This document shows, one piece after another, positions 1-64,000 of a stretch of DNA of 64,000 bases; position 1 is the stretch's first letter; each line of letters starts with the position of its first letter. A program made the position numbers and the translations under genes. The stretch is from contig JAJCYT010000012.1 in assembly GCA_029262795.1 (NCBI GenBank), positions 1 through 64,000 on the forward strand. The letters run 5' to 3'. Source of the stretch: Candidatus Fraserbacteria bacterium (GTDB lineage: Bacteria > Bipolaricaulota > Bipolaricaulia > RBG-16-55-9 > JAJCYT01). The notes beneath the pieces are model-generated. The model saw nothing but the letters and a program-made list of their open reading frames with translations, was not told the origin of the DNA and searched no databases.

Positions 1-202
1 TAATTCCTGATCGTGACAACACCGTGACAAGTTTTCTTTATCCCAAAAGAATTGAAATCCAAAGTTCTGCACGCATATGATTACTGGGGAGGGAGGCCGA
101 TATATTGAGACAATCCTTGGATTGTTCTTTGGTGGGGAATGGAAGAAGATTTGTTTGAAAACAATATATTCGGCGAAAGCTGTTGCCTTAAAGAATGAAC
201 TT

Positions 203-232
203 GAAGGAGTGGGTGAAATAACCCACTCCTTC
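203..232 (-). terminator. Hairpin downstream of the first lipoprotein gene
   Basis: A perfect 12-bp stem (203-214 with 221-232, 6-nt loop) lies just past the stop codon of the lipoprotein gene at 243-755. On the minus strand the stem is preceded by a T/A-rich stretch and followed by only a weakly T-rich tail, so it is a likely but not textbook terminator. Confidence 0.5.
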
Positions 233-242
233 ATTAAAAAAT

Positions 243-755
243 CTATTCCGTCGCAATGACTTTAAGCACAGTGGAACCAGAGTAATCTGCCTTGACCCAG
301 CGGTTTTGAGTCAGCTCATAATCAACCCGAATAAAATGTTCGCCTGCCGTTTCAGCAGAGAATTGTGGGGTGATCATATAGTGGCCTGCCCTCATGCCAC
401 CGTGCCCGACGCGAAGACCGTCAGATGGCAAATCAATATCTAATCCGGGTTTACACATCGGGGCGCCATAAGTTGGGAAACAGAAATTTGGCACCACGTA
501 GGTCAACACAATATCCACCACTTCGTTGACTTTTACATGGATTTCACAAGGCACCAGCCCCATGCAACCCTCACCTCTGAATCCTGGCAACACAGCCACA
601 GCAATTTCAGGATGAGGCATCCCAATACTCATCTGTGTAGCGGATGGTGTGCCGTCAGACGGCGCTGTATCTAACTCATTTTGGACCTGGGACATGCCGC
701 ACCCGGTGAGTCCGACCATGCCCACAACCAACAATATCAGCCACGATTTTTTCAT
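243..755 (-). CDS. Putative lipoprotein with four conserved cysteines, paralog 1
   Basis: A 170-residue exported protein of unknown function. The N-terminus is a type II signal peptide ending in the lipobox LTGC (Cys19), so the mature protein should be lipid-anchored. The mature part is beta-rich, with a conserved GCMGLVPCEIHVKVNE segment and a second cysteine pair (NFCF and PMC), giving two likely disulfides. The ATG at 755 is preceded by GAGGAGGGTCAC, a strong ribosome site. It is a tandem paralog of the protein at 918-1433: the central segment from GCMGLVPC through DLPSDGLRVGH and the C-terminal VIATE are nearly the same. The fold could be an immunoglobulin or cupredoxin-like sandwich, but no metal-binding histidine set is obvious. 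No function is assigned. Confidence 0.8.
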   Translation of the reverse strand: MKKSWLILLVVGMVGLTGCGMSQVQNELDTAPSDGTPSATQMSIGMPHPEIAVAVLPGFRGEGCMGLVPCEIHVKVNEVVDIVLTYVVPNFCFPTYGAPMCKPGLDIDLPSDGLRVGHGGMRAGHYMITPQFSAETAGEHFIRVDYELTQNRWVKADYSGSTVLKVIATE

Positions 756-876
756 GTGACCCTCCTCTAGGATCTCTGTTCAAAATCAGTTTATGTATTG
801 CGGACCACATTGAGAAGGACTTTTGACCACTTTGGAAAATTGTTTAGAAAGGAATTGATAAAAAAGGAACGAGTGC

Positions 877-904
877 GGTGGTGGGTGTTCCGGCACCCAC
901 CACC
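877..904 (-). terminator. Intrinsic terminator of the second lipoprotein gene
   Basis: An 11-bp GC-rich perfect stem (877-887 with 894-904, loop 888-893). Read on the minus strand it is followed, after about ten bases, by a run of six T. It lies 13 bases past the stop of the gene at 918-1433 and so separates the two paralogous lipoprotein genes into independent transcripts. Confidence 0.6.
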
Positions 905-917
905 ATTTAAGCAAAAC

Positions 918-1433
918 TTATTCTGTTGCAATCACTTTGAGCATGGATGCCCCATTTGAATTTGACTTAAACCAACGATGGGTCATCGAAAATTGGACAT
1001 CAATATAGTGTTCTCCAGGGGCTTTGGCGGAGAATTGTGGGGTGACCATAAAGTGGCCAGATCTCATCCCACTGTGCCCCACCCGCAAGCCATCGGAAGG
1101 CAGGCCAATATCAATTCTTGGTTGGCACATCGGCGTGATATAAGTGAGGAAGCAGTAGTTGGGCACCACATAACTAAAGGCGACCTCTACCGCTTCGTTG
1201 ACCTTGACATGAATTTCACAGGGCACCAGCCCCATACACCCATTGCTTTCAAAATCAGGAATGACCAGCACCGCATGTCGGGGATATGCCTTGGAAACGC
1301 TCAGCATCTGAGCAGGTGTTGGAGATCCTTCGGTTGAAGACGTTGGCTCCATCTCGGTTTTGATTTCAGAAAACCCACAGCCCGTTAGCGCAATCATGCT
1401 TACAACCAGCATCATTAGCCAGAATCTGTGCAT
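918..1433 (-). CDS. Putative lipoprotein with four conserved cysteines, paralog 2
   Basis: A 171-residue exported protein, tandem paralog of the product of 243-755. It starts at the ATG at 1433, chosen because AGGAGTGACATA sits directly upstream and the product then begins with a canonical signal peptide (MHRFWLMMLVV) ending in lipobox LTGC. An in-frame ATG at 1469 would bury the signal peptide and lacks a ribosome site. The mature protein keeps the GCMGLVPCEIHVKVNE block, the second cysteine pair (NYCF, PMC), the DLPSDGLRVGH block and the VIATE C-terminus, and differs mainly in the linker after the lipobox. Function unknown. Conservation of the cysteines in both copies suggests two structural disulfides in the periplasm or at the cell surface. 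Confidence 0.8.
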   Translation of the reverse strand: MHRFWLMMLVVSMIALTGCGFSEIKTEMEPTSSTEGSPTPAQMLSVSKAYPRHAVLVIPDFESNGCMGLVPCEIHVKVNEAVEVAFSYVVPNYCFLTYITPMCQPRIDIGLPSDGLRVGHSGMRSGHFMVTPQFSAKAPGEHYIDVQFSMTHRWFKSNSNGASMLKVIATE

Positions 1434-1600
1434 TATGTCACTCCTAAAAGATGGCTCTTTATTCACCATTCAATGTACGTGTTGCACATTACATTCAGAA
1501 GGACCTGTGAAACTTCGCTAGGGGCTCGCCCTTCAGCAAAGGAAAGGACTTATGACCTTTAAACAAGAGGCATACGGTAAATGACCAGATGAAAAAACAA

Positions 1601-1632
1601 GACAGGATTAGAGCTTAAACTCTAATCCTGTC
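1601..1632 (-). terminator. Intrinsic terminator of the FlgD-like protein gene
   Basis: A perfect 13-bp stem (1601-1613 with 1620-1632) with a 6-nt loop. On the minus strand it is followed by TTGTTTTTTC, a classic U-tract. It lies about 40 bases past the stop of the gene at 1671-2054. Confidence 0.85.
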
Positions 1633-1670
1633 TCACAAAACAAACAACCTTATAGAGAGTGAAGGTAAAA

Positions 1671-2054
1671 TTAATGCAGCACAGCTATTTTCTTTATTGG
1701 ATTGTGTACTTGTTGGCCATTATTGAGTTGCGCTTCAACCGCATACAAGTAAATACCGTTGGGCACACGCTGGTCATCCGGTCCCAGCATATTCCAGCGT
1801 AAGCTTGGCTTCGTTGTCGATTCACTTTGAAACACAGGAACGCCAGATAAGTTAAATACACTGACCTGGAATGCCTCAATATCTTCATGGTCTACAGAAA
1901 AACGTATGGCGAATGGTAGCCGGGATGTTGACGATGCCAAATCGATCACATTGGTATGCCGATCACTTAATGATGCGTGTGTTGCCATGCCCAACGTAAC
2001 CAACATCCAGACGGCCACAACAATGCCCATACGAACATAGTTGATTCTTCTCAC
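1671..2054 (-). CDS. Small secreted protein with FlgD-like Ig / C-terminal sorting-type domain
   Basis: A 127-residue secreted protein. The chosen start is GTG at 2054: it is preceded by AAAGGGG at a normal distance and gives a clear signal peptide (MRRINYVRMG, then a hydrophobic stretch ending ATHA). The open frame continues upstream to 2216 but that part lacks a ribosome site. The mature part has the pattern of a FlgD-type Ig domain as found at the C-terminus of many secreted proteins: VSVFNLSG, VFQSES, a tryptophan (RWNM), then NGIYLYAVEAQ. In other bacteria such domains are usually tails of much larger proteins, some of them type IX secretion signals. Here the domain stands almost alone. 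No function is claimed. Confidence 0.65.
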   Translation of the reverse strand: MRRINYVRMGIVVAVWMLVTLGMATHASLSDRHTNVIDLASSTSRLPFAIRFSVDHEDIEAFQVSVFNLSGVPVFQSESTTKPSLRWNMLGPDDQRVPNGIYLYAVEAQLNNGQQVHNPIKKIAVLH

Positions 2055-2379
2055 ACCTAACCCCTTTGTAACGCTGCCTAAGTCACAGCCATAGTCTGCA
2101 ACAAATTTTTCATTTTCCAAAGCATCGCTGGCCTTCATCAACGAATGATTGATCACATCATCTGCTGAAAAAGTTCCAACATCACGCCAAAATCTCGTGC
2201 CTCTAATAACAGACATGGAATGTCAACGTGGCCGCAATGACGATCATCGGCTTTAAATGTGATGTTTACCGCTTTGGAGTTTCTCTCGATCCCCACAAAA
2301 CCCTCATCTTGCCATCATTTAATGTTCACACTGGCTCGGCATGATGAGACTAACCCAATGTGGCCTTAAGGAAGTTGAC
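2055..2379. other. Intergenic region without a supported gene
   Basis: About 325 bases between the divergent secreted-protein gene (minus) and the small membrane peptide gene (plus). It must carry the promoters of both. An in-frame upstream extension of the minus-strand gene up to 2216 is open but has no ribosome site. No RNA gene, repeat or clear -35/-10 pair was recognised. Confidence 0.5.
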
Positions 2380-2490
2380 ATGACAGAACAACAAAAGCGA
2401 ATGAAAGCCTTTCAATGGACGGGTCTCATTACTTTGCTTGGATTGATGTTGCTACTGGGTGTTTATTTTTCAATTGAACGGATGTTTTAA
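2380..2490 (+). CDS. 36-residue single-pass membrane peptide
   Basis: A very small gene: ATG at 2380, TAA at 2488-2490. AAGGAAG lies five bases before the ATG, a good ribosome site. The peptide begins with a charged cytoplasmic-type segment (MTEQQKRMKAFQW), continues with an uninterrupted hydrophobic stretch of about 18 residues (LITLLGLMLLLGVYFSI) and ends ERMF. This is the composition of a one-helix membrane protein with its N-terminus inside. There is no operon partner: the neighbours on both sides are on the other strand. The function is unknown. The main doubt is that short open frames with a chance ribosome site do occur. Confidence 0.5.
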   Translation: MTEQQKRMKAFQWTGLITLLGLMLLLGVYFSIERMF

Positions 2491-2673
2491 TTAGGATGAA
2501 AAGCACAAGCGGTCTTTGTTTTGTTGGATTTTATCAGAAAGGACGCCCGATGTTTGCCTTTACTTTATTGAAATGTGCCCGCATTTCAGTTCTTTTGACA
2601 CCAACTGCAAATAAGCCGCTTGGGCTTTTCATCATTTGAATGATTTTTGAACCTTACCCTTTTCCTATCACCC

Positions 2674-2703
2674 GACGGGACAAGCGACAAAGCTTGTCCC
2701 GTC
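2674..2703. terminator. Strong 12-bp hairpin between convergent genes
   Basis: A perfect 12-bp stem (2674-2685 with 2692-2703, loop 2686-2691) located between the small plus-strand gene at 2380-2490 and the 3' end of the minus-strand EEP nuclease gene. On the plus strand it is followed by TCTCCTCTTT. It could terminate either transcript, and the position between convergent genes favours a shared role. Confidence 0.55.
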
Positions 2704-2728
2704 TCCTCTTTAAATTACCTAAAGATTA

Positions 2729-3628
2729 TTAATTAAATTTGACCCACACCAAACAATGGTCGGTAAAAGCCTGACGTTCACCTAAAGATTCATCGCTAAA
2801 AAAGTTTTCCATGGCCAAAGCACCTGCAAAACGGTTCAGCAGATTACCAGATACCACGACATGATCAATTGCTTCGGTAAACTGACGCCCTTGCGGCTCA
2901 CACAACATTTCTGGAAGCTCGTCGGTCAACAATTCCAATTCCAAATTTTCGGACATTAATTCAAAATTCCCAGAGCTATGGAGCCGATCATTGAAGTCAC
3001 CCAATATCATCACAGGCGTGTCTGGGTTTTCCTCGCGCCAATCCATCAACCAATCATTCAGTTTACGAAGTTGATTCTGACGAATGAGCTCACCACTGGA
3101 ACAACACTTTAAATGCACATTGATTACAAGGAAAGATTCGCCGGTGGCCTTGTCCTCAAACATTGCACCTAAACCATTTCTTAATCCTCTGGCCACGTCA
3201 ATATCCTTAATCTCCATGATCTCCGAGACAGCAAAGCGTTCCTGGTTATAGATCATGGCCACACGCTGACACTCTCTTTGTTCACTGATGAATGTGGCAT
3301 ACTGCGAAGGCAAATAACTTGCCAATCTTGCCAAAGCATTAGAGTTTTCTATTTCCTGCAAGGCAATGATTTCTAAATTCTGAGTGGCCAGATAATTGGC
3401 CAAAGCCTGAATTTGTTCATCTGTTCTGGGAAAATTATCAACAATATCAAAACACGTGGTGGAATCATCGTCCTCAAAAAAAGCGAGGTTGATCGTGCCT
3501 ACCTCGAAAGGTTCTTGCACAGGCCCATTTCCACTTTCACCATTCGAAGAAAATGGCAACAAGAAAAGCACCCCTACTCCCACCAATACAACCACGCCCA
3601 ACAAAATCAAAATTGTTTCTAATCTCAT
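2729..3628 (-). CDS. Membrane-anchored endonuclease/exonuclease/phosphatase (EEP) family protein
   Basis: A 299-residue protein of the EEP (DNase I-like) fold, which cleaves phosphodiester bonds with a divalent metal. The N-terminal 25 residues form one hydrophobic helix with a short MRLET lead, so the enzyme is anchored at, or exported across, the membrane. Family motifs are all present in order: ALQEIEN (metal Glu), VAMIYN, NVHLKCC, ILGDFNDR (catalytic Asp and Asn), AIDHVV and the terminal TDHCLVW (catalytic His). The ATG at 3628 follows AAAGGGGTATTC. The substrate cannot be read from the sequence; nucleic acid, a phospholipid or a phosphoester are all possible. It is a single-gene transcript ending near the hairpin at 2674-2703. 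Confidence 0.85.
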   Translation of the reverse strand: MRLETILILLGVVVLVGVGVLFLLPFSSNGESGNGPVQEPFEVGTINLAFFEDDDSTTCFDIVDNFPRTDEQIQALANYLATQNLEIIALQEIENSNALARLASYLPSQYATFISEQRECQRVAMIYNQERFAVSEIMEIKDIDVARGLRNGLGAMFEDKATGESFLVINVHLKCCSSGELIRQNQLRKLNDWLMDWREENPDTPVMILGDFNDRLHSSGNFELMSENLELELLTDELPEMLCEPQGRQFTEAIDHVVVSGNLLNRFAGALAMENFFSDESLGERQAFTDHCLVWVKFN

Positions 3629-3868
3629 GAATACCCCTTTGTAGCACCAATCTAAACGCTAACCCCAATCGATGCAAAACGAGGTACATCGAGACTGGAA
3701 ATCTAAATTTTTCGTTGGATATGCCGGGCGTAAAGAAACCAACCCATGAAAGCTTTTGTGATAAAAACAAAAGCGACGATGAAATGGCAAAAGCTTAAAC
3801 CATTTGAGTGTCATTGTTTTCGCTTGATTAGACGATTTTATGCAAGAAATGTTCCTTCAGAAGGGAAT

Positions 3869-3903
3869 AAAAAAGGGCCGATCACCAGGATCAGCCCTTT
3901 TTC
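3869..3903 (-). terminator. Intrinsic terminator of the MerR-type gene
   Basis: An A-tract/GGGC stem and its complement flank a 5-nt loop. Read on the minus strand the stem pairs with one G-U wobble and runs into TTTTT. It begins right after the stop codon of the MerR-type gene (3905). Confidence 0.8.
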
Positions 3904-3904
3904 G

Positions 3905-4636
3905 TTAAGACCATGCTTGTTGTACGTAGTCCATCAATTCGGAAGTCATCCCCATCGACTCACCAAACTTTGGCGCATCGTTATAGGCTTGGGCTAACTT
4001 TCTAGAAATTTCTGGATCACCGCCGGTAAACATTTCGATCAACTCTTTCCAGCGTTGTGCCAACGCTTGAACAGCCGGATCCGAAGGCGGTGTGCCTTTG
4101 TCTAATTCGGCCTGAACTTTAGCAATGAGCTGAGGCCATTCCTGTTCCACTTCGCGGATTTTTTCCTGTCCGAACATTTCTCCGCGCTGTTTGATCTGTT
4201 CCATTTCTTCTTCATTAAAACCTGGATCAAAACCATGTTTTTCGATCATGTTCATCACCTCAATAATTTGTATCAGTCGTTCGACGCTCACATCCTGTTG
4301 AGCCTGAAGGTGAGCGTGAATGTTTTCCAATCGCTTCAACAACTGCTGCTGGCTGCTAATTTTTTGCTGCAAATGTTCAATTTGCAATTGAATCACATCA
4401 TCCATTGAATAGCGTCTATCCTCAAAACTGGACTGAATTTGTTCCAAAGAAAACCCAAGCTGGCGTAAGGATAGAATTTGTTGCAATCGAACGACATCGC
4501 TTTCGAGATAAACACGATAGCCATTCTCCATGCGCTGCGAAGGGATCAGCAACCCAATTTGGTCATAAAATCGCAGCGTCCTTACGGTTAGCCCTGTCTC
4601 CTTGGCCAACTGTCCAATTTTCCACTGCCGCATCAT
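3905..4636 (-). CDS. MerR-family regulator with TipAS-like ligand-binding domain
   Basis: A 243-residue activator of the TipA type. The start is the first of two tandem ATGs, preceded by AAAAAGGAGC. Residues 1-75 are the MerR winged helix: WKIGQLAKETGLTVRTLRFYDQ, then RVYLESDVVRLQQIL. A long coiled coil follows (about 80-125), then a helical C-terminal domain with the TipAS pattern (FDPGF, EWPQL, RWKELIEMFTGGDPEI). In TipA that domain binds thiopeptides and related peptides, and ligand binding turns the bound activator on. The gene is very likely autoregulated, because its own promoter has the long 19-bp spacer used by MerR proteins with a dyad in it. The divergent neighbour is the subtilisin-like protease gene, so the two could share control. 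The ligand is unknown. Confidence 0.85.
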   Translation of the reverse strand: MMRQWKIGQLAKETGLTVRTLRFYDQIGLLIPSQRMENGYRVYLESDVVRLQQILSLRQLGFSLEQIQSSFEDRRYSMDDVIQLQIEHLQQKISSQQQLLKRLENIHAHLQAQQDVSVERLIQIIEVMNMIEKHGFDPGFNEEEMEQIKQRGEMFGQEKIREVEQEWPQLIAKVQAELDKGTPPSDPAVQALAQRWKELIEMFTGGDPEISRKLAQAYNDAPKFGESMGMTSELMDYVQQAWS

Positions 4637-4661
4637 GATGCTCCTTTTTGTATACATCTTG

Positions 4662-4692
4662 AGCATACACCCTGACGCAACGTCAATGTCAA
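4662..4692 (-). promoter_or_regulatory. MerR-type promoter with 19-bp spacer and operator dyad
   Basis: On the minus strand TTGACA (4692-4687) and TATGCT (4667-4662) are separated by exactly 19 bases. A perfect inverted repeat TGACG-CAA-CGTCA (4673-4685) sits inside the spacer. An overlong spacer with a centred dyad is the hallmark of promoters that MerR proteins untwist. The MerR start codon is 26 bases past the -10 hexamer. Confidence 0.8.
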
Positions 4693-4792
4693 GCGTCAAT
4701 TTAACAAAGATTTAACAACTTCGGTTTAAAATTCAGTGTCAATACCCCTGAGGCAGACGTTTCAATGCAAAAAGGCGTAGGAGGGTTGGGTA

Positions 4793-7054
4793 ATGGCTTT
4801 TATCGCTAGGTATAGATCTTTATTCATTATCACCCTGTTATTTTTATTATTGGCGGTTGGGACTGTATTTGCTATCAATGCATTGCAGCAAACTCCAATA
4901 TCAAATTCAAACCAGGATGCTGCTGTGGTGGGGCAATGTCCAAATGCAGGCAGAGTCAATGTGATTCATTCTGTTGAAGTTGATCGCAATATCGGTCAAC
5001 TTGGCCATCAAAATTTTTCCTGTACTGAAATTCCATCAGAAAATATGCTCTTTGAAGTTGTGCCGATGGTCGATAAGAAAATTGAAACCATTGGTGCCCG
5101 ACGTCTGCCACGTTCCATATCCAAATCACAAGCACTTTGTTCAAGACAGATTGTAGATGTCATCATCAGGCGCAATGAAAACTTAAAAATACCGCGATTT
5201 CCCTCTCTGCCCTACGGCATAAAACGCGAATCAAAAATTGGTTTGGACGTTAAACTCGAAAGACAAAGCATTATTCGTGATTTACAAAAAAAACGGGAAA
5301 CTTCAAAAAAAGAATTTATTGAACAACTCAATAAAGGCGCTCTAGAAACTTTAAACATTCACCAGACATTCTGGATTATTGATGCTTTTTGGGCATCGAT
5401 TGAAGACTGTTTTTTGTCAAAATTGATCGACCATCCTTTGGTTATTCAAAACATGTATTCAATAGAGATTGTAAACCGCATGAATGGTGTGCCTTCTCAA
5501 ATGCAAGCAGACTCAGAAACCACTGAATTGAAATTTGATAATGACGACAGCAATGATCCTAAAGCTGCTGCTGGAATCATAAACCTTAAACCTTATTCAA
5601 AAAGTGAATTCACAAAAGGCTATATTGCTGTGATTGACTCTGGTGTGTTTGTAGAACATGCGTTGCTTTCAAACCACTTGGATTATTTGGTCCGCTATGA
5701 CTGTGTCAATGGCAATAATATCTGTCAGAGGTTTTTTGACGACCAGCAAACCTATCCATTCTCGCGTGATGATTGCCAGAATCATGGAACGCGAACTATA
5801 AGCATCCTGCGAGCCAACAGCCCCGAAAACCCACAATTCAACGGCATGACCCGCAGCAAGATTGATGTTTACAGGACATTTGGAATTCTCCCATCAAATG
5901 AAACAGGCAGAGAAAAATCTAACTTACGATGTAACAAAGCTGATAAGGTTGCAATTTTACGGGCCATTCAAGCTGCATTGGAAAATTTCGCGTCTATCAT
6001 TGTTTACGAAGTCGATTTAAAAGATGAAGACGAAACCGGCCTCATTGCCACGGCTGCGGACAATGCTTATGATGCCGGCGCCATCAACATAGCCGCGAAT
6101 GGGAATTCAAATAAACCATCTGCTGAAGTCGCATCCCCTGCCATTGCCCACAAAGTGATTGGCGTAAGCGCTTACGGAATTACAGGCGAAAGTGTTTTGT
6201 CAGGCGCAACAGAGAAAATTAGAAGCAATTCAACCGCTAAAGCTCTTGGAACCTCAACCGTGGGACCAGCAACAGATGGGCGGTTTAAACCAGATATCCT
6301 TTTGCCCACTCAAACAGATACGGCTTCCAGCAAAGATCCTCATTTAGTAGATTCTTTTAAAGGCACCAGTGGCGCAACCCCCTATGCGGCTGCATCCGCT
6401 TTTTTACTGAATAATTGGCTGAAACAATTTGGAGAGTTTGACAACGGCCAAATCTATGTCAAGCTTTTTGAGCAAGCTCAATTTGGACATAGCAGCTTTG
6501 ATGCCGATGATGCATTTGACAGCGTGCGTCAAAGCTGCTCTACGCCATCAACACTCTGTGACAAGTACATTGACAATCCTGACCCAAATGTTGATGGGAT
6601 GGGAGCACTTCGGCTTGTGGATTGTGCAAAGTTTTGGTGGGGCAAGGTAGAGCTTGGCGATTCAACGGCAAATATTGTTGACATTCCGCTAAACATTCCA
6701 GAACAGTTTGGCGTTGAATTGGTTGGTGCCCTTTGGTGGCCGGAATCGTCAGATTTGAAAGTGACTAATAACAATTTGCCACTGCATCAACAACCGTCCG
6801 TGTCTCACCATAATGACATTGATTTAGAATTGATTCCACACTGCTCAGATGAAAATGAAAATTGTCCTTCAGCCTTTGAATCAAACTTTAAGTTGAGTGT
6901 GTTTGAACGAATCGAGATAGATTTATCAGCCATCCCTTTTACAACAAACTGGACCTTTCGTATTAAGGGCACTCACATCCAAAATTCACCACAAACCGTT
7001 TACTGGGCAGCGCATGCAAAGAGCTGTTCAAATAATCCAAATACATCACCTTAG
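4793..7054 (+). CDS. Secreted subtilisin-like (S8) serine protease with prodomain
   Basis: A 753-residue exported protease. Residues 8-28 are a hydrophobic signal or anchor segment. About residues 150-230 look like an I9-type inhibitory prodomain (WIIDAFWASIEDCFLSKLI, then HPLVIQNMYSIEIVN). The catalytic domain spans about 275-545 with the full triad: Asp282 in AVIDSGV, His331 in CQNHGT and Ser526 in GTSGATPYAAA; the oxyanion region is AANGN (434-438). The C-terminal 200 residues are beta-rich and end in a segment like a pre-peptidase C-terminal domain. Many cysteines suggest disulfides and an extracytoplasmic location. The ATG follows GGAGGGTTGGGTA. It is followed by the small gene at 7118, probably in one transcript, and faces the MerR gene across a shared upstream region. 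Confidence 0.88.
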   Translation: MAFIARYRSLFIITLLFLLLAVGTVFAINALQQTPISNSNQDAAVVGQCPNAGRVNVIHSVEVDRNIGQLGHQNFSCTEIPSENMLFEVVPMVDKKIETIGARRLPRSISKSQALCSRQIVDVIIRRNENLKIPRFPSLPYGIKRESKIGLDVKLERQSIIRDLQKKRETSKKEFIEQLNKGALETLNIHQTFWIIDAFWASIEDCFLSKLIDHPLVIQNMYSIEIVNRMNGVPSQMQADSETTELKFDNDDSNDPKAAAGIINLKPYSKSEFTKGYIAVIDSGVFVEHALLSNHLDYLVRYDCVNGNNICQRFFDDQQTYPFSRDDCQNHGTRTISILRANSPENPQFNGMTRSKIDVYRTFGILPSNETGREKSNLRCNKADKVAILRAIQAALENFASIIVYEVDLKDEDETGLIATAADNAYDAGAINIAANGNSNKPSAEVASPAIAHKVIGVSAYGITGESVLSGATEKIRSNSTAKALGTSTVGPATDGRFKPDILLPTQTDTASSKDPHLVDSFKGTSGATPYAAASAFLLNNWLKQFGEFDNGQIYVKLFEQAQFGHSSFDADDAFDSVRQSCSTPSTLCDKYIDNPDPNVDGMGALRLVDCAKFWWGKVELGDSTANIVDIPLNIPEQFGVELVGALWWPESSDLKVTNNNLPLHQQPSVSHHNDIDLELIPHCSDENENCPSAFESNFKLSVFERIEIDLSAIPFTTNWTFRIKGTHIQNSPQTVYWAAHAKSCSNNPNTSP

Positions 7055-7117
7055 GAGGTTACAGTCTACTAAGAGTCAGTTTTCAACCTAAATCATCAAG
7101 CAAGAAGAGGAGAAACC

Positions 7118-7435
7118 ATGACCCCTTTGAAAGAAATTAAATACTCATTTGAACCAACAGGAGATAAAAACAGCGTAACAATTTTTGGAACGGTGCTTAA
7201 AGCCGATGAAGCCATTCAACATTTTATTTTGAATGAAAATCAGCAAGGTGTACAGATTAATGCTGATGTAGATGGGGTTTCATTGGTGGTCAGATACAAT
7301 GACGATCATCTTTCAACACACTCAGTCTATTACAACGCAGATGATCTAAGTGATTTCATTAGAGATGATATTGATCCTGCACTTCCAAATATGGATGTTG
7401 ATTTACCTGGAACCTCATCCTTAAACTTTCTTTGA
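7118..7435 (+). CDS. Unknown 105-residue protein downstream of the S8 protease
   Basis: Not recognised. A 105-residue acidic protein without signal peptide or membrane helix. It starts at an ATG preceded by AGAGGAGAAACC, a strong ribosome site, 63 bases after the protease stop, so the two are probably co-transcribed. Predicted by eye as alternating strands (VTIFGTVLKA, VQINADVDGVSLVVRYNDD) with an acidic tail (DLSDFIRDDIDPALPNMDVDLPG). The last 15 bases overlap the 3' end of the convergent SARP/NB-ARC gene. Possible roles include a cytoplasmic partner or immunity-type factor for the protease, but nothing in the sequence shows this. Confidence 0.65.
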   Translation: MTPLKEIKYSFEPTGDKNSVTIFGTVLKADEAIQHFILNENQQGVQINADVDGVSLVVRYNDDHLSTHSVYYNADDLSDFIRDDIDPALPNMDVDLPGTSSLNFL

Positions 7436-10400
7436 CTGTTGCTTCCACATTTTAATTAGACTATGCCGAGATTTTAGGAAAATTGATTTCAAATCTTCAT
7501 TTTCTATTTTCTCGGCATTGTCTATTATTGACTCATAGGCAAACCCTAAATATAAGCCTGCTTTTTGGGTTTCCCCTAGGTGTGACAAAATTTGTGAATG
7601 TGCAAAATAAATTCCTTCTGTATTCGGTACTTGTGTTTCATCTAAGAGAGTCTCCAGTGATTTTACAGCGCGATCTGAGAACTTGAGCGCCATAGAGAAT
7701 TGCTCCAAGTGAAAATAGGTGCAACCAATGGCTGAAAGAAACAATAAATTCTTCATCACAAAATCAAGATTTTCACTTATCATAAACCCCTGCTGAAAAT
7801 AACCTAAAGCTTCCTGATAATTTCTCAATGCCAAGCACACTGAACCCAAGTTGAACATAATATCAATCTCATTTGCTGGGCTTTTCAATTCTTTGAGAAT
7901 ATTTAGAGCTTCCTGGCTAAATTCGAAAGCTTCGTTTAATTTGCCTTCATCAACTATCGAGCCCCAAGTAACACTTGGGTAACCACCCACACCAAGGGCT
8001 TCGCAGGCTGCGCTTAAGTTAATCAGTGCGCTTGCTCTATGGGCTTCATCTTTTAGCCCCTCAAACATGGAGAGAGCTTTTTTATGAAATTTGAATGAAG
8101 ATTGAGCATCGCCAAGCTCTAAAAAAAAACTGCCTAGATTGTTGTAATTTTTTGCAGCACCTAATTGATCTCCAATTTCATCAAGAATTTTGCTGCATTG
8201 TTCATTTGAATCCAACGCATTTTTGTGTTGATTCTTGAGATAATACAACACACCCAAATTCGCGAAAATGTAGGCTTCTCCTTTACGATCCTCAATATCT
8301 TGAAACAAGGAAAGGGCATTATTCCAGTGATCCTGGGCTTTGTCAATTCGATTTAATCGCACTTGGTTTGTACCGAGGTCTTTTAAGACATTGGCTTGGC
8401 CCTCTTTACTATTGAGGGTTTCATAAAGCTCCAAACTGCTTTTGAAAAGTTTCTCCGCTTTTAGATAATCTCCTTGATTTTGAGAAAGCATCGCTGCTCC
8501 ATGGCACACCTTGGCGAAATCCACGCTATTCTCCAAACCTTCGCTACGTTCTATTAGTTTTTCTAGCCATAAAAGGCCTTCGGTGAAATGGCTGCGAATG
8601 TTCCAAAATGGCCAAAATGTTCCTGAAAGCTTCAAGCCTTCTGGGATCTGCTTGTTTTCCAAAGTCCAGTTGATGGCTGCGCGAAAGTTGTCATGCTCTC
8701 GGGCAAGCCGGTTAAGCCATTCTTTTTGTTCGGATCCACTGAGTTGTGGCTCCGATTCGCGGGCAAGCTGCAAAAAATACTGTAAATGGTGTTGTGAATA
8801 GATAGGTGCTAATTCTTCTTCCTGAAGCCTTTCAACAGCAAAGCCACGAACTGTTTCCAGCATTCGATAACGGACTGAAGCACCATCCACCAGATCGACA
8901 AACACAGTGGATTTATCCACCAATTGTGAAAGCAAATCCAAAATATCGCCTTCCTGAATTCCTTCACCTTGGCAAACAGCTTCTACACTTCTTAAGTTAA
9001 AGCCACCTGAAAACACAGAAAGTCGATTGAGCAAACGCTTTTGTTTTTCTGTCAGTAATTCATAACTCCATTTCAACAACTCCAACATTGTCTGATGCCG
9101 AGTGGGTACGTCAGGAGAACGAGTTGAGAGCAATTGAAAGCGATGGTCAAGTCGTTGCTCGATTTGCTCCTCTGACAAAATATTGAGCCTCGAAGCAGCC
9201 AATTCTATTGACAATGGAATGCCTTCTAAACGACGACAAATGCGCACCACTGCATCAGCATTTTTTTCTGTCAAGACATAATGAGGTCGGATATTGCTGG
9301 CACGGTCTACAAACAATTTGACAGCTTCGTAGGTAAGGAGGTTTTCAATATTGGAAGAATGGCCCTCCAATGGTAATGATAAAACAGGCACGGCAAAAGC
9401 TATTTCCCCCTGGTTACCCAGTTTTTCAAGGCTGGTAGCAAGAACACTTAAATTCACGCAATCTGTCAACAGTTGATTGACCAACTCAGCACATGCCGCG
9501 ATCAGCTTTTCACAATTGTCTAAAATCAATAGTAGTTTTTTGTGTTTGAGTTCGTTTTTCAGAGTATCAATTAAGGGTTCATTCTGTCCCTCAGTGAGGC
9601 CAAAAACCTTTGCCACTTCCTGTATCAACAGTGTTTCATCTTTCAATTCCGAAAGCTCTATGAGTTTTATCCCATCAGAAAATTCATCTGATTGTTGAAA
9701 CTCGATTCCCACTTGAATCGCCAGTCGCGTTTTGCCACTACCGCCAGCCCCTGTGAGGGTGACCAATCGACTTTGTGAAAATAAATGTTTAATGCTATTT
9801 ATTTCATTTTCTCTGCCTACAAAATGGGTCAACAACTGAGGCAAATTGTGGTTTTCTTGGCCTGGTATGGACACTTCAGCTCGGGTCATTTTGGGTTTTG
9901 GCGAAAGTTTGTTGGCTATGAAGATGCCCGATTTGATATCTTCAAAAAGTGTTTTTGTCTGAGCAGAAGGTTCAACATCCCATTCTTTTTTCAAAACATC
10001 TTTGCAGGTTTCATATTGTTGCAACGCATCTGAACGCTTGCCATTTGCTGCATACAGAGTCATCAATTGACAATGAATGTCTTCTTGGATTTGAGATTTG
10101 GACAAACTTTCTCTGGCACATTCAATAGCCAGGTCCAGGTGGCCGTCTGCCATATACAGTTCTGTAAGTTCATTCAGCAGGGCAACAAACTGCACATCCA
10201 ATGCCGCTCTATCTTCGCGGCACCAGTCATCATAAATTTCCGGCAGCAACTCTCCCCCGTACAAGGTCCTGGCTTGTTCCAATGCTTGTATTTTCAATTT
10301 CCCAGAAGCCCGCTTGGCCTTTGCAATTTCAGCTTCGAACTCAAGCACATCCAGCCAGTAACCACAACTGCTGTTGAGACAAACAAATTTCTGCTTGACA

Positions 10401-10678
10401 TTTAAATGGGTGCCTAAAGCAATTTCGCCAGGCTCAATGGCTTTTTTACGCAAATCATTGATGGCTGTGCGTAAGCTGGATTTCGCCTTTTCTAACTCAT
10501 CTTCGCTTTGGTCAGGGTTTCCCCAAAACTTTGAAATCAAATCCTCTTGACGATGATTCATGTCTGGGTTCATCGCAAGGTGTGCTAATAAAGATGCCAC
10601 TTTTTTGCTGATAAGCTTGATTGGTTGGCCCGAAACATCAATCAGTTGAAATCCACCAAACAAACTGAGACGAAACAT
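7421..10678 (-). CDS. SARP/BTAD - NB-ARC - TPR transcriptional regulator (AfsR-like)
   Basis: A 1085-residue regulator with AfsR-type architecture. Residues 1-90 are an OmpR/SARP-type winged helix (FRLSLFGGFQL, HRQEDLISKFW, SLRTAINDLRKKA). About 105-250 is the bacterial transcriptional activation domain (YWLDVLEFE, GELLPEIYDDWC, ALQQYETCKDVLKKE). From about 285 follows an STAND/NB-ARC ATPase: HFVGRENEI, Walker A GAGGSGKTR (310-318), Walker B LLLILDNCEKL, and the winged helix LLKWSYELL. The last 380 residues are about nine TPR repeats (LGVLYYLKNQHKNAL, LGSFFLELGDAQSS, etc.). The ATG at 10678 is preceded by GGAAAGAGGG; an upstream in-frame start at 10741 is less likely. STAND proteins switch on signal binding and ATP-dependent assembly; the signal and targets are unknown. 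Its 3' end overlaps the small gene at 7118-7435. Confidence 0.88.
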   Translation of the reverse strand: MFRLSLFGGFQLIDVSGQPIKLISKKVASLLAHLAMNPDMNHRQEDLISKFWGNPDQSEDELEKAKSSLRTAINDLRKKAIEPGEIALGTHLNVKQKFVCLNSSCGYWLDVLEFEAEIAKAKRASGKLKIQALEQARTLYGGELLPEIYDDWCREDRAALDVQFVALLNELTELYMADGHLDLAIECARESLSKSQIQEDIHCQLMTLYAANGKRSDALQQYETCKDVLKKEWDVEPSAQTKTLFEDIKSGIFIANKLSPKPKMTRAEVSIPGQENHNLPQLLTHFVGRENEINSIKHLFSQSRLVTLTGAGGSGKTRLAIQVGIEFQQSDEFSDGIKLIELSELKDETLLIQEVAKVFGLTEGQNEPLIDTLKNELKHKKLLLILDNCEKLIAACAELVNQLLTDCVNLSVLATSLEKLGNQGEIAFAVPVLSLPLEGHSSNIENLLTYEAVKLFVDRASNIRPHYVLTEKNADAVVRICRRLEGIPLSIELAASRLNILSEEQIEQRLDHRFQLLSTRSPDVPTRHQTMLELLKWSYELLTEKQKRLLNRLSVFSGGFNLRSVEAVCQGEGIQEGDILDLLSQLVDKSTVFVDLVDGASVRYRMLETVRGFAVERLQEEELAPIYSQHHLQYFLQLARESEPQLSGSEQKEWLNRLAREHDNFRAAINWTLENKQIPEGLKLSGTFWPFWNIRSHFTEGLLWLEKLIERSEGLENSVDFAKVCHGAAMLSQNQGDYLKAEKLFKSSLELYETLNSKEGQANVLKDLGTNQVRLNRIDKAQDHWNNALSLFQDIEDRKGEAYIFANLGVLYYLKNQHKNALDSNEQCSKILDEIGDQLGAAKNYNNLGSFFLELGDAQSSFKFHKKALSMFEGLKDEAHRASALINLSAACEALGVGGYPSVTWGSIVDEGKLNEAFEFSQEALNILKELKSPANEIDIMFNLGSVCLALRNYQEALGYFQQGFMISENLDFVMKNLLFLSAIGCTYFHLEQFSMALKFSDRAVKSLETLLDETQVPNTEGIYFAHSQILSHLGETQKAGLYLGFAYESIIDNAEKIENEDLKSIFLKSRHSLIKMWKQQSKKV

Positions 10679-10972
10679 GAAAACCCTCTTTCCAGACAGA
10701 TACTTTATGATAAATGTTTTGGTCAAAAAACTCCAAAACATACAAATGAAAACTTAAGTTTAACAAATATTAATAGTTATAAAATTTAAGAATCTAATTC
10801 TAAAAGGCAAATAACAAATCATTGCTGAGGTGAAGCTTCCAGCACAGTCAGATTCGGATCACTAAATTCTCAACCATAGGCATTAAGGAGCTTATTTTAA
10901 TGCATTGAAAAGTGTGTTAAAATGAACTTCAAAACTTAATTAATTTCGTCAAACGAGCCAAAGGGGGTAAGG
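10679..10972. other. AT-rich divergent intergenic region
   Basis: About 290 very AT-rich bases between the SARP/NB-ARC gene (minus) and the amidase gene (plus). It must hold both promoters. No open frame with a ribosome site, RNA gene or clear repeat was seen; no promoter pair could be named with confidence. Confidence 0.4.
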
Positions 10973-12898
10973 ATGAATGGGACAAAAGATCTTTTATTGG
11001 TTGGTGTGTTAGCGCTGGTGATGCTTGCCACTGCGGTGTTGGCCCTCACCTTGGTCAGCGTAGCAGAGGCCCCCTCCGAAACAGCCACCATTGTGCAAAC
11101 GAGTGGCAGTCAAACAAGTACAACCACGGAGTCGACCATCACTCAAGCACAAATTTCCGGCCAAATTTATCAAGTTCAAACAGACGACCAATTGCAAGGC
11201 ATTGCCGAAGCCTTTTACAACAATACCACTTTGCATCCAGCCATTGTGTGGGCTAGCACCATTCGGGCAATTGATGATACAGACTTTGTCATCAACACCG
11301 AAAACAACACCCTCAATGAAGGGCAGTCGTTGCTCATTCCAGATCAAGCCGATGTCGAAACTTGGGAGCAGCAATTTTTGCAGTTGGATACCGCGCATGC
11401 CGATATCATGGAAATGACCATCCAAGAACTCCAGGATGCCCTGAATGCAGGAACACTCACGTCTGCGTCATTGATTCAAGCTTACTTCGATCGAATTCAG
11501 GTCCTGGATCGAAGCGGACCTCTTTTAAATTCTGTGATTGAAACCAATCCTGAGGCGTTGAGTATTGCCAGATCACTGGATAGAGAACGCGCTGAATCAG
11601 GTCCACGCGGCCCGCTTCATGGCATCCCCATTTTGCTGAAAGACAATATTGATACCGATGATCAAATGCAGACCACGGCTGGCTCAATGGCATTGCTTGG
11701 TTCCAAGCCGGCTCAGGATGCTTTTGTGGTGGCTCAACTAAGACAGGCTGGTGCCATTATTCTTGGCAAAGCCAATTTGAGTGAATGGGCTAACTTTCGC
11801 GGCAGCCCATCCATCAGTGGCTGGAGCGCTCGCGGAGGGTTGACTCGAAATCCATACCGACTAGATCACACCCCCTGGGGATCCAGTTCTGGATCAGCTG
11901 TGGCCGTGGCTGCCAATTTGGTAACCGTCGCATTAGGCACCGAAACAGCTGGCTCCATTTCAGCCCCTGCTTCAATCAATGGTGTGGTGGGATTAAAACC
12001 TACCGTTGGCCTGACCAGCAGAGCTGGTGTGGTGCCTATTGCCCACAGTTATGACACAGTAGGGCCATTGGCTCGCACAGTGACTGATGCTGCTTTGGTG
12101 CTAAGTGCCATTGCAGGCGTTGATTCCAGAGATTCAGGCACTGCAATGGCTGAAGGCAATCTGTTTGATTATCAAGAATTCCTGGACGCTGACGGACTAG
12201 AAGGCGCACGCATTGGCGTGCCCATCAACCTGCTCAATTACAACGAGGATGCACACATTGAAGCATTGTTTGAACAAGCCTTGGATGTGATGAGAAACCA
12301 GGGTGCTGAAATTGTTGAAGTCGAGATGCCAGGATTGGATGAATTGTTTGAATATTTTGAAAGCCCAAACAATTTTGGCAATGTGCTTCGTTATGAATTT
12401 AAATCTGATATTGCTCAATATCTATCCACCCGTGTGGCAGATTCGAATGGATCGGTACCAACAACGCTCGACGATTTGGTTGAACTGAATGAACAATTGG
12501 CAGATCAAGAGCTTTCATGGTTTGGACAGGAATTGTTTGAAGAATCTTTGGACCGTGGCGGATTGGATGAAGCCGGATATCTTGAAGGCGTGTCAAAAGG
12601 GCGTCGCATTGCCGGCCAGGATGGAATTGATACGTTGTTGCAGGAGCACAATCTTGATGTGTTGGTGTTGCCTGCATTGGAGTCTTTCGCACGAATTTAT
12701 GCAGCACTTCCAGGGTATCCTTTATTGACGGTTCCGGCAGCGTTTACTGATGGCGGATTGCCATTTAGCATTGGTTTTTTCAGTTCGGCTTTTGAAGAAC
12801 CCACGCTGATTAAAATGGCCTATGCGTTTGAGCAAGCCACACAAGCGCGTCGCCCACCACAATATTTGTTACATGTGGCAAACCCTTATGCACCATAA
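10973..12898 (+). CDS. Membrane-anchored amidase-signature hydrolase with LysM-like domain
   Basis: A 641-residue protein. Residues 6-30 are one hydrophobic helix (anchor or signal). About 62-125 resemble a LysM domain (QIYQVQTDDQLQGIAEAFY, then NTLNEGQSLLIPD), which binds glycan chains such as peptidoglycan. From about 145 to the end is an amidase-signature enzyme with the Ser-Ser-Lys triad: Lys223 in LLKDNID, the cis-Ser in WGSSSGSA (304-308) and Ser328 in GTETAGSIS. Family members hydrolyse carboxylic amides. The LysM-like part and the anchor place this one outside the cytoplasm, but the substrate is not evident. The ATG follows AAAGGGGGTAAGG. The 3' end overlaps the pgi gene in another frame, so pgi may be translationally coupled to it. 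Confidence 0.85.
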   Translation: MNGTKDLLLVGVLALVMLATAVLALTLVSVAEAPSETATIVQTSGSQTSTTTESTITQAQISGQIYQVQTDDQLQGIAEAFYNNTTLHPAIVWASTIRAIDDTDFVINTENNTLNEGQSLLIPDQADVETWEQQFLQLDTAHADIMEMTIQELQDALNAGTLTSASLIQAYFDRIQVLDRSGPLLNSVIETNPEALSIARSLDRERAESGPRGPLHGIPILLKDNIDTDDQMQTTAGSMALLGSKPAQDAFVVAQLRQAGAIILGKANLSEWANFRGSPSISGWSARGGLTRNPYRLDHTPWGSSSGSAVAVAANLVTVALGTETAGSISAPASINGVVGLKPTVGLTSRAGVVPIAHSYDTVGPLARTVTDAALVLSAIAGVDSRDSGTAMAEGNLFDYQEFLDADGLEGARIGVPINLLNYNEDAHIEALFEQALDVMRNQGAEIVEVEMPGLDELFEYFESPNNFGNVLRYEFKSDIAQYLSTRVADSNGSVPTTLDDLVELNEQLADQELSWFGQELFEESLDRGGLDEAGYLEGVSKGRRIAGQDGIDTLLQEHNLDVLVLPALESFARIYAALPGYPLLTVPAAFTDGGLPFSIGFFSSAFEEPTLIKMAYAFEQATQARRPPQYLLHVANPYAP

Positions 12899-14546
12899 AC
12901 ATGCTTTTGGGAAATATCAGTCTGCTGTTGAGCAGGCACTGGAAAAACTAACAACGGAAAACATCATCGACCGAATCAGGCAACATGATCACACCGTTTG
13001 GAAAGATTCTGCTAACGAAATCAGCAATCGCCTCGGTTGGCTCAATTCGCCTGATACCATGCTGGAAGACGTTCCACTGCTTTTGCAATTTACAGATGAA
13101 GTTCGTGCTGAAGGATTCACCCATGTTTTGTTGCTAGGTATGGGTGGGTCCAGCTTAGCACCAGAAGTGTTCCACCATGTGTTTGGTGTAAAATCAGGCT
13201 ATCTAGACTTAGACGTGCTGGACAGCACCGATCCGACTGCCGTGTTATCAGCGGAAGCAAACCATGACCCGCGCAAGACACTTTACATTGTGGCAACGAA
13301 ATCTGGGGGAACGGTCGAAACATTTTCCCTGTTCAAATATTTTTTCAATCAGGCGACCATTGCGCTGGGACAAGAGACGGTTGGACGACATTTTGTCGCC
13401 ATAACCGACCCCGGAAGTGGGTTGGTGGATACGGCCAACATGTTTAATTTTCGAAAAATCTTCTTGAATGATCCCAACATCGGCGGCCGATATTCAGCCT
13501 TGTCCCTTTTTGGAATGTTGCCAGCCGCGCTGTTGGGCATTGATATTAAAACATTACTGACCAAGGCCAAACATGCAGCGGAGCAATTCACCGGTTTTGA
13601 GGATGGGGTTGCTATGGGCGTCCTTGCGCTGGAAGGCAAGGACAAGCTAACGCTTATTGGTTCAAGCACCATGAGGCCACTTGAGCCTTGGGTGGAACAA
13701 CTCGTTGCTGAAAGCCTGGGTAAGGAGGCAAAAGGCATCTTGCCTATCTGTAATGAACCAATAAGTTCGCCTGAGGTTTATGGAATGGATCGATACTTTA
13801 TTCATTCAAGCGTTATGAGTGAGCCTTCTGAACACGATGAAGCCTTACTTAAATTGGGAGCAGAAGGTCATCCTGTAAGCTATCACTGTTTGGAAGACAA
13901 GGGTGATCTTGGCGCAGAAATGTTTCGATGGGAGATTGCAACTGTCGTTGCAGCGCATCTGCTCAAGGTCAATCCGTTTGATCAGCCAAATGTGGAATCG
14001 GCAAAAGTGCTGGCGCGCAACATGGTCAGCGCCTATCACGAAGACGGAAAATTGCCAGTGTTGTCACCCATATTGACCAAAGATGAAATTCAGGCGTTTG
14101 CTGATGTTGAAGCCGCTGATCTCAAAACGTTGCTCAATCTATACTTATCTGAATCTCAGCCAGGTGATTACATCTGCTTACAGGCATACGTACACGGAAC
14201 TGACGCCATCAAAGACGAACTGGAACGTTGGCGCGTTCAGCTAAGAGACCAATATCATTTGGCGACTACACTTGGGTTTGGACCCCGTTTTTTGCATTCC
14301 ACCGGCCAACTTCACAAGGGGGATCGAGGCAACGGTTTTTTTATTCAAATCACTTGCGATAATGTAAAAGACGTGGCAATTCCTGATCAGGCAGCTCAGC
14401 CCGACTCATCCATGACATTTGGTGTGCTTAAGGCGGCTCAAGCACTAGGAGATCGCCAAGCGCTGATAGATGCTGGCCGCAAAGTCATTCGTTTTCATTT
14501 GGGTACCAATGTGATTGCAGGGCTTGAAAAGCTGAAAACGCTGTGA
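12873..14546 (+). CDS. pgi: Glucose-6-phosphate isomerase, tal-pgi type, stand-alone
   Basis: A 557-residue cytoplasmic enzyme that interconverts glucose 6-phosphate and fructose 6-phosphate. It matches the Pgi half of the fused transaldolase-Pgi enzymes rather than the E. coli form: LLLGMGGSSLAPEVF, TKSGGTVETFSLF, GGRYSALSLFGMLPAALLG and the C-terminal GFGPRFLHSTGQLHKG with FFIQIT are characteristic. No transaldolase domain is present in frame. The start lies inside the amidase gene; ATG at 12873 or 12888 are both possible and neither has a convincing ribosome site, in line with coupling to amidase translation. The 26-base overlap makes a shared transcript nearly certain. Together with the aldolase at 21248, this covers two steps of sugar phosphate metabolism. 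Confidence 0.88.
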   Translation: MWQTLMHHKHAFGKYQSAVEQALEKLTTENIIDRIRQHDHTVWKDSANEISNRLGWLNSPDTMLEDVPLLLQFTDEVRAEGFTHVLLLGMGGSSLAPEVFHHVFGVKSGYLDLDVLDSTDPTAVLSAEANHDPRKTLYIVATKSGGTVETFSLFKYFFNQATIALGQETVGRHFVAITDPGSGLVDTANMFNFRKIFLNDPNIGGRYSALSLFGMLPAALLGIDIKTLLTKAKHAAEQFTGFEDGVAMGVLALEGKDKLTLIGSSTMRPLEPWVEQLVAESLGKEAKGILPICNEPISSPEVYGMDRYFIHSSVMSEPSEHDEALLKLGAEGHPVSYHCLEDKGDLGAEMFRWEIATVVAAHLLKVNPFDQPNVESAKVLARNMVSAYHEDGKLPVLSPILTKDEIQAFADVEAADLKTLLNLYLSESQPGDYICLQAYVHGTDAIKDELERWRVQLRDQYHLATTLGFGPRFLHSTGQLHKGDRGNGFFIQITCDNVKDVAIPDQAAQPDSSMTFGVLKAAQALGDRQALIDAGRKVIRFHLGTNVIAGLEKLKTL

Positions 14547-14557
14547 AATGAATACCC

Positions 14558-15559
14558 TCAATAACAAATTATTGTAGAATTCAACCGAGTTGCCACAGCA
14601 TCCATCTCTTTTTGATGGCGGTTTTTCATCACCTCGAACAACAATTCCTGAAGGCTTGATGCTTTCTTGGAATAAGGACTACCCTCTGCTTCAAATTCCA
14701 CCAATTGAGAAGCTCGATGACAGTGCCTGTTCGGATAAGTTTCCACCAATGTTGTAAATGGGTGATCAGTGGGACGATCAAACTGTCTATTTCTCATTAT
14801 GGATTCAACGGTGAAAGAAAAAGGTTTGTGATGTTTTAAGTAAGTAGTATAGTCTTCATTTAACCTGCCGGGAGGAATTGCACGATTTTGTTCATCGCTC
14901 CAGTGCTTGTCTCTAAAAATATGTGCAATCATCTGAGCAGCGTGAATGTCATGGCTGGCGGTGGGTATTTCAAAAAGTTCGGGTGTTTGTTTTAATTCGG
15001 CGTATGATTCGAAAGTATCCTGATAGATCTCAAGACCCAGGCTTGCTGTTTCTGTTTTAAATCTTTCTCGAAAAGCCATGTAGTCATCCACAACCATTCT
15101 ATGAAAATAAACATCAAGCTGTACTGGTTTTGAGCTTGAAGCTTCCGAATACAGGAACAGGTCCCGAAGATATGGGTTGAAGGCAATTTCAAGCAGGCTT
15201 GGATAATGATGAAGGAGGTGGGACTCAAACACCAATTCAAGAAAAATTGGATTGACGGACAGAGTTAATGGATGTTTATAGAGCTGTTCGTCATTTTCTC
15301 GTGTATGGCTATAGATGATATAATCGATGTTTCTCCGTTGAAATGCTTTGGCCAAATCCTCATATGTTTGAAAAACTTGTAATCTGGCAGGATAGTCAGA
15401 AAACTCGAATAACTTTTCAATGGAAGCAGCTGAATCCTGATCCCCTTTGACGACGCCAAACACCACAGCACCATCGTAGTGAATCATCATTCCCAATCCA
15501 ATCACGGCCAGTAAAAAAATGAACAAAAGCCAAATTGCCCCAGGCTTTAGTTTAACCAT
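14558..15559 (-). CDS. Membrane-anchored unknown protein, last gene of the E1/E2/JAB operon
   Basis: Not recognised. A 333-residue protein with a short MVKLKPG lead and one strong hydrophobic helix (about residues 8-28), followed by about 300 residues that should lie outside the cytoplasm if the helix is a signal anchor. The soluble part alternates helices and strands (GVVKGDQDSAASIEKLF, FQTYEDLAKAFQRRNIDYIIYS), loosely like a periplasmic-binding-type lobe, but no family is claimed. The ATG at 15559 overlaps the stop of the CFI-box gene by eight bases (ATGGTTAA), so it belongs to the same transcript as the conjugation-type genes. It has two histidine-rich segments near the C-terminus (RHCHR) and no obvious catalytic motif. 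Confidence 0.7.
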   Translation of the reverse strand: MVKLKPGAIWLLFIFLLAVIGLGMMIHYDGAVVFGVVKGDQDSAASIEKLFEFSDYPARLQVFQTYEDLAKAFQRRNIDYIIYSHTRENDEQLYKHPLTLSVNPIFLELVFESHLLHHYPSLLEIAFNPYLRDLFLYSEASSSKPVQLDVYFHRMVVDDYMAFRERFKTETASLGLEIYQDTFESYAELKQTPELFEIPTASHDIHAAQMIAHIFRDKHWSDEQNRAIPPGRLNEDYTTYLKHHKPFSFTVESIMRNRQFDRPTDHPFTTLVETYPNRHCHRASQLVEFEAEGSPYSKKASSLQELLFEVMKNRHQKEMDAVATRLNSTIICY

Positions 15560-15932
15560 TGCCCTTCCTTTGCTGCCGGTTGATATGGTTGACAAATTTG
15601 TCCAGCAGGAACTTGGTTGTTTTCTCTAGTGGCTTGATCCAGCGGATCAACTTGGCTGCCCAACGCCCATAGCGATAATAAACACTAATAAAACCCCGGC
15701 CGAACAGCGTTGGCTTCAGCACGCGATCACGCCATTGTCTTAAAGTTTCGACTTCAGCGCAGTTTGGATCACCATAAACAGTGGTGGCGATGATGCAGAA
15801 GGTTTGCTTGATCGGTTCATCGTAAGGGTCATACCCATAAAGCGATCGCTTGTCTTCCGGTTCTGTGTAGGGTCGATGAATTTGTCCGTATTCATCAACT
15901 TCATATTCATCATCGTGGTGTCGCTCGTTCAT
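15552..15932 (-). CDS. CFI-box domain protein in the E1/E2/JAB operon
   Basis: A 126-residue protein. The N-terminal 40 residues are very acidic and tyrosine-rich and probably disordered (MNERHHDDEYEVDEYG). From about residue 43 it carries a variant of the CFI-box, normally CFIATAAYGDP: here FCIIATTVYGDPNCAEV, followed by the family's LRQWRDRVLKP and GRGFISVYYRYGRWAAKLI segments. CFI-box domains occur at the C-termini of many unrelated bacterial proteins and are thought to be terminal processing or interaction modules; their biochemical role is not settled. Here the domain is a separate small protein. Its ATG overlaps the E1 stop (ATGA), with GGAGATGCTCC upstream, and its end overlaps the next gene. 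Co-translation with E1 suggests it works with, or is acted on by, the conjugation machinery. Confidence 0.75.
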   Translation of the reverse strand: MNERHHDDEYEVDEYGQIHRPYTEPEDKRSLYGYDPYDEPIKQTFCIIATTVYGDPNCAEVETLRQWRDRVLKPTLFGRGFISVYYRYGRWAAKLIRWIKPLEKTTKFLLDKFVNHINRQQRKGNG

Positions 15933-17116
15933 GGAGCATCTCCAGTTTCAACAGGAACATCAGTTTCTTCGGGTTTCGGTGTGCCGCACACTTCACAATG
16001 CGGGTCCCGTATCACATCAATGGATGTGGTGACTTGTAAAGGGTGTGAAAAAATTTCGACCAGTTCGCCCCCCACTCCCGGATTGTTGTTGTTGCAAACC
16101 AGCGTGAATGGTGACAAATACCCTAGCAAAGCCGGTGTATATTTTTCTTGCCCTTGATTGAGTAAATCGAGAACCAACTTTACCCCAACAGTGGTCACAA
16201 ACACAATGTCGGTTGAGATGCCAGGTTCGAAATTGGCTTTGGATAAATCTTCCTCTGTGGTGTAGTGACGACGATTGGTCGATTCACGCTGAGTGAGGGC
16301 CGCAAATGCCGAACTCCCAAACAGGCAGTGATAACAGGGTGTCTTTTCAGGGTTGTAATGAAACACTTCACCAGCGCTTGCACGCTCCCAAAATCCAATT
16401 GACACAAACGGAATTTTATAGAGATGGGCAATCTTGTTACCATACAAGTCACCCTCACGATTATCGGCACAGCCAATGATAATGGTGTCCGGTGTACAAA
16501 ATGCATCGAACGTGGTTTTGGAAACGGTTTCTAAAATGTCCTGGTGCGTTTCAACCTTTACGGTTGGATTGATGTGTTGAATCCGTCGCCTGAGAGCGTT
16601 GACCTTAAACTTGCCCACATCCTCCAAGCCGCATTGATGGCGACAGAGATTGTGGTATGCCAGCGTATCATTGTCCACCAACAAAAAAGACCCGACACCA
16701 GAACGCGCCAACTCTAGTGCGACAAAACTGCCCACAGAGCCACAGCCCACGATGATGGCCTTCTTGTCGAGCATATGGGAAGTTTCCAATATCCCAGAAT
16801 TTCTTGAGAAAATATTTTGAATCAACTCGTATGGTTTTTTTTCACAGTCTTGATCGCCCTTTTTAAACAACAGCTCACCATTCTCCCAATGGCCCACAAT
16901 CTGATCGGCACCCACATCGGCCGTGACGTGATCCGTCACGACCACTCCCATTGGGGGATAGTCGCTGTTTTCAAGGCCATAGGCAATAACATTGTGCTCG
17001 TTAGACTCTGAGTGCTGTAATCCATACAAAGTGCCACGAAATTCTTTTTCGCTGTGATCCAGGGCTGCAGGATAGTGGACGACCGGCTGTCTCTCTCGCT
17101 TTTTCAAACGCGCCAT
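15929..17116 (-). CDS. E1-like (ThiF/MoeB/UBA-fold) adenylating enzyme
   Basis: A 395-residue protein whose residues about 115-360 are a ThiF-type adenylation domain. Visible features: nucleotide loop IIVGCGSVGS (GxGxxG at 124-129), the acidic LLVDNDTLAYHNLCRH segment (Asp148/150, Asn156, Arg159), Lys171, IIGCADNREGD, and two CxxC pairs (261/264 and 374/377) forming the usual structural zinc site. These enzymes adenylate the C-terminus of a ubiquitin-like protein. No cysteine lies between 264 and 341, the crossover-loop region where a thioester cysteine is often found, so it may act like MoeB, or use Cys341 or another residue. The N-terminal 110 residues are unassigned. ATG at 17116 overlaps the JAB stop; GGAAAGGAAC lies upstream. 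E2 and JAB genes precede it. Confidence 0.88.
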   Translation of the reverse strand: MARLKKRERQPVVHYPAALDHSEKEFRGTLYGLQHSESNEHNVIAYGLENSDYPPMGVVVTDHVTADVGADQIVGHWENGELLFKKGDQDCEKKPYELIQNIFSRNSGILETSHMLDKKAIIVGCGSVGSFVALELARSGVGSFLLVDNDTLAYHNLCRHQCGLEDVGKFKVNALRRRIQHINPTVKVETHQDILETVSKTTFDAFCTPDTIIIGCADNREGDLYGNKIAHLYKIPFVSIGFWERASAGEVFHYNPEKTPCYHCLFGSSAFAALTQRESTNRRHYTTEEDLSKANFEPGISTDIVFVTTVGVKLVLDLLNQGQEKYTPALLGYLSPFTLVCNNNNPGVGGELVEIFSHPLQVTTSIDVIRDPHCEVCGTPKPEETDVPVETGDAP

Positions 17117-18252
17117 CAACGAGTTCCTTTCCCAAACCGAAGTTTAAACGGGGTCCAGATCATGGAAGTCCCCCACACAAACACATACGTTGCCCCTATC
17201 ATCCAAAGTGCAAAAAATAAAAAACCAGGGAATGAGGTGTCGACACTAAAAAAGCCTCTGACCACAAAAAAAGTGAGCACCAACAAAACCAGTTGCCCCA
17301 ACATCATAAAATAAGTGCGAATGGGGATAGGCGGAGGCGGCGGTGGTGCAGTCGGGCCACCTGTACTCACAGGTCGGAACATGCTGGGATTAAAAGGGGA
17401 CTGCATTGCATTATTTCCCAGTGTTCCGAGTAAAAAAGAATTGATCACATTTCCTTGATAAACGCCATGATAGGTGATGGATTGATCGGTAATGGCAAAT
17501 TTCACCTGGCCCGACTCAAGATAAAACAAACACAGCACATGGCTTGGATGTTGAGCATCTTCTCCAACATAAGCAAGGTGAATTTCAACCGCATGATGAT
17601 CCCGGTTAAGCTCCACTTCATAATCATCAGGTTGTTCCAGACTGGCGACTTCATCAGTAACAATATCAAGCAGGGATTCAGTTGCGGCATCTTCCTGATC
17701 GGCCAATTGATAGTCATCGGGGTTTTTTAAGTCTAAAAATTCAGGTGGAACTAACTCATTGCCCACTTCTATCTGGGCAGGGGCAAGCTTGCGATAATGC
17801 GGTCGGCGGGTGGTGCTTGGCATCACATGGTAGAGCGTGAAGCGAAAGTCCGGATCAAAGTTGACCAGTGCAGAAATGGCACCTCGCGGCTGGAGGCTGG
17901 AAAAGCGCTGATTGGTGCCATCGTCGGTGGAAGAAAAACTGTCAAAGCTGCCTGGGTGGCGATGCCATAAGCCAAGCAGCTGTAATTTATGTTCATAAAG
18001 ACGTGCACGTACATTGGCCAGATGATTGACATATTCTTCATCGTATTCAAAAAAGGAAACACTACGATGGATGTTTTGATACCCTGGGTCAATAGATTCA
18101 ACCACGAACCAAGTGTCACCAATCACATGACCTAAAAAAATACCACCGGTTTCACGGTCAGGAAAATCTTTGCTTTCGGCCACCACACTGAGGTAGGCCT
18201 GATCCGTGAAGCAAACGCGATTACACCCTGCGACAGAAGCTGCCTCTTGCAT
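17116..18252 (-). CDS. JAMM/JAB metallo-isopeptidase with C-terminal membrane hairpin
   Basis: A 378-residue protein. Residues about 12-150 are a JAB/MPN domain with an intact JAMM zinc site: Glu34 (RETGG), His97 and His99 (LWHRHP), then Ser107 and Asp110 at the exact family spacing H-x-H-x7-S-x2-D. JAMM enzymes cut isopeptide or peptide bonds after ubiquitin-like proteins, either removing them from targets or maturing their C-termini. About 215-290 is a second, beta-rich region (YEVELNRDHHAVEIHLAY, VLCLFYLESGQVKFAI) of unknown identity. A proline run (about 306-315) leads to two hydrophobic helices (roughly 320-340 and 347-368), so the catalytic domain is tied to the membrane with both ends probably cytoplasmic. 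The ATG at 18252 has GAGAGGATT upstream. It is the second of the three core genes E2, JAB and E1. Confidence 0.9.
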   Translation of the reverse strand: MQEAASVAGCNRVCFTDQAYLSVVAESKDFPDRETGGIFLGHVIGDTWFVVESIDPGYQNIHRSVSFFEYDEEYVNHLANVRARLYEHKLQLLGLWHRHPGSFDSFSSTDDGTNQRFSSLQPRGAISALVNFDPDFRFTLYHVMPSTTRRPHYRKLAPAQIEVGNELVPPEFLDLKNPDDYQLADQEDAATESLLDIVTDEVASLEQPDDYEVELNRDHHAVEIHLAYVGEDAQHPSHVLCLFYLESGQVKFAITDQSITYHGVYQGNVINSFLLGTLGNNAMQSPFNPSMFRPVSTGGPTAPPPPPPIPIRTYFMMLGQLVLLVLTFFVVRGFFSVDTSFPGFLFFALWMIGATYVFVWGTSMIWTPFKLRFGKGTR

Positions 18253-18269
18253 ATTGAGAATCCTCTCGC

Positions 18270-18962
18270 CTAGATCTGGTGCCCTGCAAACTCTTGTTCG
18301 GAGAGGTCCCCACTACGCCACAACTCAAATGCAGCGATCCACTTGACCGCATGAGCCAAAGCCGATGCAGCAGATGTCACCACGCTGGTGTCCTGAAAGT
18401 GGCGCTTGTCCACGGTGCAGATGTAAAGATAACCCGAAGAGTCAATCAATGTATGAGGAATAGGTTGTCCCAATTGCTCACGAATTTCTTCCAAATCGGG
18501 ATCGATCGAATAGACCTTGATCGATCCTCCAAAGGTGTTGTTGTGCGGATGGTTGTGATCATAAATCACTTGTAAAAACCAATACTCGCCGTCATTGGCC
18601 TGGCTTTCCAATCTGCCTGTCCAGGCAAGTCGACCGTCATCAAGATATTCCATTTGAAATTGGGGAAAAAAACGGTTCATCGCCTTTTTTTCCGCCTCAA
18701 ACAAGCGTTCGTCTTTTTCATACCAGTAAAAGCTGGCAAGCTTTCCTGGTGGGATGGTGATGGTGTCTTCGCGTTTGCCGGCTTTGTCATCCTCTTCATC
18801 AGGAGAACCCTGCATTTCGCCCTCCTGGTTGATTTTGACTTTTTCACCGCGCAACAACATTTTGCGAAGTTCTTCGCGCTTCTTCTGGCGCTGTTTGGCA
18901 GCGGCTTCAGGGTCTTGTTGCGGTGAGGCAAAACGACCTGGCAGGATCTTTAGGAATCTCAT
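18270..18962 (-). CDS. E2-like (UBC-fold) conjugating protein with single cysteine
   Basis: A 230-residue protein. The ATG at 18962 is chosen because AAGGAGGTCCAAG precedes it. Residues 1-70 are highly charged, probably helical or disordered (KQRQKKREELRKMLLRGEK, PDEEDDKAGKRED). From about 75 the sequence follows bacterial E2-like proteins: a helix (FEAEKKAMNRFFPQF), a beta-meander (GRLAWTGRLE, YWFLQVIYD, GGSIKVYSI), then IPHTLIDSSGYLYIC and, after a gap, a long helix ASALAHAVKWIAAFELWRSG. The order P-H, G-x-L-x-x-Cys, then W-x-x-x-F-E-x-W is that of the E2 active-site region and closing helices. Cys182 is the only cysteine in the protein and sits at the expected thioester position. The placement next to JAB and E1 supports the assignment strongly. 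Confidence 0.8.
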   Translation of the reverse strand: MRFLKILPGRFASPQQDPEAAAKQRQKKREELRKMLLRGEKVKINQEGEMQGSPDEEDDKAGKREDTITIPPGKLASFYWYEKDERLFEAEKKAMNRFFPQFQMEYLDDGRLAWTGRLESQANDGEYWFLQVIYDHNHPHNNTFGGSIKVYSIDPDLEEIREQLGQPIPHTLIDSSGYLYICTVDKRHFQDTSVVTSAASALAHAVKWIAAFELWRSGDLSEQEFAGHQI

Positions 18963-18986
18963 CTTGGACCTCCTTCTATTCATGTT

Positions 18987-21038
18987 TTATTGCTTGACCA
19001 TCTGCTCAATGGTTTCAGTTAGCTTTTGTTTTACGCCCATGCCCACTTTTCGTGTCATCCCACAGTCAGGGCAGGTCAGTGTTTTGTCCAGTGGTTCTTC
19101 CCCCTGCACCGCCAAATCCAATTCCTTCTGATCGATTTGCATGGTGGTCCTTCCCAAGCCTTGAGCCTGGCAAGACTGGTTTTGGCACTCGTAAACAGCT
19201 GTAAGCGAGGATGAACCGGCTTTAATCCATTTTTTAAACTGGAACAACGGCATCGCGGCTGGTTTGATCTGCGCCTTTCCTTCAAGCAAATGTTCCATCA
19301 GTGTTTTGGGATCACCACTATAATAATCGCGTTGCGACATGGACAACAAGACTGGCGTTCGTTTTTGTCGTTGTTCGCCAATTTTCAGTACGCCCAGATT
19401 GAGCAAAAACACGCTCATGGTCACGAAAAAGATGTAAAATAAATTTGCAGGCATGTTGCCCAGATTGAACAACACAGGGGTCAAAGCCAACAATAAGGCC
19501 AGCAAAGAATATTTTAAGTGCACTCCGGCTGACATCAAAGGCGCTATCTTGGAGGTAAACCGATCAAACATATTGGTGATTGGGTTGACCTTCACCACAT
19601 CAACACACTGTTCAATCGTTTTTGCATAATCCCCATTTGTGCCAGAAACGGTGAGGGTCACTGTGTATTCTCCAGGTTCATCATAAGTGTGCGTAGGATA
19701 TGCCTGATCGCTGAAAGAACCATCCCCGAAATCCCAACGATAAGTGTGCGCATGACCGGTTGAATGATTGGCAAACTGGACTGGCTTGCCAGGCTGGGCT
19801 TTGCTTCGATCGGTGTCAAAATCGGCCAACAGGGTGGGTTCATAGACCGTCACCTTACGGATTTTCTCAAGATCCTGATCTCCAATTTTAACGTTAAATT
19901 TAACTGAATAGATGCCAGGGGCATCATAATGGTGCATTGGATCTGGCAGATCACTGCGGCGCCCGTCACCAAATTCCCAATGATAGGTTGCGCTCGGATC
20001 TTTTGCGCCGTTGATAAACTGAACCACCAGGGGCGGCTTGTCTCTCGTCAAGGATGCATTGTTAAGCACGGCATAATGCTCAGACGTTTTAGCTTGGGGA
20101 CTGTCCTGATATTCAAAGGTAAAAGGCACCCCCACCATTTCCCAAGAAAAATTGGCTTCTTGTGGTTGCTCAGACGCAGGCTCTGCATCCCCTTCATAAG
20201 GTTCAATGGTGAGGTAGTTTTCTATCATTTTGGCATATTCACCGACGGGTCCACGCACATTTAATTTTACACCATAGGTGCCTGGTTTATGAAAAACATG
20301 GATTGGATCTTCGGTGGTGCTGACCAATCCATCCCCAAAATCCCATTCGAAGCGTTCGATGTTGCCCTGGGAACGATTGATAAATTGCACCACCTGCCCG
20401 GCCATTGCAATTTTGCGATCGCTGTCAAAATCGGCAAACAACATCAATGGCTGTATACGCACTCGCTGGGAGGAAAGAGCCTGCCCTTCTTCTGTATGGA
20501 CAGTCAGTGTTACATCATAAATGCCTGGGCGTTCAAAGAAGTGCAGCGGGTTCTTTTCCTCACTCGCCCCCCCGTCGCCAAAGCCCCATTCGTAGGCATC
20601 AATGTTGCCCGCACACTGTGCTGTAAACTGCACAGCATAAGGAGGGCGCTCACGCACAATTTCACCTTTCTCCATCACCAGTTCAAAGCGACGCTCATTG
20701 CCATCTTCGTCTTTGACGTACTCAAAGATCATAGGCACTTGAGGTCGTATTTGTTGTGTGGTAAAGGCCACTTCAATGGCTTTATTCTGGGCTGGATAAA
20801 GAATGAGGGGCAGCATTTTGTTTTCTATTTTATGAACATATTTTTTGCCGTGAAACGGGCCACCCTGAGGTCGAATTTCTAAATCGTCCCCTGCATACCG
20901 ATCATCCAGGGCAAAAGAAAGTTCACCCTTCGCGTCGGTTTTCTGCCGGTAAACCATTTCGGCACCCACCTTGAAGGTCAATTCCACATCCCCGGCAAGG
21001 GCCCCTTCAAGGTCTTTGGTAATGACTTTTATGTCCAT
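18987..21038 (-). CDS. Four-PKD membrane protein with C-terminal zinc ribbon, first gene of the operon
   Basis: A 683-residue protein without an N-terminal signal peptide. Residues 1-85 look like a small beta-sandwich of the carboxypeptidase-regulatory type (TDAKGELSFALDD). Four PKD domains follow, each with its W-x-FGDG signature: WGFGDG (151), WDFGDG (232), WEFGDG (354) and WDFGDG (435). Two hydrophobic helices (about 508-528 and 532-552) form a hairpin. The C-terminal 130 residues contain a zinc ribbon with Cys618, Cys623, Cys656 and Cys659 (CPDCG). With no signal sequence and a helix pair, PKD domains and zinc ribbon should lie on the same, probably cytoplasmic, side; PKD domains are normally extracellular. 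It stands where the ubiquitin-like gene stands in Bil-type operons. The gene ends 24 bases before the E2 start. Role unknown: scaffold, receptor or modification target. Confidence 0.8.
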   Translation of the reverse strand: MDIKVITKDLEGALAGDVELTFKVGAEMVYRQKTDAKGELSFALDDRYAGDDLEIRPQGGPFHGKKYVHKIENKMLPLILYPAQNKAIEVAFTTQQIRPQVPMIFEYVKDEDGNERRFELVMEKGEIVRERPPYAVQFTAQCAGNIDAYEWGFGDGGASEEKNPLHFFERPGIYDVTLTVHTEEGQALSSQRVRIQPLMLFADFDSDRKIAMAGQVVQFINRSQGNIERFEWDFGDGLVSTTEDPIHVFHKPGTYGVKLNVRGPVGEYAKMIENYLTIEPYEGDAEPASEQPQEANFSWEMVGVPFTFEYQDSPQAKTSEHYAVLNNASLTRDKPPLVVQFINGAKDPSATYHWEFGDGRRSDLPDPMHHYDAPGIYSVKFNVKIGDQDLEKIRKVTVYEPTLLADFDTDRSKAQPGKPVQFANHSTGHAHTYRWDFGDGSFSDQAYPTHTYDEPGEYTVTLTVSGTNGDYAKTIEQCVDVVKVNPITNMFDRFTSKIAPLMSAGVHLKYSLLALLLALTPVLFNLGNMPANLFYIFFVTMSVFLLNLGVLKIGEQRQKRTPVLLSMSQRDYYSGDPKTLMEHLLEGKAQIKPAAMPLFQFKKWIKAGSSSLTAVYECQNQSCQAQGLGRTTMQIDQKELDLAVQGEEPLDKTLTCPDCGMTRKVGMGVKQKLTETIEQMVKQ

Positions 21039-21247
21039 AGGGAATCATCAATAGTTTTTTGCACTTATCATATAATATGTTGAGAATGACGGTTTGTCAT
21101 CTCTCCACACGTTATCTTATCACACCTAGGAATCAAGACTTACAAGCTGTCAGGAGTTAAATGACCCTTTCAAATAGAATAAACGACTCAGGTTTAAAAA
21201 ACTTCCCTGATCCTGACAGGCAAACTGGGCGCAATTTAAATTCTGGT

Positions 21248-22111
21248 CTACGCTTTGCCAGACGACCCAAACTCCTTCATTTTAGCCTGAACAGTTTGCT
21301 GAACCACATTGGCAGCAGGGCCAAGATATTTACGTGGATCGTACAGATCAGGCTTTTCGGCTAATATTTCTTTGACATGTTTTACAAATACCATCTGGTT
21401 TTCAGTATTGACATTGATCTTTGCAATCCCGCAAGAAATGGCCCGTTGAATGTCATCTTCAGGGATGCCACTGCCGCCATGCAGCACCAAGGGCAAATTG
21501 GTGCGTTCACGAATTTCTTGCATCTGAGTAAAACCCAGTTGAGGTTTGCCTTTGTAAGGGCCATGGACTGAACCCAAGGCAGGGGCCATCACATCCAAAC
21601 CTGTTTCTTCGGCCAAGCGCACACACTCGTCTGGAATCGCATAGAATCCGCTGGCTTCATCCACCACCATGTCATCTTCAGTGCCAGCAATGCGTCCCAA
21701 TTCTGCCTCAACAGACACACCTAAAGTGTGAGCAAGGTCAACCACACGTTTGGTTTCGACGATATTTTCTTCGAGTGGATGATGAGAAGCATCGATCATA
21801 ACCGAAGTAAATCCCGCATGGATGGCATGAACGCAAGCTTCAAAGCTGCCGCCGTGATCCAAGTGGATGGCAACAGGGACGGTGATCCCATATTCCTCCA
21901 TCAAGGACTTTACAATCCCAACGGAACACTTGTAGCCACCCATATATTTGGCTGCGCTCTCAGATATGCCGCAAATCAAAGGAGACTGTTCGGCTTCTGC
22001 CGCTTTCAAAATAGCCTGAGACCATTCCAAATTATTCAAATTGTACTGCCCAACGGCATATCCCTCACTGACTGCCGTTTCCAACATCTCTTTCATTGAA
22101 ACCAACGCCAC
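21248..22111 (-). CDS. fba: Class II fructose-bisphosphate aldolase family
   Basis: A 287-residue zinc enzyme that splits fructose 1,6-bisphosphate (or a related ketose bisphosphate such as tagatose bisphosphate) into dihydroxyacetone phosphate and glyceraldehyde 3-phosphate. Family motifs in order: GQYNLNN, the zinc-site [59 protein letters not shown] and the phosphate-binding KINVNTE. Length and motifs fit the FbaA/GatY branch. It starts with GTG at 22111, with GGAGGG six bases upstream. It is transcribed alone, divergent from the lut genes across 60 bases that contain an inverted repeat. Fructose versus tagatose specificity cannot be decided here; glycolysis or gluconeogenesis is the likely role given pgi nearby. 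Confidence 0.9.
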
Positions 22112-22135
22112 AGGAAACCCTCCCTAATTACGACT

Positions 22136-22160
22136 GTAATAATGCTGCATCTTGTATTAC
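22136..22160. promoter_or_regulatory. Inverted repeat in the fba-lutC divergent promoter region
   Basis: GTAATA (22136-22141) and TATTAC (22155-22160) form an inverted repeat with a 13-base spacer, in the short gap between the divergent aldolase and lutC genes. Spacing of about two helical turns fits a dimeric regulator. TACTAT at 22157-22162 may be the lutC -10 box, eight bases before its ATG. Short repeats in AT-rich DNA do arise by chance. Confidence 0.35.
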
Positions 22161-22171
22161 TATAGGCGCTA

Positions 22172-22744
22172 ATGTCAAGTGAGCAAGTGATAGACGTTTT
22201 CAAACAAAAATATGAGTCTTTGGCTGGACACGTGCATTTTGCCGAGTCTGGCCCACAAGTGATTTCTGCTATTAAAGACATTATTGACAATGTCCCTGTA
22301 AATCGAATTGCTTGCGCTGGTCTTCAAGAGGATTTACAAACGTCCATAGAGCAAAAACTAGGACCAAGCATTGAGTTCATCAAGGCCCCCTTTAATCGAA
22401 GCGATTTGCCTCACCTGATTGACACGGCAGAAATCGGCATCAGTTATGCAGATTTTGCCATCGCCGAGGCTGGGGCGTTGGTGGAATTTTCTACCAATGA
22501 TGAAGTGAGACTCGTTTCAACGCTTCCACGAACCCATATCTGCATTGTTCAGTCTGATCAAATCCTGATGACATTGGAAGAAGCCGCACCCAGGCTACGA
22601 CAGGCGTTTACTGAAAATGAACAGGGATGTGTGGCAACCTTTATTTCTGGCCCCAGTCGCACGGGCGATATCGAAATGATTCTCACGCTCGGGGTGCATG
22701 GCCCTGAAGTGTCTCATGTGATTGTGTTGGAGGAGGCGTCTTAA
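22172..22744 (+). CDS. lutC: LutC/LUD-domain lactate utilisation protein
   Basis: A 190-residue protein of the LUD family (LutC/YkgG). Landmarks: FAESGPQVISAIKDI, AGLQEDLQ, SYADFAIAEAGALVEFS, VRLVSTLPRTHICIV and SGPSRTGDIEMILTLGVHGP, the last being diagnostic. LutC acts with LutA and LutB in oxidation of L-lactate to pyruvate. The next gene, a LutB-LutA fusion, begins right after its stop codon with no gap, so the pair forms the complete set. The ATG at 22172 has no strong ribosome site; a TACTAT box eight bases upstream raises the possibility of a very short leader. Substrate could also be glycolate or another 2-hydroxy acid. Confidence 0.9.
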   Translation: MSSEQVIDVFKQKYESLAGHVHFAESGPQVISAIKDIIDNVPVNRIACAGLQEDLQTSIEQKLGPSIEFIKAPFNRSDLPHLIDTAEIGISYADFAIAEAGALVEFSTNDEVRLVSTLPRTHICIVQSDQILMTLEEAAPRLRQAFTENEQGCVATFISGPSRTGDIEMILTLGVHGPEVSHVIVLEEAS

Positions 22745-24853
22745 ATGAGCAAAGCCCGATACGTTCGTTTAGAAAAAGAAATCACGGAGGCTTTGGAAGA
22801 AAAACCAAAACGGGATTCTTTATACCGTGCCATGAAACGTGGTCGGGACAGCCGTATTGAAACCATTGAAGCGCTTCGGGTGGGCAACTCATTTCGAAAA
22901 GAAGTACGAGACATCAAACTACGCTGCCAAGATTGCCAAGCTGAACTTATTGAACGATTCACTGAAAACGCTGAAAAACGTGGTACTACAGTGTTTCATG
23001 CCAAAGATGGCCAAGCCGCCATCGATTATATTCTAAAGCTTTCCCAGGAAAATGACGTCAAAACCATTTCCAAATCCAAGTCTCTCACCAGCGAAGAAAT
23101 TGAAGTCAATCATCCTTTAGAAGATGCCGGTATTCAGGTGATTGAAACAGATTTGGGGGAACTCATCATTCAGTTGGTGGGAGAAAAACCCTACCACTTG
23201 GTCTTTCCTTCGGTGCATAAAACTGCTGTTGAGGTTGCGGAAATTTTCAAAAAAGAAACCGGCGAAGAGATTCCAAGCGATCCTAAAGAAATCATGAAAG
23301 TGGTGCGACGCTATTTGCGCCCCATTTTTCTCAATGCAGATATTGGTATGACGGGTGCAAACATCGGCATTGCTGAAAATGGCGCTATCGCCATCGAAAC
23401 GAACGAAGGCAATGCGCGTTTGGTGTCCAGCATCTCGGACATCCATGTGTGCATCATGGGGATTGAGAAAATAGTGGACACCGTTGAAGATGCCTTGATG
23501 ATGATGTTGGCCCATCCCGTCAGCGCCACGGGTCAGCATTTGACCACTTATGTAACGTTGATGGCCGGACGCTCTTCTTTGGGAGAAGGTGCTGAAAAAC
23601 CTCGTGAGTCTCATCTTGTATTACTCGATAATGGACGTACTGAAATGCGTGAAGATCCCGTTCTTAACGATGCTCTCAACTGCATTCGTTGCGGGGCGTG
23701 TATGAATATCTGTCCCACATATGGCGTGGTGGGCGGTCACACGTTTGGCTATATCTATCCTGGCCCCATTGGGATTCCCTGGACGGCGGGCGTGCATGGG
23801 CTAGAGAAAGCGGGTGATTTTTCCTCGCTTTGTATTTCATGCGGACTGTGTAAAGAAATTTGCCCTGCAGATATTGATATCCCCATGATGATTGCCGAAG
23901 TGAAGCATCGAGATATGGAAGAACATCCTCAACCTTTAGTCAATAAGGCTATGATGCAAGCCGAACAATTGGCCAAGATAGGCAGTGCCACGGCACCTTT
24001 ATCAAACTGGATGTTGAACAATGACGCTTTTCGCTGGCTGTTGGAAAAGACGATTGGCATTGATCAAACACGAGATTTGCCTTCCTTTGATCGAAACAAT
24101 TTGAGAAAACGTTTCAACAAAAGAAATCATTCTCAAGCTGAGCCAAAACACAAGATCGTTTTCTTTGCCGATATCTATGCGTATTACAACGCTCCTGAAC
24201 TTGGGATGGCCGCCATTGAACATTTGGAAAAACTTGGGTGTGAAGTGGTGTTGCCGGAACAAAAATCGAGTGGGTATCCTTATATTGGTTATGGTGATTT
24301 GGATAAAGCAAGACAAGTTGCTCAGTTCAACATCGAAAAACTGATGCCTTATGTGGCACAAGGTTATCACATCATCACACCAGAGCCCACCGCTGCCTAT
24401 TGCCTGAAAAAATCTTATCCAACATTGCTTTCCGATGCGGCAGATGCACGACAAGTTGCAGATGCCACTTATGAATTGTTTGAGTATTTACTAAAACATG
24501 CCGCAGATCACCTCACAAAAAATGAACATTTTGCAGGCAAGCGATTTGGCTTTCATGTGTCCTGTCATCAAAGGCCACTTACTTCTGGTCAGGCCGCGAT
24601 GGATTGGTTGAGGCGGCAAGGCGCAGAGATTGAGCTGGTGGAAACCGGCACCTGTTGTGGCATGGGGGGCACCTTCGGGCTCAAAGCAGGGCCATTGGGG
24701 ATTGGGTTGTCTCAAGCTGTCGGTGAACCCTTGTTTGATGCATTTGCAAAAGCCAATGTGAATGCCATTGTGACGGAAAGCAGCGTGTGTCGGATTCAGC
24801 TTCTGGAAGGTACAAAGCTGGCAGTGTATCACCCTTTGGAGCTTTTGATTTAA
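22745..24853 (+). CDS. lutB: LutB-LutA fusion: LUD, two [4Fe-4S] motifs and CCG domains
   Basis: A 702-residue fusion of LutB and LutA. The N-terminal two thirds of LutB is a LUD domain (NADIGMTGANIGIAENGAIAIE is diagnostic). It is followed by two ferredoxin motifs, CIRCGACMNICP and CISCGLCKEICP, binding two [4Fe-4S] clusters. From about residue 470 follows a LutA/GlpC-like region that should carry two CCG domains. The second is intact (VSCHQRPL, then GTCCGMGGTFGL). In the first, the position normally CCG reads SSG (PEQKSSGYPYIGYGD), so cluster ligands there are lost. The product should pass electrons from 2-hydroxy acid oxidation to the respiratory chain. It follows lutC with zero spacing and overlaps the convergent gene at 24850 by four bases. 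Confidence 0.9.
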   Translation: MSKARYVRLEKEITEALEEKPKRDSLYRAMKRGRDSRIETIEALRVGNSFRKEVRDIKLRCQDCQAELIERFTENAEKRGTTVFHAKDGQAAIDYILKLSQENDVKTISKSKSLTSEEIEVNHPLEDAGIQVIETDLGELIIQLVGEKPYHLVFPSVHKTAVEVAEIFKKETGEEIPSDPKEIMKVVRRYLRPIFLNADIGMTGANIGIAENGAIAIETNEGNARLVSSISDIHVCIMGIEKIVDTVEDALMMMLAHPVSATGQHLTTYVTLMAGRSSLGEGAEKPRESHLVLLDNGRTEMREDPVLNDALNCIRCGACMNICPTYGVVGGHTFGYIYPGPIGIPWTAGVHGLEKAGDFSSLCISCGLCKEICPADIDIPMMIAEVKHRDMEEHPQPLVNKAMMQAEQLAKIGSATAPLSNWMLNNDAFRWLLEKTIGIDQTRDLPSFDRNNLRKRFNKRNHSQAEPKHKIVFFADIYAYYNAPELGMAAIEHLEKLGCEVVLPEQKSSGYPYIGYGDLDKARQVAQFNIEKLMPYVAQGYHIITPEPTAAYCLKKSYPTLLSDAADARQVADATYELFEYLLKHAADHLTKNEHFAGKRFGFHVSCHQRPLTSGQAAMDWLRRQGAEIELVETGTCCGMGGTFGLKAGPLGIGLSQAVGEPLFDAFAKANVNAIVTESSVCRIQLLEGTKLAVYHPLELLI

Positions 24854-25392
24854 AGTTCTAAAACTTCAAAGACAACCGTGTAAGTTGCGTTGCCATCCAA
24901 TCCTTGAATCATTTCTTGATCTAGATCAAAACGAATGGATATTGTTTCCCCCTCGCCATTGGCATTGTTTTTCCCACTCAGTGCCGAGGCCAAGGAAAGG
25001 CTTTCACCTGTGGGTTCAGGAAAGCTCGATGCCTCAATTGGCTGTGTATTTGCCTTGCCACTCGCTGTGGCGCTTAACATTAAACTGCAGGGAGTAACCG
25101 AGGATGAATTGCCATCGATATTTTTCAATCTCACCAGCACCTCGAAATTGGTGATGGCATGTATGTTCAAAGTCAGTTCAATGGAATCAGGTTGCTGAAG
25201 ATCAACATCAAACGAAAATTCATTGCCTTCAATCTGACTTCCGTCAGCATGGTACAGGTACATGACATAGGTGAATTGCACTTCAACTTTTGCCTTTGAA
25301 GTGTCACTATCGGCAAATCCGATAGTGACAGTAATCAACAACGAACTCAAAATAAATACAGCAAAACCCAGCTTCACTGATAACGCCTTCAT
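24850..25392 (-). CDS. Unknown secreted beta-rich protein
   Basis: Not recognised. A 180-residue protein with a clear Sec signal peptide (MKALSVKLGFAVFILSSLL, cleavage near GFA-DS). The mature part alternates beta strands (VEVQFTYVMYLYHADG, FSFDVDLQQPDSIELTLNI, FEVLVRLKNI, ISIRFDLDQEM, YTVVFEVLEL) and resembles a single Ig-like or WxL-type surface domain, with only one cysteine. The ATG at 25392 is preceded by GAGAGGGAAGC. It forms its own transcript, convergent with the lutBA gene and overlapping it by four bases. No neighbour suggests a job. Confidence 0.7.
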   Translation of the reverse strand: MKALSVKLGFAVFILSSLLITVTIGFADSDTSKAKVEVQFTYVMYLYHADGSQIEGNEFSFDVDLQQPDSIELTLNIHAITNFEVLVRLKNIDGNSSSVTPCSLMLSATASGKANTQPIEASSFPEPTGESLSLASALSGKNNANGEGETISIRFDLDQEMIQGLDGNATYTVVFEVLEL

Positions 25393-25459
25393 GCTTCCCT
25401 CTCGACTCGCTTTTAAACCTTCAATGTAATGGTTTAGACATTTTAGGTGGGTTCAAAAT

Positions 25460-26455
25460 TTAAAGCAAATCGATCAAGGCTTGCGTTACCATGGCTGTAG
25501 AAGCCGTGCCCCCCAGCTCCGGTGTTTTGATTGGCCCTTGAAGCAGCTTGACCACAGCAGATTCTATGGCGTTAGCCTTTGCTGGTTCACCAAGATAGTC
25601 CAGCATCAATGCCGCAGACAAAATGGTGGCCAACGGGTTGGCAATACCCTGTCCAGCAATATCAGGCGCACTGCCATGCACAGGTTCAAACAGCGCATGA
25701 GATTGCCCAATGTTCGCACTGGCACACAAGCCCAGGCTTCCCACAATGCCTGCCATTAAATCGGACAAAATATCGCCATAAAAATTTGGTGCAACAATCA
25801 CATCAAATGCAGACGGGTTCATAATCAGCTTGGTGCAAAGCGCATCGACAATTTCAAATGAGACATCGAGGTCAAAATTCTGAACCACTTCGCCAGCAAT
25901 TTCGATCCAGAGTTCGTCGGCAGGTTTGACCACATTGGCTTTGTGTGCGATGGCCAATTTTCGTTGACGCTGTTCCGCTTGCTGACAGGCAAACTGAACA
26001 ATTCTGCGACAAGCCATTTCTGTACGTCTTAGAATATTGTAGGCTTGCTGGCCTTCGCGTTTTCCTTCTTGAACATACAACCCTTCAGTATTTTCGCGCA
26101 CCACAAGCACATCAACATCTTCGTCGCTGAATCGTCCGATATATGGGTAAGTTCGTGAAGGTCGCAAATTGGCATAAAGGCCCAACGATTTACGAAGCTG
26201 GATAATGACACTGGGATAATTCTTGGCGTTGGGTGGTGTGGTGATGGCCCCAAATAAAATGGCGTCAGACCTTTTTGCAATCTCTAACGTTTCATCTGGA
26301 AGGGGTGTACCCTGTTGCTGGAAGCAATCGTAACCAGCATCCGCAACCGTATACTCCGCGTTAAAAAAAACCGCATCAAGGATCTGTAAGGATGCATCAA
26401 TCACTTCTGAGCCAATGCCGTCGCCACGAATGACGGCAATGGTTGGCTTGCTCAT
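25460..26455 (-). CDS. hicdh: Homoisocitrate dehydrogenase (isopropylmalate dehydrogenase superfamily)
   Basis: A 331-residue NAD-dependent beta-decarboxylating dehydrogenase. It has the family GDGIGSEV start, LRKSLGLYANLRPSR, the substrate-loop VVRENTEGLYV, KANVVK, and the metal-binding segments NFYGDILSDLMAGIVGSLG and EPVHGSAPDIAG. The VRENTEGLY reading is that of homoisocitrate/isocitrate enzymes; isopropylmalate dehydrogenases usually have VRELTGG. It would convert homoisocitrate to 2-oxoadipate in alpha-aminoadipate lysine synthesis. Its start overlaps the preceding lysU stop by four bases (ATGA). It is the last gene of the seven-gene operon. Broad enzymes that also take isocitrate or isopropylmalate exist in this family. 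Confidence 0.85.
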   Translation of the reverse strand: MSKPTIAVIRGDGIGSEVIDASLQILDAVFFNAEYTVADAGYDCFQQQGTPLPDETLEIAKRSDAILFGAITTPPNAKNYPSVIIQLRKSLGLYANLRPSRTYPYIGRFSDEDVDVLVVRENTEGLYVQEGKREGQQAYNILRRTEMACRRIVQFACQQAEQRQRKLAIAHKANVVKPADELWIEIAGEVVQNFDLDVSFEIVDALCTKLIMNPSAFDVIVAPNFYGDILSDLMAGIVGSLGLCASANIGQSHALFEPVHGSAPDIAGQGIANPLATILSAALMLDYLGEPAKANAIESAVVKLLQGPIKTPELGGTASTAMVTQALIDLL

Positions 26456-26952
26456 CCCATCTCCGGCAAGCGTCCGCCGTTGGCATTGAGATAAGCCACG
26501 ATGCCTCCTGCTTTTTGGATGTTGAGCATGAAGGCAGGCAAAGGCTGCGTCACGATTTCTGTTGCTTGAGTTTTATTGTGAAGCAGACTGTTTTCCAGAT
26601 CTAATGAAAATTCGTCGCCATCTTTGATGCTTCCTGTTGGAGCCATGATAGGAAGCAACCCAACGTTGATTGCATTGCGATAAAAAATCCTTGCAAAGGA
26701 CGGTGCAATCACCGCTTTAATGCCACTTGCATGAATCGCCAACGCCGCACTTTCACGACTGGACCCTGACCCAAAGTGTTCGCCCGCCACCACAAAATCG
26801 CCCTCTTTTACCTGTTCGGGGAAATCAGGGCGAACCTCGCAGAAGCAATACTTGGCCATTTCTTTGGGATCGGTGGTGAGATTGTAGCGTCCTGGTGTAA
26901 TGATATCGGTATTCACATTGTCTCCAAACACCCATGCGCGCCCCATGCTCAC
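26452..26952 (-). CDS. lysU: Homoaconitase small subunit (LeuD/LysU type)
   Basis: A 166-residue swivel-domain subunit. Motifs: FGDNVNTDIITPGRY, AGEHFGSGSSRE (substrate phosphate/carboxylate binding loop) and AVIAPSFARIFYRNAINVGLLP. With LysT it hydrates and dehydrates homocitrate to homoisocitrate. Its start overlaps the lysT stop: GTG at 26952 or ATG at 26946, both served by AGGGAGA inside lysT. The length fits the archaeal/Thermus-type LeuD/LysU subfamily, which is shorter than E. coli LeuD. The lysine role is inferred from the gene context (homocitrate synthase and LysK upstream). Confidence 0.87.
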   Translation of the reverse strand: MSMGRAWVFGDNVNTDIITPGRYNLTTDPKEMAKYCFCEVRPDFPEQVKEGDFVVAGEHFGSGSSRESAALAIHASGIKAVIAPSFARIFYRNAINVGLLPIMAPTGSIKDGDEFSLDLENSLLHNKTQATEIVTQPLPAFMLNIQKAGGIVAYLNANGGRLPEMG

Positions 26953-28196
26953 ATCTCCCTCGGATCAGCGATTTCGCCAGCCAATGCAGTGACGGCAGCC
27001 ACGGCTGGGCTGGACACAAATATCTCAGAATTGGGTGAACCCATGCGGCCCTGGAAATTCCGATTCATCGTAGACAGGCAACGCTCTCCATCACCCAACA
27101 CACCTTGGTGTCGCCCGATGCAAGGACCACAACCGACATTGGTAATCACACCGCCGGATTCCAGAATCGTTTGAGCAATGCCGCGTTCGATCATCTGCAA
27201 ATAAATTTCTTTCGAGGCTGGCGTACACACGAGTCGCATTTTGCGAGCAACCTGCCTGCCTTTGATGATGTCAGCCAAAATTTGAAAATCCTCAACGCGA
27301 CCATTGGTGCACGTGCCAAAGAACACTTGATCAATTTTAATGCCCTTCAATTCTTGAACATCGACCGTCTTTTCCAAACCATGCGGCGCGGCAACCTGCG
27401 GGGAAATGTTATCCGCATCAAGCTCAAGAATTTTTTCATAATTGGCCTCTGGATCGGGATGCAGTTCTTCCAAGGTCTCATTTGTTCGAGACTTCAAATA
27501 GTCAATCGTCTTCCCATCTGATGCAATGAGCCCAGTCTTGCCACCCATCTCGATGGCCAAATTGGACAGCGTCATCCGATCCGGCATTTCAAAAGCATCC
27601 ACCGTCGGACCACCAAACTCCAACGCTTTGTAAGCTGCGCCGATGGTGCCGACTTCTTTGGTAATGGTGAGGATCAAATCTTTTGATGAGGTGTGCTGAG
27701 GCAAAGTGCCACGGATATTAATGCGAATGGTTTCCGGTACACGGAACCAGGTTTGTCCTGTGGCCCAAGCCACAGCGATATCGGTAGACCCCATGCCCGT
27801 ACCAAACATGGCAAAAGCCCCTGCGGTGCAGGTGTGACTGTCTGCCCCGACTAAGACGGAACCTGGTGTCAAATAACCTTTCTCAGCCATGATCTGATGC
27901 GAAATGCCTTCGCCATAATGAACTCGTTGGATACCATATTTTTCGGCAAATGCATACACACTCTTGTGTAACTCGGCTCCGGCAGGGTGAGGGGCAGGCA
28001 CAATATGGTCAAACACAATAACCACTTTGTCTGCATGGAGTTTATCCATCTGCAATTTCTCGAACGATTGAATCGCCAATGGGGTGGTGGTGTCGTGAGA
28101 CATAATCAAATCCACGTCACACAAAATGGTTTCGCCTGCTGAAACATCGCGTCCCAGTTTTTTGGAAAAAATCTTTTCAGTCAGTGTCTTTTTCAT
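26949..28196 (-). CDS. lysT: Homoaconitase large subunit (LeuC/LysT type)
   Basis: A 415-residue [4Fe-4S] dehydratase. Motifs: TLTEKIFSKK start, VDLIMSHDTTTP, FDHIVPAPHP, GADSHTCTAGAFAMFGTGMGSTD (first cluster cysteine), FFGTCTNGR and NVGCGPCIGRHQGVLGDGE (remaining cluster cysteines), STMNRNFQGRMG. It belongs to the archaeal/Thermus-type LeuC group, which includes LysT. Together with LysU it isomerises homocitrate to homoisocitrate. Its ATG (28196) lies 20 bases inside the 3' end of the homocitrate synthase gene, and it ends with a four-base overlap on lysU, so translation of the set is likely coupled. In isolation it could be read as isopropylmalate isomerase. Confidence 0.87.
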   Translation of the reverse strand: MKKTLTEKIFSKKLGRDVSAGETILCDVDLIMSHDTTTPLAIQSFEKLQMDKLHADKVVIVFDHIVPAPHPAGAELHKSVYAFAEKYGIQRVHYGEGISHQIMAEKGYLTPGSVLVGADSHTCTAGAFAMFGTGMGSTDIAVAWATGQTWFRVPETIRINIRGTLPQHTSSKDLILTITKEVGTIGAAYKALEFGGPTVDAFEMPDRMTLSNLAIEMGGKTGLIASDGKTIDYLKSRTNETLEELHPDPEANYEKILELDADNISPQVAAPHGLEKTVDVQELKGIKIDQVFFGTCTNGRVEDFQILADIIKGRQVARKMRLVCTPASKEIYLQMIERGIAQTILESGGVITNVGCGPCIGRHQGVLGDGERCLSTMNRNFQGRMGSPNSEIFVSSPAVAAVTALAGEIADPREM

Positions 28197-29562
28197 AGCC
28201 TTTTAAAATAATGTGTGTGGCCGTTTGCTCCACGCCTTCGGACACACGCAACTCCTCAATAAAATCGTTTAAATCTCCGATCGAGTTTGCCACGACATGA
28301 ACGACCACATCGTAATCCCCCGTGATCTCATACACTTCCTTCACTTGAGAAAACCCCATGAGACGGCGGGTGATACGTGTCGTGTACAACGCACTACTAA
28401 GGCCCATTTGAATAATAGCCTCTACGCCCAACGGCACTCTGGCACGAAGGTCGATGTCCAGTACGTCATCGGCCACCTCGATTAAGTCAATGTCAGAAAA
28501 ACGGCGTTTTTGCGGCTTGCTCTTGATCTTGGTTAATATTTCGTCAAGCTGTTCATCTGTTGTTTGGATGTTCATGTCCTGTAACCGCGCACGAACGGCA
28601 TCATGGCCTGAATATTTATCAATCGTGATGTGACGGTTTCGATCCACCACTTCGGGTGGAAAAGCTTCATATGTTCTCGGATCTTTGAGCACGGCACGGG
28701 TGTGCAATCCTGCCTTGTGCGTAAACGCATACATCCCAACCACCGGACGGTTTTCGCTGTTGAACACACCGGAAGCGCGTTCGACCACCCGAGAAATTTT
28801 AGGCAACAACTCCAGTTTCCAATCATTCTCAACTTTGTAAAGCATCTTGAGTGCAATGGCGACTTCGGCTAGTGCGGCAATGCCACTGCGTTCTCCGAGG
28901 CCATTGATCGTGACATCACCCAACAAGGCACCCGCTTCCATGCCTGCCAATGTGTTTGCTGCCGCCAGGCCATAATCGTTGTGACAATGGACATGAAGCG
29001 GAATATTGATTACTTCACAAATCTTAGTGACAAATTCTCGAATGGTGCCTGGACTCATGGTGCCCACGGTGTCAGGAATACTGAACCGATCTGCACCCGC
29101 TTCCTCAGCCACGCCGAAAACATCTGTCAAAAAACCAAAATCAGTTCGTGTCGCATCCTCTGCGGTAAAGCGTACTTTGAGATCTTTGTCTTTGGCATAG
29201 CTGACGGCATCACGGATTCGCTTCAATGCCTCTTCCTGGTCAATCTGAAATTTGTGTTCGAGGCTCAATGGAGATGTGCCAAAAAACATGCCCATCCAAG
29301 GCACGTTGTATTTGACAGCATCGTCAATATCAGCAGGAAGCGCTCGGCCATGAATGAGTTTGTTCGCTTTAATATCAAGCTTTGAAATGCGATCAACGGC
29401 ATCACGAACGTCTGGAGATACAGCAGGATGGCCCAGCTCAATGAACTCTACGCCGAATTCATCCAACAATTGGACAATTTCCACTTTTTGATCCACCGTA
29501 AAAGACACATTTGCAGTTTGCTCGCCTTCACGGATGGTCGTATCCAGAAGCTCTACGATCAC
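28177..29562 (-). CDS. lysS: Homocitrate synthase with C-terminal RAM (Lrp-type) domain
   Basis: A 461-residue enzyme condensing acetyl-CoA with 2-oxoglutarate to homocitrate, first step of alpha-aminoadipate lysine synthesis. Residues 1-375 are a DRE-TIM barrel: LLDTTIREGEQ, FGTSPLSLEHK, RFTAEDATRTD, VHCHNDYGLA (metal HxH), NGLGERSG, and HKAGLHTRAVLKDPRTYEAFPPE as in homocitrate synthases. From about 378 to the end the sequence is an RAM/Lrp effector domain (MGFSQVKEVYEITGDYDVVVHV, IGDLNDFIEEL), fused as in some archaeal homologs; in Lrp proteins this domain binds amino acids, so lysine feedback is a reasonable inference. GTG start overlaps the lysK stop (TAGTG). Isopropylmalate or citramalate synthase is less likely because of the LysK neighbour. 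Confidence 0.87.
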   Translation of the reverse strand: MIVELLDTTIREGEQTANVSFTVDQKVEIVQLLDEFGVEFIELGHPAVSPDVRDAVDRISKLDIKANKLIHGRALPADIDDAVKYNVPWMGMFFGTSPLSLEHKFQIDQEEALKRIRDAVSYAKDKDLKVRFTAEDATRTDFGFLTDVFGVAEEAGADRFSIPDTVGTMSPGTIREFVTKICEVINIPLHVHCHNDYGLAAANTLAGMEAGALLGDVTINGLGERSGIAALAEVAIALKMLYKVENDWKLELLPKISRVVERASGVFNSENRPVVGMYAFTHKAGLHTRAVLKDPRTYEAFPPEVVDRNRHITIDKYSGHDAVRARLQDMNIQTTDEQLDEILTKIKSKPQKRRFSDIDLIEVADDVLDIDLRARVPLGVEAIIQMGLSSALYTTRITRRLMGFSQVKEVYEITGDYDVVVHVVANSIGDLNDFIEELRVSEGVEQTATHIILKGYEKDTD

Positions 29563-30599
29563 TACAGATTCATCTCCATTTGCTTTAGTGCATGGGTTAA
29601 AACACGAATGGCACGTTCGTAATCATCCAAGTTTAAATGTTCGTTCGGCGTGTGATCCAATGAAGAATCACCCGGACCGTACGCTAAGATAGGGCATTCC
29701 CAGGCATTTAGCAAATTCATATCCGAAGTTCCAGTTTTTCTCTTAAAAACTGGACGAACATCTTCAGCACGAATGGCGCTTAAAAAGGATCTAACCAGTT
29801 TGTTTCGTTTATCTCCCAAGACCGCAGGCACAAAAAAAGTTCGTTGAACACCGGCAGGGCCAGCAAAAGAGTGTGCTTTTTCTAGAAACTGATCAAGATC
29901 AAAGTCTAATGGTGTACGGATATTCAAATGCAAATCCACGGCTTCGTGGTTATTTTGGAATTCTGAATTAATTGCAATCAGGTTGATGCCCACCTGATCA
30001 AAACCCGCACCATGATCTGGATACGCCGCACAAAGTTGATTGTAAAATGAAACGGCATCTTCAGTGGGCGTGGTTTGATCTGCACCACGATGAGTGCGCG
30101 GTTTCACCAATTCAAATAGCACAGAAAAAGATCCCTTGTAGCCAAGCGTAACCGCACTCCAGCCACTTGGTTCGCCGATGATGACAGCTTTTACATTTGC
30201 ACCATCATGAGTTTTTAATAAATGTTTTGCGCCCTGAGAATCGTCTTCTTCATCAATGCAGCCAATTACAGTGAGTTTCAGCTTGGTTGAATCTTTGAAT
30301 GCTGCAGCCGCCTCAATGAATGTAGCCAAACACCCTTTGGCATCCACGCTACCTCGACCATAAAGCGTGTTGTCTTCAACACGAACAGGAATTTTTCCCG
30401 ACACCGTATCCATGTGGCCCACCAAGAAAATATACTGATCGCCCTGGCCAATAACGCCAATGGCGTTGCCCACTTCATCCATGTGCGTTTCAAAACCACG
30501 TTCATTCATTTCTTGGGTAAGCAGTTGCGCCACTTCAGTTTCTTTTCCTGAAGGACTGTCAACTTCCACCAATTTTTGTACCAATGTTTTTTTATTCAT
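29562..30599 (-). CDS. lysK: LysW-lysine/ornithine hydrolase (M20 peptidase family)
   Basis: A 345-residue zinc hydrolase of the M20 family that releases lysine from the carrier protein LysW in the last step of the pathway. Motifs: DSPSGKE, VGHMDTV (zinc His, Asp), GRGSVDAKGCL (zinc Asp), IGCIDEEDDSQGA (catalytic Glu and zinc Glu), IGEPSGWSAVTLGYKGS, KRKTGTSDMN and the terminal DHTPNEHL (zinc His). The GEPSGW and GTSDMN segments set LysK apart from general M20 deacylases such as ArgE or DapE. ATG at 30599 is preceded by GCTGAGGATCAC; an earlier in-frame start at 30638 would overlap the permease gene. It sits between the permease genes and homocitrate synthase. LysW, LysX, LysZ, LysY and LysJ are not in this window. 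Confidence 0.88.
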   Translation of the reverse strand: MNKKTLVQKLVEVDSPSGKETEVAQLLTQEMNERGFETHMDEVGNAIGVIGQGDQYIFLVGHMDTVSGKIPVRVEDNTLYGRGSVDAKGCLATFIEAAAAFKDSTKLKLTVIGCIDEEDDSQGAKHLLKTHDGANVKAVIIGEPSGWSAVTLGYKGSFSVLFELVKPRTHRGADQTTPTEDAVSFYNQLCAAYPDHGAGFDQVGINLIAINSEFQNNHEAVDLHLNIRTPLDFDLDQFLEKAHSFAGPAGVQRTFFVPAVLGDKRNKLVRSFLSAIRAEDVRPVFKRKTGTSDMNLLNAWECPILAYGPGDSSLDHTPNEHLNLDDYERAIRVLTHALKQMEMNL

Positions 30600-30606
30600 G
30601 TGATCC

Positions 30607-31488
30607 TCAGCTTGAACTGGCGCGTGGGTCCAACTCATCTCGCAGCCAGTCTCCTATCAGATTAATGCCCATGGTCAGCAACACCAATGCCAGACCAGGG
30701 AAAATGAGCATCCACCACTGATTCGCTAAAAATTGATCTTTGCCTTGTGAAATCATCATTCCCAGCGAAGGTTGTGTCACTGGCACACCGATGCCTAAAA
30801 AGCTCAGAGTGGACTCTAACACAATCACCACGGCAAAGTCCACCGCCGCCACGACCATCAATGGCTGGACGATGTTGGGCAGAACATGACGAAACATAAT
30901 CCGGAAGATGCCTGCCCCTTGCGCCTGAATAGCGCTGATAAATTCTTCACTCTTAATGGCCAAGGTGCTGCCCCGTGATGTTCTTGCATAGCGTACCCAG
31001 TTGATAATTGAGATGGCGACAATCACCGGAACCACCCCTTTTTCCTCTGACAACCCCATAAAGAAGATCGCGGTGAGCGTGGTGGAGAAAGGGAATACAA
31101 CATCAGCCAGCCGCATTAAGGCGGCATCCACCCACTTGCCATAAAAGCCTGCCCACAGCCCTGCCATAATGCCAACAAGCATTGAAATCAACACGGTCGA
31201 AACAGAAACCAGCAGAGATATTCTCAGTCCATACAAAATGGCGCTAAAGACATCACGCCCCTGTTTATCTGTTCCCAATATATACGGAAGTTTGCCGCCC
31301 TCCTGCCAAAGGGGTGGGATTTTGCCATCACGCAAATTCAGTTCCGCCAAATTAAATGGATTCTGCGGCGTTATAAAGGGTGCAAAAATGGCACCCAACA
31401 CAAACAGAAGTACGATCACCGCGCTAAAAACAGTGATGGGGCTGGCTAAAAAACGCTTCCATCGAGTGTTTTGTTTCTGCTCACTCAT
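30607..31488 (-). CDS. Peptide/nickel-type ABC transporter permease (DppC family)
   Basis: A 293-residue inner-membrane permease. It has the DppC N-terminal helix followed by a periplasmic loop with LGTDKQGRDVFSAILYGLRISL, the typical DppC signature, then membrane helices and the cytoplasmic EAA-type loop (SEEFISAIQAQGAGIFRIMFRHVLPN) that contacts the ATPase. The C-terminus has the standard LSFLGIGVPVTQPSLGMMI and GDWLRDELDPR. Its start overlaps the DppB gene by eight bases. No ATP-binding subunit is encoded in this window; the nearest binding protein is the Tat-exported one at 35941-37452. Substrate unknown; position in front of lysine synthesis genes invites lysine or peptide uptake but does not prove it. 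Confidence 0.9.
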   Translation of the reverse strand: MSEQKQNTRWKRFLASPITVFSAVIVLLFVLGAIFAPFITPQNPFNLAELNLRDGKIPPLWQEGGKLPYILGTDKQGRDVFSAILYGLRISLLVSVSTVLISMLVGIMAGLWAGFYGKWVDAALMRLADVVFPFSTTLTAIFFMGLSEEKGVVPVIVAISIINWVRYARTSRGSTLAIKSEEFISAIQAQGAGIFRIMFRHVLPNIVQPLMVVAAVDFAVVIVLESTLSFLGIGVPVTQPSLGMMISQGKDQFLANQWWMLIFPGLALVLLTMGINLIGDWLRDELDPRASSS

Positions 31489-32596
31489 AGCGAATCCTTG
31501 GGTTCAAATACAAATAGGCCACATCAACCATCAGGTTGAGGCTCAAAATGACAAATGCAGACAGAAAAATATAGGCCACAACCATCGGCTGGTCGGCCGA
31601 ATTTACCGCATCCAACAACAATCTTCCCACACCCGGCCAGGCAAACACAGATTCGGTCACAATCGAAAAAGCAATCAGTTCTCCATAGCTCAATCCTAAA
31701 ATCGTGACCACTGGAATCAGCACATTTCGCAAGGCGTGTTTGCCAATGACCTTGAAAGAACTGAGCCCTTTAGCCCAGGCAGTTCGAACATAATCCTGTG
31801 AAAGCGCATCAAACATTCCGCTTCGGGTCAACCTGGCCATCACACCCACCTGGAACATCCCCAATGTGATGACTGGCATAATCAAATGAATCCATCCATC
31901 AAGTGTGAAAATACCGGACTTCCATCCCCCAAGATCGACTGTTTCTCCGCGTCCAAAGGTTGGGAGCTGCGGCCACCACGACAAGGGGCGCCAATCTTGA
32001 AACTCTACAGGCAACCAGCCCCAACCCGTCAATGGTTTCCAAACCCAAAAATCCAAGGGAAGCACAGCAAAGAACCAAAGTAACATCAATCCCACCACAA
32101 ACGTTGGCGTGGAAATACCGAGTAATGAAGTGACCATCGTGGCTCTGCTCAGCAAAGAGTTCGGGCGCAATGCCGACCACATGCCTAACAAAATCCCCAT
32201 CAGCGTACTGATCACCAAAGCCAGAGTTGCCAATTCAATCGTCGCAGGCAGGCGACTCATAATGAGTGCAAACACGGGCAGGCGTTGACGAAAGGATTTT
32301 CCAAAATTTGGTTGTTCAAAATGAATAAATGGGAAAGCGAGGTTTCCCATTTCATCATAATTAAAACTGGGTTCACCTATCACGCGATAGAGCCACAAAC
32401 CATATTGAATATAAAAGGGTTGATCCAGCCCCAATTGACGCTCGAAAAGTTCGGCCTGTTCTGCTGTGAAATCCTGTCCCCCAAAATTGGCCCGAATGGG
32501 ATCACCTAAAAACTGAAACACCACAAAACAAACAAAAGAGACAATCAACAAAACAACAATACTTTGAAGGAACCGTCGAGATAAGTATCCAAGCAT
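31481..32596 (-). CDS. Peptide/nickel-type ABC transporter permease (DppB family)
   Basis: A 371-residue inner-membrane permease. It opens with the DppB pattern MLGYLSRRFLQSIVVLLIVSFVCFVVF, has LGLDQPFYIQYGLWLYR, several membrane helices, an EAA loop (YVRTAWAKGLSSFKVIGKHALRN) and a C-terminal EEVFAWPG-like element (ESVFAWPGVGRLLLDAV). A tryptophan-rich insertion of about 45 residues between helices (about 185-235, WKPLTGWGWLPVEFQDWRPLSWWPQ) is longer than usual. First gene of the operon that continues through lysK and the homocitrate pathway. TATACT on the minus strand at 32635-32630 is a candidate -10 box about 35 bases before the start; no good -35 was seen. Confidence 0.9.
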   Translation of the reverse strand: MLGYLSRRFLQSIVVLLIVSFVCFVVFQFLGDPIRANFGGQDFTAEQAELFERQLGLDQPFYIQYGLWLYRVIGEPSFNYDEMGNLAFPFIHFEQPNFGKSFRQRLPVFALIMSRLPATIELATLALVISTLMGILLGMWSALRPNSLLSRATMVTSLLGISTPTFVVGLMLLWFFAVLPLDFWVWKPLTGWGWLPVEFQDWRPLSWWPQLPTFGRGETVDLGGWKSGIFTLDGWIHLIMPVITLGMFQVGVMARLTRSGMFDALSQDYVRTAWAKGLSSFKVIGKHALRNVLIPVVTILGLSYGELIAFSIVTESVFAWPGVGRLLLDAVNSADQPMVVAYIFLSAFVILSLNLMVDVAYLYLNPRIRYE

Positions 32597-32682
32597 GATG
32601 GCGTGAAGCTTCTTTCACCCTAATCTTTCAGTATATTTTGAAGCCCCCTTGGGAAGGTTAAGTGTACTGGCACAACCTGGGG

Positions 32683-32712
32683 TTGAGCAAATTTGTTCGT
32701 TTTTGGTACACT
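32683..32712 (+). promoter_or_regulatory. Promoter adjacent to the FG-GAP gene start, possible leaderless mRNA
   Basis: TTGAGC (32683-32688) and TACACT (32707-32712) are 18 bases apart. The ATG of the following gene (32719) lies only six bases after the -10 box and has no Shine-Dalgarno sequence. Transcription from this promoter would start at or next to the ATG. Confidence 0.5.
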
Positions 32713-32718
32713 GATTTT

Positions 32719-34374
32719 ATGATTCGTTGGACATTAACTTTCATCATGCTGTTTGGCATTTCTGCCTCCGTATTGAGTCAGGAGTTGTTGCATCCATATC
32801 TACCGTTTGAACATCGGGTGCATATTTTGGTCGAAAAAAACAATATCATATTTTCGACAGTGCCTCTTGTTTTTCTGGAACTGGCAGGCGTTTCATTGGC
32901 TGACTACGACCAAGACGGGCAACTGGACATTTATCTCACCAACGGTCCCGGGTTTGAAAACGCTCTCTTATCAGGAAACACTTTTGAGAATATAGCTGAG
33001 GATTTGAACCTCAATCATTTAGGCGGCACAACTCCGCTGGCTGGCGATATTGACAATGATGGCGACAAAGATTTGTTTATTGCTCGACGGAACAAAAATG
33101 CGCTTTACCTCAATGAAGGGGATGGCGTTTACACCAATATCACAGAACAGGCTGGCGTGGGTGCGCCGGATCAATTGACCATCAGTGCGTCGTTTTGTGA
33201 TTTTGACAATGATGGTTTTATTGATCTTTACCTCAGCAATCGCCGAAATTTTGAGGACGATGATCGCCATCCGAATCTCTTGTATCACAACAATGGCGAC
33301 CTCACCTTTGATGAAATAGGCACCGATGTTGGTGTGGGCAACGCCGTCACCAGGAACCAAAGCACACCAGAACAAGCCCAAAACACCAGTTGGGCCACTG
33401 CCTGCTTTGATTACGATCAAGATGGCGATCAAGATATTGCCGTGGCCGTTGATTTTGGCACGATCACTTTGTTTGAAAATCAGTGGCAGGAACAAGGCGA
33501 GCTTGTGTTTGAAAATGTCACTGTCGAAGCCGGACTGGGCACCACTGGAAACTGGATGGGGCTTGCTATTGGTGATTACAACGGCGATGCCTTGCCCGAT
33601 ATTTTTGCCACCAACTGGGGCACATCGGCCAACATCTACGGTGTGGAGTTGCCTGTGGAAACGACTCTTCACGCGCTTTACATTAACAATGGCGATGGCA
33701 CCTTTACCAATCACGCTGAGCAGGCAGGGGTGGCAGCATGGGCTTTTGGGTGGGGAGCTGCAACTCTAGATTGGGAAAATGATGGTGACCTGGACATCTA
33801 TTTTGTGGGCAACATGCTGGAAAATGTAAATCGTCCTGTGTGGGACAACCATGGATTTTTGTTCCTCAACGATGGCAACGCCAACTTTGATGAAGCACGC
33901 CCTCTTTACGATTTGAGCAACCTCAATGATCGAAACGAATATCAAGTGGGTCACGGCGTGGCTATCGGCGATTTGGAAAACGATGGCTTTTTTGAATTTG
34001 TGGTGGCCAACTCTGCCTATCGGGACCAGGATCATAATGTGATTTCCGGCGTCCCCCGCGTGTTTTGGAATCGTGCAGAATTACACCAAGCCCCAGGCAA
34101 CTGGCTCAAGCTTCAACTAACGGGTGCACAGAGCAACCGAGATTCAATCGGCACGAAAGTTTACCTCACCACCGGCAATCAAACCCAACTTCGAGAAGTC
34201 CAAAGTGGCAACGGCCACATGAGTCAAAGTAGTTTGGAATTGGGCTTTGGCCTGGGACAGCACACCATCATTGATCGCATCGAAATCCACTGGCCAAGCG
34301 GCGTGATAGATGTGCTTCAACATGTTGATGTGAATCAATTGATCAAACTTAATGAAGGCCAAAGAGGAAACTAA
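32719..34374 (+). CDS. Secreted FG-GAP/VCBS repeat protein with ASPIC/UnbV domain
   Basis: A 551-residue exported protein of the CRTAC1-like family. The ATG at 32719 gives a signal peptide (MIRWTLTFIMLFGISASVLSQ). The body is a series of FG-GAP repeats forming a calcium-binding beta-propeller, visible as repeated D-x-D-x-D-G type loops: DYDQDGQLDIY, DIDNDGDKDLF, DFDNDGFIDLY, DYDQDGDQDIA, DYNGDALPDIF, DWENDGDLDIY, DLENDGFFEF. The C-terminal 80 residues are an ASPIC/UnbV domain (GNWLKLQLTG, DSIGTKVYLTTGNQTQLREVQSGNGHMSQSS, IDRIEIHWPSG). Function of such proteins is usually unknown; adhesion or carbohydrate binding is proposed. It overlaps the convergent DoxX-like gene by four bases. Confidence 0.87.
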   Translation: MIRWTLTFIMLFGISASVLSQELLHPYLPFEHRVHILVEKNNIIFSTVPLVFLELAGVSLADYDQDGQLDIYLTNGPGFENALLSGNTFENIAEDLNLNHLGGTTPLAGDIDNDGDKDLFIARRNKNALYLNEGDGVYTNITEQAGVGAPDQLTISASFCDFDNDGFIDLYLSNRRNFEDDDRHPNLLYHNNGDLTFDEIGTDVGVGNAVTRNQSTPEQAQNTSWATACFDYDQDGDQDIAVAVDFGTITLFENQWQEQGELVFENVTVEAGLGTTGNWMGLAIGDYNGDALPDIFATNWGTSANIYGVELPVETTLHALYINNGDGTFTNHAEQAGVAAWAFGWGAATLDWENDGDLDIYFVGNMLENVNRPVWDNHGFLFLNDGNANFDEARPLYDLSNLNDRNEYQVGHGVAIGDLENDGFFEFVVANSAYRDQDHNVISGVPRVFWNRAELHQAPGNWLKLQLTGAQSNRDSIGTKVYLTTGNQTQLREVQSGNGHMSQSSLELGFGLGQHTIIDRIEIHWPSGVIDVLQHVDVNQLIKLNEGQRGN

Positions 34375-35093
34375 GACGATTTCTTACTCAATGTAAAATC
34401 TTTGAAAAATGTCCAACGATCTGGCCCCAATAACATATAAACAATTGCGGCTGTTAGAACAACAACTCCACCCAAAAATTCTTCCATTACAAATAAAATG
34501 AATGAACCAACCAATAACTCAACCCCAATCCACGCCAAGGCCAATATCATCACATGGCGAGCAGCAACACCGCTAAAGATTAGCAATCCAAAGGCAGCTT
34601 CCAAGCCAATTCCAAAGAAAACAGATAGGTCGGGAACCCCTTGACGAACCAAATCATCAACCAACAACAACACACCAACAAAATAAACTCCCACAGCCAG
34701 CCTCAACAACAAAAGAAATGTATCTTTGTATTTTGATAAATTGGAACGACGCTTGAGCATCATGGCATCCATGCTCCACCCTCCAGCGCCACTGATTGAA
34801 AAAGCAATACCTAAGACCATCATGGCAATTTGTTCACCGCGAACACTTTCAAGAGGCCTTGGCTCCAGGCCCACAAACACGGCCATCGCCATCGCCAGAA
34901 GAACTCCTGAAACTTGAACAAACATACCCGTTAGAACCATCATGCCCACACTCATCTTGATCATGCCCTCAACAAAAATCATTTGTTCTGAGGGGGAATC
35001 TGGCATTACAAGAGCCATTCCCTCCATCATCAAAACGCCTCCCAACATCATCCTAAGGACGGCTATGAGATGCTCTGAATTAAGTGTTCGCAT
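34371..35093 (-). CDS. DoxX-like integral membrane protein (two tandem halves)
   Basis: A 240-residue protein made almost entirely of membrane helices, about eight in two similar halves. Each half opens with the DoxX-like pattern: LIAVLRMMLGGVLMMEGM in the first and LLLRLAVGVYFVGVLLLVDD in the second. The two are joined by a positively charged loop (LKRRSNLSKYKD) that marks a cytoplasmic side. Members of this family take part in quinone-linked or thiol redox functions in some organisms, but many are uncharacterised. It lies 11 bases behind the Crp/Fnr-type gene on the same strand, so it is probably in its transcript and possibly its target. No Shine-Dalgarno sequence precedes the ATG. Confidence 0.7.
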   Translation of the reverse strand: MRTLNSEHLIAVLRMMLGGVLMMEGMALVMPDSPSEQMIFVEGMIKMSVGMMVLTGMFVQVSGVLLAMAMAVFVGLEPRPLESVRGEQIAMMVLGIAFSISGAGGWSMDAMMLKRRSNLSKYKDTFLLLLRLAVGVYFVGVLLLVDDLVRQGVPDLSVFFGIGLEAAFGLLIFSGVAARHVMILALAWIGVELLVGSFILFVMEEFLGGVVVLTAAIVYMLLGPDRWTFFKDFTLSKKSS

Positions 35094-35104
35094 GGTTCGA
35101 GTTT

Positions 35105-35830
35105 TTAGTCGAGCAACTGGGCTTTGTCCTTTAAACCCTTCACGTCTTTAAGCCGAATGTGGCCGTGGCCTTTTTCGATCAGACCTTCGTCTTCGAATTC
35201 ACCCAAAATCACAGAAGTGGTTTCTCGTCGAGAGCCAATCAGGTCTGCCATGTCCTGATGGGTAATCTTCATTTTAATTTCGATGCCGTGACCATGTTCA
35301 TTGCCAAAGTCCTTGCCCAATTTTAGCAGCAACCTGGACAAACGCGTGGGCACATCTTTAAAAAATAAATCTTCCAAACGATTTTCTAGTTCGACCAATC
35401 GCATCCCAATCAGCTTACTGATTCTGAGAGACAGGCCAGAATTATCTTCGGCAAATTGCAACAAATCATCCTTGGAAATAGCGCACAGCTCCACGTTTTC
35501 GTGAGCTTCTGCAATCAGATTTCGGTTGTCTTCACCTGCCAGGGCAGATTCACCAAAAGGTTCGCCTCGATGACAGATTTTAAGCGTGAGGCGGCGTCCA
35601 CTTTCATCCAAGTAATCCAACTTCACTTGCCCTTGTTTAAGAAAATAAACCGTGTCCCCAGGGTCACCTGGTAAATAGATGATCTCACCACGCTTGTACT
35701 TCATGGTTTTAACGCGTTGACGCAGGCGTTCCATTTCCAGCATGGACAGGTGCTTGAATAAATCAAAATTTTCCATGCACCACAAAATTCCAGGGTTGGG
35801 TTCGTTCAACATCCTATTTTGATTGGACAT
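35105..35830 (-). CDS. Crp/Fnr-family transcriptional regulator
   Basis: A 241-residue one-component regulator. Residues about 20-140 are a cyclic-nucleotide-binding-type beta-roll (FKHLSMLEMERL, YKRGEIIYLPGDPGDTVYFLKQGQVKLDY, GEPFGESALAGEDN), followed by a dimerisation helix (about 140-165) and a Crp-type helix-turn-helix (ITHQDMADLIGSRRETTSVILGEFEDEGLI). There is no N-terminal cysteine cluster, so it is not an oxygen-sensing Fnr. The GE-x-x-x-ES-A element resembles the cAMP phosphate-binding cassette (normally GE-x-x-L-x-x-x-x-R-x-A), but the arginine is not obvious, so the ligand is open. It is followed closely by the DoxX-like gene. Alternative starts exist at 35812 and 35776. Confidence 0.88.
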   Translation of the reverse strand: MSNQNRMLNEPNPGILWCMENFDLFKHLSMLEMERLRQRVKTMKYKRGEIIYLPGDPGDTVYFLKQGQVKLDYLDESGRRLTLKICHRGEPFGESALAGEDNRNLIAEAHENVELCAISKDDLLQFAEDNSGLSLRISKLIGMRLVELENRLEDLFFKDVPTRLSRLLLKLGKDFGNEHGHGIEIKMKITHQDMADLIGSRRETTSVILGEFEDEGLIEKGHGHIRLKDVKGLKDKAQLLD

Positions 35831-35882
35831 AAATTATCTGAAGTCTAACCATCTGATGCAGGCTTGACAAGGAAAAAAAGAA

Positions 35883-35913
35883 AACCGGAGGCTGATGTAA
35901 TCAGCCTCCGGTT
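35883..35913 (-). terminator. Intrinsic terminator of the peptide-binding protein gene
   Basis: A perfect 14-bp stem (35883-35896 with 35900-35913) with a 3-nt loop. On the minus strand it is followed by TTCTTTTTTTCC. It begins 28 bases past the stop codon of the binding protein gene. Confidence 0.9.
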
Positions 35914-35940
35914 GATTGAATTTTCGAATCTAAAGTTGGC

Positions 35941-37452
35941 TTACAGCCCAGGAACCAAATCGCGATACACGGTCCAATTTTCGGAGCGTGGCACAAAGCT
36001 GAGGCTGGAAGATGCCGCCCAAACGTTGCCTTCAAAGTGCAAAGGCACCAAAGCCACGTCATCCATGGCCAATTGATTGGCTTGCTGTAACAAAGCTTCG
36101 CGAGCATTGGCATCGACACTGGAATTGGCTTGTTCAATCAGCGCATCAAATTCAGCATTGCTGTACTGGTTGGCGTTGAAGAACGAACCTGTGGTCAACA
36201 AGTTACCAGAGGTGCGACCAAAATCGAACGCATCATCGGACCAGCCCACAATGAAGAATGCTTTTTCGAAATCATCGAAGAAAGCGGCAGATGGTCGAGC
36301 CTGAACCTGTGCGTTGATCCCCACCTGCTGTAGCTGCTGAGCCACAGCCTGGCCGACACCCACATCGTTCACAAATTGATCGTTGGTCACATCGACCACC
36401 AAATCAAAGCCTTCACTCAAGCCAGCCTGGTTGAGCAACTGACGAGCGCGATCCTGGTTGAACTCCAGGCGCTGAATGTTGGCATTGTAGCCCACCGTGG
36501 CAGGATCAGGAATCTGTGCGCCTGGGGCGCCAAAACCATCCAAAGCACTGTCAATAACCAACTGAGCATCTAAAGCGTGGTAAACGGCCTGACGCACAGC
36601 CAAATCAGCAAACACAGAACCCTCAGCAAAACTTGGAGAGAAGAAAATCAACTGGCGGCCAGCGCGGGTTTGTACATTGATGTCGCTATTGCCGGAGAGG
36701 CGATCCACAAACTGCGTTGGTAGCGTTTGCACCAACTGTGCATCGCCAGCAACCACAGCGGCGAAACGAGTGGAATCATCGTTAATCTGCTGATGACGTA
36801 CGCTTTGAATCGCAGGTGCGCCAGCCCAGTAATCGGCATTGGCTTCCATCTGCACAAAGTCAGCAGGTGCCCAATCAACCAAGCGATAAGCACCGGTCCC
36901 AATGGCATTTTGTGCCAAATCTTCCAAAGAGCGACCTTCACTGGATTCAGCATCCAAAATGAAAATAGCGTGCATGATGCTGGCCAGGAAAGGCACGGAA
37001 CCATCGGTGTTCACATCCACGGTGAAATCATCCACAATGTCCACACCAGTGATCATGCCACCAAAGAAGTTACGTTCGGAGAAATCTTCTTTAAGGCGTT
37101 CCAGGCTGAATTTCACATCTGCTGCATTGAAGTCGTTACCATTGTGGAAGGTGACGCCCTGGCGAAGGTTGAAGCGCCATTTGTCTGTAGCCGTCTGTTC
37201 AAACGAAGTGGCCAATGCAGGTTGTAAATTTCCCTGAATATCGCGTCGCAGCAAACCATCGTAAAGGTTGGCCAGCAACTGGGTGTTGGGGTCGTTGTTA
37301 CGCGTGACTTCCATCGTATCAACAGTTCCTTTGGTCACTGCGGTAATAGAGGTTTGTGCAAGTACTTTATGTACAAAACCACCAGACAACGTCAAAGCGC
37401 CGGCGCTTGCGCCAAGCCCTTTTAAAAACGAACGACGAGAAACATGTGCCAT
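35941..37452 (-). CDS. Tat-exported ABC transporter substrate-binding protein, peptide family 5
   Basis: A 503-residue extracytoplasmic binding protein of the DppA/OppA (SBP_bac_5) family. It begins with a twin-arginine signal (SRRSFLKGLGASAGALTLSGG), so it is exported folded through the Tat system. Family segments: NDPNTQLLANLYDGLLRRD, WRFNLRQGVTFHNGNDFNAADVKFSLERLKE, NAIGTGAYRLVDWAPADFVQMEANADYWAGAP, VRQAVYHALDAQLVI and the C-terminal QANQLAMDDVALVPLHFEG. The ligand may be a peptide, nickel complex or small organic compound. It is a single-gene transcript with a strong terminator. Cognate permeases may be those at 30607-32596, separated from it by four genes on both strands; no ATPase gene is nearby. 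The start ATG follows GGAGGACATTCT. Confidence 0.92.
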   Translation of the reverse strand: MAHVSRRSFLKGLGASAGALTLSGGFVHKVLAQTSITAVTKGTVDTMEVTRNNDPNTQLLANLYDGLLRRDIQGNLQPALATSFEQTATDKWRFNLRQGVTFHNGNDFNAADVKFSLERLKEDFSERNFFGGMITGVDIVDDFTVDVNTDGSVPFLASIMHAIFILDAESSEGRSLEDLAQNAIGTGAYRLVDWAPADFVQMEANADYWAGAPAIQSVRHQQINDDSTRFAAVVAGDAQLVQTLPTQFVDRLSGNSDINVQTRAGRQLIFFSPSFAEGSVFADLAVRQAVYHALDAQLVIDSALDGFGAPGAQIPDPATVGYNANIQRLEFNQDRARQLLNQAGLSEGFDLVVDVTNDQFVNDVGVGQAVAQQLQQVGINAQVQARPSAAFFDDFEKAFFIVGWSDDAFDFGRTSGNLLTTGSFFNANQYSNAEFDALIEQANSSVDANAREALLQQANQLAMDDVALVPLHFEGNVWAASSSLSFVPRSENWTVYRDLVPGL

Positions 37453-37716
37453 TAGAATGTCCTCCTATGCAGCACGAAATATTGACTATTTTGGTTCAAT
37501 GACAAACGTAAAAAACGACAGGCTCTTTGATTGATGAGGTCAGCGAAACAACCTAAACAAAAGAATGGATGGATTAAACTTCTCTCAAACTGTTGATAAG
37601 CCTTGACAAAGGCGACCACTGACCATGCCGATCACACCTTAATTTCTAAATTTCCTCAACGGATCGCAAATTATAGATCGATTTTGAAATGTTGTCAAGA
37701 CGACAATTTAGTTCAT

Positions 37717-38790
37717 TTAGACACTATCGGCATCTTCATGTTGTACTTCGACTTTATAGCCAAAGCCACGAACGGTGACAATTATCTTGGGTTGTTTTGG
37801 ATTTTCTTCCAGCTTACGTCGCAAGAAATATATATATTGTTTCACATCCTGAGCCGAAGCAAAGCTGTGTTCTGCCCAGATATTTTTGAGAATTTCATCG
37901 TTGGAATAGACTTTGCCTGGTTCATCGCAAAGCAGTTTCAAAAGATCAAATTCCTTGGGCGAAAGCTCAACGGCTTCGCCTCGAACCTTTACGTACTTTC
38001 GCACGTCATCGAGTGCCAATTCACCAATTTGTCTCAAATCTGAGGACGATTCCACACTCACCACAACAGGCTCAATTTGATCTTTAGATACTGTGGTGGC
38101 TCCGTCCGTCTGGTCTTCTTCGAGCGCTTCCGGAGGTTGACTTAGCTCAGTTTGAACAACAGGTGCTTCCGGTTGCAACATTTCTTCTTCTCCAACCGCC
38201 AGCCTCTCTGTCCTGGGTTGCGTAAACCAGCGCAGAGTCAACCATGCTCCAAAAAACAAAGTCCCCCATATGGCCAAGCCAATGGCCGATACCACCAAAC
38301 GTTCGCTTTGAATTTCAGCGCTGAGCTCATTGAGTGATCGACCAATCCGCACATATCCCGCCACCGCAGGTTGACCCTCAACTTCTAGCGGAAATAGCGT
38401 TTTAATAACATCCACGTAAGCTGAGCCATCATTGAGGTGCTTAAGTTTGCTTTCGATTGATCCCGAAGGTTTGAGAACGGGTAAATCAAAATCGGTGCCT
38501 GAGCCCAATCGCTCATCTAAAATGACTTCATCATCTTGGATCACTTGTACATAGAGAATGACGTTGCTGAACAACAACGCACTGACCGTGCTGGTCAACA
38601 ATGGCCTGTTGTCACGCACAAGATACAAAGAAGCTCGGTCTGAAAAGTTGATCGTGAGATTTTCTATCAACGCCACAGAGACTTTGGTGCGTTGCTCACC
38701 AGACCAGCCCAGGTAGACACTCGCCACTCCCACCACCAAGACCGCCGTCACCAACGACACGATCAACAGAAATTTAGCGTTTCTGTTCAT
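37717..38790 (-). CDS. Transmembrane one-component regulator, extracytoplasmic sensor plus OmpR-type DNA-binding domain
   Basis: A 357-residue protein with two membrane helices: one at residues 7-28 and one at about 165-190. Between them is an extracytoplasmic domain of about 135 residues with a PAS/Cache-like feel (SDRASLYLVRDNRPLLTSTVSALLFSN, VQVIQDDEVILDERLG, FPLEVEGQPAVAGYVRIGRSLNELS). A cytoplasmic linker rich in Pro, Glu and Gln follows. The C-terminal 100 residues are an OmpR/PhoB winged helix (LALDDVRKYVKVRGEAVELSPKEFDLLKLLCDEPGKVYS, then AQDVKQYIYFLRRKLEENP). There is no receiver or kinase domain, so the signal must pass directly through the membrane to the DNA-binding domain. No Shine-Dalgarno sequence is evident at the ATG. 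Targets unknown; the binding protein gene downstream is the nearest. Confidence 0.85.
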   Translation of the reverse strand: MNRNAKFLLIVSLVTAVLVVGVASVYLGWSGEQRTKVSVALIENLTINFSDRASLYLVRDNRPLLTSTVSALLFSNVILYVQVIQDDEVILDERLGSGTDFDLPVLKPSGSIESKLKHLNDGSAYVDVIKTLFPLEVEGQPAVAGYVRIGRSLNELSAEIQSERLVVSAIGLAIWGTLFFGAWLTLRWFTQPRTERLAVGEEEMLQPEAPVVQTELSQPPEALEEDQTDGATTVSKDQIEPVVVSVESSSDLRQIGELALDDVRKYVKVRGEAVELSPKEFDLLKLLCDEPGKVYSNDEILKNIWAEHSFASAQDVKQYIYFLRRKLEENPKQPKIIVTVRGFGYKVEVQHEDADSV

Positions 38791-38853
38791 GCTTTAAAGC
38801 GTTCTGTTCCGTTCGCTTAATGGGGCAGTATAACCAACTTCCTAAAAAAGATA

Positions 38854-38890
38854 AAGCCTTTACCCCAACCCCCTTCTCTAAGCGGGCCCC
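38854..38890 (-). repeat. G-rich dispersed repeat, copy 1
   Basis: On the minus strand this segment reads GGGGCCCGC, then AGAAGGGGGTTGGGGTAAAGGCTTT. It matches, with a few differences, the segment at 56473-56513 in the opposite orientation. It lies in the untranslated gap between the one-component regulator gene and tRNA-Arg. Confidence 0.55.
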
Positions 38891-39052
38891 TTCCAAAATT
38901 GAAAAAGGATTACGTTAGGACTGCGAAATTTTTCCTTTTTCAATTCGTAATTCTTCGCGAAATACGAATCCATGCAAAAAGATTTTTGAAGAAAACCAAA
39001 ATATTGTTTGAATTAGAATTAATGAAATTTTTCGGCGGAAGCCATAAAAATC

Positions 39053-39128
39053 TGGTGCGCCCGAGAGGATTTGAACCTCTGGCTTCTGCCTCCGCAGGGC
39101 AGCGCTCTGTCCGCTGAGCTACGGGCGC
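39053..39128 (-). tRNA. tRNA-Arg (anticodon GCG)
   Basis: A complete 76-base cloverleaf on the minus strand. Acceptor stem GCGCCCG/CGGGCGC, D-arm GCTC/GAGC with GG and A20, anticodon stem CTGCC/GGCAG with loop CTGCGGA, T-arm AGAGG/CCTCT with TTCAAAT, discriminator A and encoded CCA. Anticodon is GCG, reading CGC and CGU arginine codons. A20 and C35 are arginine identity elements. Overall the sequence resembles E. coli tRNA-Arg(CCG) with position 34 changed to G. Most bacteria read CGU/CGC with an ACG (inosine) tRNA, so the GCG anticodon is notable. Confidence 0.95.
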
Positions 39129-39185
39129 ATATTGAGTGCCTATTGTACTGTGCCAATTCAGCATCCTCAAGTTTTAGACAATTTC

Positions 39186-39214
39186 TTGTGTGCATGGGGT
39201 TCTTCCCGTATAAT
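39186..39214 (+). promoter_or_regulatory. Sigma70-type promoter before the gene at 39290
   Basis: TTGTGT (39186-39191) and TATAAT (39209-39214) are separated by 17 bases. The consensus -10 box lies about 75 bases before the start codon of the following gene. A second TATAAT occurs at 39235-39240 without a matching -35 box. Confidence 0.65.
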
Positions 39215-39289
39215 GGACATTCGTGAAATTTAAGTATAATTTTTGTGATTTGCGTCAATATCTGTTCGCAACAGAAAGGAGTGATCCTC

Positions 39290-39712
39290 TTGTTGCCAGG
39301 TCGTAATTCTGCACCTCAACATACGAAATCGCTCACTTGGTGGGCAAACGACAAGCCCGAAATTGAAGATTTGCTCCGTTCTCTTTTGGATCGTCGCGGC
39401 GTTCGTCCGATGACGCTCAGTAAAAAGAAGAGTAAAGACCCTATCTATATCGTTGCCATCTCGCATTATGAGCATGGCAATGCCGAAGATTTTCACTTTG
39501 GTCACTATAACACCAAGGCCAAAAAACTGCGCTATGAGCTGGATTTGACCCGAATTTCAGCGCACGGCCGCAAACAACGCCTCAATTGCGCGATGGAAGA
39601 AGCACGCGACGCCACCTTTGAAGATTTGGATGAGAACGAACGTTTGGTGCTGGTCAAGCCCGAAGAATATGAAGCGCTAAACGAAATTGTGATCACCAAG
39701 ATGCACCCATAA
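39290..39712 (+). CDS. Conserved-looking unknown cytoplasmic protein
   Basis: Not recognised. A 140-residue protein without signal peptide or membrane helix. TTG at 39290 (or the next codon, TTG at 39293) is favoured as start because AGAAAGGAG lies eight bases upstream; a GTG at 39245 would start before that site. The product is basic and polar with a WW pair (LTWWANDKPEIEDLL), a central strand (DPIYIVAISHYEHGNAEDFHFGHY) and a C-terminal helical segment (PEEYEALNEIVITKM). It could be a small RNA- or protein-binding factor, but there is no motif to say so. A consensus promoter precedes it. It is convergent with citrate synthase. Confidence 0.7.
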   Translation: MLPGRNSAPQHTKSLTWWANDKPEIEDLLRSLLDRRGVRPMTLSKKKSKDPIYIVAISHYEHGNAEDFHFGHYNTKAKKLRYELDLTRISAHGRKQRLNCAMEEARDATFEDLDENERLVLVKPEEYEALNEIVITKMHP

Positions 39713-39730
39713 TAGCAAAATCAATTCAAA

Positions 39731-41017
39731 TTATGATCGTTGGTCAATGGGCACATAATCGCGCTCTGTAGAACCTGTGTATATCTGGCGAGGACGCGCA
39801 ATGCGTGATTGGTCTTCCATCATTTCTTTCCACTGTGCAATCCACCCAGGCAGGCGTCCGATGGAAAACAACACCGTAAACATATCGGATGGAAAACCCA
39901 AGGCACGATAAATGATGCCGCTATAGAAATCGACATTTGGATAGAGTTTCCGTTGAGAAAAATATTCATCATTTAAGGCAATTTCTTCAAGTTTTCGTGC
40001 GATGCCAAGTAAAGGGTCTTTAACGCCAAGTTTGTTCAGAACTTTATCCACACTGGATTTGATGATCTGAGCGCGAGGGTCAAAGTTTTTATAGACGCGA
40101 TGGCCAAACCCCATCAAACGAAAATCGCTGGTTTTATCCTTGGCCAAGTTAACGTATTTTTCTACATCATCTCCATCCTCATGGATGGCTTGCAGCATTT
40201 CCAGCACCGCCTGATTGGCCCCGCCATGCAATGGCCCCCACAGGGCACAGATGCCGGCTGAAACCGATGCAAACAAGTTGGCGTGGCTTGACCCCACCAT
40301 TCGTACCGTGGAGGTAGAACAATTTTGTTCATGATCTCCATGAAGAATCAACAGTTGATCCAGAGCTTCAGAAATGTCAGGATCCACATGATAGGATTCT
40401 GTGGGCAGGGCAAACATCATATTGAGGAAATTGGCGGTGTAGGATAAGTCATTGCGTGGATAGATTAATGGCTGCCCAATTGACTTTTTGTAAGTAAATG
40501 CAGCAATGGTCGGCAGTTTTGCAAGCAAACGAATAATGGAAAGGCGCACATGATCAGGATTGCTATAGTCCAAAGAATCCTGGTAGAACGTGGACAGGCA
40601 ACACACCACCGAGGAAAGGATTGCCATTGGATGAGCATCTTTTGGCAATGCATCGTAGATTCTGCGTAAATCTTCATGGATCAAAGTATGCTGCGTGATC
40701 TCATCCATAAACGCAGTTAGCTCGGACTGTGTTGGGAGTTCTCCATAAATCAACAAATAAGCGACCTCAAGAAAAGAGGCATGTTCACACAATCCTTCAA
40801 TTGAATACCCACGGTGGCGCAAAATGCCTTTCTCACCTTGAACAAATGTGATGCCGCTTTGACACGCGCCGGTGTTGCCAAACCCGCCGTCATAAGTAAT
40901 GTATCCCGATTGAGCGCGAAGTTTGCTCACATCCAATGCTTTTTCGCCTTCGCTGCCTTCAATCAAGGGCAGTTCCACATCTTGTCCATCCAACTGAATT
41001 TTCACCTGCTGACTCAT
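39731..41017 (-). CDS. gltA: Citrate synthase
   Basis: A 428-residue enzyme condensing acetyl-CoA and oxaloacetate to citrate, first step of the TCA cycle. It has the N-terminal extension typical of the hexameric Gram-negative type (VKIQLDGQDVELPLIEGSEGEKALDVSKL, then GACQSGITFVQGEKGILRHRGYSIE). Catalytic residues are present: the His of LHGDHEQNCSTSTVRMVGSS, the His of GPLHGGANQAV, and the Asp of NVDFYSGIIYRALGF. ATG at 41017 has GGAAAGGAACGC upstream; an in-frame start at 41047 is not supported. It lies downstream of the phosphohexomutase gene by about 50 bases on the same strand and may share its transcript. Confidence 0.95.
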   Translation of the reverse strand: MSQQVKIQLDGQDVELPLIEGSEGEKALDVSKLRAQSGYITYDGGFGNTGACQSGITFVQGEKGILRHRGYSIEGLCEHASFLEVAYLLIYGELPTQSELTAFMDEITQHTLIHEDLRRIYDALPKDAHPMAILSSVVCCLSTFYQDSLDYSNPDHVRLSIIRLLAKLPTIAAFTYKKSIGQPLIYPRNDLSYTANFLNMMFALPTESYHVDPDISEALDQLLILHGDHEQNCSTSTVRMVGSSHANLFASVSAGICALWGPLHGGANQAVLEMLQAIHEDGDDVEKYVNLAKDKTSDFRLMGFGHRVYKNFDPRAQIIKSSVDKVLNKLGVKDPLLGIARKLEEIALNDEYFSQRKLYPNVDFYSGIIYRALGFPSDMFTVLFSIGRLPGWIAQWKEMMEDQSRIARPRQIYTGSTERDYVPIDQRS

Positions 41018-41068
41018 TGCGTTCCTTTCCATGTGACCAGGGAGCACATCGGTTCGTTTTGAAATTTT

Positions 41069-42550
41069 TTAGATAGAGTGTGCCAATGCTTTTGCTGCTT
41101 CAATCATTTCATCCACTGCTTCTTTGGAATCCATTTCACAGTAAATGCGCAGCAATGGCTCGGTGCCAGAAGCACGAAACATCAGCCAGCCATTGTCAAA
41201 GCGAAGTTTTAGACCATCTAAATCTTCGACATGTTGAACGAGTTTTCCGCCCACTTCGCTGGGTGGATTGCTGAGTAAATGCTCGACCACTTCCAGACGG
41301 CTTTCCAGATGAAGATCGTTGCGGGTGTAGTCGTGCTGGCCGTATTCCTTCATCATATCTTTGACGATTTGACTGATAGGTTTGCCGTGCTTGGCAACCA
41401 CTTCCAACAGCACCAGGGCCATCAACAGTCCATCACGCTCCATCACATGCCCTTTAACGGCGATCCCACCGCTTTCCTCACCACCGATGAGCACATCCGT
41501 ATTGATCATTCGCTCGGCAATGTATTTGAAGCCAATGGGCACCTGCTCTACCAAGTAGCCATGCTTGTCACAAATTTTGTCCACCATGTCGGTCAGGGCA
41601 AAGCTTTTGACCACGTTGCCCACGCCGCCTTTTTCGATGAGGTGGCGCAAAATCAACGCATAACACAAATGAGAAGTAAGCACTTCGCCCTGATCATCCA
41701 TCCCCCCAATGCGGTCTGCATCGCCATCGGTGACCACACCGATCAACAATTGTTTCGGTTTGATCTTTGTGGCTTGGGCGCGAACCACCGCTTTAAGCGG
41801 GGTCAGATTTTGAGGGGTTGGTTCAGGATTATCTCCACCAAAAAGAGGGTCTGCCTTGGCTCGAACCTCGACACACTCCACTCCGAGTGGTTTGAGAATG
41901 TCGGCCAGACAATGTGCCCCTGAACCGTGCATGGCATCAATTACCACTTTGAGGTTGGCCCCTGCAATTAAATCTAAATCGACCAACCCTTTTAATCTTT
42001 CCAGGTAGGGTGTGGTCATATCAATACGTTCCACTTCTGTATCCGCACGTTCGATCTTGCGAAGGTTGCGGGGCAGGCGGCGTTCAACCTCCTCAGTAAA
42101 TGTAGGGGGTGCAGAGCCACCGAACTCGGCCTTGATTTTAAATCCGTTATAGGCAGATGGATTGTGGCTGGAGGTAATCATGACACCGCAGGCCGCCTGA
42201 TGATATTCAACGGCATAAGAAAGTGCTGGTGTGGCCAAAAAACGATCGCACACTTTAACTGGAATGCCATTGCCCATCAACACTCGTGCTGTTTCCAATG
42301 CAAACTCTTCGGATAAGAAACGGGTGTCGTAGCCAATCACCACACCCTGACTGGCATCACGAAACGGCGCATGCCAATCGCGATACAAATTGATGCGCTC
42401 ACGTTTGGAATCCTGCAAAAAATCAGCCAGTGCTTGCGCCACTCGTTGTACATTTTCAAAGGTATATTCTTTTGCAATGATGCCACGCCAGCCATCGGTG
42501 CCAAATTTTACCACTTCTTTGATAGGAGCCATTTTAGGACGCTCAGTCAT
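41069..42550 (-). CDS. Alpha-D-phosphohexomutase (phosphoglucomutase/phosphomannomutase)
   Basis: A 493-residue enzyme moving phosphate between C1 and C6 of hexose phosphates. All four family signatures are present: VKFGTDGWRG at the N-terminus, the phosphoserine loop GVMITSSHNPSAYNGFK (Ser of TSSHNP), the metal loop VVTDGDADRIGG, the sugar-binding GGEESGGI, and the phosphate-binding FRASGTEPLLRIY at the C-terminus. Glucose versus mannose preference cannot be decided; GEESGG fits either, and dual enzymes are common. The ATG at 42550 overlaps the end of the preceding small gene (ATGACTGA). It is in one transcript with that gene and probably citrate synthase. Confidence 0.92.
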   Translation of the reverse strand: MTERPKMAPIKEVVKFGTDGWRGIIAKEYTFENVQRVAQALADFLQDSKRERINLYRDWHAPFRDASQGVVIGYDTRFLSEEFALETARVLMGNGIPVKVCDRFLATPALSYAVEYHQAACGVMITSSHNPSAYNGFKIKAEFGGSAPPTFTEEVERRLPRNLRKIERADTEVERIDMTTPYLERLKGLVDLDLIAGANLKVVIDAMHGSGAHCLADILKPLGVECVEVRAKADPLFGGDNPEPTPQNLTPLKAVVRAQATKIKPKQLLIGVVTDGDADRIGGMDDQGEVLTSHLCYALILRHLIEKGGVGNVVKSFALTDMVDKICDKHGYLVEQVPIGFKYIAERMINTDVLIGGEESGGIAVKGHVMERDGLLMALVLLEVVAKHGKPISQIVKDMMKEYGQHDYTRNDLHLESRLEVVEHLLSNPPSEVGGKLVQHVEDLDGLKLRFDNGWLMFRASGTEPLLRIYCEMDSKEAVDEMIEAAKALAHSI

Positions 42551-42926
42551 CAAAATCCTGAGCTTCCTCCTTTACTTCAGGTCTGTTGACAAATTCTTTC
42601 GTGTTGAGTTGGATTCGTTCCACATTGGCAGGCCATTTCATCGGGCATTCTTTTACAATGTGAATCAACAACTCATTTGGAAGAGAGGTTTCAAGCCAAA
42701 TATCTTCCATACGAAGTACGCCGTCTTCCACAATCAGTTCGGGCAAGGCTGTTTCAACGGCCTTGATGTAATGACCAATTTCTTCGGTGATGCCATCCAT
42801 TAAGTTGTAATCAATTTGTGCAGCCTGATTTTCGTTGATCCAAATGGTGTCCTTGATAACAGGCGCATTGATCTTGGGGGTTTCTTTGTTTTTTGACCTG
42901 GATCTTGATCTTGTTCTTCGGGCCAT
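42543..42926 (-). CDS. Unknown 127-residue protein with basic N-terminus
   Basis: Not recognised. The ATG at 42926 is chosen because AGGA lies eight bases upstream and the product then begins with a short Arg/Ser-rich tail (MARRTRSRSRSKNKE); the open frame runs to 43010 without a ribosome site. The rest is acidic and mostly helical by eye (LMDGITEEIGHYIKAVETALPEL, ELLIHIVKECPMKWP) and ends EEAQDFDD. The basic tail could bind nucleic acid. The gene overlaps the phosphohexomutase start, so the two are translated together; no functional link is known. Confidence 0.7.
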   Translation of the reverse strand: MARRTRSRSRSKNKETPKINAPVIKDTIWINENQAAQIDYNLMDGITEEIGHYIKAVETALPELIVEDGVLRMEDIWLETSLPNELLIHIVKECPMKWPANVERIQLNTKEFVNRPEVKEEAQDFDD

Positions 42927-43119
42927 GTTCAATCCTGTGTAATGTGCCTTTGTAACAGCACTATTGATTGGATGGCTCAGTATAACTTTTGACCCATAGG
43001 GCGTCAACAACGTTTGTCCATTTTCTGTCTTGCGTGTGATACAAACGCCATTTATACTGACGCCGCTTTTATATTTTGATAACTTTTAGGTCAACTCAGT
43101 TTCTTTTGGAGGGATCATC

Positions 43120-44190
43120 GTGGCACTGTCTTTGTATGTGATTGGCGCACCGAGTTCTGGAAAATCTACCGTTTTTGAAGCGCTCACCAACACACCGGCG
43201 GGACCCTCTTTCTCTACCAAAGGCGATCACCGTTTGGGCAGTGTCAAAGTACCAGACGAGCGTCTGGAAAATTTACGCGACATGTATCAGCCCAAAAAAT
43301 TCAATCCCGCAGAAGTGAACTTTGTCGATGTGGGGTTGCCGCCTGGCGCACAGGACAATCGCAGTCTGAGTGAGTTGACCACTTTTTTAGGTGATGCTGA
43401 TGCATTTTTATTGGTTCTCCAGGCGTTTGGCGAATTCGATTACCGTGGAGAAGCGTTGGATTCCAAAACACAACTTGAAGCCATTTTGCTCGAATTGATT
43501 GTTGCAGATTTGGATAAAGTTGAGCGCCGTTTGGAAAAGATTGCTCAAGAGCAACAAAGAGGCAATAAAGGATTGGATGCCGAAGCCGCGGTGGTGGAAA
43601 AATGTAAAGCCATGCTGGAGCAGGAAAAACCACTGAGCGAAATGGAATTTAACGAAGAAGAAGGAAAATTTCTGCGCGGGTACCAATTTTTATCTTTCAA
43701 ACCTGTATTGGTCGTCGCCAATCTGGATGAAGACAATTTGGATGGCAGCGGTTTAGAAGACATTAAGTCCGTTTGTGATCATTATGGTCATGAATTGATG
43801 ACCTTTTGCGCCACCCTGGAATCGGAAATCGCGCAACTGGACCCCGAAGCCCAACAGGAATTTTTGAAAGATTATGGTTTAACTGATCCGGTGCGTAACC
43901 GTTTAATTCGCACGGCCTATCATTTATTAAACCTTGTCAGTTTCTTCACTGTGGGTGAAGATGAAGTTCGTGCCTGGACCATTAACCGTGGCACCTCTGC
44001 CCAAACGGCAGCAGGTAAAATTCACAGCGACATCGAACGCGGCTTTATTCGCGCAGAAACCATTGGCTACAAAGATTTGTTAGAACAAGGCTCTTGGTCT
44101 AAATGCCGCGATCAAGCATTAATGAGGCTGGAAGGCAAAACCTATGAAGTGGCCGATGGCGATGTCATTAACTTCCGCTTCAACACTTAA
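43120..44190 (+). CDS. YchF/Obg-type P-loop ATPase or GTPase with TGS domain
   Basis: A 356-residue translation-associated P-loop protein of the YchF branch. The P-loop is GAPSSGKST (usual YchF: GxPNxGKST), followed by the family segments KVPDERLENLRDMYQPKKFNPAEVNFVDVGL and a helical coiled-coil insertion (about 120-185, DLDKVERRLEKIAQEQQRG). The G4 element is NLDE, matching YchF's NxxE, which favours ATP over GTP. The C-terminal 85 residues are a TGS domain (LVSFFTVGEDEVRAWTINRGTSAQTAAGKIHSDIERGFIRAETIGYKDL). It begins with GTG, TTTTGGAGGGATCATC upstream. It is shorter and more divergent in the G1 loop than E. coli YchF. The next gene follows five bases later. Confidence 0.87.
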   Translation: MALSLYVIGAPSSGKSTVFEALTNTPAGPSFSTKGDHRLGSVKVPDERLENLRDMYQPKKFNPAEVNFVDVGLPPGAQDNRSLSELTTFLGDADAFLLVLQAFGEFDYRGEALDSKTQLEAILLELIVADLDKVERRLEKIAQEQQRGNKGLDAEAAVVEKCKAMLEQEKPLSEMEFNEEEGKFLRGYQFLSFKPVLVVANLDEDNLDGSGLEDIKSVCDHYGHELMTFCATLESEIAQLDPEAQQEFLKDYGLTDPVRNRLIRTAYHLLNLVSFFTVGEDEVRAWTINRGTSAQTAAGKIHSDIERGFIRAETIGYKDLLEQGSWSKCRDQALMRLEGKTYEVADGDVINFRFNT

Positions 44191-44195
44191 TTATC

Positions 44196-45596
44196 ATGGC
44201 TTGGTTCAAACGTAAAAACAGAAACCCAAAAGTGCTGGTCATTGGCTTGGATTGTGTGACGCCTCAATTGGTGTTCGATCAATTCAGCGACGACATGCCC
44301 ACCTTTACCAACCTCAAAAATCAGGGTGGTTATGGGTTGCTGGAAAGCGTCATTCCCCCCATCACCGTGCCCGCCTGGGCTTGTATGACCACAGGAATGC
44401 ACCCCGGTACGTTGGGCATTTATGGCTTTCGCAATCGAGCCAGCTATGAATATGACAAGCTCAGCATCACCACCTCAGCGAATATTCAGGAAAAAGCCAT
44501 TTGGGATTACCTGGGTGAAGCAGGCAAGGAATCCATCATCATGGGGATTCCACCGGGATTCCCGCCAAAGCAGATGCGAGGCCATGCGATCTCCTGTTTT
44601 TTAACCCAGGACACCAGCGCGGCCTTTACATATCCGCCCGAATTGAAAGATGAAATCCAAACATATGTCGGCGACTATCAATTCGACGTTCGAAATTTCC
44701 GCACGGATGACAAACAGTGGTTGCTCGATCAAATTTACCAACTCACCGAACAGCGATTTCGCGTTGCCAGCCATCTAATGACCACAAAGCCCTGGGATTT
44801 TTTCATGTTTGTGGACATGGGGCCAGACCGCCTTCATCACGGTTTCTGGAAGTATTTTGACAAAGAACACATTCATCATGAACCAGGCAACCCTTTTGAA
44901 AACGCCATGCGCGAATATTACAGATTTTTGGACAACCAACTAAAATTTTTCCTGGAACAAGTGGATGATGATGTTCAGGTACTCATTGTTTCAGATCACG
45001 GCGCCAAACGTATGGATGGCGGCATCTGCATCAATGAATGGCTGATGCAGGAAGGCTTTTTGAAGCTGAACAAACCACCGGAAGGCATTCAACGTTTTGA
45101 AGAACTGGACGTAGACTGGGCCAATACCATTGCCTGGGGGGAAGGCGGCTACTACAGTCGAATTTTTCTCAATGTCCAAGGGCGTGAACCGCAGGGTAAA
45201 ATTCCGTCCGCTGAATACGAGTCTGTTCGAGATGAACTGATTCAAAAACTGGAAGCCTTGGGGGACGAACACGACAACGACATTGGTACAAAAGTGTACA
45301 AACCTCAGGATATTTACCATCAGGTCAATGGCATTGCGCCAGACCTCATCACCATTTTTGGCGATCTTCATTGGCGCTCGGTGGGTACTGTAGGTTGGAA
45401 CACGGTTTGGGTTCACGAAAACGACACGGGACCAGACGATGCCAACCATGCACAACACGGCATTCTGGTCGCCCATAACATCAAACCCATGCGAGGAAAG
45501 CTTGAAGGCTTACACCTGACGCAAATCACACCCACAGTGCTTAAATTAATGAATCAACCATTGCCATCGGATTTGGAAAATTCCCCCATGTTCTAA
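44196..45596 (+). CDS. Type I phosphodiesterase / alkaline phosphatase superfamily protein
   Basis: A 466-residue metal-dependent hydrolase of the nucleotide pyrophosphatase/phosphodiesterase group. Signature segments: KVLVIGLDCVTPQLVF (metal Asp), PPITVPAWACMTTGMHPGTLGIYGF (Thr or Ser nucleophile region), FFMFVDMGPDRLHHGFWKYFD (metal Asp and His), VLIVSDHGAKRMDGGICINEWLMQEG (metal Asp-His) and the C-terminal NHAQHGILVAH (metal His). There is no signal peptide, so it is cytoplasmic; related proteins act on phosphonates, nucleotides or sugar phosphates. The ATG follows the YchF-like gene by five bases without its own strong ribosome site, implying coupling. Substrate unknown. Confidence 0.88.
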   Translation: MAWFKRKNRNPKVLVIGLDCVTPQLVFDQFSDDMPTFTNLKNQGGYGLLESVIPPITVPAWACMTTGMHPGTLGIYGFRNRASYEYDKLSITTSANIQEKAIWDYLGEAGKESIIMGIPPGFPPKQMRGHAISCFLTQDTSAAFTYPPELKDEIQTYVGDYQFDVRNFRTDDKQWLLDQIYQLTEQRFRVASHLMTTKPWDFFMFVDMGPDRLHHGFWKYFDKEHIHHEPGNPFENAMREYYRFLDNQLKFFLEQVDDDVQVLIVSDHGAKRMDGGICINEWLMQEGFLKLNKPPEGIQRFEELDVDWANTIAWGEGGYYSRIFLNVQGREPQGKIPSAEYESVRDELIQKLEALGDEHDNDIGTKVYKPQDIYHQVNGIAPDLITIFGDLHWRSVGTVGWNTVWVHENDTGPDDANHAQHGILVAHNIKPMRGKLEGLHLTQITPTVLKLMNQPLPSDLENSPMF

Positions 45597-45613
45597 ATAT
45601 GTTTTCGCCTTTA

Positions 45614-46381
45614 TCATGAAGGTGGAGCCAACAACACCAGCAAATCATAGATTATGTTGATTGCATGGGTACCCGCTTCAATAGTGAAACCCAAGACAGA
45701 ACGTTCAAACCATTCGTCGGATGGCCCTAATTCTGGGATAGAAATATTGTCCGTTGTCACCCCAATGGCCAGGGACACACTGCCACCCAAACTTGCCAGA
45801 CTGCCAACAAAGCCATTTAAACCATGCCAAAAGGGCAATTGAGATCGCCAGAATAAACGTTCCTCAATGGATGGCTTAAATAATAAATCGACCACAAAGC
45901 CACCAACAGCCAATCCACCGTAAGCAATCAAAGCTGTCATCGGCTCAGTTTGGGCACGGCTTTGAGCGTAACTCAAATTGAGCAAACTTCCGCCAAGCTT
46001 CACCCCATCTTTTAACGCACTCCAAAGCGCAACTCGCTGCATGGCAGTTCGTCTTGCTTCAGAAAACACTGGATCGCTGATCGGGTCGCTTGATCCTGAA
46101 TTGTCAGTTCGCACCACGGTGCTGGACTGGATCAATCGCATGGTCTTGATTTCATCACGCAAAACGGTGATTTCCTGATTGCCGGATTCTAGGGTGATGG
46201 TGTCGTCCGATTCTTCCACCACCAATCCTTCAAAGGATTGGCCATCATCCAACACCACTCGAATTTCTAAACCAAGCAATTCACCCACGGCAAAGGTAGT
46301 GAAAAACATTCCTACAACCAATGCCATTGCCAATAGGAGTATTGGCAGATATTTCTTATCTGAAATTCTTGATTGAGTCAT
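45614..46381 (-). CDS. Unknown membrane-anchored protein with Sm-like N-terminal segment
   Basis: Not recognised as a known family. A 255-residue protein: one hydrophobic N-terminal helix (about 10-32), then a strand-rich segment (IRVVLDDGQSFEGLVVEESDDTITLESGNQEITVLRDEIKTMRL) that resembles an Sm/LSm-like or similar small beta-barrel often found in bacterial exported proteins. The C-terminal 150 residues contain several moderately hydrophobic stretches (MTALIAYGGLAVGGFVVDLLF, GFVGSLASLGGSVSLAIGV, INIIYDLLVLLAPPS) that may be membrane helices. The ATG at 46381 is favoured, seven bases after GAGAGG; ATG at 46384 is also possible. It is convergent with the phosphodiesterase-type gene, only 17 bases apart, and transcribed alone. 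Confidence 0.65.
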   Translation of the reverse strand: MTQSRISDKKYLPILLLAMALVVGMFFTTFAVGELLGLEIRVVLDDGQSFEGLVVEESDDTITLESGNQEITVLRDEIKTMRLIQSSTVVRTDNSGSSDPISDPVFSEARRTAMQRVALWSALKDGVKLGGSLLNLSYAQSRAQTEPMTALIAYGGLAVGGFVVDLLFKPSIEERLFWRSQLPFWHGLNGFVGSLASLGGSVSLAIGVTTDNISIPELGPSDEWFERSVLGFTIEAGTHAINIIYDLLVLLAPPS

Positions 46382-46493
46382 CATTGCACCTCTCATCAGT
46401 TCATACTTTACGAAACAAAATCAGTCTAACAGATATTGACATTTGAAAGAAAATTCGCATTTCAAAACTGAGTTAAGGTATCTTTTTGAAGAA

Positions 46494-47348
46494 ATGTCAA
46501 CTTCAACATCAAAAATTCAGCTGGTGTTGTTGGGCACCGGCACCCCAAATCCTGACCCAGATCGTTTTGGTTCGAGTGTTGCCCTGGTGGTTGATGATGT
46601 GCCCTACCTGGTAGACGCTGGCCCTGGGGTCGTGCGCCGTGCAGCCGCTGCATATCAACAAGGTGTGAAGGGGCTTGAGGTGAATCGCTTGTCCACCCTG
46701 TTTCTCACCCACCATCATTCGGACCACACAGCAGGGCTTCCGGATTTAATGTTGACACCGTGGGTTTTGGAGCGAAATCAACCTCTCAAAATTTTTGGAC
46801 CCAAAGGCACCCAGTCTATGATCGATCACCTTTTGGTCGCCTACCAGGAAGATATTCGAGAACGCCTGGAAGGTTTGGAACAAGCCAACGACGTTGGGCA
46901 TCGGATTGAAGTTGAAGAAATCGAAGCTGGATTTTTTTATCGAGATGATCGTGTTGAAGTTGAAGCTTTTAAGGCGGTTCACGGCTCTTGGCCAGCCTTT
47001 GGTTTCAAGTTCAAATGTGGCAATCAAACCATCGTGCTTTCGGGGGACACCACCCTTCACGATGATATGAATCAACATTACGAAGGTTGCGATGTATTGA
47101 TTCATGAGGTTTATTCAGCCAACCAACTAAAACAACGTCCGGCAAAGTGGCAGACTTATCACAGCAGCGTACACACTTCGACGGAACAGTTGGCCCAGCT
47201 CGCCAATCAGGTTCAGCCAAAACTGTTAATTCTTTATCATCAATTGCTCTGGGGTGCATCGGAACAGGATCTTTTGAGCGAAATCAGAGACCACTACAAT
47301 GGTGCAGTGGTCTCTGGAAATGATTTGGATATTTTTGAATTCAATTAA
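46494..47348 (+). CDS. Metallo-beta-lactamase fold hydrolase, RNase Z-like
   Basis: A 284-residue zinc hydrolase. The metal site is evident: FLTHHHSDHTAG (HxHxDH), VHGSWPAFGFKF (His), LSGDTTLHDDM (Asp) and the terminal LYHQLLWG (His). The start LVLLGTGTPNPDPDRFGSSVALVVDD and the glycine-rich VDAGPGVVRRAAAA follow the RNase Z/arylsulfatase-like branch. The flexible exosite arm of true tRNase Z is not obvious, so a small-molecule esterase or phosphodiesterase is equally possible. The ATG at 46494 is chosen because the conserved domain begins eight residues later; an in-frame start at 46443 exists. Its end overlaps the convergent M42 gene by four bases. Confidence 0.85.
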   Translation: MSTSTSKIQLVLLGTGTPNPDPDRFGSSVALVVDDVPYLVDAGPGVVRRAAAAYQQGVKGLEVNRLSTLFLTHHHSDHTAGLPDLMLTPWVLERNQPLKIFGPKGTQSMIDHLLVAYQEDIRERLEGLEQANDVGHRIEVEEIEAGFFYRDDRVEVEAFKAVHGSWPAFGFKFKCGNQTIVLSGDTTLHDDMNQHYEGCDVLIHEVYSANQLKQRPAKWQTYHSSVHTSTEQLAQLANQVQPKLLILYHQLLWGASEQDLLSEIRDHYNGAVVSGNDLDIFEFN

Positions 47349-48412
47349 AACGGAATCAAATTGGTCTTAGTCGTAATGCGAGCCGCCGTTTTTGCCAGCA
47401 ACTTGGAACAGGCTTCTAAATCTTTGTAATTCACCAATTCGCAAGGGCTATGCATATAACGATTCGGCACACTGACCAAACCTGTGGCCACACCAGATCG
47501 ATTTAACTGAATAGCGTTGGCATCTGTACCGGTGCCGCGAGGCTCCGCTGTAATTTGATACGGAATTTTTTCTTTCTTCGCAGTATCCACCAATAGATCA
47601 AAAATTCGATGGTTGATGTTGGCTCCGCGCACAATCACGGCACCGCCACCCATTTTGACATTGCCTTCGCGTTTTTTCAGATCTTCCACACTTGGATGAT
47701 CCGTGGCGAAGGTCACATCAACGGCAATGCCCACATGAGGGTCAATGCCATAGGCAGAGGTGGTTGCACCACGCAGACCAATTTCTTCCTGAACGGTGGC
47801 AACAGCATGAATTTCGGCTTTGGGTTTGAGCGCTTTGAGTTGTCGAGCAGCTTCTAAAACCACAAACGAGCCCACTCGATCATCAATGCCTCGTCCCACA
47901 ATCACATCACCTTGAAGCTCATCGTATTCTTGAGCCACCACCATTGGGTCGCCAATTTCAACAAGTTTTTCGGCTGCTTTTTTATCTTTAACACCAATAT
48001 CGACCCACAAGTCATCAATTTGAGACACTTTTTTGCGGGCCAGCTCGCCAAGCACATGAATTGGTTTTTTCCCAACCACACCTAACACGCGGCCTTTGGC
48101 GCTACGAATCCAAACGCGCTGGCCCTGAGCAATCTGAGGGTCCCAGCCACCGACAGGCACAATCCATAAATAACCATTGTCATCAATGTGGCTGATCAAA
48201 AAGCCAATTTCATCACAATGGCCCGCAAACATCACCCGTACTTTTCCACCTGGGTTGATGATGGCATCGGTGTTTCCATGCACATCACGACGGACTTCAT
48301 CCGCAAAGGTTTCTGCCTCAGCTTGGTACACAGCGGCAGCTTCGCCTTCATAACCCGATGGACTGATGGTGTTCAACAAGTTTTTGAGGAATTTCTTCGA
48401 TTTCGCGCTCAC
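47345..48412 (-). CDS. M42-family aminopeptidase/endoglucanase-like metallopeptidase
   Basis: A 355-residue two-metal peptidase that forms large tetrahedral assemblies in characterised members and trims short peptides in the cytoplasm. Motifs in order: TISPSGYEGEAA, MFAGHCDEIGFLIS (metal His and catalytic Asp), WVDIGVKDKKAAEKL, GRGIDDRVGSFV (bridging Asp), ATVQEEIGLRGATTSAY (catalytic and metal Glu), AVDVTFATDHP (metal Asp) and NRYMHSPCELV (metal His). Begins with GTG at 48412, with AGGAGG upstream. It is transcribed alone, convergent with the metallo-beta-lactamase gene. Length and metal residues are complete, so it should be active. Confidence 0.92.
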   Translation of the reverse strand: MSAKSKKFLKNLLNTISPSGYEGEAAAVYQAEAETFADEVRRDVHGNTDAIINPGGKVRVMFAGHCDEIGFLISHIDDNGYLWIVPVGGWDPQIAQGQRVWIRSAKGRVLGVVGKKPIHVLGELARKKVSQIDDLWVDIGVKDKKAAEKLVEIGDPMVVAQEYDELQGDVIVGRGIDDRVGSFVVLEAARQLKALKPKAEIHAVATVQEEIGLRGATTSAYGIDPHVGIAVDVTFATDHPSVEDLKKREGNVKMGGGAVIVRGANINHRIFDLLVDTAKKEKIPYQITAEPRGTGTDANAIQLNRSGVATGLVSVPNRYMHSPCELVNYKDLEACSKLLAKTAARITTKTNLIPF

Positions 48413-48576
48413 TCAAAAGCCTCCTAAATATGATGTATGCCTATCTCTCTTTTGCAGGCGACTATACCAAAATATCTTTCAAGGTCAAACATTTTCCTCA
48501 ACGGTTTTGCCGAACGTGCTACAAATGTCTTGAATCCTCAGGGCCGGGTCCCCTATACTTTCGAAGGAGGCAACCT

Positions 48577-49998
48577 ATGAATCGCCGTATGCTAGTGACC
48601 CTTGGCATCAGTTTTTTAAGTTTGTTCTTGCTGGTCATCCCAGGCATTTCCCAAGAACCTGTGGATGATCATGGCGATGACCCTGACGCCCTTGTTGCCA
48701 CCTTTATCACCGCCGATAATTTTCAACTCGACGCCAGCATTGAAGAAGCGGGAGATCGCGATTGCTTCACCTTTGAAGCGAATTCAGACAACACCTATTT
48801 GTTGCAAGTCACCCAAGCCACTGGTGACCTTGATCCACTAATCATTTTGTTTGATCGCAACGGCCTCACTTTACTCGCACTGGATGACGATGGTGATGGC
48901 AGTTCGCTCGCTGTGCTGGAATTGAATCCCTTGATAGATGGCTTTTATTTCGTCTGTGTTCGCAACACCAGTTCAACCAGTGGTTCAGGCAATTACACCC
49001 TTCGTATCACCAGCAATGCAGGCAGCGGTTCAACTGAAACATTGCCCGAACCACCCGAAAGCACAGGCAATGAAACCCCGCCGCCACCAGCTCAAGAGGA
49101 ACCAGAAGAAGAACCGATGCAGGAAACACCTGCACCTCCTCAAGAGGAAGAGCCTGCCACTGAAGAATCTATGACCAATAATGAGCCGGAGATGCCGGAA
49201 GAATCATCTCCGAATGAAGAACCTGAAACAACACCCCCTGCTGAAGAAGAACCAACCACGCCACCCGAACCAGAGCAACCCACAACGCCTCCTGAGACAT
49301 CCACCCCGCCAACCAACACAGGAGAGTCTACAGGACGTATCGCTGTGGTCGGTGGGGATGATTCTACGAGTCTTCAGGATGTACAGAGTTATCTGAGTTT
49401 TCTCCGCATCTTCACCGAGGTGGTCATCATAGATGCTGCTCAGTCCACGCCTACAGCTTCTGAATTGAGCGCATTCGATGCCGTGCTTGTTTGGGCCGAC
49501 AACGGCTTTGATGATCCTGTGGCCCTAGGCAATCACCTAGCTGATTATGTGGATCAAGGCGGTGGCGTGGTTGTGGCAGCCGTAAGCTTCGATGAACCAA
49601 GCCCATTTGATCCAGACACCGTTGAAGGCCGTTTTTTCGATCAAGATTATTATGTGATCCAACCTGGTGTGGACAACACGGACGAAGGCCGCCGCATACT
49701 GGGCATGATTCAAGACGCAAATCATCCTATTTTAACTGGCGTCGCTTCCATCGACGGTGGACCGAAAAGCTTCCATTCACCCACCAACACTTTGACCTCC
49801 GGCAGCACGCCCATCGCTTTTTGGGACAATGGCGATATTCTTGTTGCCACAAAAACCATCAATCAAGCACGCCGTGCAGACATCAACCTGTTCCCCCCTT
49901 CTGGACGCTTAGACACCGACCTGTGGCCCTTCCGTCCAAACAACGATGTACCGGAATTGTTCGCCAACGCACTTCAGTGGGTGGCAGGAAACATTTAA
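48577..49998 (+). CDS. Secreted PPC-domain protein with proline/glutamate-rich linker
   Basis: A 473-residue exported protein. The ATG at 48577 is preceded by GAAGGAGG and starts a Sec signal peptide (MNRRMLVTLGISFLSLFLLVIPGISQ). About 30-150 is a bacterial pre-peptidase C-terminal (PPC)-like domain (ASIEEAGDRDCFTFEANSDNTYLLQVT, LDPLIILFDRNG, SGSGNYTLRI). A low-complexity linker of about 110 residues made almost only of Pro, Glu, Thr and Gln follows. The C-terminal 200 residues form a Rossmann-like alpha/beta domain (GRIAVVGGDDSTS, FDAVLVWADNGFDD, LADYVDQGGGVVVAAVSF, ADINLFPPSGRLDTDLWPFR, FANALQWVAGN), resembling type 1 glutamine-amidotransferase-like domains of surface proteins; no catalytic cysteine is visible. 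The linker may span the cell wall or outer surface. The stop overlaps the udg start. Confidence 0.8.
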   Translation: MNRRMLVTLGISFLSLFLLVIPGISQEPVDDHGDDPDALVATFITADNFQLDASIEEAGDRDCFTFEANSDNTYLLQVTQATGDLDPLIILFDRNGLTLLALDDDGDGSSLAVLELNPLIDGFYFVCVRNTSSTSGSGNYTLRITSNAGSGSTETLPEPPESTGNETPPPPAQEEPEEEPMQETPAPPQEEEPATEESMTNNEPEMPEESSPNEEPETTPPAEEEPTTPPEPEQPTTPPETSTPPTNTGESTGRIAVVGGDDSTSLQDVQSYLSFLRIFTEVVIIDAAQSTPTASELSAFDAVLVWADNGFDDPVALGNHLADYVDQGGGVVVAAVSFDEPSPFDPDTVEGRFFDQDYYVIQPGVDNTDEGRRILGMIQDANHPILTGVASIDGGPKSFHSPTNTLTSGSTPIAFWDNGDILVATKTINQARRADINLFPPSGRLDTDLWPFRPNNDVPELFANALQWVAGNI

Positions 49999-50702
49999 TG
50001 TCGCTGAAAAAATTCAACCAAAAAGTTATTGGCTGCACGCAATGCCCACGTCTGGTTGAATTCCGTGAAGAAATTTCTCAAACAAAAAAGAAACAATTTC
50101 AGGATGATGTCTACTGGGGCAAACCTGTGCCTAGTTTCGGTGACCCAAATGCTCGTATGATGATTGTGGGCCTGGCTCCCGCCCCGCATGGATCAAATCG
50201 AACCGGGCGTATGTTCACAGGAGATGGCACCGATGGTATGGGGTCATCAGATTTCCTGATGCGTGCCTTGCATCACATTGGATACGCCAATCAACCCACC
50301 TCTCAACACATCAAAGATGGACTGAAGTTTACAGACGCTTATATGACGGCTATTGTTCGTTGCGCCCCCCCTGCCAACAAGCCCACTTCAGAGGAAATTA
50401 AAATTTGTTCAGCCTACCTTCATGAAGAACTCAAGTTGATGAAAAATCTCAAAGTCATTGTCGCCTTAGGAAAGCTTGCTTTTGATCAATTGTTGAGAAC
50501 GTTTCAGGCTCAGGGAGCAGAAATATCAAAGCCTCGTCCTCAGTTTGGACATGGGGTTGAGGTGCATTTGGGCGGAAATTTTCCAATCTTGCTGGGATCT
50601 TACCATCCCAGCCGCCAAAACACACAGACTGGCAAACTGAGCGAAACCATGCTTCAGAACGTGTTTTCTCAAGCCAAGAGGCTCAGCAGTCACCCTTTTT
50701 GA
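49998..50702 (+). CDS. Uracil-DNA glycosylase, family 5 (UDGb)
   Basis: A 234-residue DNA repair enzyme that removes uracil, and in family 5 also hypoxanthine and other damaged bases. Motif A is GLAPAPHGSNRTGRMFTGD, with Ala in place of the catalytic Asp/Asn as expected for family 5, and motif B is HPSRQNTQTG. Cysteines for a [4Fe-4S] cluster are present (GCTQCPRL near the N-terminus, RCAPP and ICSAY in the middle). The ATG lies within the stop of the previous gene (TAATG), so it is translated by coupling although the neighbour is a secreted protein of unrelated function. Length and motifs are complete. Confidence 0.92.
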   Translation: MSLKKFNQKVIGCTQCPRLVEFREEISQTKKKQFQDDVYWGKPVPSFGDPNARMMIVGLAPAPHGSNRTGRMFTGDGTDGMGSSDFLMRALHHIGYANQPTSQHIKDGLKFTDAYMTAIVRCAPPANKPTSEEIKICSAYLHEELKLMKNLKVIVALGKLAFDQLLRTFQAQGAEISKPRPQFGHGVEVHLGGNFPILLGSYHPSRQNTQTGKLSETMLQNVFSQAKRLSSHPF

Positions 50703-50820
50703 ACCTAATTTTCATCTAATTTAGGGAAACAACTCCCGATTGAATCCGTATAGATTAATAACTCACACCGAACGGTGGTCACCAACTCCGAACCGCTTCG
50801 GTTAAATGAAGGAGGGAGTT

Positions 50821-51051
50821 ATGAACTTTGCAAAATGGATACACGTTAAGGTCCAAGGCTGGAAAGGTTTGGCAACAATCCTCGTCCCTGATCAAACGAC
50901 TGTAACAGAATTTAAATCCATGTTGGGACTAGAGATTTACGAAACCGTCAACGTACCTGCAAGCTTCCTCCCACTTCACGGTGAGAGCAACTTGTACGAC
51001 TACGTAGATGAATTCGACACCGTTTCAGTCGAACGCCAACTCCCAATTTAA
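50821..51051 (+). CDS. Orphan 76-residue protein with ubiquitin/MoaD-like beta-grasp pattern
   Basis: A single-gene unit coding for 76 residues. ATG at 50821 is chosen because GGAGGGAG ends three bases upstream; an in-frame ATG at 50806 precedes that site. Pattern by eye: two strands (KWIHVKVQG, LATILVPD), a helix opened by TTVTEFKSMLG, a strand (ETVNVPASFLPL), a short SNLYDYV element and a last strand (DTVSVERQL). The order beta-beta-alpha-beta-beta, the length, and the L-x-D-Y-V-x-x-x-D-x-V ending are typical of ubiquitin-like and MoaD/ThiS folds. The C-terminus is RQLPI, without diglycine, so conjugation would need an atypical end. Strong terminator downstream. No neighbour is related; the E1/E2/JAB operon is 30 kb away. 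Confidence refers to the gene being real; the fold is inferred. Confidence 0.7.
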   Translation: MNFAKWIHVKVQGWKGLATILVPDQTTVTEFKSMLGLEIYETVNVPASFLPLHGESNLYDYVDEFDTVSVERQLPI

Positions 51052-51125
51052 CGTTGGCATTGTGACTCAGAGGAAAAGATTAAATAAAACCCGAAATTGA
51101 ACATCCTCTTTGATTGACCTCCTTG

Positions 51126-51169
51126 AGGCAAAAATCGCTTGAGTTCCCCTGCTCAAGCGATTTTTGCCT
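51126..51169 (+). terminator. Intrinsic terminator after the beta-grasp-like gene
   Basis: An 18-bp perfect stem (51126-51143 with 51152-51169) with an 8-nt loop, followed by TTACTCGTT. It ends transcription of the small gene at 50821-51051 and lies directly before the tilS promoter. Confidence 0.75.
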
Positions 51170-51177
51170 TTACTCGT

Positions 51178-51183
51178 TACAAT
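51178..51183 (+). promoter_or_regulatory. tilS -10 box six bases before ATG, possible leaderless mRNA
   Basis: TACAAT (51178-51183) lies six bases before the tilS ATG, which has no Shine-Dalgarno sequence. No good -35 box was found; the region upstream is the terminator stem. The arrangement is the same as at 32707-32719. Confidence 0.4.
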
Positions 51184-51189
51184 TAATTC

Positions 51190-52569
51190 ATGTTAGATCT
51201 GGTCAAAGCCTTTTGTGAAACCGAAAACCTGCTGTCTGACAACGATCGAATATTGATCGCGGTGTCCGGCGGCGTGGATTCCATGGTCTTGTTGAATGTC
51301 CTTTGCCAACTTCAAGAAACGTTTCATCTGCAACTCCACGTTGCTCATCTGAATCACCAACTTCGGCCCGATTCGGAAGCTGACGCCACCTTTGTCGTAG
51401 ACCAGGCTAAACAAAAAGGATTGGCTTACACTTTGAAAACATTGGATGTGGCTTCACTGGCAAATGAAAACAAACAATCTGTGGAAACTGCTGGACGACA
51501 TGCTCGATATCAATTTCTAAACCAAGTGTCTAGGGCAGAAGGGTTAGAAAAAATTGCGCTGGCCCATCACAAAAATGATCAAGCCGAAACTTTTTTCCTA
51601 AACATCATTCGCGGTGCAAACGCTCAAGGTTGGGGAGGCATGAAGGCGATGTCTGACTGCTATATTCGCCCCTTATTGTGTGTTTCGAAGTCTGAAATTC
51701 TTCAATATGCCAAAGATCAAAACATTCCATTTCAAGAGGATAAAACCAATGCAGATGAACAGTTTCGCCGAAACTGGGTTCGACATCGTGTTATTCCTTT
51801 GCTCGAAGAAAAGAACAAAAATTTTGTGGATTCGATCACACGCAATCAAGTGATTTTTCGCCAAATGGCAGATTATTTGCGACAACAGGCTGAATTCGAA
51901 CTTAGACAGTTGTTGGTTTCCAAAAGCAATCATGAAATTTCGATCCGGCGCCAAGCATTTATTGATCACCACCCAGCACTCCAAGCCGAGCTCATTCGAC
52001 TGGTGATCAATAATCTACTCGGAGATTTAAACCGGATTGAATCCCAACACATCTTAAACATTTGCGATCAGGCAAAACGTCCCACATCGGGGCAAATCTT
52101 GGAGCTTCCTTTTGGCTTGAGGGTCAATATTCAACCCGAAAAATTGCTGTTCACGTTTCAAATTGAAGAATTTCCCGTTCTTGAAAAACAAGAATTGAAT
52201 ATTCCTGGTGAAATCAAATGGTCCAATTGGGCCATAAAAACCACATTGGAACAAGCAAATCACCCGCAAAACATGGGGCGTTTGTCAGTGTGTATGGATT
52301 GGAGTAAAATCGAAACACCTTTGGTGGTCCGCTCGAGGCAGCCTGGTGATCGAATTGATCCAATGGGGCTGAGTGGGCACAAAAAAATTCAAGATATTTT
52401 TGTCGATGCCAAGGTAAATCGCACAGCGCGGAATCAGGTACCATTGATCGAAGATCAGCAAGGCATCATCTGGGTGGTTGGCCATTGTCAAAGTGAGCGA
52501 ACCAGAGTGACAACAGCCAGCAAACAGGTCTTGACCATTCGTGCTGAGCAGAATGAAACAGGCAATTAA
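51190..52569 (+). CDS. tilS: tRNA(Ile)-lysidine synthase
   Basis: A 459-residue cytoplasmic enzyme that converts C34 of tRNA-Ile(CAU) to lysidine with ATP and lysine, so that it reads AUA. The PP-loop motif is AVSGGVDSMVLL, followed by HVAHLNHQLRPDSEADA, AGRHARYQFL, IALAHHKNDQAETFFLNIIRGA and the family's WGGMKAM, IRPLL, EDKTNADEQFRRNWVRHRVIPLL. The C-terminal 90 residues form the TilS C-terminal domain (LVVRSRQPGDRIDPMGLSGHKKIQDIFVDAKV, VPLIEDQQGIIWVVGH), which helps tRNA recognition. The ATG has no ribosome site; the TACAAT box six bases upstream suggests a leaderless message. RseP follows 12 bases later. Confidence 0.93.
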   Translation: MLDLVKAFCETENLLSDNDRILIAVSGGVDSMVLLNVLCQLQETFHLQLHVAHLNHQLRPDSEADATFVVDQAKQKGLAYTLKTLDVASLANENKQSVETAGRHARYQFLNQVSRAEGLEKIALAHHKNDQAETFFLNIIRGANAQGWGGMKAMSDCYIRPLLCVSKSEILQYAKDQNIPFQEDKTNADEQFRRNWVRHRVIPLLEEKNKNFVDSITRNQVIFRQMADYLRQQAEFELRQLLVSKSNHEISIRRQAFIDHHPALQAELIRLVINNLLGDLNRIESQHILNICDQAKRPTSGQILELPFGLRVNIQPEKLLFTFQIEEFPVLEKQELNIPGEIKWSNWAIKTTLEQANHPQNMGRLSVCMDWSKIETPLVVRSRQPGDRIDPMGLSGHKKIQDIFVDAKVNRTARNQVPLIEDQQGIIWVVGHCQSERTRVTTASKQVLTIRAEQNETGN

Positions 52570-52581
52570 AGAGAGGGCTTA

Positions 52582-53991
52582 ATGAGTTTTATCATTACCG
52601 TAGTAACTTTTGTTCTTGTCATCGGATTTTTAATCTTGATTCATGAAGGCGGCCACTTCTTTGCCGCCCGCTGGGCTGGCGTTTGGGTCCACGAATTTGC
52701 CATTGGCTTTGGTCCTGCATTCTGGAAACGAAAAACAAAAGAAACGCTCTATGCTTTGCGCTACTTTCCCGTAGGTGGCTACGTCCGCATGGCTGGCGAA
52801 ACGGTCACTGCCGCAGAAGCGGGAGACCAATCGGACGTTGAAAATGCTGGAGATGAGGATAAAGCAGCAAAGGCAGAAGAGGCCTCTGAAGAAATCACCG
52901 ATGAAGATGCACTTGTGCCCGAAGACCGAATGTTTTCTGCAAAATCTCCATGGGCAAGAATGTGGATTATTTTTGCAGGTCCGTTAACCAACATCCTGGG
53001 TGCCATTTTGATCATGGTTTTTGTGACCGCCGCCTTTGGCGCACCTCAAATTGAAATTATTGATTTCACCGCGGATGATAGCCCTGCAGCCCAGTCACTT
53101 GAAGCAGGCGACATCATTGCCTCTATTGAAGGCGAAACCATTTACTCCACTTCTCAAATCACTTCTGCCATTGTAGAAAAAGGTGAGCGTCCTTTAGCGT
53201 TTGGCATCGTCCGCAATGGTCAACCAATGGATGTCACGGTGACGCCCGAATGGTCACCTGAAAGTGATAGATTCCTCATAGGCGCACGCTTTACTATTGC
53301 TCAAACCAATTTGATCACCAGTCTTCAGGATGATTCCTATTTGGCCCAACAAGGTCTGCAAAAAGGAGACCGCATTGTTGCCATCAACAACATGAATGTG
53401 GCCAGCAGCAGCACCCTCAACATTGCATTAGACGAACTTCGTGAGTCCGATGAAGACAGCGCAACCATGACGGTTCAAAGAAATGACGCCCCTCAAACCA
53501 TCACATTGGATTTGGCAAACAACTCCATCGAATTTATTTTCACCGGCATTGGCCTCGAAGTCCCGACCCGCGCTTTTGGATTTGTGGAAAGTATTTCTGT
53601 AGGCGCAAGCCAAACCTGGGGCATGGCGCAAGCATTGTATAACGGCATTCGCACCGTCATCCGTGGAGATATTCCTGCGGGAGAAGCCTTTAGTGGTCCT
53701 GTAGGCATTGCTTCTATTTTGAGCGATGGCCTGGAGCGTGGGTGGACGCAATTTTTCTTCCTGGTTGCTTTCCTCAGTTTGAACTTGGGTATTTTCAATC
53801 TATTGCCTATTCCAGCGCTCGATGGCAGCCGCATTGTGTTTATCACCATTGAACTGATTATGGGCAAGCCTGTCCCACCCCGACTGGAAGGTTTTATCCA
53901 TCAGATTGGCTTCTTCCTTTTGATCGGTTTGATTTTGCTGATCACCTTCAACGATATTTGGAAATTAGTCCAAGATTTCTTTGGCGGCTAA
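52582..53991 (+). CDS. rseP: RseP-type site-2 zinc metalloprotease
   Basis: A 469-residue intramembrane protease that cuts membrane-bound anti-sigma factors or other regulators. The zinc motif is HEGGHF in the first helix, with the later metal-binding NLLPIPALDGSRI in the third core helix. Between them: YFPVGGYVRMAGE, an unusual acidic, low-complexity stretch of about 45 residues (residues 75-115, rich in Ala, Asp and Glu), the second helix (FAGPLTNILGAILIMVFV) and two tandem PDZ domains (about 165-330; AGDIIASIEGE and KGDRIVAINN mark them). The ATG follows GAGAGGGCTTA, 12 bases after tilS. Its last 27 bases overlap the 3' end of the convergent gmk gene. Confidence 0.92.
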   Translation: MSFIITVVTFVLVIGFLILIHEGGHFFAARWAGVWVHEFAIGFGPAFWKRKTKETLYALRYFPVGGYVRMAGETVTAAEAGDQSDVENAGDEDKAAKAEEASEEITDEDALVPEDRMFSAKSPWARMWIIFAGPLTNILGAILIMVFVTAAFGAPQIEIIDFTADDSPAAQSLEAGDIIASIEGETIYSTSQITSAIVEKGERPLAFGIVRNGQPMDVTVTPEWSPESDRFLIGARFTIAQTNLITSLQDDSYLAQQGLQKGDRIVAINNMNVASSSTLNIALDELRESDEDSATMTVQRNDAPQTITLDLANNSIEFIFTGIGLEVPTRAFGFVESISVGASQTWGMAQALYNGIRTVIRGDIPAGEAFSGPVGIASILSDGLERGWTQFFFLVAFLSLNLGIFNLLPIPALDGSRIVFITIELIMGKPVPPRLEGFIHQIGFFLLIGLILLITFNDIWKLVQDFFGG

Positions 53992-54567
53992 CATACTGTG
54001 AATGTGAGCTTCTAAGTTTTCATAGGCAAGGTCAAAGTCATCATTGACAATTTGAACATCAAAGGTGTCTGCCTGCTCTAGTTCGTGTTGAGCTATTTGT
54101 AGTCGGCGTGCTTGTTTATCAGGGTCTTCCGTCCCTCGGCCTTTAATTCGTTCTTCTAAATGTTCGAATGACGGCGGCAGGATAAAAATAAAATGCATCG
54201 GCATGTCAAGCTGACTCTGCTTTTCTCGAAGCTGCTGAGCGCCCTGCACTTCAATTTCTAAAATCACCCCGTACCCTTGCTTTACCCAATTATGGATGGG
54301 TGGGATAGGGGTGCCATAAGAATTGTGATTGTAGGTGGCATGTTCGAGGAATTGATTCTCCAACACCATCTGATCAAAAGTTGCTTGATCGATAAAGTGA
54401 TAATGAAACCCATCTGTTTCCTGAGGACGCTTGGGACGTGTGGTATAAGAAATGGAAAATTTGAGTTGATCCGATTCTGTCAGGAGTTTTTGCACCAGTG
54501 ATGATTTGCCCACACCAGATGGACCTGAAATGATAAAGAGGTGACCTAATGAAAGCGCCTCATTCAA
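53965..54567 (-). CDS. gmk: Guanylate kinase
   Basis: A 200-residue nucleotide kinase, GMP + ATP to GDP + ADP. Motifs: P-loop SGPSGVGKSSLV, SISYTTRPKRPQETDGFHYHFID (GMP-binding Arg and Tyr residues), FLEHATYNHNSYGTP, ILEIEVQGAQQLRE and FIFILPPS followed by RIKGRGTEDPDKQARRL. TTG at 54567 is the preferred start (AGGTG seven bases upstream, twelve residues closer to the P-loop); GTG at 54585 is the alternative. Either start lies inside the 3' end of the YicC gene, so the two are coupled, a pairing seen in many bacteria. The stop lies inside rseP on the other strand. Confidence 0.93.
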   Translation of the reverse strand: MNEALSLGHLFIISGPSGVGKSSLVQKLLTESDQLKFSISYTTRPKRPQETDGFHYHFIDQATFDQMVLENQFLEHATYNHNSYGTPIPPIHNWVKQGYGVILEIEVQGAQQLREKQSQLDMPMHFIFILPPSFEHLEERIKGRGTEDPDKQARRLQIAQHELEQADTFDVQIVNDDFDLAYENLEAHIHSMLAAKEILD

Positions 54568-55432
54568 TGTTACGCACCTGTTCACGAAATTTCTCCAGCA
54601 CGGATTTCATGTCAATCACGTTATGGCTCACAGAGGCATCTTTGGATTTTGCCCCGATGGTGTTGATCTCTCGACCCATTTCCTGAGCCAGAAAATCTAA
54701 TGTTTTGCCAGCAGGCTTGTCACTTTTGAGCGCCGTGTTGGTTGCTTCAAAGTGACTGTGCAAGCGTGCGATTTCTTCACTGATATCCGAACGTTCAACA
54801 AAAAGCACCACTTCTTCTTCGATCCGACCTTCATCGATGGTGACATTGCCATTGAGTGCTTCAATGCGTTCCAGCAAACGTTGCCTAAATCCTTCTTTAA
54901 GTTCGGGCATACGCTCACCAATGGTCCCTGTTATGGTTTTCAGCTCCCCTACAAACTGATGGAATTCCTGCTCCAGGCGATCTCCTTCCATCGTTCGCAT
55001 TTGTTGAACTTGCTCGATGGATTGCAGCAACGCCGGCTCAATGGTGGTCCACAACGTGTCTTCTTCCACCATCACACGCTCGGTCACGCCCTCCATGCTT
55101 AACAAAAATTCCAGGGTGGGTTCTTGTTTCAGATCCAGCATTTCAGAAAAGTTTTTTAATTCGGCCCGATATTGTTTGGCCAATTCAGGATCAAATTTGA
55201 GTGTTGGCGTTTGACGGGTGCGCTTCAATTCCACATCAAGATCGATGCGGCCCCGATCAAACGATTTTTGCAAAATATCTCGCACTTTGAGATTGAGGGA
55301 AGGATAACGATCCAACCCACTCACGCGTGGATCAAGGTGCCGGTGATTTAAGGTTTTGATACGAACACTAATTTCCCAATGGTCGGTGAGGACGCTTTGT
55401 TCCCCATATCCTGTCATACTGCGAACTGGCAC
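54560..55432 (-). CDS. YicC-family endoribonuclease
   Basis: A 290-residue protein of the YicC/YloC family, a stress-linked endoribonuclease in E. coli. It begins at GTG 55432 (VPVRSMTGYGE, the diagnostic start), with AGGAGAGGATCAC upstream. Other segments: SVRIKTLNHRHLDPRV, DIDVELKR-type strand, a central helical region, and the conserved C-terminal KPAGKTLDFLAQEMGREINTIGAKSKDASVSHNVIDMKSVLEKFREQVRNIE, where the acidic and asparagine residues are thought to bind metal. It overlaps gmk by a few bases and follows the PfkB-type gene by about 70 bases on the same strand. YicC-Gmk pairing is a common bacterial arrangement. Confidence 0.92.
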   Translation of the reverse strand: MPVRSMTGYGEQSVLTDHWEISVRIKTLNHRHLDPRVSGLDRYPSLNLKVRDILQKSFDRGRIDLDVELKRTRQTPTLKFDPELAKQYRAELKNFSEMLDLKQEPTLEFLLSMEGVTERVMVEEDTLWTTIEPALLQSIEQVQQMRTMEGDRLEQEFHQFVGELKTITGTIGERMPELKEGFRQRLLERIEALNGNVTIDEGRIEEEVVLFVERSDISEEIARLHSHFEATNTALKSDKPAGKTLDFLAQEMGREINTIGAKSKDASVSHNVIDMKSVLEKFREQVRNIE

Positions 55433-55502
55433 GTGATCCTCTCCTAATCGCGTGGTTTCGGCCAGTATAGGTTGAAGCCGCCATGAGTACAAACTGGATG
55501 GC

Positions 55503-56357
55503 TTAAGTTTCCCTTGAAATCACATTGGCTGCCACTTCATTTGCATACTGAGCCGCCGCTTTTCCCGATTGGCCTTGTCCCAACGCATATAAAAAGCCTC
55601 CACAAAAGGCGTCGCCTGCCCCAGTTGCATCAATATTTTTCAAAGGTTGGGTGGGAACGGTGGCTCTTTCATTTTGGTCAGCCAAAGAACATCCCTTGGC
55701 CCCTTGCTTAATGATCACCGTTGGAAACCGGTTGACCAATACATCCAACATATCGTCAACTTTTGTTTTCCTGGTGATTTCAGCCGCCTCGGCTAGGTTT
55801 GTAAAAAACACCTGAATCCCAGCACAGGCTTGCAAAAATCGATCTACGCCCACCTTTTCAAGCACCCCAACAGGAGGGGTATCGATGATGGTCAAATTTC
55901 GATTGTGTTGTTCGATGGCCTTTTGAATCTGTCCCACGCCTTGTGCATTGTTCATCAGGTACCCTGAAAAATAAAGTGCATCTTCGGGTTTGAGGTTGAA
56001 TTTTTTTAGCTCAGTTAAATCAAGCATGGCATTGGCACCACGTTGTGTGTACATGGTGCGATCCTGTGAAGCCGCGATGGAAAAGACGACGCCAGTGGGT
56101 TGATCGGTTTTTTGCAGTTTGAACTTGAGCCGTTCCTGCTTGAGTTGACGTTTGATCCAATCGGCACTCTCATCTTGACCCACGGCGGCATAAAACAAGC
56201 TTGGTCCACCCAGACGGTGAAACACACGGGCAACATTGAGTGCCTGACCGCCGACACGCGTTTCAAACACACCTTGAGCTTCGTCACCTGAGTTCACATT
56301 TTCTGCAACATGAACCACCGTTTCGACCATCACATCACCCACACAAAGAAGCCTCAT
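55503..56357 (-). CDS. PfkB-family carbohydrate kinase
   Basis: A 284-residue sugar or nucleoside kinase of the ribokinase fold. ATG at 56357 follows GGAGATGAC. Motifs: N-terminal LLCVGDVMVETVVHV, GGQALNVARVFHRLG (substrate-binding GG), DESADWIKRQL, NLAEAAEIT, VIIKQGAKGCSLAD and the C-terminal anion-hole/catalytic signature DATGAGDAFCGGFLYAL with the catalytic Asp. Cysteine-poor and cytoplasmic. The substrate (ribose, fructose, 2-keto-3-deoxygluconate, adenosine) cannot be told. Likely first gene of a pfkB-yicC-gmk transcript. Confidence 0.9.
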   Translation of the reverse strand: MRLLCVGDVMVETVVHVAENVNSGDEAQGVFETRVGGQALNVARVFHRLGGPSLFYAAVGQDESADWIKRQLKQERLKFKLQKTDQPTGVVFSIAASQDRTMYTQRGANAMLDLTELKKFNLKPEDALYFSGYLMNNAQGVGQIQKAIEQHNRNLTIIDTPPVGVLEKVGVDRFLQACAGIQVFFTNLAEAAEITRKTKVDDMLDVLVNRFPTVIIKQGAKGCSLADQNERATVPTQPLKNIDATGAGDAFCGGFLYALGQGQSGKAAAQYANEVAANVISRET

Positions 56358-56472
56358 GTCATCTCCAATCAAATCATCCTGCCATTATCTAAACTAACCC
56401 TTAAATAAAGCAACTCAAGCCCTCAACCAGAAAAACGAATAATTTTAAGAACCCATCCTCGAAGTCCAAACC

Positions 56473-56513
56473 GGAGCCCCCTTTTGAAAGGGGGTTGGGG
56501 GTTAGAAGCCTTT
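56473..56513 (+). repeat. G-rich dispersed repeat, copy 2
   Basis: GGAGCCCCCTTTTGAAAGGG, then GGTTGGGGGTTAGAAGCCTTT. It contains a small stem (CCCCCTTTT/GAAAGGGGG) followed by a G-rich tail. It matches the inverted copy at 38854-38890. It lies between the PfkB-type gene and the hslV promoter. Confidence 0.6.
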
Positions 56514-56572
56514 AATATAAATTCTGTCTCAAAATTTTCTATTATGCTTTCCCGCTCCTGACCACTCAAAAT

Positions 56573-56601
56573 TTGCGACCCTTTGGTCACTCCGATAGAA
56601 T
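56573..56601 (+). promoter_or_regulatory. hslVU promoter
   Basis: TTGCGA (56573-56578) and TAGAAT (56596-56601) are 17 bases apart and lie just before the ribosome site (GGGGTGGAG) and ATG (56620) of hslV. A heat-shock sigma consensus was not evident. Confidence 0.6.
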
Positions 56602-56619
56602 GCGGGGTGGAGTTATTTT

Positions 56620-57162
56620 ATGAAAATTCATAACACAACAATCGTTGCACTACGCGACCCGGATGCAAAAAAAGCGGTGGTCGCTTCAGACGGGCAAGCC
56701 ACAATGAACAATATGATAGTGAAGGCCACCACCCGAAAAGCACGGCGGATTTATGATGATAAAGTGCTAACTGGATTTGCCGGTTCAACGGCCGATGCCA
56801 TTACATTGTTTGAACGATTTGAAGGCAAATTGAAAGAATATAGCGGCAACTTAACGCGTGCCGCGGTGGAGCTGACCAAAGATTGGCGCACGGATCGAAT
56901 GCTTCGTCGTTTGGAGGCATTGTTGGTGGTGGTGAACGAAGAAGCGTTGCTCACTATTTCCGGCGCAGGTGATGTGATGGAGCCGGACGATGGCATTGTG
57001 ACTCTCGGTTCCGGCGGTGGATACGCACTGGCTGCAGCAAGAGCATTGAAGCAGGAGACCGATTTATCCATCGAGGAAATCGCTAAAAAATCACTACAAG
57101 TGGCCGCAAGCATTGATATTTACACCAACGACAACATCAACGTTGAGGTATTGGAATGGTAA
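56620..57162 (+). CDS. hslV: ATP-dependent protease peptidase subunit HslV
   Basis: A 180-residue proteasome-like threonine protease. A five-residue propeptide (MKIHN) precedes TTIVAL, so the catalytic N-terminal Thr is exposed after processing. Further family segments: ASDGQATMNNMIVKATTRKARRIYDDKVLTGFAGSTADA, DWRTDRMLRRLEALLVV, ISGAGDVMEPDDGIVTLGSGGGYALAAARAL, IYTNDNINVEVL. Twelve subunits form two stacked rings that degrade proteins unfolded by HslU. It overlaps the hslU start by seven bases. Ribosome site GGGGTGGAG precedes the ATG. All catalytic features are complete. Confidence 0.96.
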   Translation: MKIHNTTIVALRDPDAKKAVVASDGQATMNNMIVKATTRKARRIYDDKVLTGFAGSTADAITLFERFEGKLKEYSGNLTRAAVELTKDWRTDRMLRRLEALLVVVNEEALLTISGAGDVMEPDDGIVTLGSGGGYALAAARALKQETDLSIEEIAKKSLQVAASIDIYTNDNINVEVLEW

Positions 57163-58541
57163 TGGACATTATTGAAATTAATTCTGAACAGCCGCAAAAA
57201 CGTCCTGATGATTTAAGCCCCAAGGAAATCGTTACGGAATTAGACAAATACATCGTCGGCCAGAAAGATGCGAAAAAAGCGGTGGCTGTGGCCTTGCGAA
57301 ATCGTATTCGACGTTTACGAGTGGAAGGCGACTTACAAAAGGAAATTCAGCCAAAAAATATTTTGATGATTGGCCCCACAGGTGTCGGTAAAACAGAAGT
57401 GTCACGTCGTTTGGCCGCTCTGACACAATGCCCATTTATCAAAGTCGAAGCCACCAAATTTACTGAGGTTGGTTATGTGGGCCGCGACGTGGAATCCATC
57501 GTGCGAGATCTGGTCGAATCCAGCATCAACCTGGTTCACGATGAAGAAGTGAAAAAAGTTCGACGGGAAGCTGAACGTATGGTCAATGAGCGCATTCTGG
57601 ATGCGCTGTTGCCTGCACCTGAACAAGCGGCAACTGAAGAACGTCAGGAATCGATTCAACGCACCCGCGAAAAATTGTCTCAAAAGCTGGAAGCTGGCGC
57701 ATTGGAAGATCGCCCCATCGAAATTCGTGTGCCTCAAAACATGACCAAAAATGTGAACGTGTTTTCACAAGAAGGCATGGACCAAATGGGCATTGATTTG
57801 GGTGAAATGTTTGGCGGCCTGATGCCTCAAAAAACGGTCACCAAGCGTTTAAAAATCAGCGAAGCGCGAGAATTGTTATTTACCCAGGAAGCCGACAAAC
57901 TCATCAATCATGAAGAAATTAACCGCCTGGGCATGGAACGTGCCGAAAACATGGGCATTGTATTTCTAGATGAAATTGACAAAATTGCTGCCGGTGGGCG
58001 CGATGAACGTGGTGGCCCTGGTGTTAGCCGTCAGGGTGTGCAACGTGATTTGCTCCCGCTTTTGGAAGGCACTACGGTTCGAACTCGAACCGGCAATATT
58101 TCCACGGAAAATATTTTGTTTGTCGCTGCTGGTGCGTTTAACATGGCCAAACCTTCGGATTTAATTCCCGAACTCCAAGGCCGTTTGCCCATCCGCGTTG
58201 AACTTCGTTCTTTGGGAGAAGAAGATTTCATCCGCATTCTCAAAGAACCCAAAGATGCGTTGACCAAACAGTACACAGCATTGATGGACACTGAAGATCT
58301 TAAACTCGATTTTACCGATGGTGCCGTGGATGAAATCGCCAAAATTGCTACGGTCCTAAATGATTCCATCGAAAACATCGGTGCCCGACGCTTACACACC
58401 GTCATGGAAAAATTGATGGAAGATTTGATGTTCGATGCGGTGGATGAAGGCGGCAGAGCGGTCACGATTGATGAAGATTATGTGAAAGAAAAATTAGCAA
58501 AAATTTCATCTGATCTCGATTTGAGTCGCTACATTTTATAA
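57156..58541 (+). CDS. hslU: ATP-dependent protease ATPase subunit HslU
   Basis: A 461-residue AAA+ unfoldase partner of HslV. N-terminal LSPKEIVTELDKYIVGQKDAKKAVAVALRNR, Walker A GPTGVGKTEV, Walker B IVFLDEIDKIA, sensor and arginine-finger region GVSRQGVQRDLLPLLEGTTV, and the C-terminal LSRYIL that inserts into HslV pockets. The intermediate (I) domain spans about 110-235 and is charged and helical (EVKKVRREAERMVNERILDALLPAPEQ). The last residues Ile-Leu match the known HslV-docking tail, so the two should form an active complex. It overlaps hslV at its start and the membrane-protein gene at its stop (TAATG). Confidence 0.96.
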   Translation: MVMDIIEINSEQPQKRPDDLSPKEIVTELDKYIVGQKDAKKAVAVALRNRIRRLRVEGDLQKEIQPKNILMIGPTGVGKTEVSRRLAALTQCPFIKVEATKFTEVGYVGRDVESIVRDLVESSINLVHDEEVKKVRREAERMVNERILDALLPAPEQAATEERQESIQRTREKLSQKLEAGALEDRPIEIRVPQNMTKNVNVFSQEGMDQMGIDLGEMFGGLMPQKTVTKRLKISEARELLFTQEADKLINHEEINRLGMERAENMGIVFLDEIDKIAAGGRDERGGPGVSRQGVQRDLLPLLEGTTVRTRTGNISTENILFVAAGAFNMAKPSDLIPELQGRLPIRVELRSLGEEDFIRILKEPKDALTKQYTALMDTEDLKLDFTDGAVDEIAKIATVLNDSIENIGARRLHTVMEKLMEDLMFDAVDEGGRAVTIDEDYVKEKLAKISSDLDLSRYIL

Positions 58542-58915
58542 TGAGTATGCAGAAAAAAGATTTTTGGATGAATTTATTTATTCGTTGGATCGTAACCACG
58601 CTGTCCATCTATGCGGTGGCGTGGTTGCTGCATCCACACATTGATACCGACAGTTTTCAAAGCGCCATCTGGGCTGGGTTGATTCTGGGCTTGATCAATG
58701 TGTTTGTGCGCCCACTGATTATTTTACTGACATTGCCAGCCACCATGTTGAGCATGGGATTCTTTTTATTGCTCATCAATGCTTTTTTGCTTTATATGGT
58801 TGGAGAAGTTGTGGATGGGTTCGAAGTTGAAAGCTTTGGCTGGGCGATTTTGGCTTCTATACTCATCAGCATTGTGGGCGCATTTCTGGGTCAATTCTTC
58901 CGCGAAAAAACCTAA
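58541..58915 (+). CDS. Four-helix membrane protein, phage-holin-IV-like superfamily
   Basis: A 124-residue integral membrane protein with four hydrophobic stretches: about 12-30 (FIRWIVTTLSIYAVAWLL), 43-60 (AIWAGLILGLINVFVRP), 60-90 (ILLTLPATMLSMGFFLLLINAFLLY) and 100-118. The GLILGLINVFVRPLIILLTLPATMLSMGFFLLLINA pattern is the signature of a small family annotated as mycobacterial-type phage holin superfamily IV; despite the name, members sit on chromosomes and their function is unknown. The ATG overlaps the hslU stop, so it is the third gene of the hslVU transcript. It is probably not phage-derived here, as no phage genes are near. The terminator at 58952 follows. Confidence 0.8.
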   Translation: MSMQKKDFWMNLFIRWIVTTLSIYAVAWLLHPHIDTDSFQSAIWAGLILGLINVFVRPLIILLTLPATMLSMGFFLLLINAFLLYMVGEVVDGFEVESFGWAILASILISIVGAFLGQFFREKT

Positions 58916-58951
58916 ATTAATTTCTAACAAATCAATGATTGTTTGAAAAAG

Positions 58952-58983
58952 AAAAGACAGCTTGTTTAAACAAGCTGTCTTTT
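58952..58983. terminator. Bidirectional intrinsic terminator
   Basis: A perfect palindrome of 32 bases (A4-GACAGCTTG core with its mirror and T4). It runs into a T-tract on both strands and so ends the plus-strand hslVU transcript and the minus-strand barrel-like gene (stop at 58994). Confidence 0.92.
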
Positions 58984-58993
58984 TGAAGTTTGC

Positions 58994-60136
58994 TTAGAAT
59001 TCTATATCGGTGTCAATCGAAATTTCCTGGCTACGGAAACCATTCTGATTAAAGCCGGTTGTGCTGGCAATGGTGTAGTTTTTCCAGGGATATTTAAAAC
59101 GAACCGATCCGTTTGTAAAACCCTCGTCGATGAAATTGAACAAAAACCTTGTTTCGATATTCTCACCCAAAATGGTTTCTGTGCCCAGTGTGCCTTTTTG
59201 AAAACCATTTTCAGCCATTTCGACTTTGGCTGTCAAATCAACGTCTTTGGTTAAATCTGTTTTGGCTTCAATCACACCATCCATCACGCCCTTTGAACCA
59301 AAGGTGAGGGTCCCCTTTGCTGTCGCCATTTGGTTTTTGAATTGAAATTCAAAAACATTCTTGGTGATGAAGTTTAAATCGAAATAAGCGGTGTTTTCAA
59401 ACTGCAACATCTCTCGATCCATCCTCAGTTTTAAACGTCCGCCTTCAAAGCCATTTTCATCAAAGGTGACCATTGTGGATGTTTTAAGATCATTGATGTC
59501 GTAATACGAACCAAAAGTGTGTTGATGAAAACCACTGGGGTCTAAATGAAAATTCCAGGAAAAATTGGTTGCAGAAAACAACGTTCTGATGGTGGCATCC
59601 AAATACGGGTTTTCTGTGGCAAGATCACTAAACAATGCGGCCAGAGCGTATTGATCCAAATTTCGATTTGCCCCTACGGAAAAATCTTTAAATTTATTCT
59701 CATTCCAAAACGTGTTCAAAGAAAGATTGTAGCCAGTTGAGCTTTCCTTCACACTCATGGTGGCGGATTGCAATCCATCTCGGCTCAGTTTGCCATTGGA
59801 AACCATTTGCAGCATGTCGGCAAGGCGCCATCCGCTTTTAAACGTGGCTTGCTTTAATCCCTGTTTATTGAGTCCAGCCACGGCATTGAAGTTGAAGCGA
59901 TCTAAATCGACTCCAAATTTCAATGTTTTTCCCATGAATTCTGTGCCTTTCATACTGACGCTGGTGGACAGAGAAAGGCCAGAATCAAACGCCACACCGC
60001 CACGCCAGTTGGAAGAAAACTCACCGGCCTCAATCCCAACAGTGCTGCCCAGTTGAAACGTTGTTTGTGCAAATGTCAGCACGCCCATCACGAATGCAAG
60101 CCCTAGACCAAAGCAAAAACCTTTAAAAATTCTCAT
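58994..60136 (-). CDS. Exported repeat protein, possible outer-membrane beta-barrel
   Basis: Not recognised as a named family. A 380-residue protein with a signal peptide (MRIFKGFCFGLGLAFVMGVLTFAQ). The ATG at 60136 is chosen over an upstream GTG at 60145 because AGGTGGCGATT precedes it. The mature part repeats a pattern of short strands split by a turn with Asn/Lys/Asp-Gly-Phe/Leu: NKQGLKQATF, SRDGLQSATM, DENGFEGGRLKLRM, AENGFQKGTL, IDEGFTNGSVRFKY, NQNGFRSQEISID. Alternating hydrophobic residues and a C-terminal Phe (DTDIEF) suit an outer-membrane beta-barrel recognised by the BAM complex. An alternative is a soluble beta-helix or antifreeze-like repeat protein. It is transcribed alone. No function is claimed. 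Confidence 0.7.
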   Translation of the reverse strand: MRIFKGFCFGLGLAFVMGVLTFAQTTFQLGSTVGIEAGEFSSNWRGGVAFDSGLSLSTSVSMKGTEFMGKTLKFGVDLDRFNFNAVAGLNKQGLKQATFKSGWRLADMLQMVSNGKLSRDGLQSATMSVKESSTGYNLSLNTFWNENKFKDFSVGANRNLDQYALAALFSDLATENPYLDATIRTLFSATNFSWNFHLDPSGFHQHTFGSYYDINDLKTSTMVTFDENGFEGGRLKLRMDREMLQFENTAYFDLNFITKNVFEFQFKNQMATAKGTLTFGSKGVMDGVIEAKTDLTKDVDLTAKVEMAENGFQKGTLGTETILGENIETRFLFNFIDEGFTNGSVRFKYPWKNYTIASTTGFNQNGFRSQEISIDTDIEF

Positions 60137-60367
60137 AATCGCCACCTAGTTTCATCATCCTAATGACTACTTAAAATCAGTATAGATTTACTTCCTCATA
60201 ACAATCGGTTACTTGTGTGACGTATGTACAGGAAGTTTGACTTTTTGAAAATTTTCGACCAAAATGAGCGAGATAAATTTGGCAAAAAGTTGTACGCAAT
60301 CAACCGTTAAAGCAATGGTAATTTCCGCTAGTGAAACAACTTTTGCCTAATAGGAAGGTTTTTTGGG

Positions 60368-61465
60368 ATGGGTATTCAGACGCCAACCTTGGTGTTAAAT
60401 CAACGCCAAGCCAAGCAAAATATTCAACGCATGGCGGATAAAGCCAAGCAAAGTGGTGTTCGGTTTCGGCCTCATTTTAAAACACATCAATCCGCAGAAA
60501 TTGGCCAATGGTTCCGCGATGTGGGCGTTGAAAGCATTACAGTGTCTTCTCTTGATATGGCGCTCTACTTTGCCAATCATGGCTGGCAGGACATCACCGT
60601 TGCGTTCCCTGCCAATCCACTTGAAATTGACAAAATCAACGAGCTTGCTGGCTGTACACAACTTAACCTATTGGTGGAATCTGAAGACATTGTGTGGTTT
60701 CTTGAAAAAAATCTGGAACGCAATCTCAACGTTTGGATCAAGGTAGACACAGGTTACGGACGCACCGGCATCCCCTGGGATGCAGAACGCCTGATCGCTG
60801 TTGCCAATGCCGTTGATCAAACAAAACAACTTCAACTGAAAGGCTTACTCACTCATGCCGGACATAGTTATGGATATCGCACCAAAGATCAGGTCAAGGC
60901 TTTATATCAAGATTATCTTTTCAAGTTCAAATCAGCCAACCAACGTCTTGTAGATATAGGATTTGATCAGTTGGAACTGTCTCTTGGTGATACCCCCAGT
61001 TGCAGCATCATGGATGATTTCAGCGATGTGGATGAAATCCGTCCCGGTAACTTTGTGTTTTATGACTTGATGCAACTGAACATTGGTTCTTGCAATGAAG
61101 ATGAAATTGCTTTGGTTGTGGCTTGCCCAGTGGTTGCCAAGCATGAAGAACGAAGTGAAGTGATTGTTTACGGTGGTGCTGTTCATCTTTCAAAAGACTT
61201 TGTCATAGATCAACAGGGTGTAAAGTCTTATGGTGGCGTGAGTTTGCCCCAACCTGACGGTACCTGGGGGCCCATATTGTCAAACTGTTTTGTCAGTTCT
61301 CTTTCTCAAGAACACGGTATCGTTCGACTTGATAAAGCCACGTTTGAAACTATAAGACTTGGCGACCTATTGATGATTATTCCTGCTCACTCCTGCCTCA
61401 CGGTGAACCTGTTGAAAAAATATGTGGCGCCAGAACATCAGGAAATTCACGTCGCGAAAATCTAA
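60368..61465 (+). CDS. PLP-dependent D-threonine aldolase / D-serine dehydratase-like enzyme
   Basis: A 365-residue enzyme of the fold-type III (alanine racemase-like) PLP family. N-terminal TPTLVLNQRQAKQNIQRMADKA and the PLP lysine in RFRPHFKTHQS match D-threonine aldolase/DSD1 proteins. Further segments: VWIKVDTGYGRTGIPW, GLLTHAGHSYGY, ELSLGDTPSCS, ELRPGNFVFYDLMQ-type EIRPGNFVFYD, and the C-terminal metal site RLGDLLMIIPAHSCLTVNL (His and Cys). Such enzymes act on D-3-hydroxyamino acids with a divalent metal. Substrate (D-threonine, D-serine or another) is not determined. Ribosome site AGGAAGG lies a little far from ATG at 60368. It is a single-gene unit with no pathway neighbours. Confidence 0.88.
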   Translation: MGIQTPTLVLNQRQAKQNIQRMADKAKQSGVRFRPHFKTHQSAEIGQWFRDVGVESITVSSLDMALYFANHGWQDITVAFPANPLEIDKINELAGCTQLNLLVESEDIVWFLEKNLERNLNVWIKVDTGYGRTGIPWDAERLIAVANAVDQTKQLQLKGLLTHAGHSYGYRTKDQVKALYQDYLFKFKSANQRLVDIGFDQLELSLGDTPSCSIMDDFSDVDEIRPGNFVFYDLMQLNIGSCNEDEIALVVACPVVAKHEERSEVIVYGGAVHLSKDFVIDQQGVKSYGGVSLPQPDGTWGPILSNCFVSSLSQEHGIVRLDKATFETIRLGDLLMIIPAHSCLTVNLLKKYVAPEHQEIHVAKI

Positions 61466-61592
61466 ACTTTGCGGAAATAAAACGTAAAAAGAATCAACTC
61501 ATCAAACGCTCACAAAACGCGCACCAAATCTTAAAACCCCATTCGTAAGTTTGGCATTAAAGCACGCCACTTTAACGGCGAAAGGGGAAACA

Positions 61593-62372
61593 ATGTTTCA
61601 AAAATCTCAAAGTAAAAGTATTCAAGCGGTGAAGTGGGTGTCCATGCTCACCTTGTTGGTGGCCTTGAGCGGCTGTGTCAGTGTGATGAGTCAGGAAAGC
61701 ACAGTGAGCAACGCTTCGGCACAATCTGTGGTGCAAAGCGCTGGTTGGTCCAACAACGTGTCCATCAGCTTTAATGGCGACACCATGACCATTCAAAGCA
61801 ATGGTGTACCCAGTCATGAAACACTGGATTTTTATGCGATTGGCAATCGAGTGATTAATAATCCAACGAGCGCCCAAAATTATTCATACACACTGCCGTT
61901 ACAACCCCAATTGGCTGTAACGCCAACCAATGCGGGTGCAGGCATTATTGGCATCGCTATCAGCGGCGCAGCATTTTTTAATCCCTACGAAGGGGACCAG
62001 GTGACTTATGCGCTAGAAGATAACTTTGAGGTAAATGGCGCGCCATTTATTGACGCCTGTAACGGGCATGCAACTCCAAATAATGGTATGTATCACTATC
62101 ATGGCATCCCATATTGCATCACTGATGCCGTGGATTCGTCTGGTCAGCATTCCAAATTGGTTGGCTACTTATTGGATGGTTTTTCCATCTACGGCCCCCA
62201 GGATGTCGGCGGCGGAACGCCAACGAATTTAGATGCCTGCAACGGACATTTTGGATCAACGCCAGAATTTCCAGAGGGAATCTACCATTACCACACCTCG
62301 GAAGCACGTCCTTATGTGCCAACGTGTTATTCTGGTGAAATAACAATTACGCAAAGGCCACCTCGTCGCTAA
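61593..62372 (+). CDS. YHYH-domain lipoprotein
   Basis: A 259-residue exported protein. ATG at 61593 follows AAAGGGGAAACA and gives a signal peptide with lipobox LSGC (Cys26 or so), hence a lipoprotein; the frame is open upstream but lacks a site. The domain has two copies of the family hallmark: DACNGHATPNNGMYHYHGIPYC and DACNGHFGSTPEFPEGIYHYH, plus GFSIYGPQD between them. YHYH proteins are named for this motif, which may bind metal, as the paired His-x-His sequences suggest; their role is unknown. Four cysteines near the motifs are likely disulfides. A terminator hairpin follows the gene. Confidence 0.85.
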   Translation: MFQKSQSKSIQAVKWVSMLTLLVALSGCVSVMSQESTVSNASAQSVVQSAGWSNNVSISFNGDTMTIQSNGVPSHETLDFYAIGNRVINNPTSAQNYSYTLPLQPQLAVTPTNAGAGIIGIAISGAAFFNPYEGDQVTYALEDNFEVNGAPFIDACNGHATPNNGMYHYHGIPYCITDAVDSSGQHSKLVGYLLDGFSIYGPQDVGGGTPTNLDACNGHFGSTPEFPEGIYHYHTSEARPYVPTCYSGEITITQRPPRR

Positions 62373-62386
62373 TTTAGTAAAAAAAC

Positions 62387-62431
62387 AACATGGCATCCTG
62401 GTTTGATATCCGCAGACCAGGATGCCATGTT
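62387..62431 (+). terminator. Hairpin terminator after the YHYH gene
   Basis: A perfect 15-bp stem (62387-62401 with 62417-62431) with a 15-nt loop, followed by TAATTTTTGG. It lies 15 bases past the stop codon of the YHYH gene and ends ten bases before the ribosome site of the next gene. Confidence 0.75.
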
Positions 62432-62448
62432 TAATTTTTGGAGCGGGT

Positions 62449-63510
62449 ATGAAAAAATTTTTAAATTTGGCTGGCTCATTGATGTTTTTGGGTTTGATGG
62501 GAATGATGATTTTAGGATGCAATGCTCAGCCGACAGAAACTGAGGCTGAAACCCACTTCGATTTTGAGCCAAAGATCGAAGTGGTCGACAATCCTCAAAA
62601 TTTGAATGAAAACCTTGTTTTCGTCGAGCAACGCAGCCAGCCAAATTATCGGATAGCCCAATTCGACCCAGAATCACAGAAAATATCCACCTTGTTCGAA
62701 ATTCCCAAAGGCGGTTGGGTGTATCAATTGGATGTGTCTGCCGATGGCACTCAAGTTGCCCTTGCCTATTCTGCGCCGCCAGAGAATGATCAGAGTTTAT
62801 TAGATCGAAGTGGCATTTACTTGTTGGACCTGGCTCAAGTCGATGCACAGCCACAACTTTTGGTCGGCAGTCAGCAGGTGGATGTGTATTACGCCTACCC
62901 CACCTGGACTTCAGATGGAAAATTTCTTTACTATGAAGTTTCAAACACGACCGACTCTAAGTACTTCATCGAACGATATAACACAGAAACTGGTGAAGTA
63001 CTACGGATTGTGGACAATGCGATTTTGCCTCAACCTTCTCCCGATGGAAATTCTTTAACTTATTTCCAAATTCAGCCAGAAAGTGAAATGAGATCGTTGA
63101 TGTTGTCTGATGCTGATGGGAACAATGTTCAAGAAATCATCCCTGGCTATGCCTATTACGATTTGGATTGTCCTGTGTTTTCAGCCGATGGACAATCTAT
63201 TTACTTCACGGTTTTGGAAGACCCTTTGGCTTCAATTCATTGGATCGATCAATTGTTCGGAACTCATGTTGCATATGCACATGCGAAACATAACCTGCCT
63301 GCTGACTGGTGGCAAACGTCTATTACTGACATTCGTCCCAAAAAAATAACTGAACAATCCATCATCACCCACTGCGGTCAGTTTTCTAACGAGGGTGAAC
63401 ACTTTGGTTTTGCCAGCAATGAAGGCATTTATGTGATGTCATCTGGCGAAAATGAAGCACACCTCATCTTAAAATCCAGAGCCATTCCTGTGTTTGACTG
63501 GATGCCTTAG
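62449..63510 (+). CDS. Lipoprotein with TolB/PD40-like beta-propeller repeats
   Basis: A 353-residue exported protein. ATG at 62449 follows TTTTGGAGCGGGT and starts a lipoprotein signal (MKKFLNLAGSLMFLGLMGMMILGC, lipobox ILGC). The mature part shows WD40-like PD40 repeats: QLDVSADGTQVALAYS, YPTWTSDGKFLYYEVS, PQPSPDGNSLTYFQI, CPVFSADGQSIYFTVL, QFSNEGEHFGFASNEGIYVM, each with the S-x-DG-x-x-hydrophobic pattern of a propeller blade. TolB-type propellers bind proteins or peptides in the periplasm. There is no partner gene; a terminator separates it from the YHYH gene and the next gene is convergent. Function unknown. Confidence 0.82.
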   Translation: MKKFLNLAGSLMFLGLMGMMILGCNAQPTETEAETHFDFEPKIEVVDNPQNLNENLVFVEQRSQPNYRIAQFDPESQKISTLFEIPKGGWVYQLDVSADGTQVALAYSAPPENDQSLLDRSGIYLLDLAQVDAQPQLLVGSQQVDVYYAYPTWTSDGKFLYYEVSNTTDSKYFIERYNTETGEVLRIVDNAILPQPSPDGNSLTYFQIQPESEMRSLMLSDADGNNVQEIIPGYAYYDLDCPVFSADGQSIYFTVLEDPLASIHWIDQLFGTHVAYAHAKHNLPADWWQTSITDIRPKKITEQSIITHCGQFSNEGEHFGFASNEGIYVMSSGENEAHLILKSRAIPVFDWMP

Positions 63511-63562
63511 TTCAGTCATTTGTCAAAATAAAAAAATTTCTCTAAGCTGATGAAGAGAGGGA

Positions 63563-63599
63563 GCCAGTGGCATGCAAATGAGGGTTTCATGCCACTGGC
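63563..63599. terminator. Hairpin between convergent genes before clpB 3' end
   Basis: A 12-bp stem (63563-63574 with 63588-63599) with a 13-nt loop, located between the propeller lipoprotein gene (plus) and clpB (minus). Neither strand has a strong T-tract after it, so terminator function is only likely. Confidence 0.5.
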
Positions 63600-63611
63600 A
63601 AGTGTGAAGGG

Positions 63612-64000
63612 TTATGTACCAACCAACTCTGTCTCTGGTTGTTTAATTTCAATGTCTAAGTGGTTCTCTCGTAAGTCCACTAAAAGTCTGTCACCTTCTA
63701 ATACGTTTCCAGCGATCAAAAGTTTCGCTATTTGTGTTTCGAGTTCTCGTTGCAGGAACCGCTTGAGCGGTCGAGCCCCGTACACAGGGTCATATCCTTC
63801 GCTTGCAATGTGGCTTTTTGCGACATCGCTTAATTCCAAACCCAGCTTGCGATCCGACAAACGTTTCATCAGATTGGCAATCATCAAATCGACAATCTGC
63901 TTAATTTCGTTCAGAGTTAAGGCTTTGAACAATACGATTTCATCCACGCGGTTCAAAAATTCTGGCCGGAAATGATGGCGCAATTCGCCCATCACCGCAT
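63612..64000 (-). CDS. clpB: Chaperone ClpB, C-terminal end only (cut by window edge)
   Basis: The last about 129 residues of the AAA+ disaggregase ClpB; the gene continues beyond position 64000. Visible segments: the end of the second AAA domain (MGELRHHFRPEFLNRVDEIVLFKAL) with the arginine of FRPEFLNR, and the C-terminal small domain (EGYDPVYGARPLKRFLQRELETQIAKLLIAG) with the sensor-2 GARPL motif. These match ClpB rather than ClpA/ClpC, whose ends differ (ClpC lacks the QRELETQIAKLLI form). The C-terminal tail is slightly long. ClpB and HslVU in one window are both heat-shock functions but lie in separate transcripts. Confidence 0.93.
   Translation of the reverse strand, partial: AVMGELRHHFRPEFLNRVDEIVLFKALTLNEIKQIVDLMIANLMKRLSDRKLGLELSDVAKSHIASEGYDPVYGARPLKRFLQRELETQIAKLLIAGNVLEGDRLLVDLRENHLDIEIKQPETELVGT

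Follow-up and report, generated by a model that had tools for sequence, protein, structure and literature searches.

Bil operons, which encode BilA, BilB, BilC and BilD, place their genes in the order modifier-E2-JAB-E1. A separate proposal, reportedly made by Burroughs et al. in 2011, is for conjugation of YukD, in which the E1, E2 and JAB enzymes are associated with a component of type VII secretion. Plasmid loci with an E1-E2 fusion plus JAB, three of which (L052-L054) serve here for comparison, we take to be CBASS type II (Cap names). As set out in the available part of the source paper, the Bil E1 enzyme, BilD, combines an inactive and an active adenylation domain with a Cys domain (PMC11354881). 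Iyer et al. (2006) defined further operon types; in the portion that deals with types 6c to 6e and some of 6b, type 6c is E2-E1, type 6d has E2s that lack the histidine before the cysteine, and type 6e is JAB-E1 with an inactive E2 (PMC1779556). Within the available part of a survey of type VII secretion systems (T7SSa-j), most systems have a YukD-like protein, the main text is silent on ThiF, and no E1, E2 or JAB component is named (PMC11217815).

The operon described here lies in the window, that is, the whole stretch of 64,000 nucleotides that was analysed. On balance, we favour the view that it specifies a ubiquitin-like pathway of conjugation and deconjugation associated with the membrane, in which the N-terminal module of the E2 protein would be the likeliest modifier. 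Like Bil as described in the available part of its source, it has E2, JAB and E1 genes in one operon (PMC11354881), and it would share the order modifier-E2-JAB-E1 as well, provided that the module is the modifier. On the other hand, none of the six products is a two-domain ubiquitin-like BilA by Pfam, PADLOC or NCBIfam, the E1 gives a single ThiF match and lacks the Cys, as opposed to the two adenylation domains and Cys domain reported for BilD in that part of the source, and parts of the system are membrane proteins. Bil membership was rejected on E1 architecture, as judged by sequence profiles, and on the lack of BilA. The E2 fold is closest to that of a CBASS E2, and E1 and JAB are related to their CBASS counterparts, but the E1 and E2 genes are separate, no CD-NTase occurs among the six products and the E1-position Cys is missing; CBASS membership was rejected on E1 architecture and the lack of a CD-NTase. 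The possibly new subtype suggested in the first-pass annotation is supported as distinct from both systems.

The YukD proposal likewise ties E1, E2 and JAB to a type VII secretion component, but no YukD homologue is found in 13 cassette genomes, and the present candidate modifier is different and shorter. The operon types of Iyer et al. (2006) bring the same kinds of enzyme together; compared with those in the portion covered, the window E2 retains the histidine before the cysteine, unlike type 6d, is a separate protein, unlike types 6c and 6e, and has no ubiquitin-like gene beside it (PMC1779556). Several cassette relatives resemble the systems of the T7SSa-j survey, in its available part, in having an EccC/EssC-type ATPase and WXG100-like proteins, but a YukD-like protein was not found with the cassette, and the window itself is without type VII parts (PMC11217815).

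The operon and its partner proteins

Six minus-strand ORFs, all judged genuine genes, occupy 14558-21038 (Table 1). From the PKD gene to the last gene they are separated by gaps of 24 and 17 bases and then overlap by 1, 4 and 8 bases; the likeliest starts are ATG in all six, and ORFs and starts agree with the first-pass description of gaps of at most 24 bases or short overlaps. A purine-rich site precedes genes 2-6, with none obvious ahead of the PKD gene. The likelier E2 start, which has a GGAGGT site, gives 230 residues instead of 237; residue numbers here follow the 237-residue ORF. Promoter-like sites number 14 in the region against 9.3 expected from shuffles, and terminator-like sites 7 against 8.2. 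The operon is flanked by phosphoglucose isomerase and class II aldolase genes. Recent acquisition was considered and rejected, as base composition gives no sign of it (GC 0.466 vs 0.458 for the window; 55 of the 116 windows compared are lower).

Table 1. Features of the operon and the basis on which each was assigned
Feature	Position	Strand	Basis and remarks
PKD membrane protein	18987..21038	-	683 aa; Pfam PF18911/PF00801, hydropathy
E2 gene	18270-18962	-	likeliest ATG start
E2 N-terminal module	18735..18962	-	module HMM; candidate modifier, in-frame fusion to E2
E2 (UBC-fold) domain	18270..18734	-	PADLOC E2 models, invariant residues, AlphaFold2 model, Foldseek
JAB/JAMM protease	17116..18252	-	PF14464, invariant residues, hydropathy
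E1, ThiF-type adenylation domain	15929..17116	-	PF00899, alignment, E1 comparison and tree
CFI-box protein	15552..15932	-	NF041770; motif census
Membrane-anchored protein, operon's final gene	14558..15559	-	hydropathy
Promoter-like site ATGACA-17-TATTAT, 5' of PKD gene	21072..21100	-	consensus match only

The PKD protein has four PKD domains (PF18911 at 2.6e-59), two transmembrane segments (19386-19523) and C-terminal Cys pairs, CQNQSC and CPDC, at 19062-19187, which could form a putative zinc ribbon that matches no family. The PKD and membrane parts of its first-pass description stand; the zinc ribbon comes down to the Cys pairs. The CFI-box protein matches CFI_box_CTERM (NF041770) at 61 bits against a cut-off of 40, and its N-terminal part contains a tail motif, DEYGQIHR (15873-15896). 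This D-x-x-G-x-I-x-R motif is common to cassette partners, being found here in the CFI-box protein and elsewhere in membrane proteins with 1-6 predicted transmembrane segments. The last protein has one N-terminal transmembrane segment followed by about 300 residues; no family exceeds its cut-off, and ABC2_membrane_3 matches weakly below it (E 0.0014). Kyte-Doolittle hydropathy thus predicts helices in three of the six products (two each in PKD protein and JAB, one in the last protein), as first proposed, and the membrane association suggested at the outset fits both the hydropathy of JAB and PKD protein and that of the motif partners elsewhere. The PKD, JAMM, ThiF/E1 and CFI-box identities were borne out by PF18911, PF14464, PF00899 and NF041770.

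The idea that the six genes form a conserved unit did not survive, since phmmer found no relative of the PKD, CFI-box or last protein at E<=0.01 in the loci searched (L004-L023, L041-L045, L056, L057, L059). Sequence comparison marks the PKD protein as a local partner that is not retained with the cassette in those loci.

The three enzymes

Only PADLOC models recognise the E2 (PDLC00877, 1.1e-11); it matches no E2 family in Pfam or NCBIfam. Its active-site residues, H177 (18453-18455) and C189 (18417-18419), are identical in all 12 of the orthologues aligned, a set that leaves out L017 and L056; L017 has a second, degenerate E2 copy without the cysteine. An AlphaFold2 model shows UBC topology, and E2-type folds head its Foldseek list, the best matches being the CBASS CdnG-E2 (8yjy_B), a UEV domain and UBE2L3 (top E 1.6e-3, probability 1.00; nothing at E<=1e-3). 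Alignment and model together point to a UBC-fold E2 with an active-site cysteine.

The JAB protein matches Prok-JAB (PF14464) at 29.5 bits against a cut-off of 25. Residues E34, H97xH99, S107 and D110 are invariant in 12 aligned rows, two of which are JAB-only cyanobacterial proteins; these E and HxH-x7-S-x2-D positions we take to be the JAMM residues, which would make the protease motif complete. Hydropathy gives two transmembrane segments (17176-17316). The C-terminal domain (about 17410-17679) is poorly conserved; examined for a concealed ubiquitin-like or UBC-like fold, it gave a medium-confidence model (pLDDT 77) and a best Foldseek E of 0.07. Homologues without E1 or E2 occur in Microcystis (L011-L013, L021) and Gloeothece (L004, L005).

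The E1 gives a single ThiF match (PF00899 at 8.3e-35; residues 114-323 of 396), with the motif GCGSVGS (16727-16747), two CxxC pairs (16325-16339 and 15986-15997) and a conserved FxPGI(S/A)xD (16208-16231). Profile comparison puts it nearest, among solved structures, to MccB, UBA5, MoeB and ThiF, MccB being closest, and BubCD gives only a weak match of 25 bits; the sequence thus has the adenylation domain of the ThiF/MoeB superfamily. The Cys after the first CxxC pair, which we take to be catalytic in CBASS- and BilD-type E1s, is present in none of 13 cassette-family E1s, as against five of eight other E1s (the CBASS loci L052-L054, plus L007 and L055). By sequence, then, the window enzyme does not belong with the thioester-forming E1s of CBASS/BilD type. 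Because the other three comparison E1s (L006, L043, L044) also lack this residue, its loss is not special to the cassette family. The absent cysteine, the partner motif and the type VII secretion-like context described below go beyond the first-pass annotation.

Distribution and genomic context

E2, JAB and E1 genes are contiguous and in the same order in the window and at 13 other loci; these represent widely different bacteria and a single phage-bearing contig. This count of 14 leaves out L022, where no E2 was found and the contig breaks off right after JAB, L023, whose match sits at the edge of a contig, L057, which begins within JAB, and L059, which stops within E2. E2 profile matches were obtained in 2/391, 3/350, 3/344, 1/247 and 1/197 genomes of the five sets, the seed genome counted each time and the distant matches G564, G770 and G1160 included; neither E2 nor JAB was found in 99 other genomes of the window's phylum. 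Viral scans with the window JAB, alignment A1 and the E2 alignment found nothing, while the E1 profile found one contig; a scan with the E2 from this contig recovered it again, plus a second contig. The cassette is rare in the sampled groups and widely scattered. With C189 kept throughout the alignment, ordered co-occurrence and a UBC-topology model, the original reading of a conjugation-deconjugation cassette came through all the refutation tests set beforehand.

Five of the 14 loci (L010, L014, L017, L041, L056) have an EccC-type ATPase and WXG100-like proteins next to the cassette, the EccC matches all far below the NCBIfam cut-off and the cassette-adjacent WXG100 matches below that of Pfam. 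An FtsK/SpoIIIE-domain ATPase stands behind E1 in L057, and the JAB-only Microcystis locus L011 lies behind an EccC-type ATPase, with a weak WXG100 match (0.029). The stretch read at the other nine loci, window included, has no EccC or WXG100 genes. Searches of the genome to which the window belongs (92% complete) detected neither, so that on these two markers it would not count as carrying a type VII secretion system. The pairing of an E1-E2-JAB cassette with a type VII secretion-like machine is not described in the literature searched. WXG100-like proteins in Microcystis and L017 end in GG, and the window's CFI-box protein ends in NG.

The N-terminal module of E2

The first 76 or so residues of E2 form a module with a helix, short strands and the tail ITIPPGKLA. 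In L010, L014, L041, L056 and L059 it is a separate gene of 57-66 residues just upstream of E2, ending exactly in GKLA-stop in four of the five; L056 and L059 are not independent cases, because they are close kin (E2 82% identical). With window E2 as the only query, phmmer recovers the separate module ORFs of L059 (6.4e-6) and L056 (1.5e-4). The module is repeated in tandem in L015, L017 and L020, an arrangement that by analogy resembles a polyubiquitin-like precursor. A G-[KRI]-L-A junction, from strings chosen by hand, is present in 14/14 loci.

The module matches no known family and has no Gly-Gly end, a profile search of the PDB gave no ubiquitin-like structure, and AlphaFold2 confidence over it is low to moderate. 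Its PDB matches, mostly designed repeat proteins with weak IHF/HU hits, were taken as chance. Two other candidates were set aside: YukD, as PF08817 occurs in 0/13 cassette genomes (the Bacillus subtilis control being positive), and the C-terminal Gly ends of neighbouring proteins, which are not consistent across loci. None of the six products has a ubiquitin-like match in Pfam, PADLOC or NCBIfam, but the first-pass statement that no modifier gene is adjacent is open to question, since the module, which five relatives encode as a gene of its own, sits in the Bil modifier slot. On gene arrangement and conservation of its end, it is a plausible candidate modifier.

Proposed pathway and alternative readings

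In the pathway that we favour, the ATP-dependent E1, of MccB/MoeB/ThiF type, would adenylate the C-terminus of a small modifier, which, since this E1 lacks the CBASS-type cysteine, would pass directly to Cys189 of E2 and from there to a target. The membrane-tethered JAB would free or trim the modifier and strip it from targets. The modifier would most likely be the ~76-residue module, cut by JAB at G-[KRI]-L-A from E2 or from tandem precursors. The DxxGxIxR-tail protein and the PKD protein would be likely targets or scaffolds, as would the neighbouring EccC/WXG100 apparatus of some relatives. The fuller proposition, of a ~57-76-residue modifier that matches no ubiquitin-like family and is encoded as its own gene, an E2 fusion or repeats, matured by JAB, handled by ubiquitin-type E1 and E2 enzymes with no thioester on the E1, and tied to membrane or type VII secretion-like complexes, we regard as tentative, at about one chance in three.

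The alternatives are not all mutually exclusive, and their odds need not total one. The strongest, to which we give somewhat less than an even chance, is that the module is a regulatory or docking domain tying E2 to E1, JAB or a membrane partner, a separate subunit in some relatives, with the modifier encoded elsewhere or being a partner's C-terminus. The module's failure to match a known family or a ubiquitin-like structure, and its lack of a Gly-Gly end, are in keeping with this; tandem copies could give multivalent binding, similar hxhPxGxhA motifs begin and end the module in many alignment rows, and a similar small ORF in L043 and L044 lacks the glycine (PQRWFA) and ends in WFA followed by extra residues. 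Against docking, the stand-alone module takes the place that the modifier has in Bil operons, its conserved end abutting the stop codon in four of five loci, the repeats have the same junction, and the 13 genomes hold no YukD-type modifier. Rather doubtful is the suggestion that the cassette processes or modifies type VII secretion-like export parts, the window copy being a relic or re-used with another membrane complex: the neighbours at five loci, the ATPase of L057 and the Microcystis locus L011 speak for it, but the nine loci and the window genome without such genes, and matches below family cut-offs, speak against.

That the cassette is an anti-phage defence like Bil or Bub, disseminated by mobile elements, we consider unlikely. 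Such a role would suit the sporadic, rare distribution, the integrases or resolvases near L009, L010, L041, L056 and L057, the likeness of the window enzymes to the E1, E2 and JAB models of CBASS in PADLOC, and the PADLOC matches of three neighbour proteins, out of ten compared at six loci (L020 macro-TIR, L019 HerA/mad8-like ATPase, L008 CorA-like), which raise its odds slightly. These neighbours vary by locus, however, the CorA-like gene being on the opposite strand; the PKD, CFI-box and last proteins match nothing in PADLOC, and the window copy has metabolic-enzyme genes on its flanks and ordinary base composition. Defence genes, whose presence nearby the first-pass annotation proposed to check, occur near some relatives but not in the operon. 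It is very unlikely that no conjugation takes place and that the E1 adenylates a small peptide, as MccB would, with the E2-like protein and JAB helping to make a modified peptide: MccB is the closest solved relative and the E1 cysteine is missing, but the conserved UBC-fold E2 cysteine and the intact JAMM protease would have no clear role.

Implications

Should the module not be the modifier, there would still be a rare, scattered E1-E2-JAB cassette, several copies of which lie beside a type VII secretion-like machine. If it is, E1 and E2 enzymes would handle a tag that is not evidently beta-grasp, and the accepted tie between the ubiquitin fold and the ubiquitin enzymes would be loosened. Bacteria would then have a further style of protein tag, beside the beta-grasp modifiers and Pup.

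The operon and its conserved core

All six genes of the operon that the first-pass annotation described do exist as described. Their likeliest start codons are all ATG, with a purine-rich site preceding genes two to six, and because they are so tightly arranged (gaps of 24 and 17 bases, then overlaps of 1, 4 and 8) they are likely to form a single transcription unit; there is weak evidence for a promoter-like site ahead of the first gene. Family searches (Pfam, PADLOC, NCBIfam) find four PKD domains in the first product, Prok-JAB in the JAB (29.5 bits), ThiF in the E1 (8.3e-35) and CFI_box_CTERM in the CFI-box protein (61 bits), while the E2 is recognised by the PADLOC E2 models only (best 1.1e-11). 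Membrane-type segments occur in the PKD protein (two), the JAB (two) and the last protein (one), and, to judge from the positive charges flanking them, the JAB domain and the PKD protein's two ends would lie on the cytoplasmic side.

The six-gene order, which had been put forward as a possible conserved unit, does not hold up in the loci searched: phmmer detects no relatives (E<=0.01) of the PKD, CFI-box and last proteins, either in L004-L023 or in L041-L045, L056, L057 and L059 (L-numbers denote loci of relatives). What recurs is the contiguous cassette of E2, JAB and E1, in that order, at 14 loci with the window counted, so that the expected co-occurrence of the E2 with the other two enzymes is borne out. 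No E2 or JAB relative was found in 99 other genomes of the window's phylum. A plasmid search with the JAB gave two cyanobacterial proteins, 46-48% identical, and an alignment of all three, scanned over 84,980 species (one genome each), matched 16 loci. Ten of these carry the whole cassette (L008, L009, L010, L014-L020, with JAB and E1 fused in L016), four, all Microcystis, have the JAB only, and at two (L022, L023) the sequence ends at or near the match. Taxa named among the matches include Thiomargarita, Stygiobacter, Clostridia, Spirochaetes, Treponema, Cryptobacteroides, Bacteroidales, Anaerolineaceae, Oscillospiraceae and Prevotellaceae. In sampled groups the E2 profile A5 added L041 (genome G454) and L042 (G955), both complete, as well as three distant loci; an E1 profile added L056, a phage-bearing contig with the full cassette. 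Identity to the window is 42-57% for E1 and 31-53% for E2 (11 compared each), and in an unrooted adenylation-domain tree the 13 family E1s (L056 left out) are split from the eight others (local support 0.967).

Coordinates of genes flanking the operon and of observations at related loci
Locus	Position	Feature	Observation
Window	12822-14546	Phosphoglucose isomerase	Next gene to the left of the operon
Window	14558-21038	Six-gene operon	Minus strand
Window	21248-22111	Class II fructose-bisphosphate aldolase	Next gene to the right of the operon
L006 (Bradyrhizobium plasmid)	3963-10333	Another operon with JAB, UBC-like (by eye) and ThiF genes	dsDNA nuclease-domain and TIR-domain genes behind, per annotation
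L011, L012, L013, L021 (Microcystis)	~5000-14000	EccC-type ATPase, WXG100-like ORF ending GG, JAB and large protein in a row	No E1 or E2
L017	13139-13720	VTT-domain (DedA-type) membrane protein	Close behind cassette; Pfam 1e-19
L018	5481-6029	VTT-domain (DedA-type) membrane protein	Close behind cassette; Pfam 3e-11
L019	3519-4001	ORF upstream of E2	Start resembles module motif, by eye
L019	4099-4797	Protein upstream of E2	Two module copies, no E2 domain
L020	5420-6520	Macro and TIR domain protein	Three genes behind cassette; TIR_2 2.3e-21
L042	10422-10985	SMI1/KNR4 (SUKH) protein	Directly upstream of cassette; Pfam 7.7e-11
L043 (Chloroflexota)	6712-16217	Second, distant family	Two JAB-type genes
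L044 (Chloroflexota)	6680-12003	Second, distant family	
L057	6322-7371	May be a secreted metalloprotease-type effector	Behind FtsK/SpoIIIE-domain ATPase; helical WXG-like start and HELGH (HExxH), by eye; weak YwqH-like Pfam match, 0.007

The three enzymes

A UBC fold for the E2 is well supported by prediction, as the first reading had supposed. The AlphaFold2 model (mean pLDDT 75.5) has a helix, four strands, an active-site stretch and closing helices, and the top Foldseek match is CBASS CdnG-E2 (8yjy_B; E 1.6e-3, probability 1.00), followed by a UEV domain and UBE2L3; none reaches E 1e-3. The cysteine is likewise kept in homologues, with H177 and C189 (counted from the 237-residue ORF) invariant in all 12 orthologues aligned; an additional, degenerate E2 copy in L017 has lost it. 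All 12 JAB rows aligned share Glu34, His97-x-His99, Ser107 and Asp110. The poorly conserved C-terminal domain of the JAB is present in most relatives, with none seen in L015, L016 and L020; Foldseek finds no clear match for its fold (best E 0.07).

The nearest solved relatives of the E1 are MccB, UBA5, MoeB and ThiF. Four residues ahead of a conserved F/Y-x-P, five of the eight other E1s (L052-L054, from CBASS loci, L007 and L055) have a cysteine, which is missing from L006, L043 and L044 and from all 13 family members; within the compared region, L010 is the sole family member with any cysteine past the CxxC column. The 13 family E1s keep FxPGI(S/A)xD, and both CxxC pairs are missing together in L015 and L020, a joint loss expected of one zinc site. 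We infer that the modifier would pass straight from the E1 adenylate to the E2 cysteine.

A candidate modifier

Some 76 residues at the beginning of the E2 ORF (from the likelier start) lie outside the UBC domain. A module profile built from them and run on 2128 ORFs matches the N-termini of the E2s, small ORFs immediately preceding E2 in L010, L014, L041 and L056, the two-copy protein of L019 and, in the distant locus L043, an ORF that likewise lies upstream of E2 (E 1.3e-3). With the window E2 as sole query, the small ORFs of L059 (6.4e-6) and L056 (1.5e-4) are recovered. A small module gene is present in L059 too, a contig likewise from the viral collection and closely related to L056. Each of these genes has a start and a stop of its own ahead of the E2 gene. 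The stand-alone C-terminus is exactly GKLA in four of five and GKLARRG in L014, and in the fused forms G-[KRI]-L-A marks the point where the UBC domain is joined (14 of 14 hand-picked strings). The module occurs twice in L015 and in L020; L017 shows three near-identical copies by eye, plus a weak fourth, and taken singly all score weakly by profile. In L044 (64 residues) and L043 a small ORF of 64-66 residues before E2 has WFA near its end, with further residues after it.

The module's position, its size, its repeats and the conservation of its end at the stop codon are traits that a modifier would show, and some of them would also be expected of a docking domain. The module has no family match and no meaningful structure match, and we regard its identity as the modifier as a tentative proposal, possible and somewhat short of probable.

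Partner proteins and type VII secretion-like neighbours

The recurrent feature across loci, beyond the enzymes, is a short motif near one terminus of a neighbouring gene product. Searched strictly as [DNEHS]x(1-2)GxIxR, no further than 60 residues from the N-terminus or 40 from the C-terminus, it gives 15 rows among the 412 genes that encode 80 residues or more. These comprise ten partner proteins across nine loci, namely the window CFI-box protein, one each in L008, L009, L015 and L018, a pair in L019 that both bear the motif twice, and the B-box-like membrane proteins of L010, L014 and L041, where it is C-terminal, together with three other genes (L016 4773, the L018 JAB and L041 537). A looser pattern, applied only to products with a TM segment, picks out 11 ORFs from 1468, of which eight encode partners; looser forms are seen by eye in L016, L017, L020, L042 and L056, and the strict one was not found in the L056 partner. 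As the pattern was devised after the sequences had been viewed, these counts are descriptive and no proof. SUKH proteins, of which one lies by the L042 cassette, often act as immunity proteins.

An EccC-type ATPase adjoins the cassette at five of the 14 loci (L010, L014, L017, L041, L056). The top NCBIfam match of all five is EccCa, at E 3e-29 to 2e-37 and far under the family cut-off, and WXG100-like small proteins accompany them (best 1.5e-5, none above the Pfam cut-off; only 0.008 in L014 and 0.014 in L056). At L057, which begins inside the JAB, an FtsK/SpoIIIE-domain protein follows E1. EccC-type and WXG100-like genes also precede the JAB in the Microcystis JAB-only loci, by family match in L011 (EccCa 2.8e-33, WXG100 0.029) and by similar ORFs only in the others; on Gloeothece plasmids the JAB is followed by an annotated WD40 protein. 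EccCa-type matches number one to six in 12 (1.4-5 Mb) of the 15 genomes examined; eight of 14 control genomes give matches as well, so that ordinary FtsK proteins are included among them; accidental adjacency of such an ATPase to the cassette within a few kilobases should be rare. No WXG100 (E<=0.01) or EccCa (E<=1e-8) match was detected in the window genome. Conjugation of YukD-like proteins was reportedly proposed by Burroughs and co-workers in 2011; YukD was found in none of 13 genomes.

Relation to described systems

The cassette would resemble Bil, Bub and CBASS ligation in its way of working. The window operon is not a Bil system, lacking BilA and having a different E1 architecture, as far as the accessible text of PMC11354881 defines these, nor is it a CBASS, with no CD-NTase. 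Related operon types are listed in Iyer et al. 2006 (PMC1779556), the one source found to name WXG100 together with ThiF; none was found on WXG100 with Mov34, some literature co-mentions type VII secretion and JAMM, and ThiF is absent from the main text of the T7SS variant catalogue (PMC11217815). Any claim of novelty is confined to this coverage, from which subscription papers mostly fall outside.

Integrases lie near L009, L010 and L041, resolvase, terminase and portal genes in L056, a recombinase in L057 and, by eye, recombinase-like ORFs in L059; the window operon looks settled. Some relatives have defence-like genes nearby. PADLOC was run on ten proteins encoded near the cassette at six loci (L008, L009, L018, L019, L020, L042); it recognises the L020 macro-TIR protein, the HerA/mad8-like ATPase of L019 and, on the opposite strand, a CorA-like protein in L008, but not the other seven. 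These three matches lend mild support to a defence role for some copies.

A proposed membrane-linked pathway

We consider it very probable that E2, JAB and E1 work as conjugation and deconjugation enzymes. E1 would activate the modifier, E2 would bear it on C189, and JAB would both mature it and take it off, with membrane anchors keeping the enzyme set at the membrane's inner face. That the whole pathway is membrane-linked we hold with less assurance, as the reading toward which we lean.
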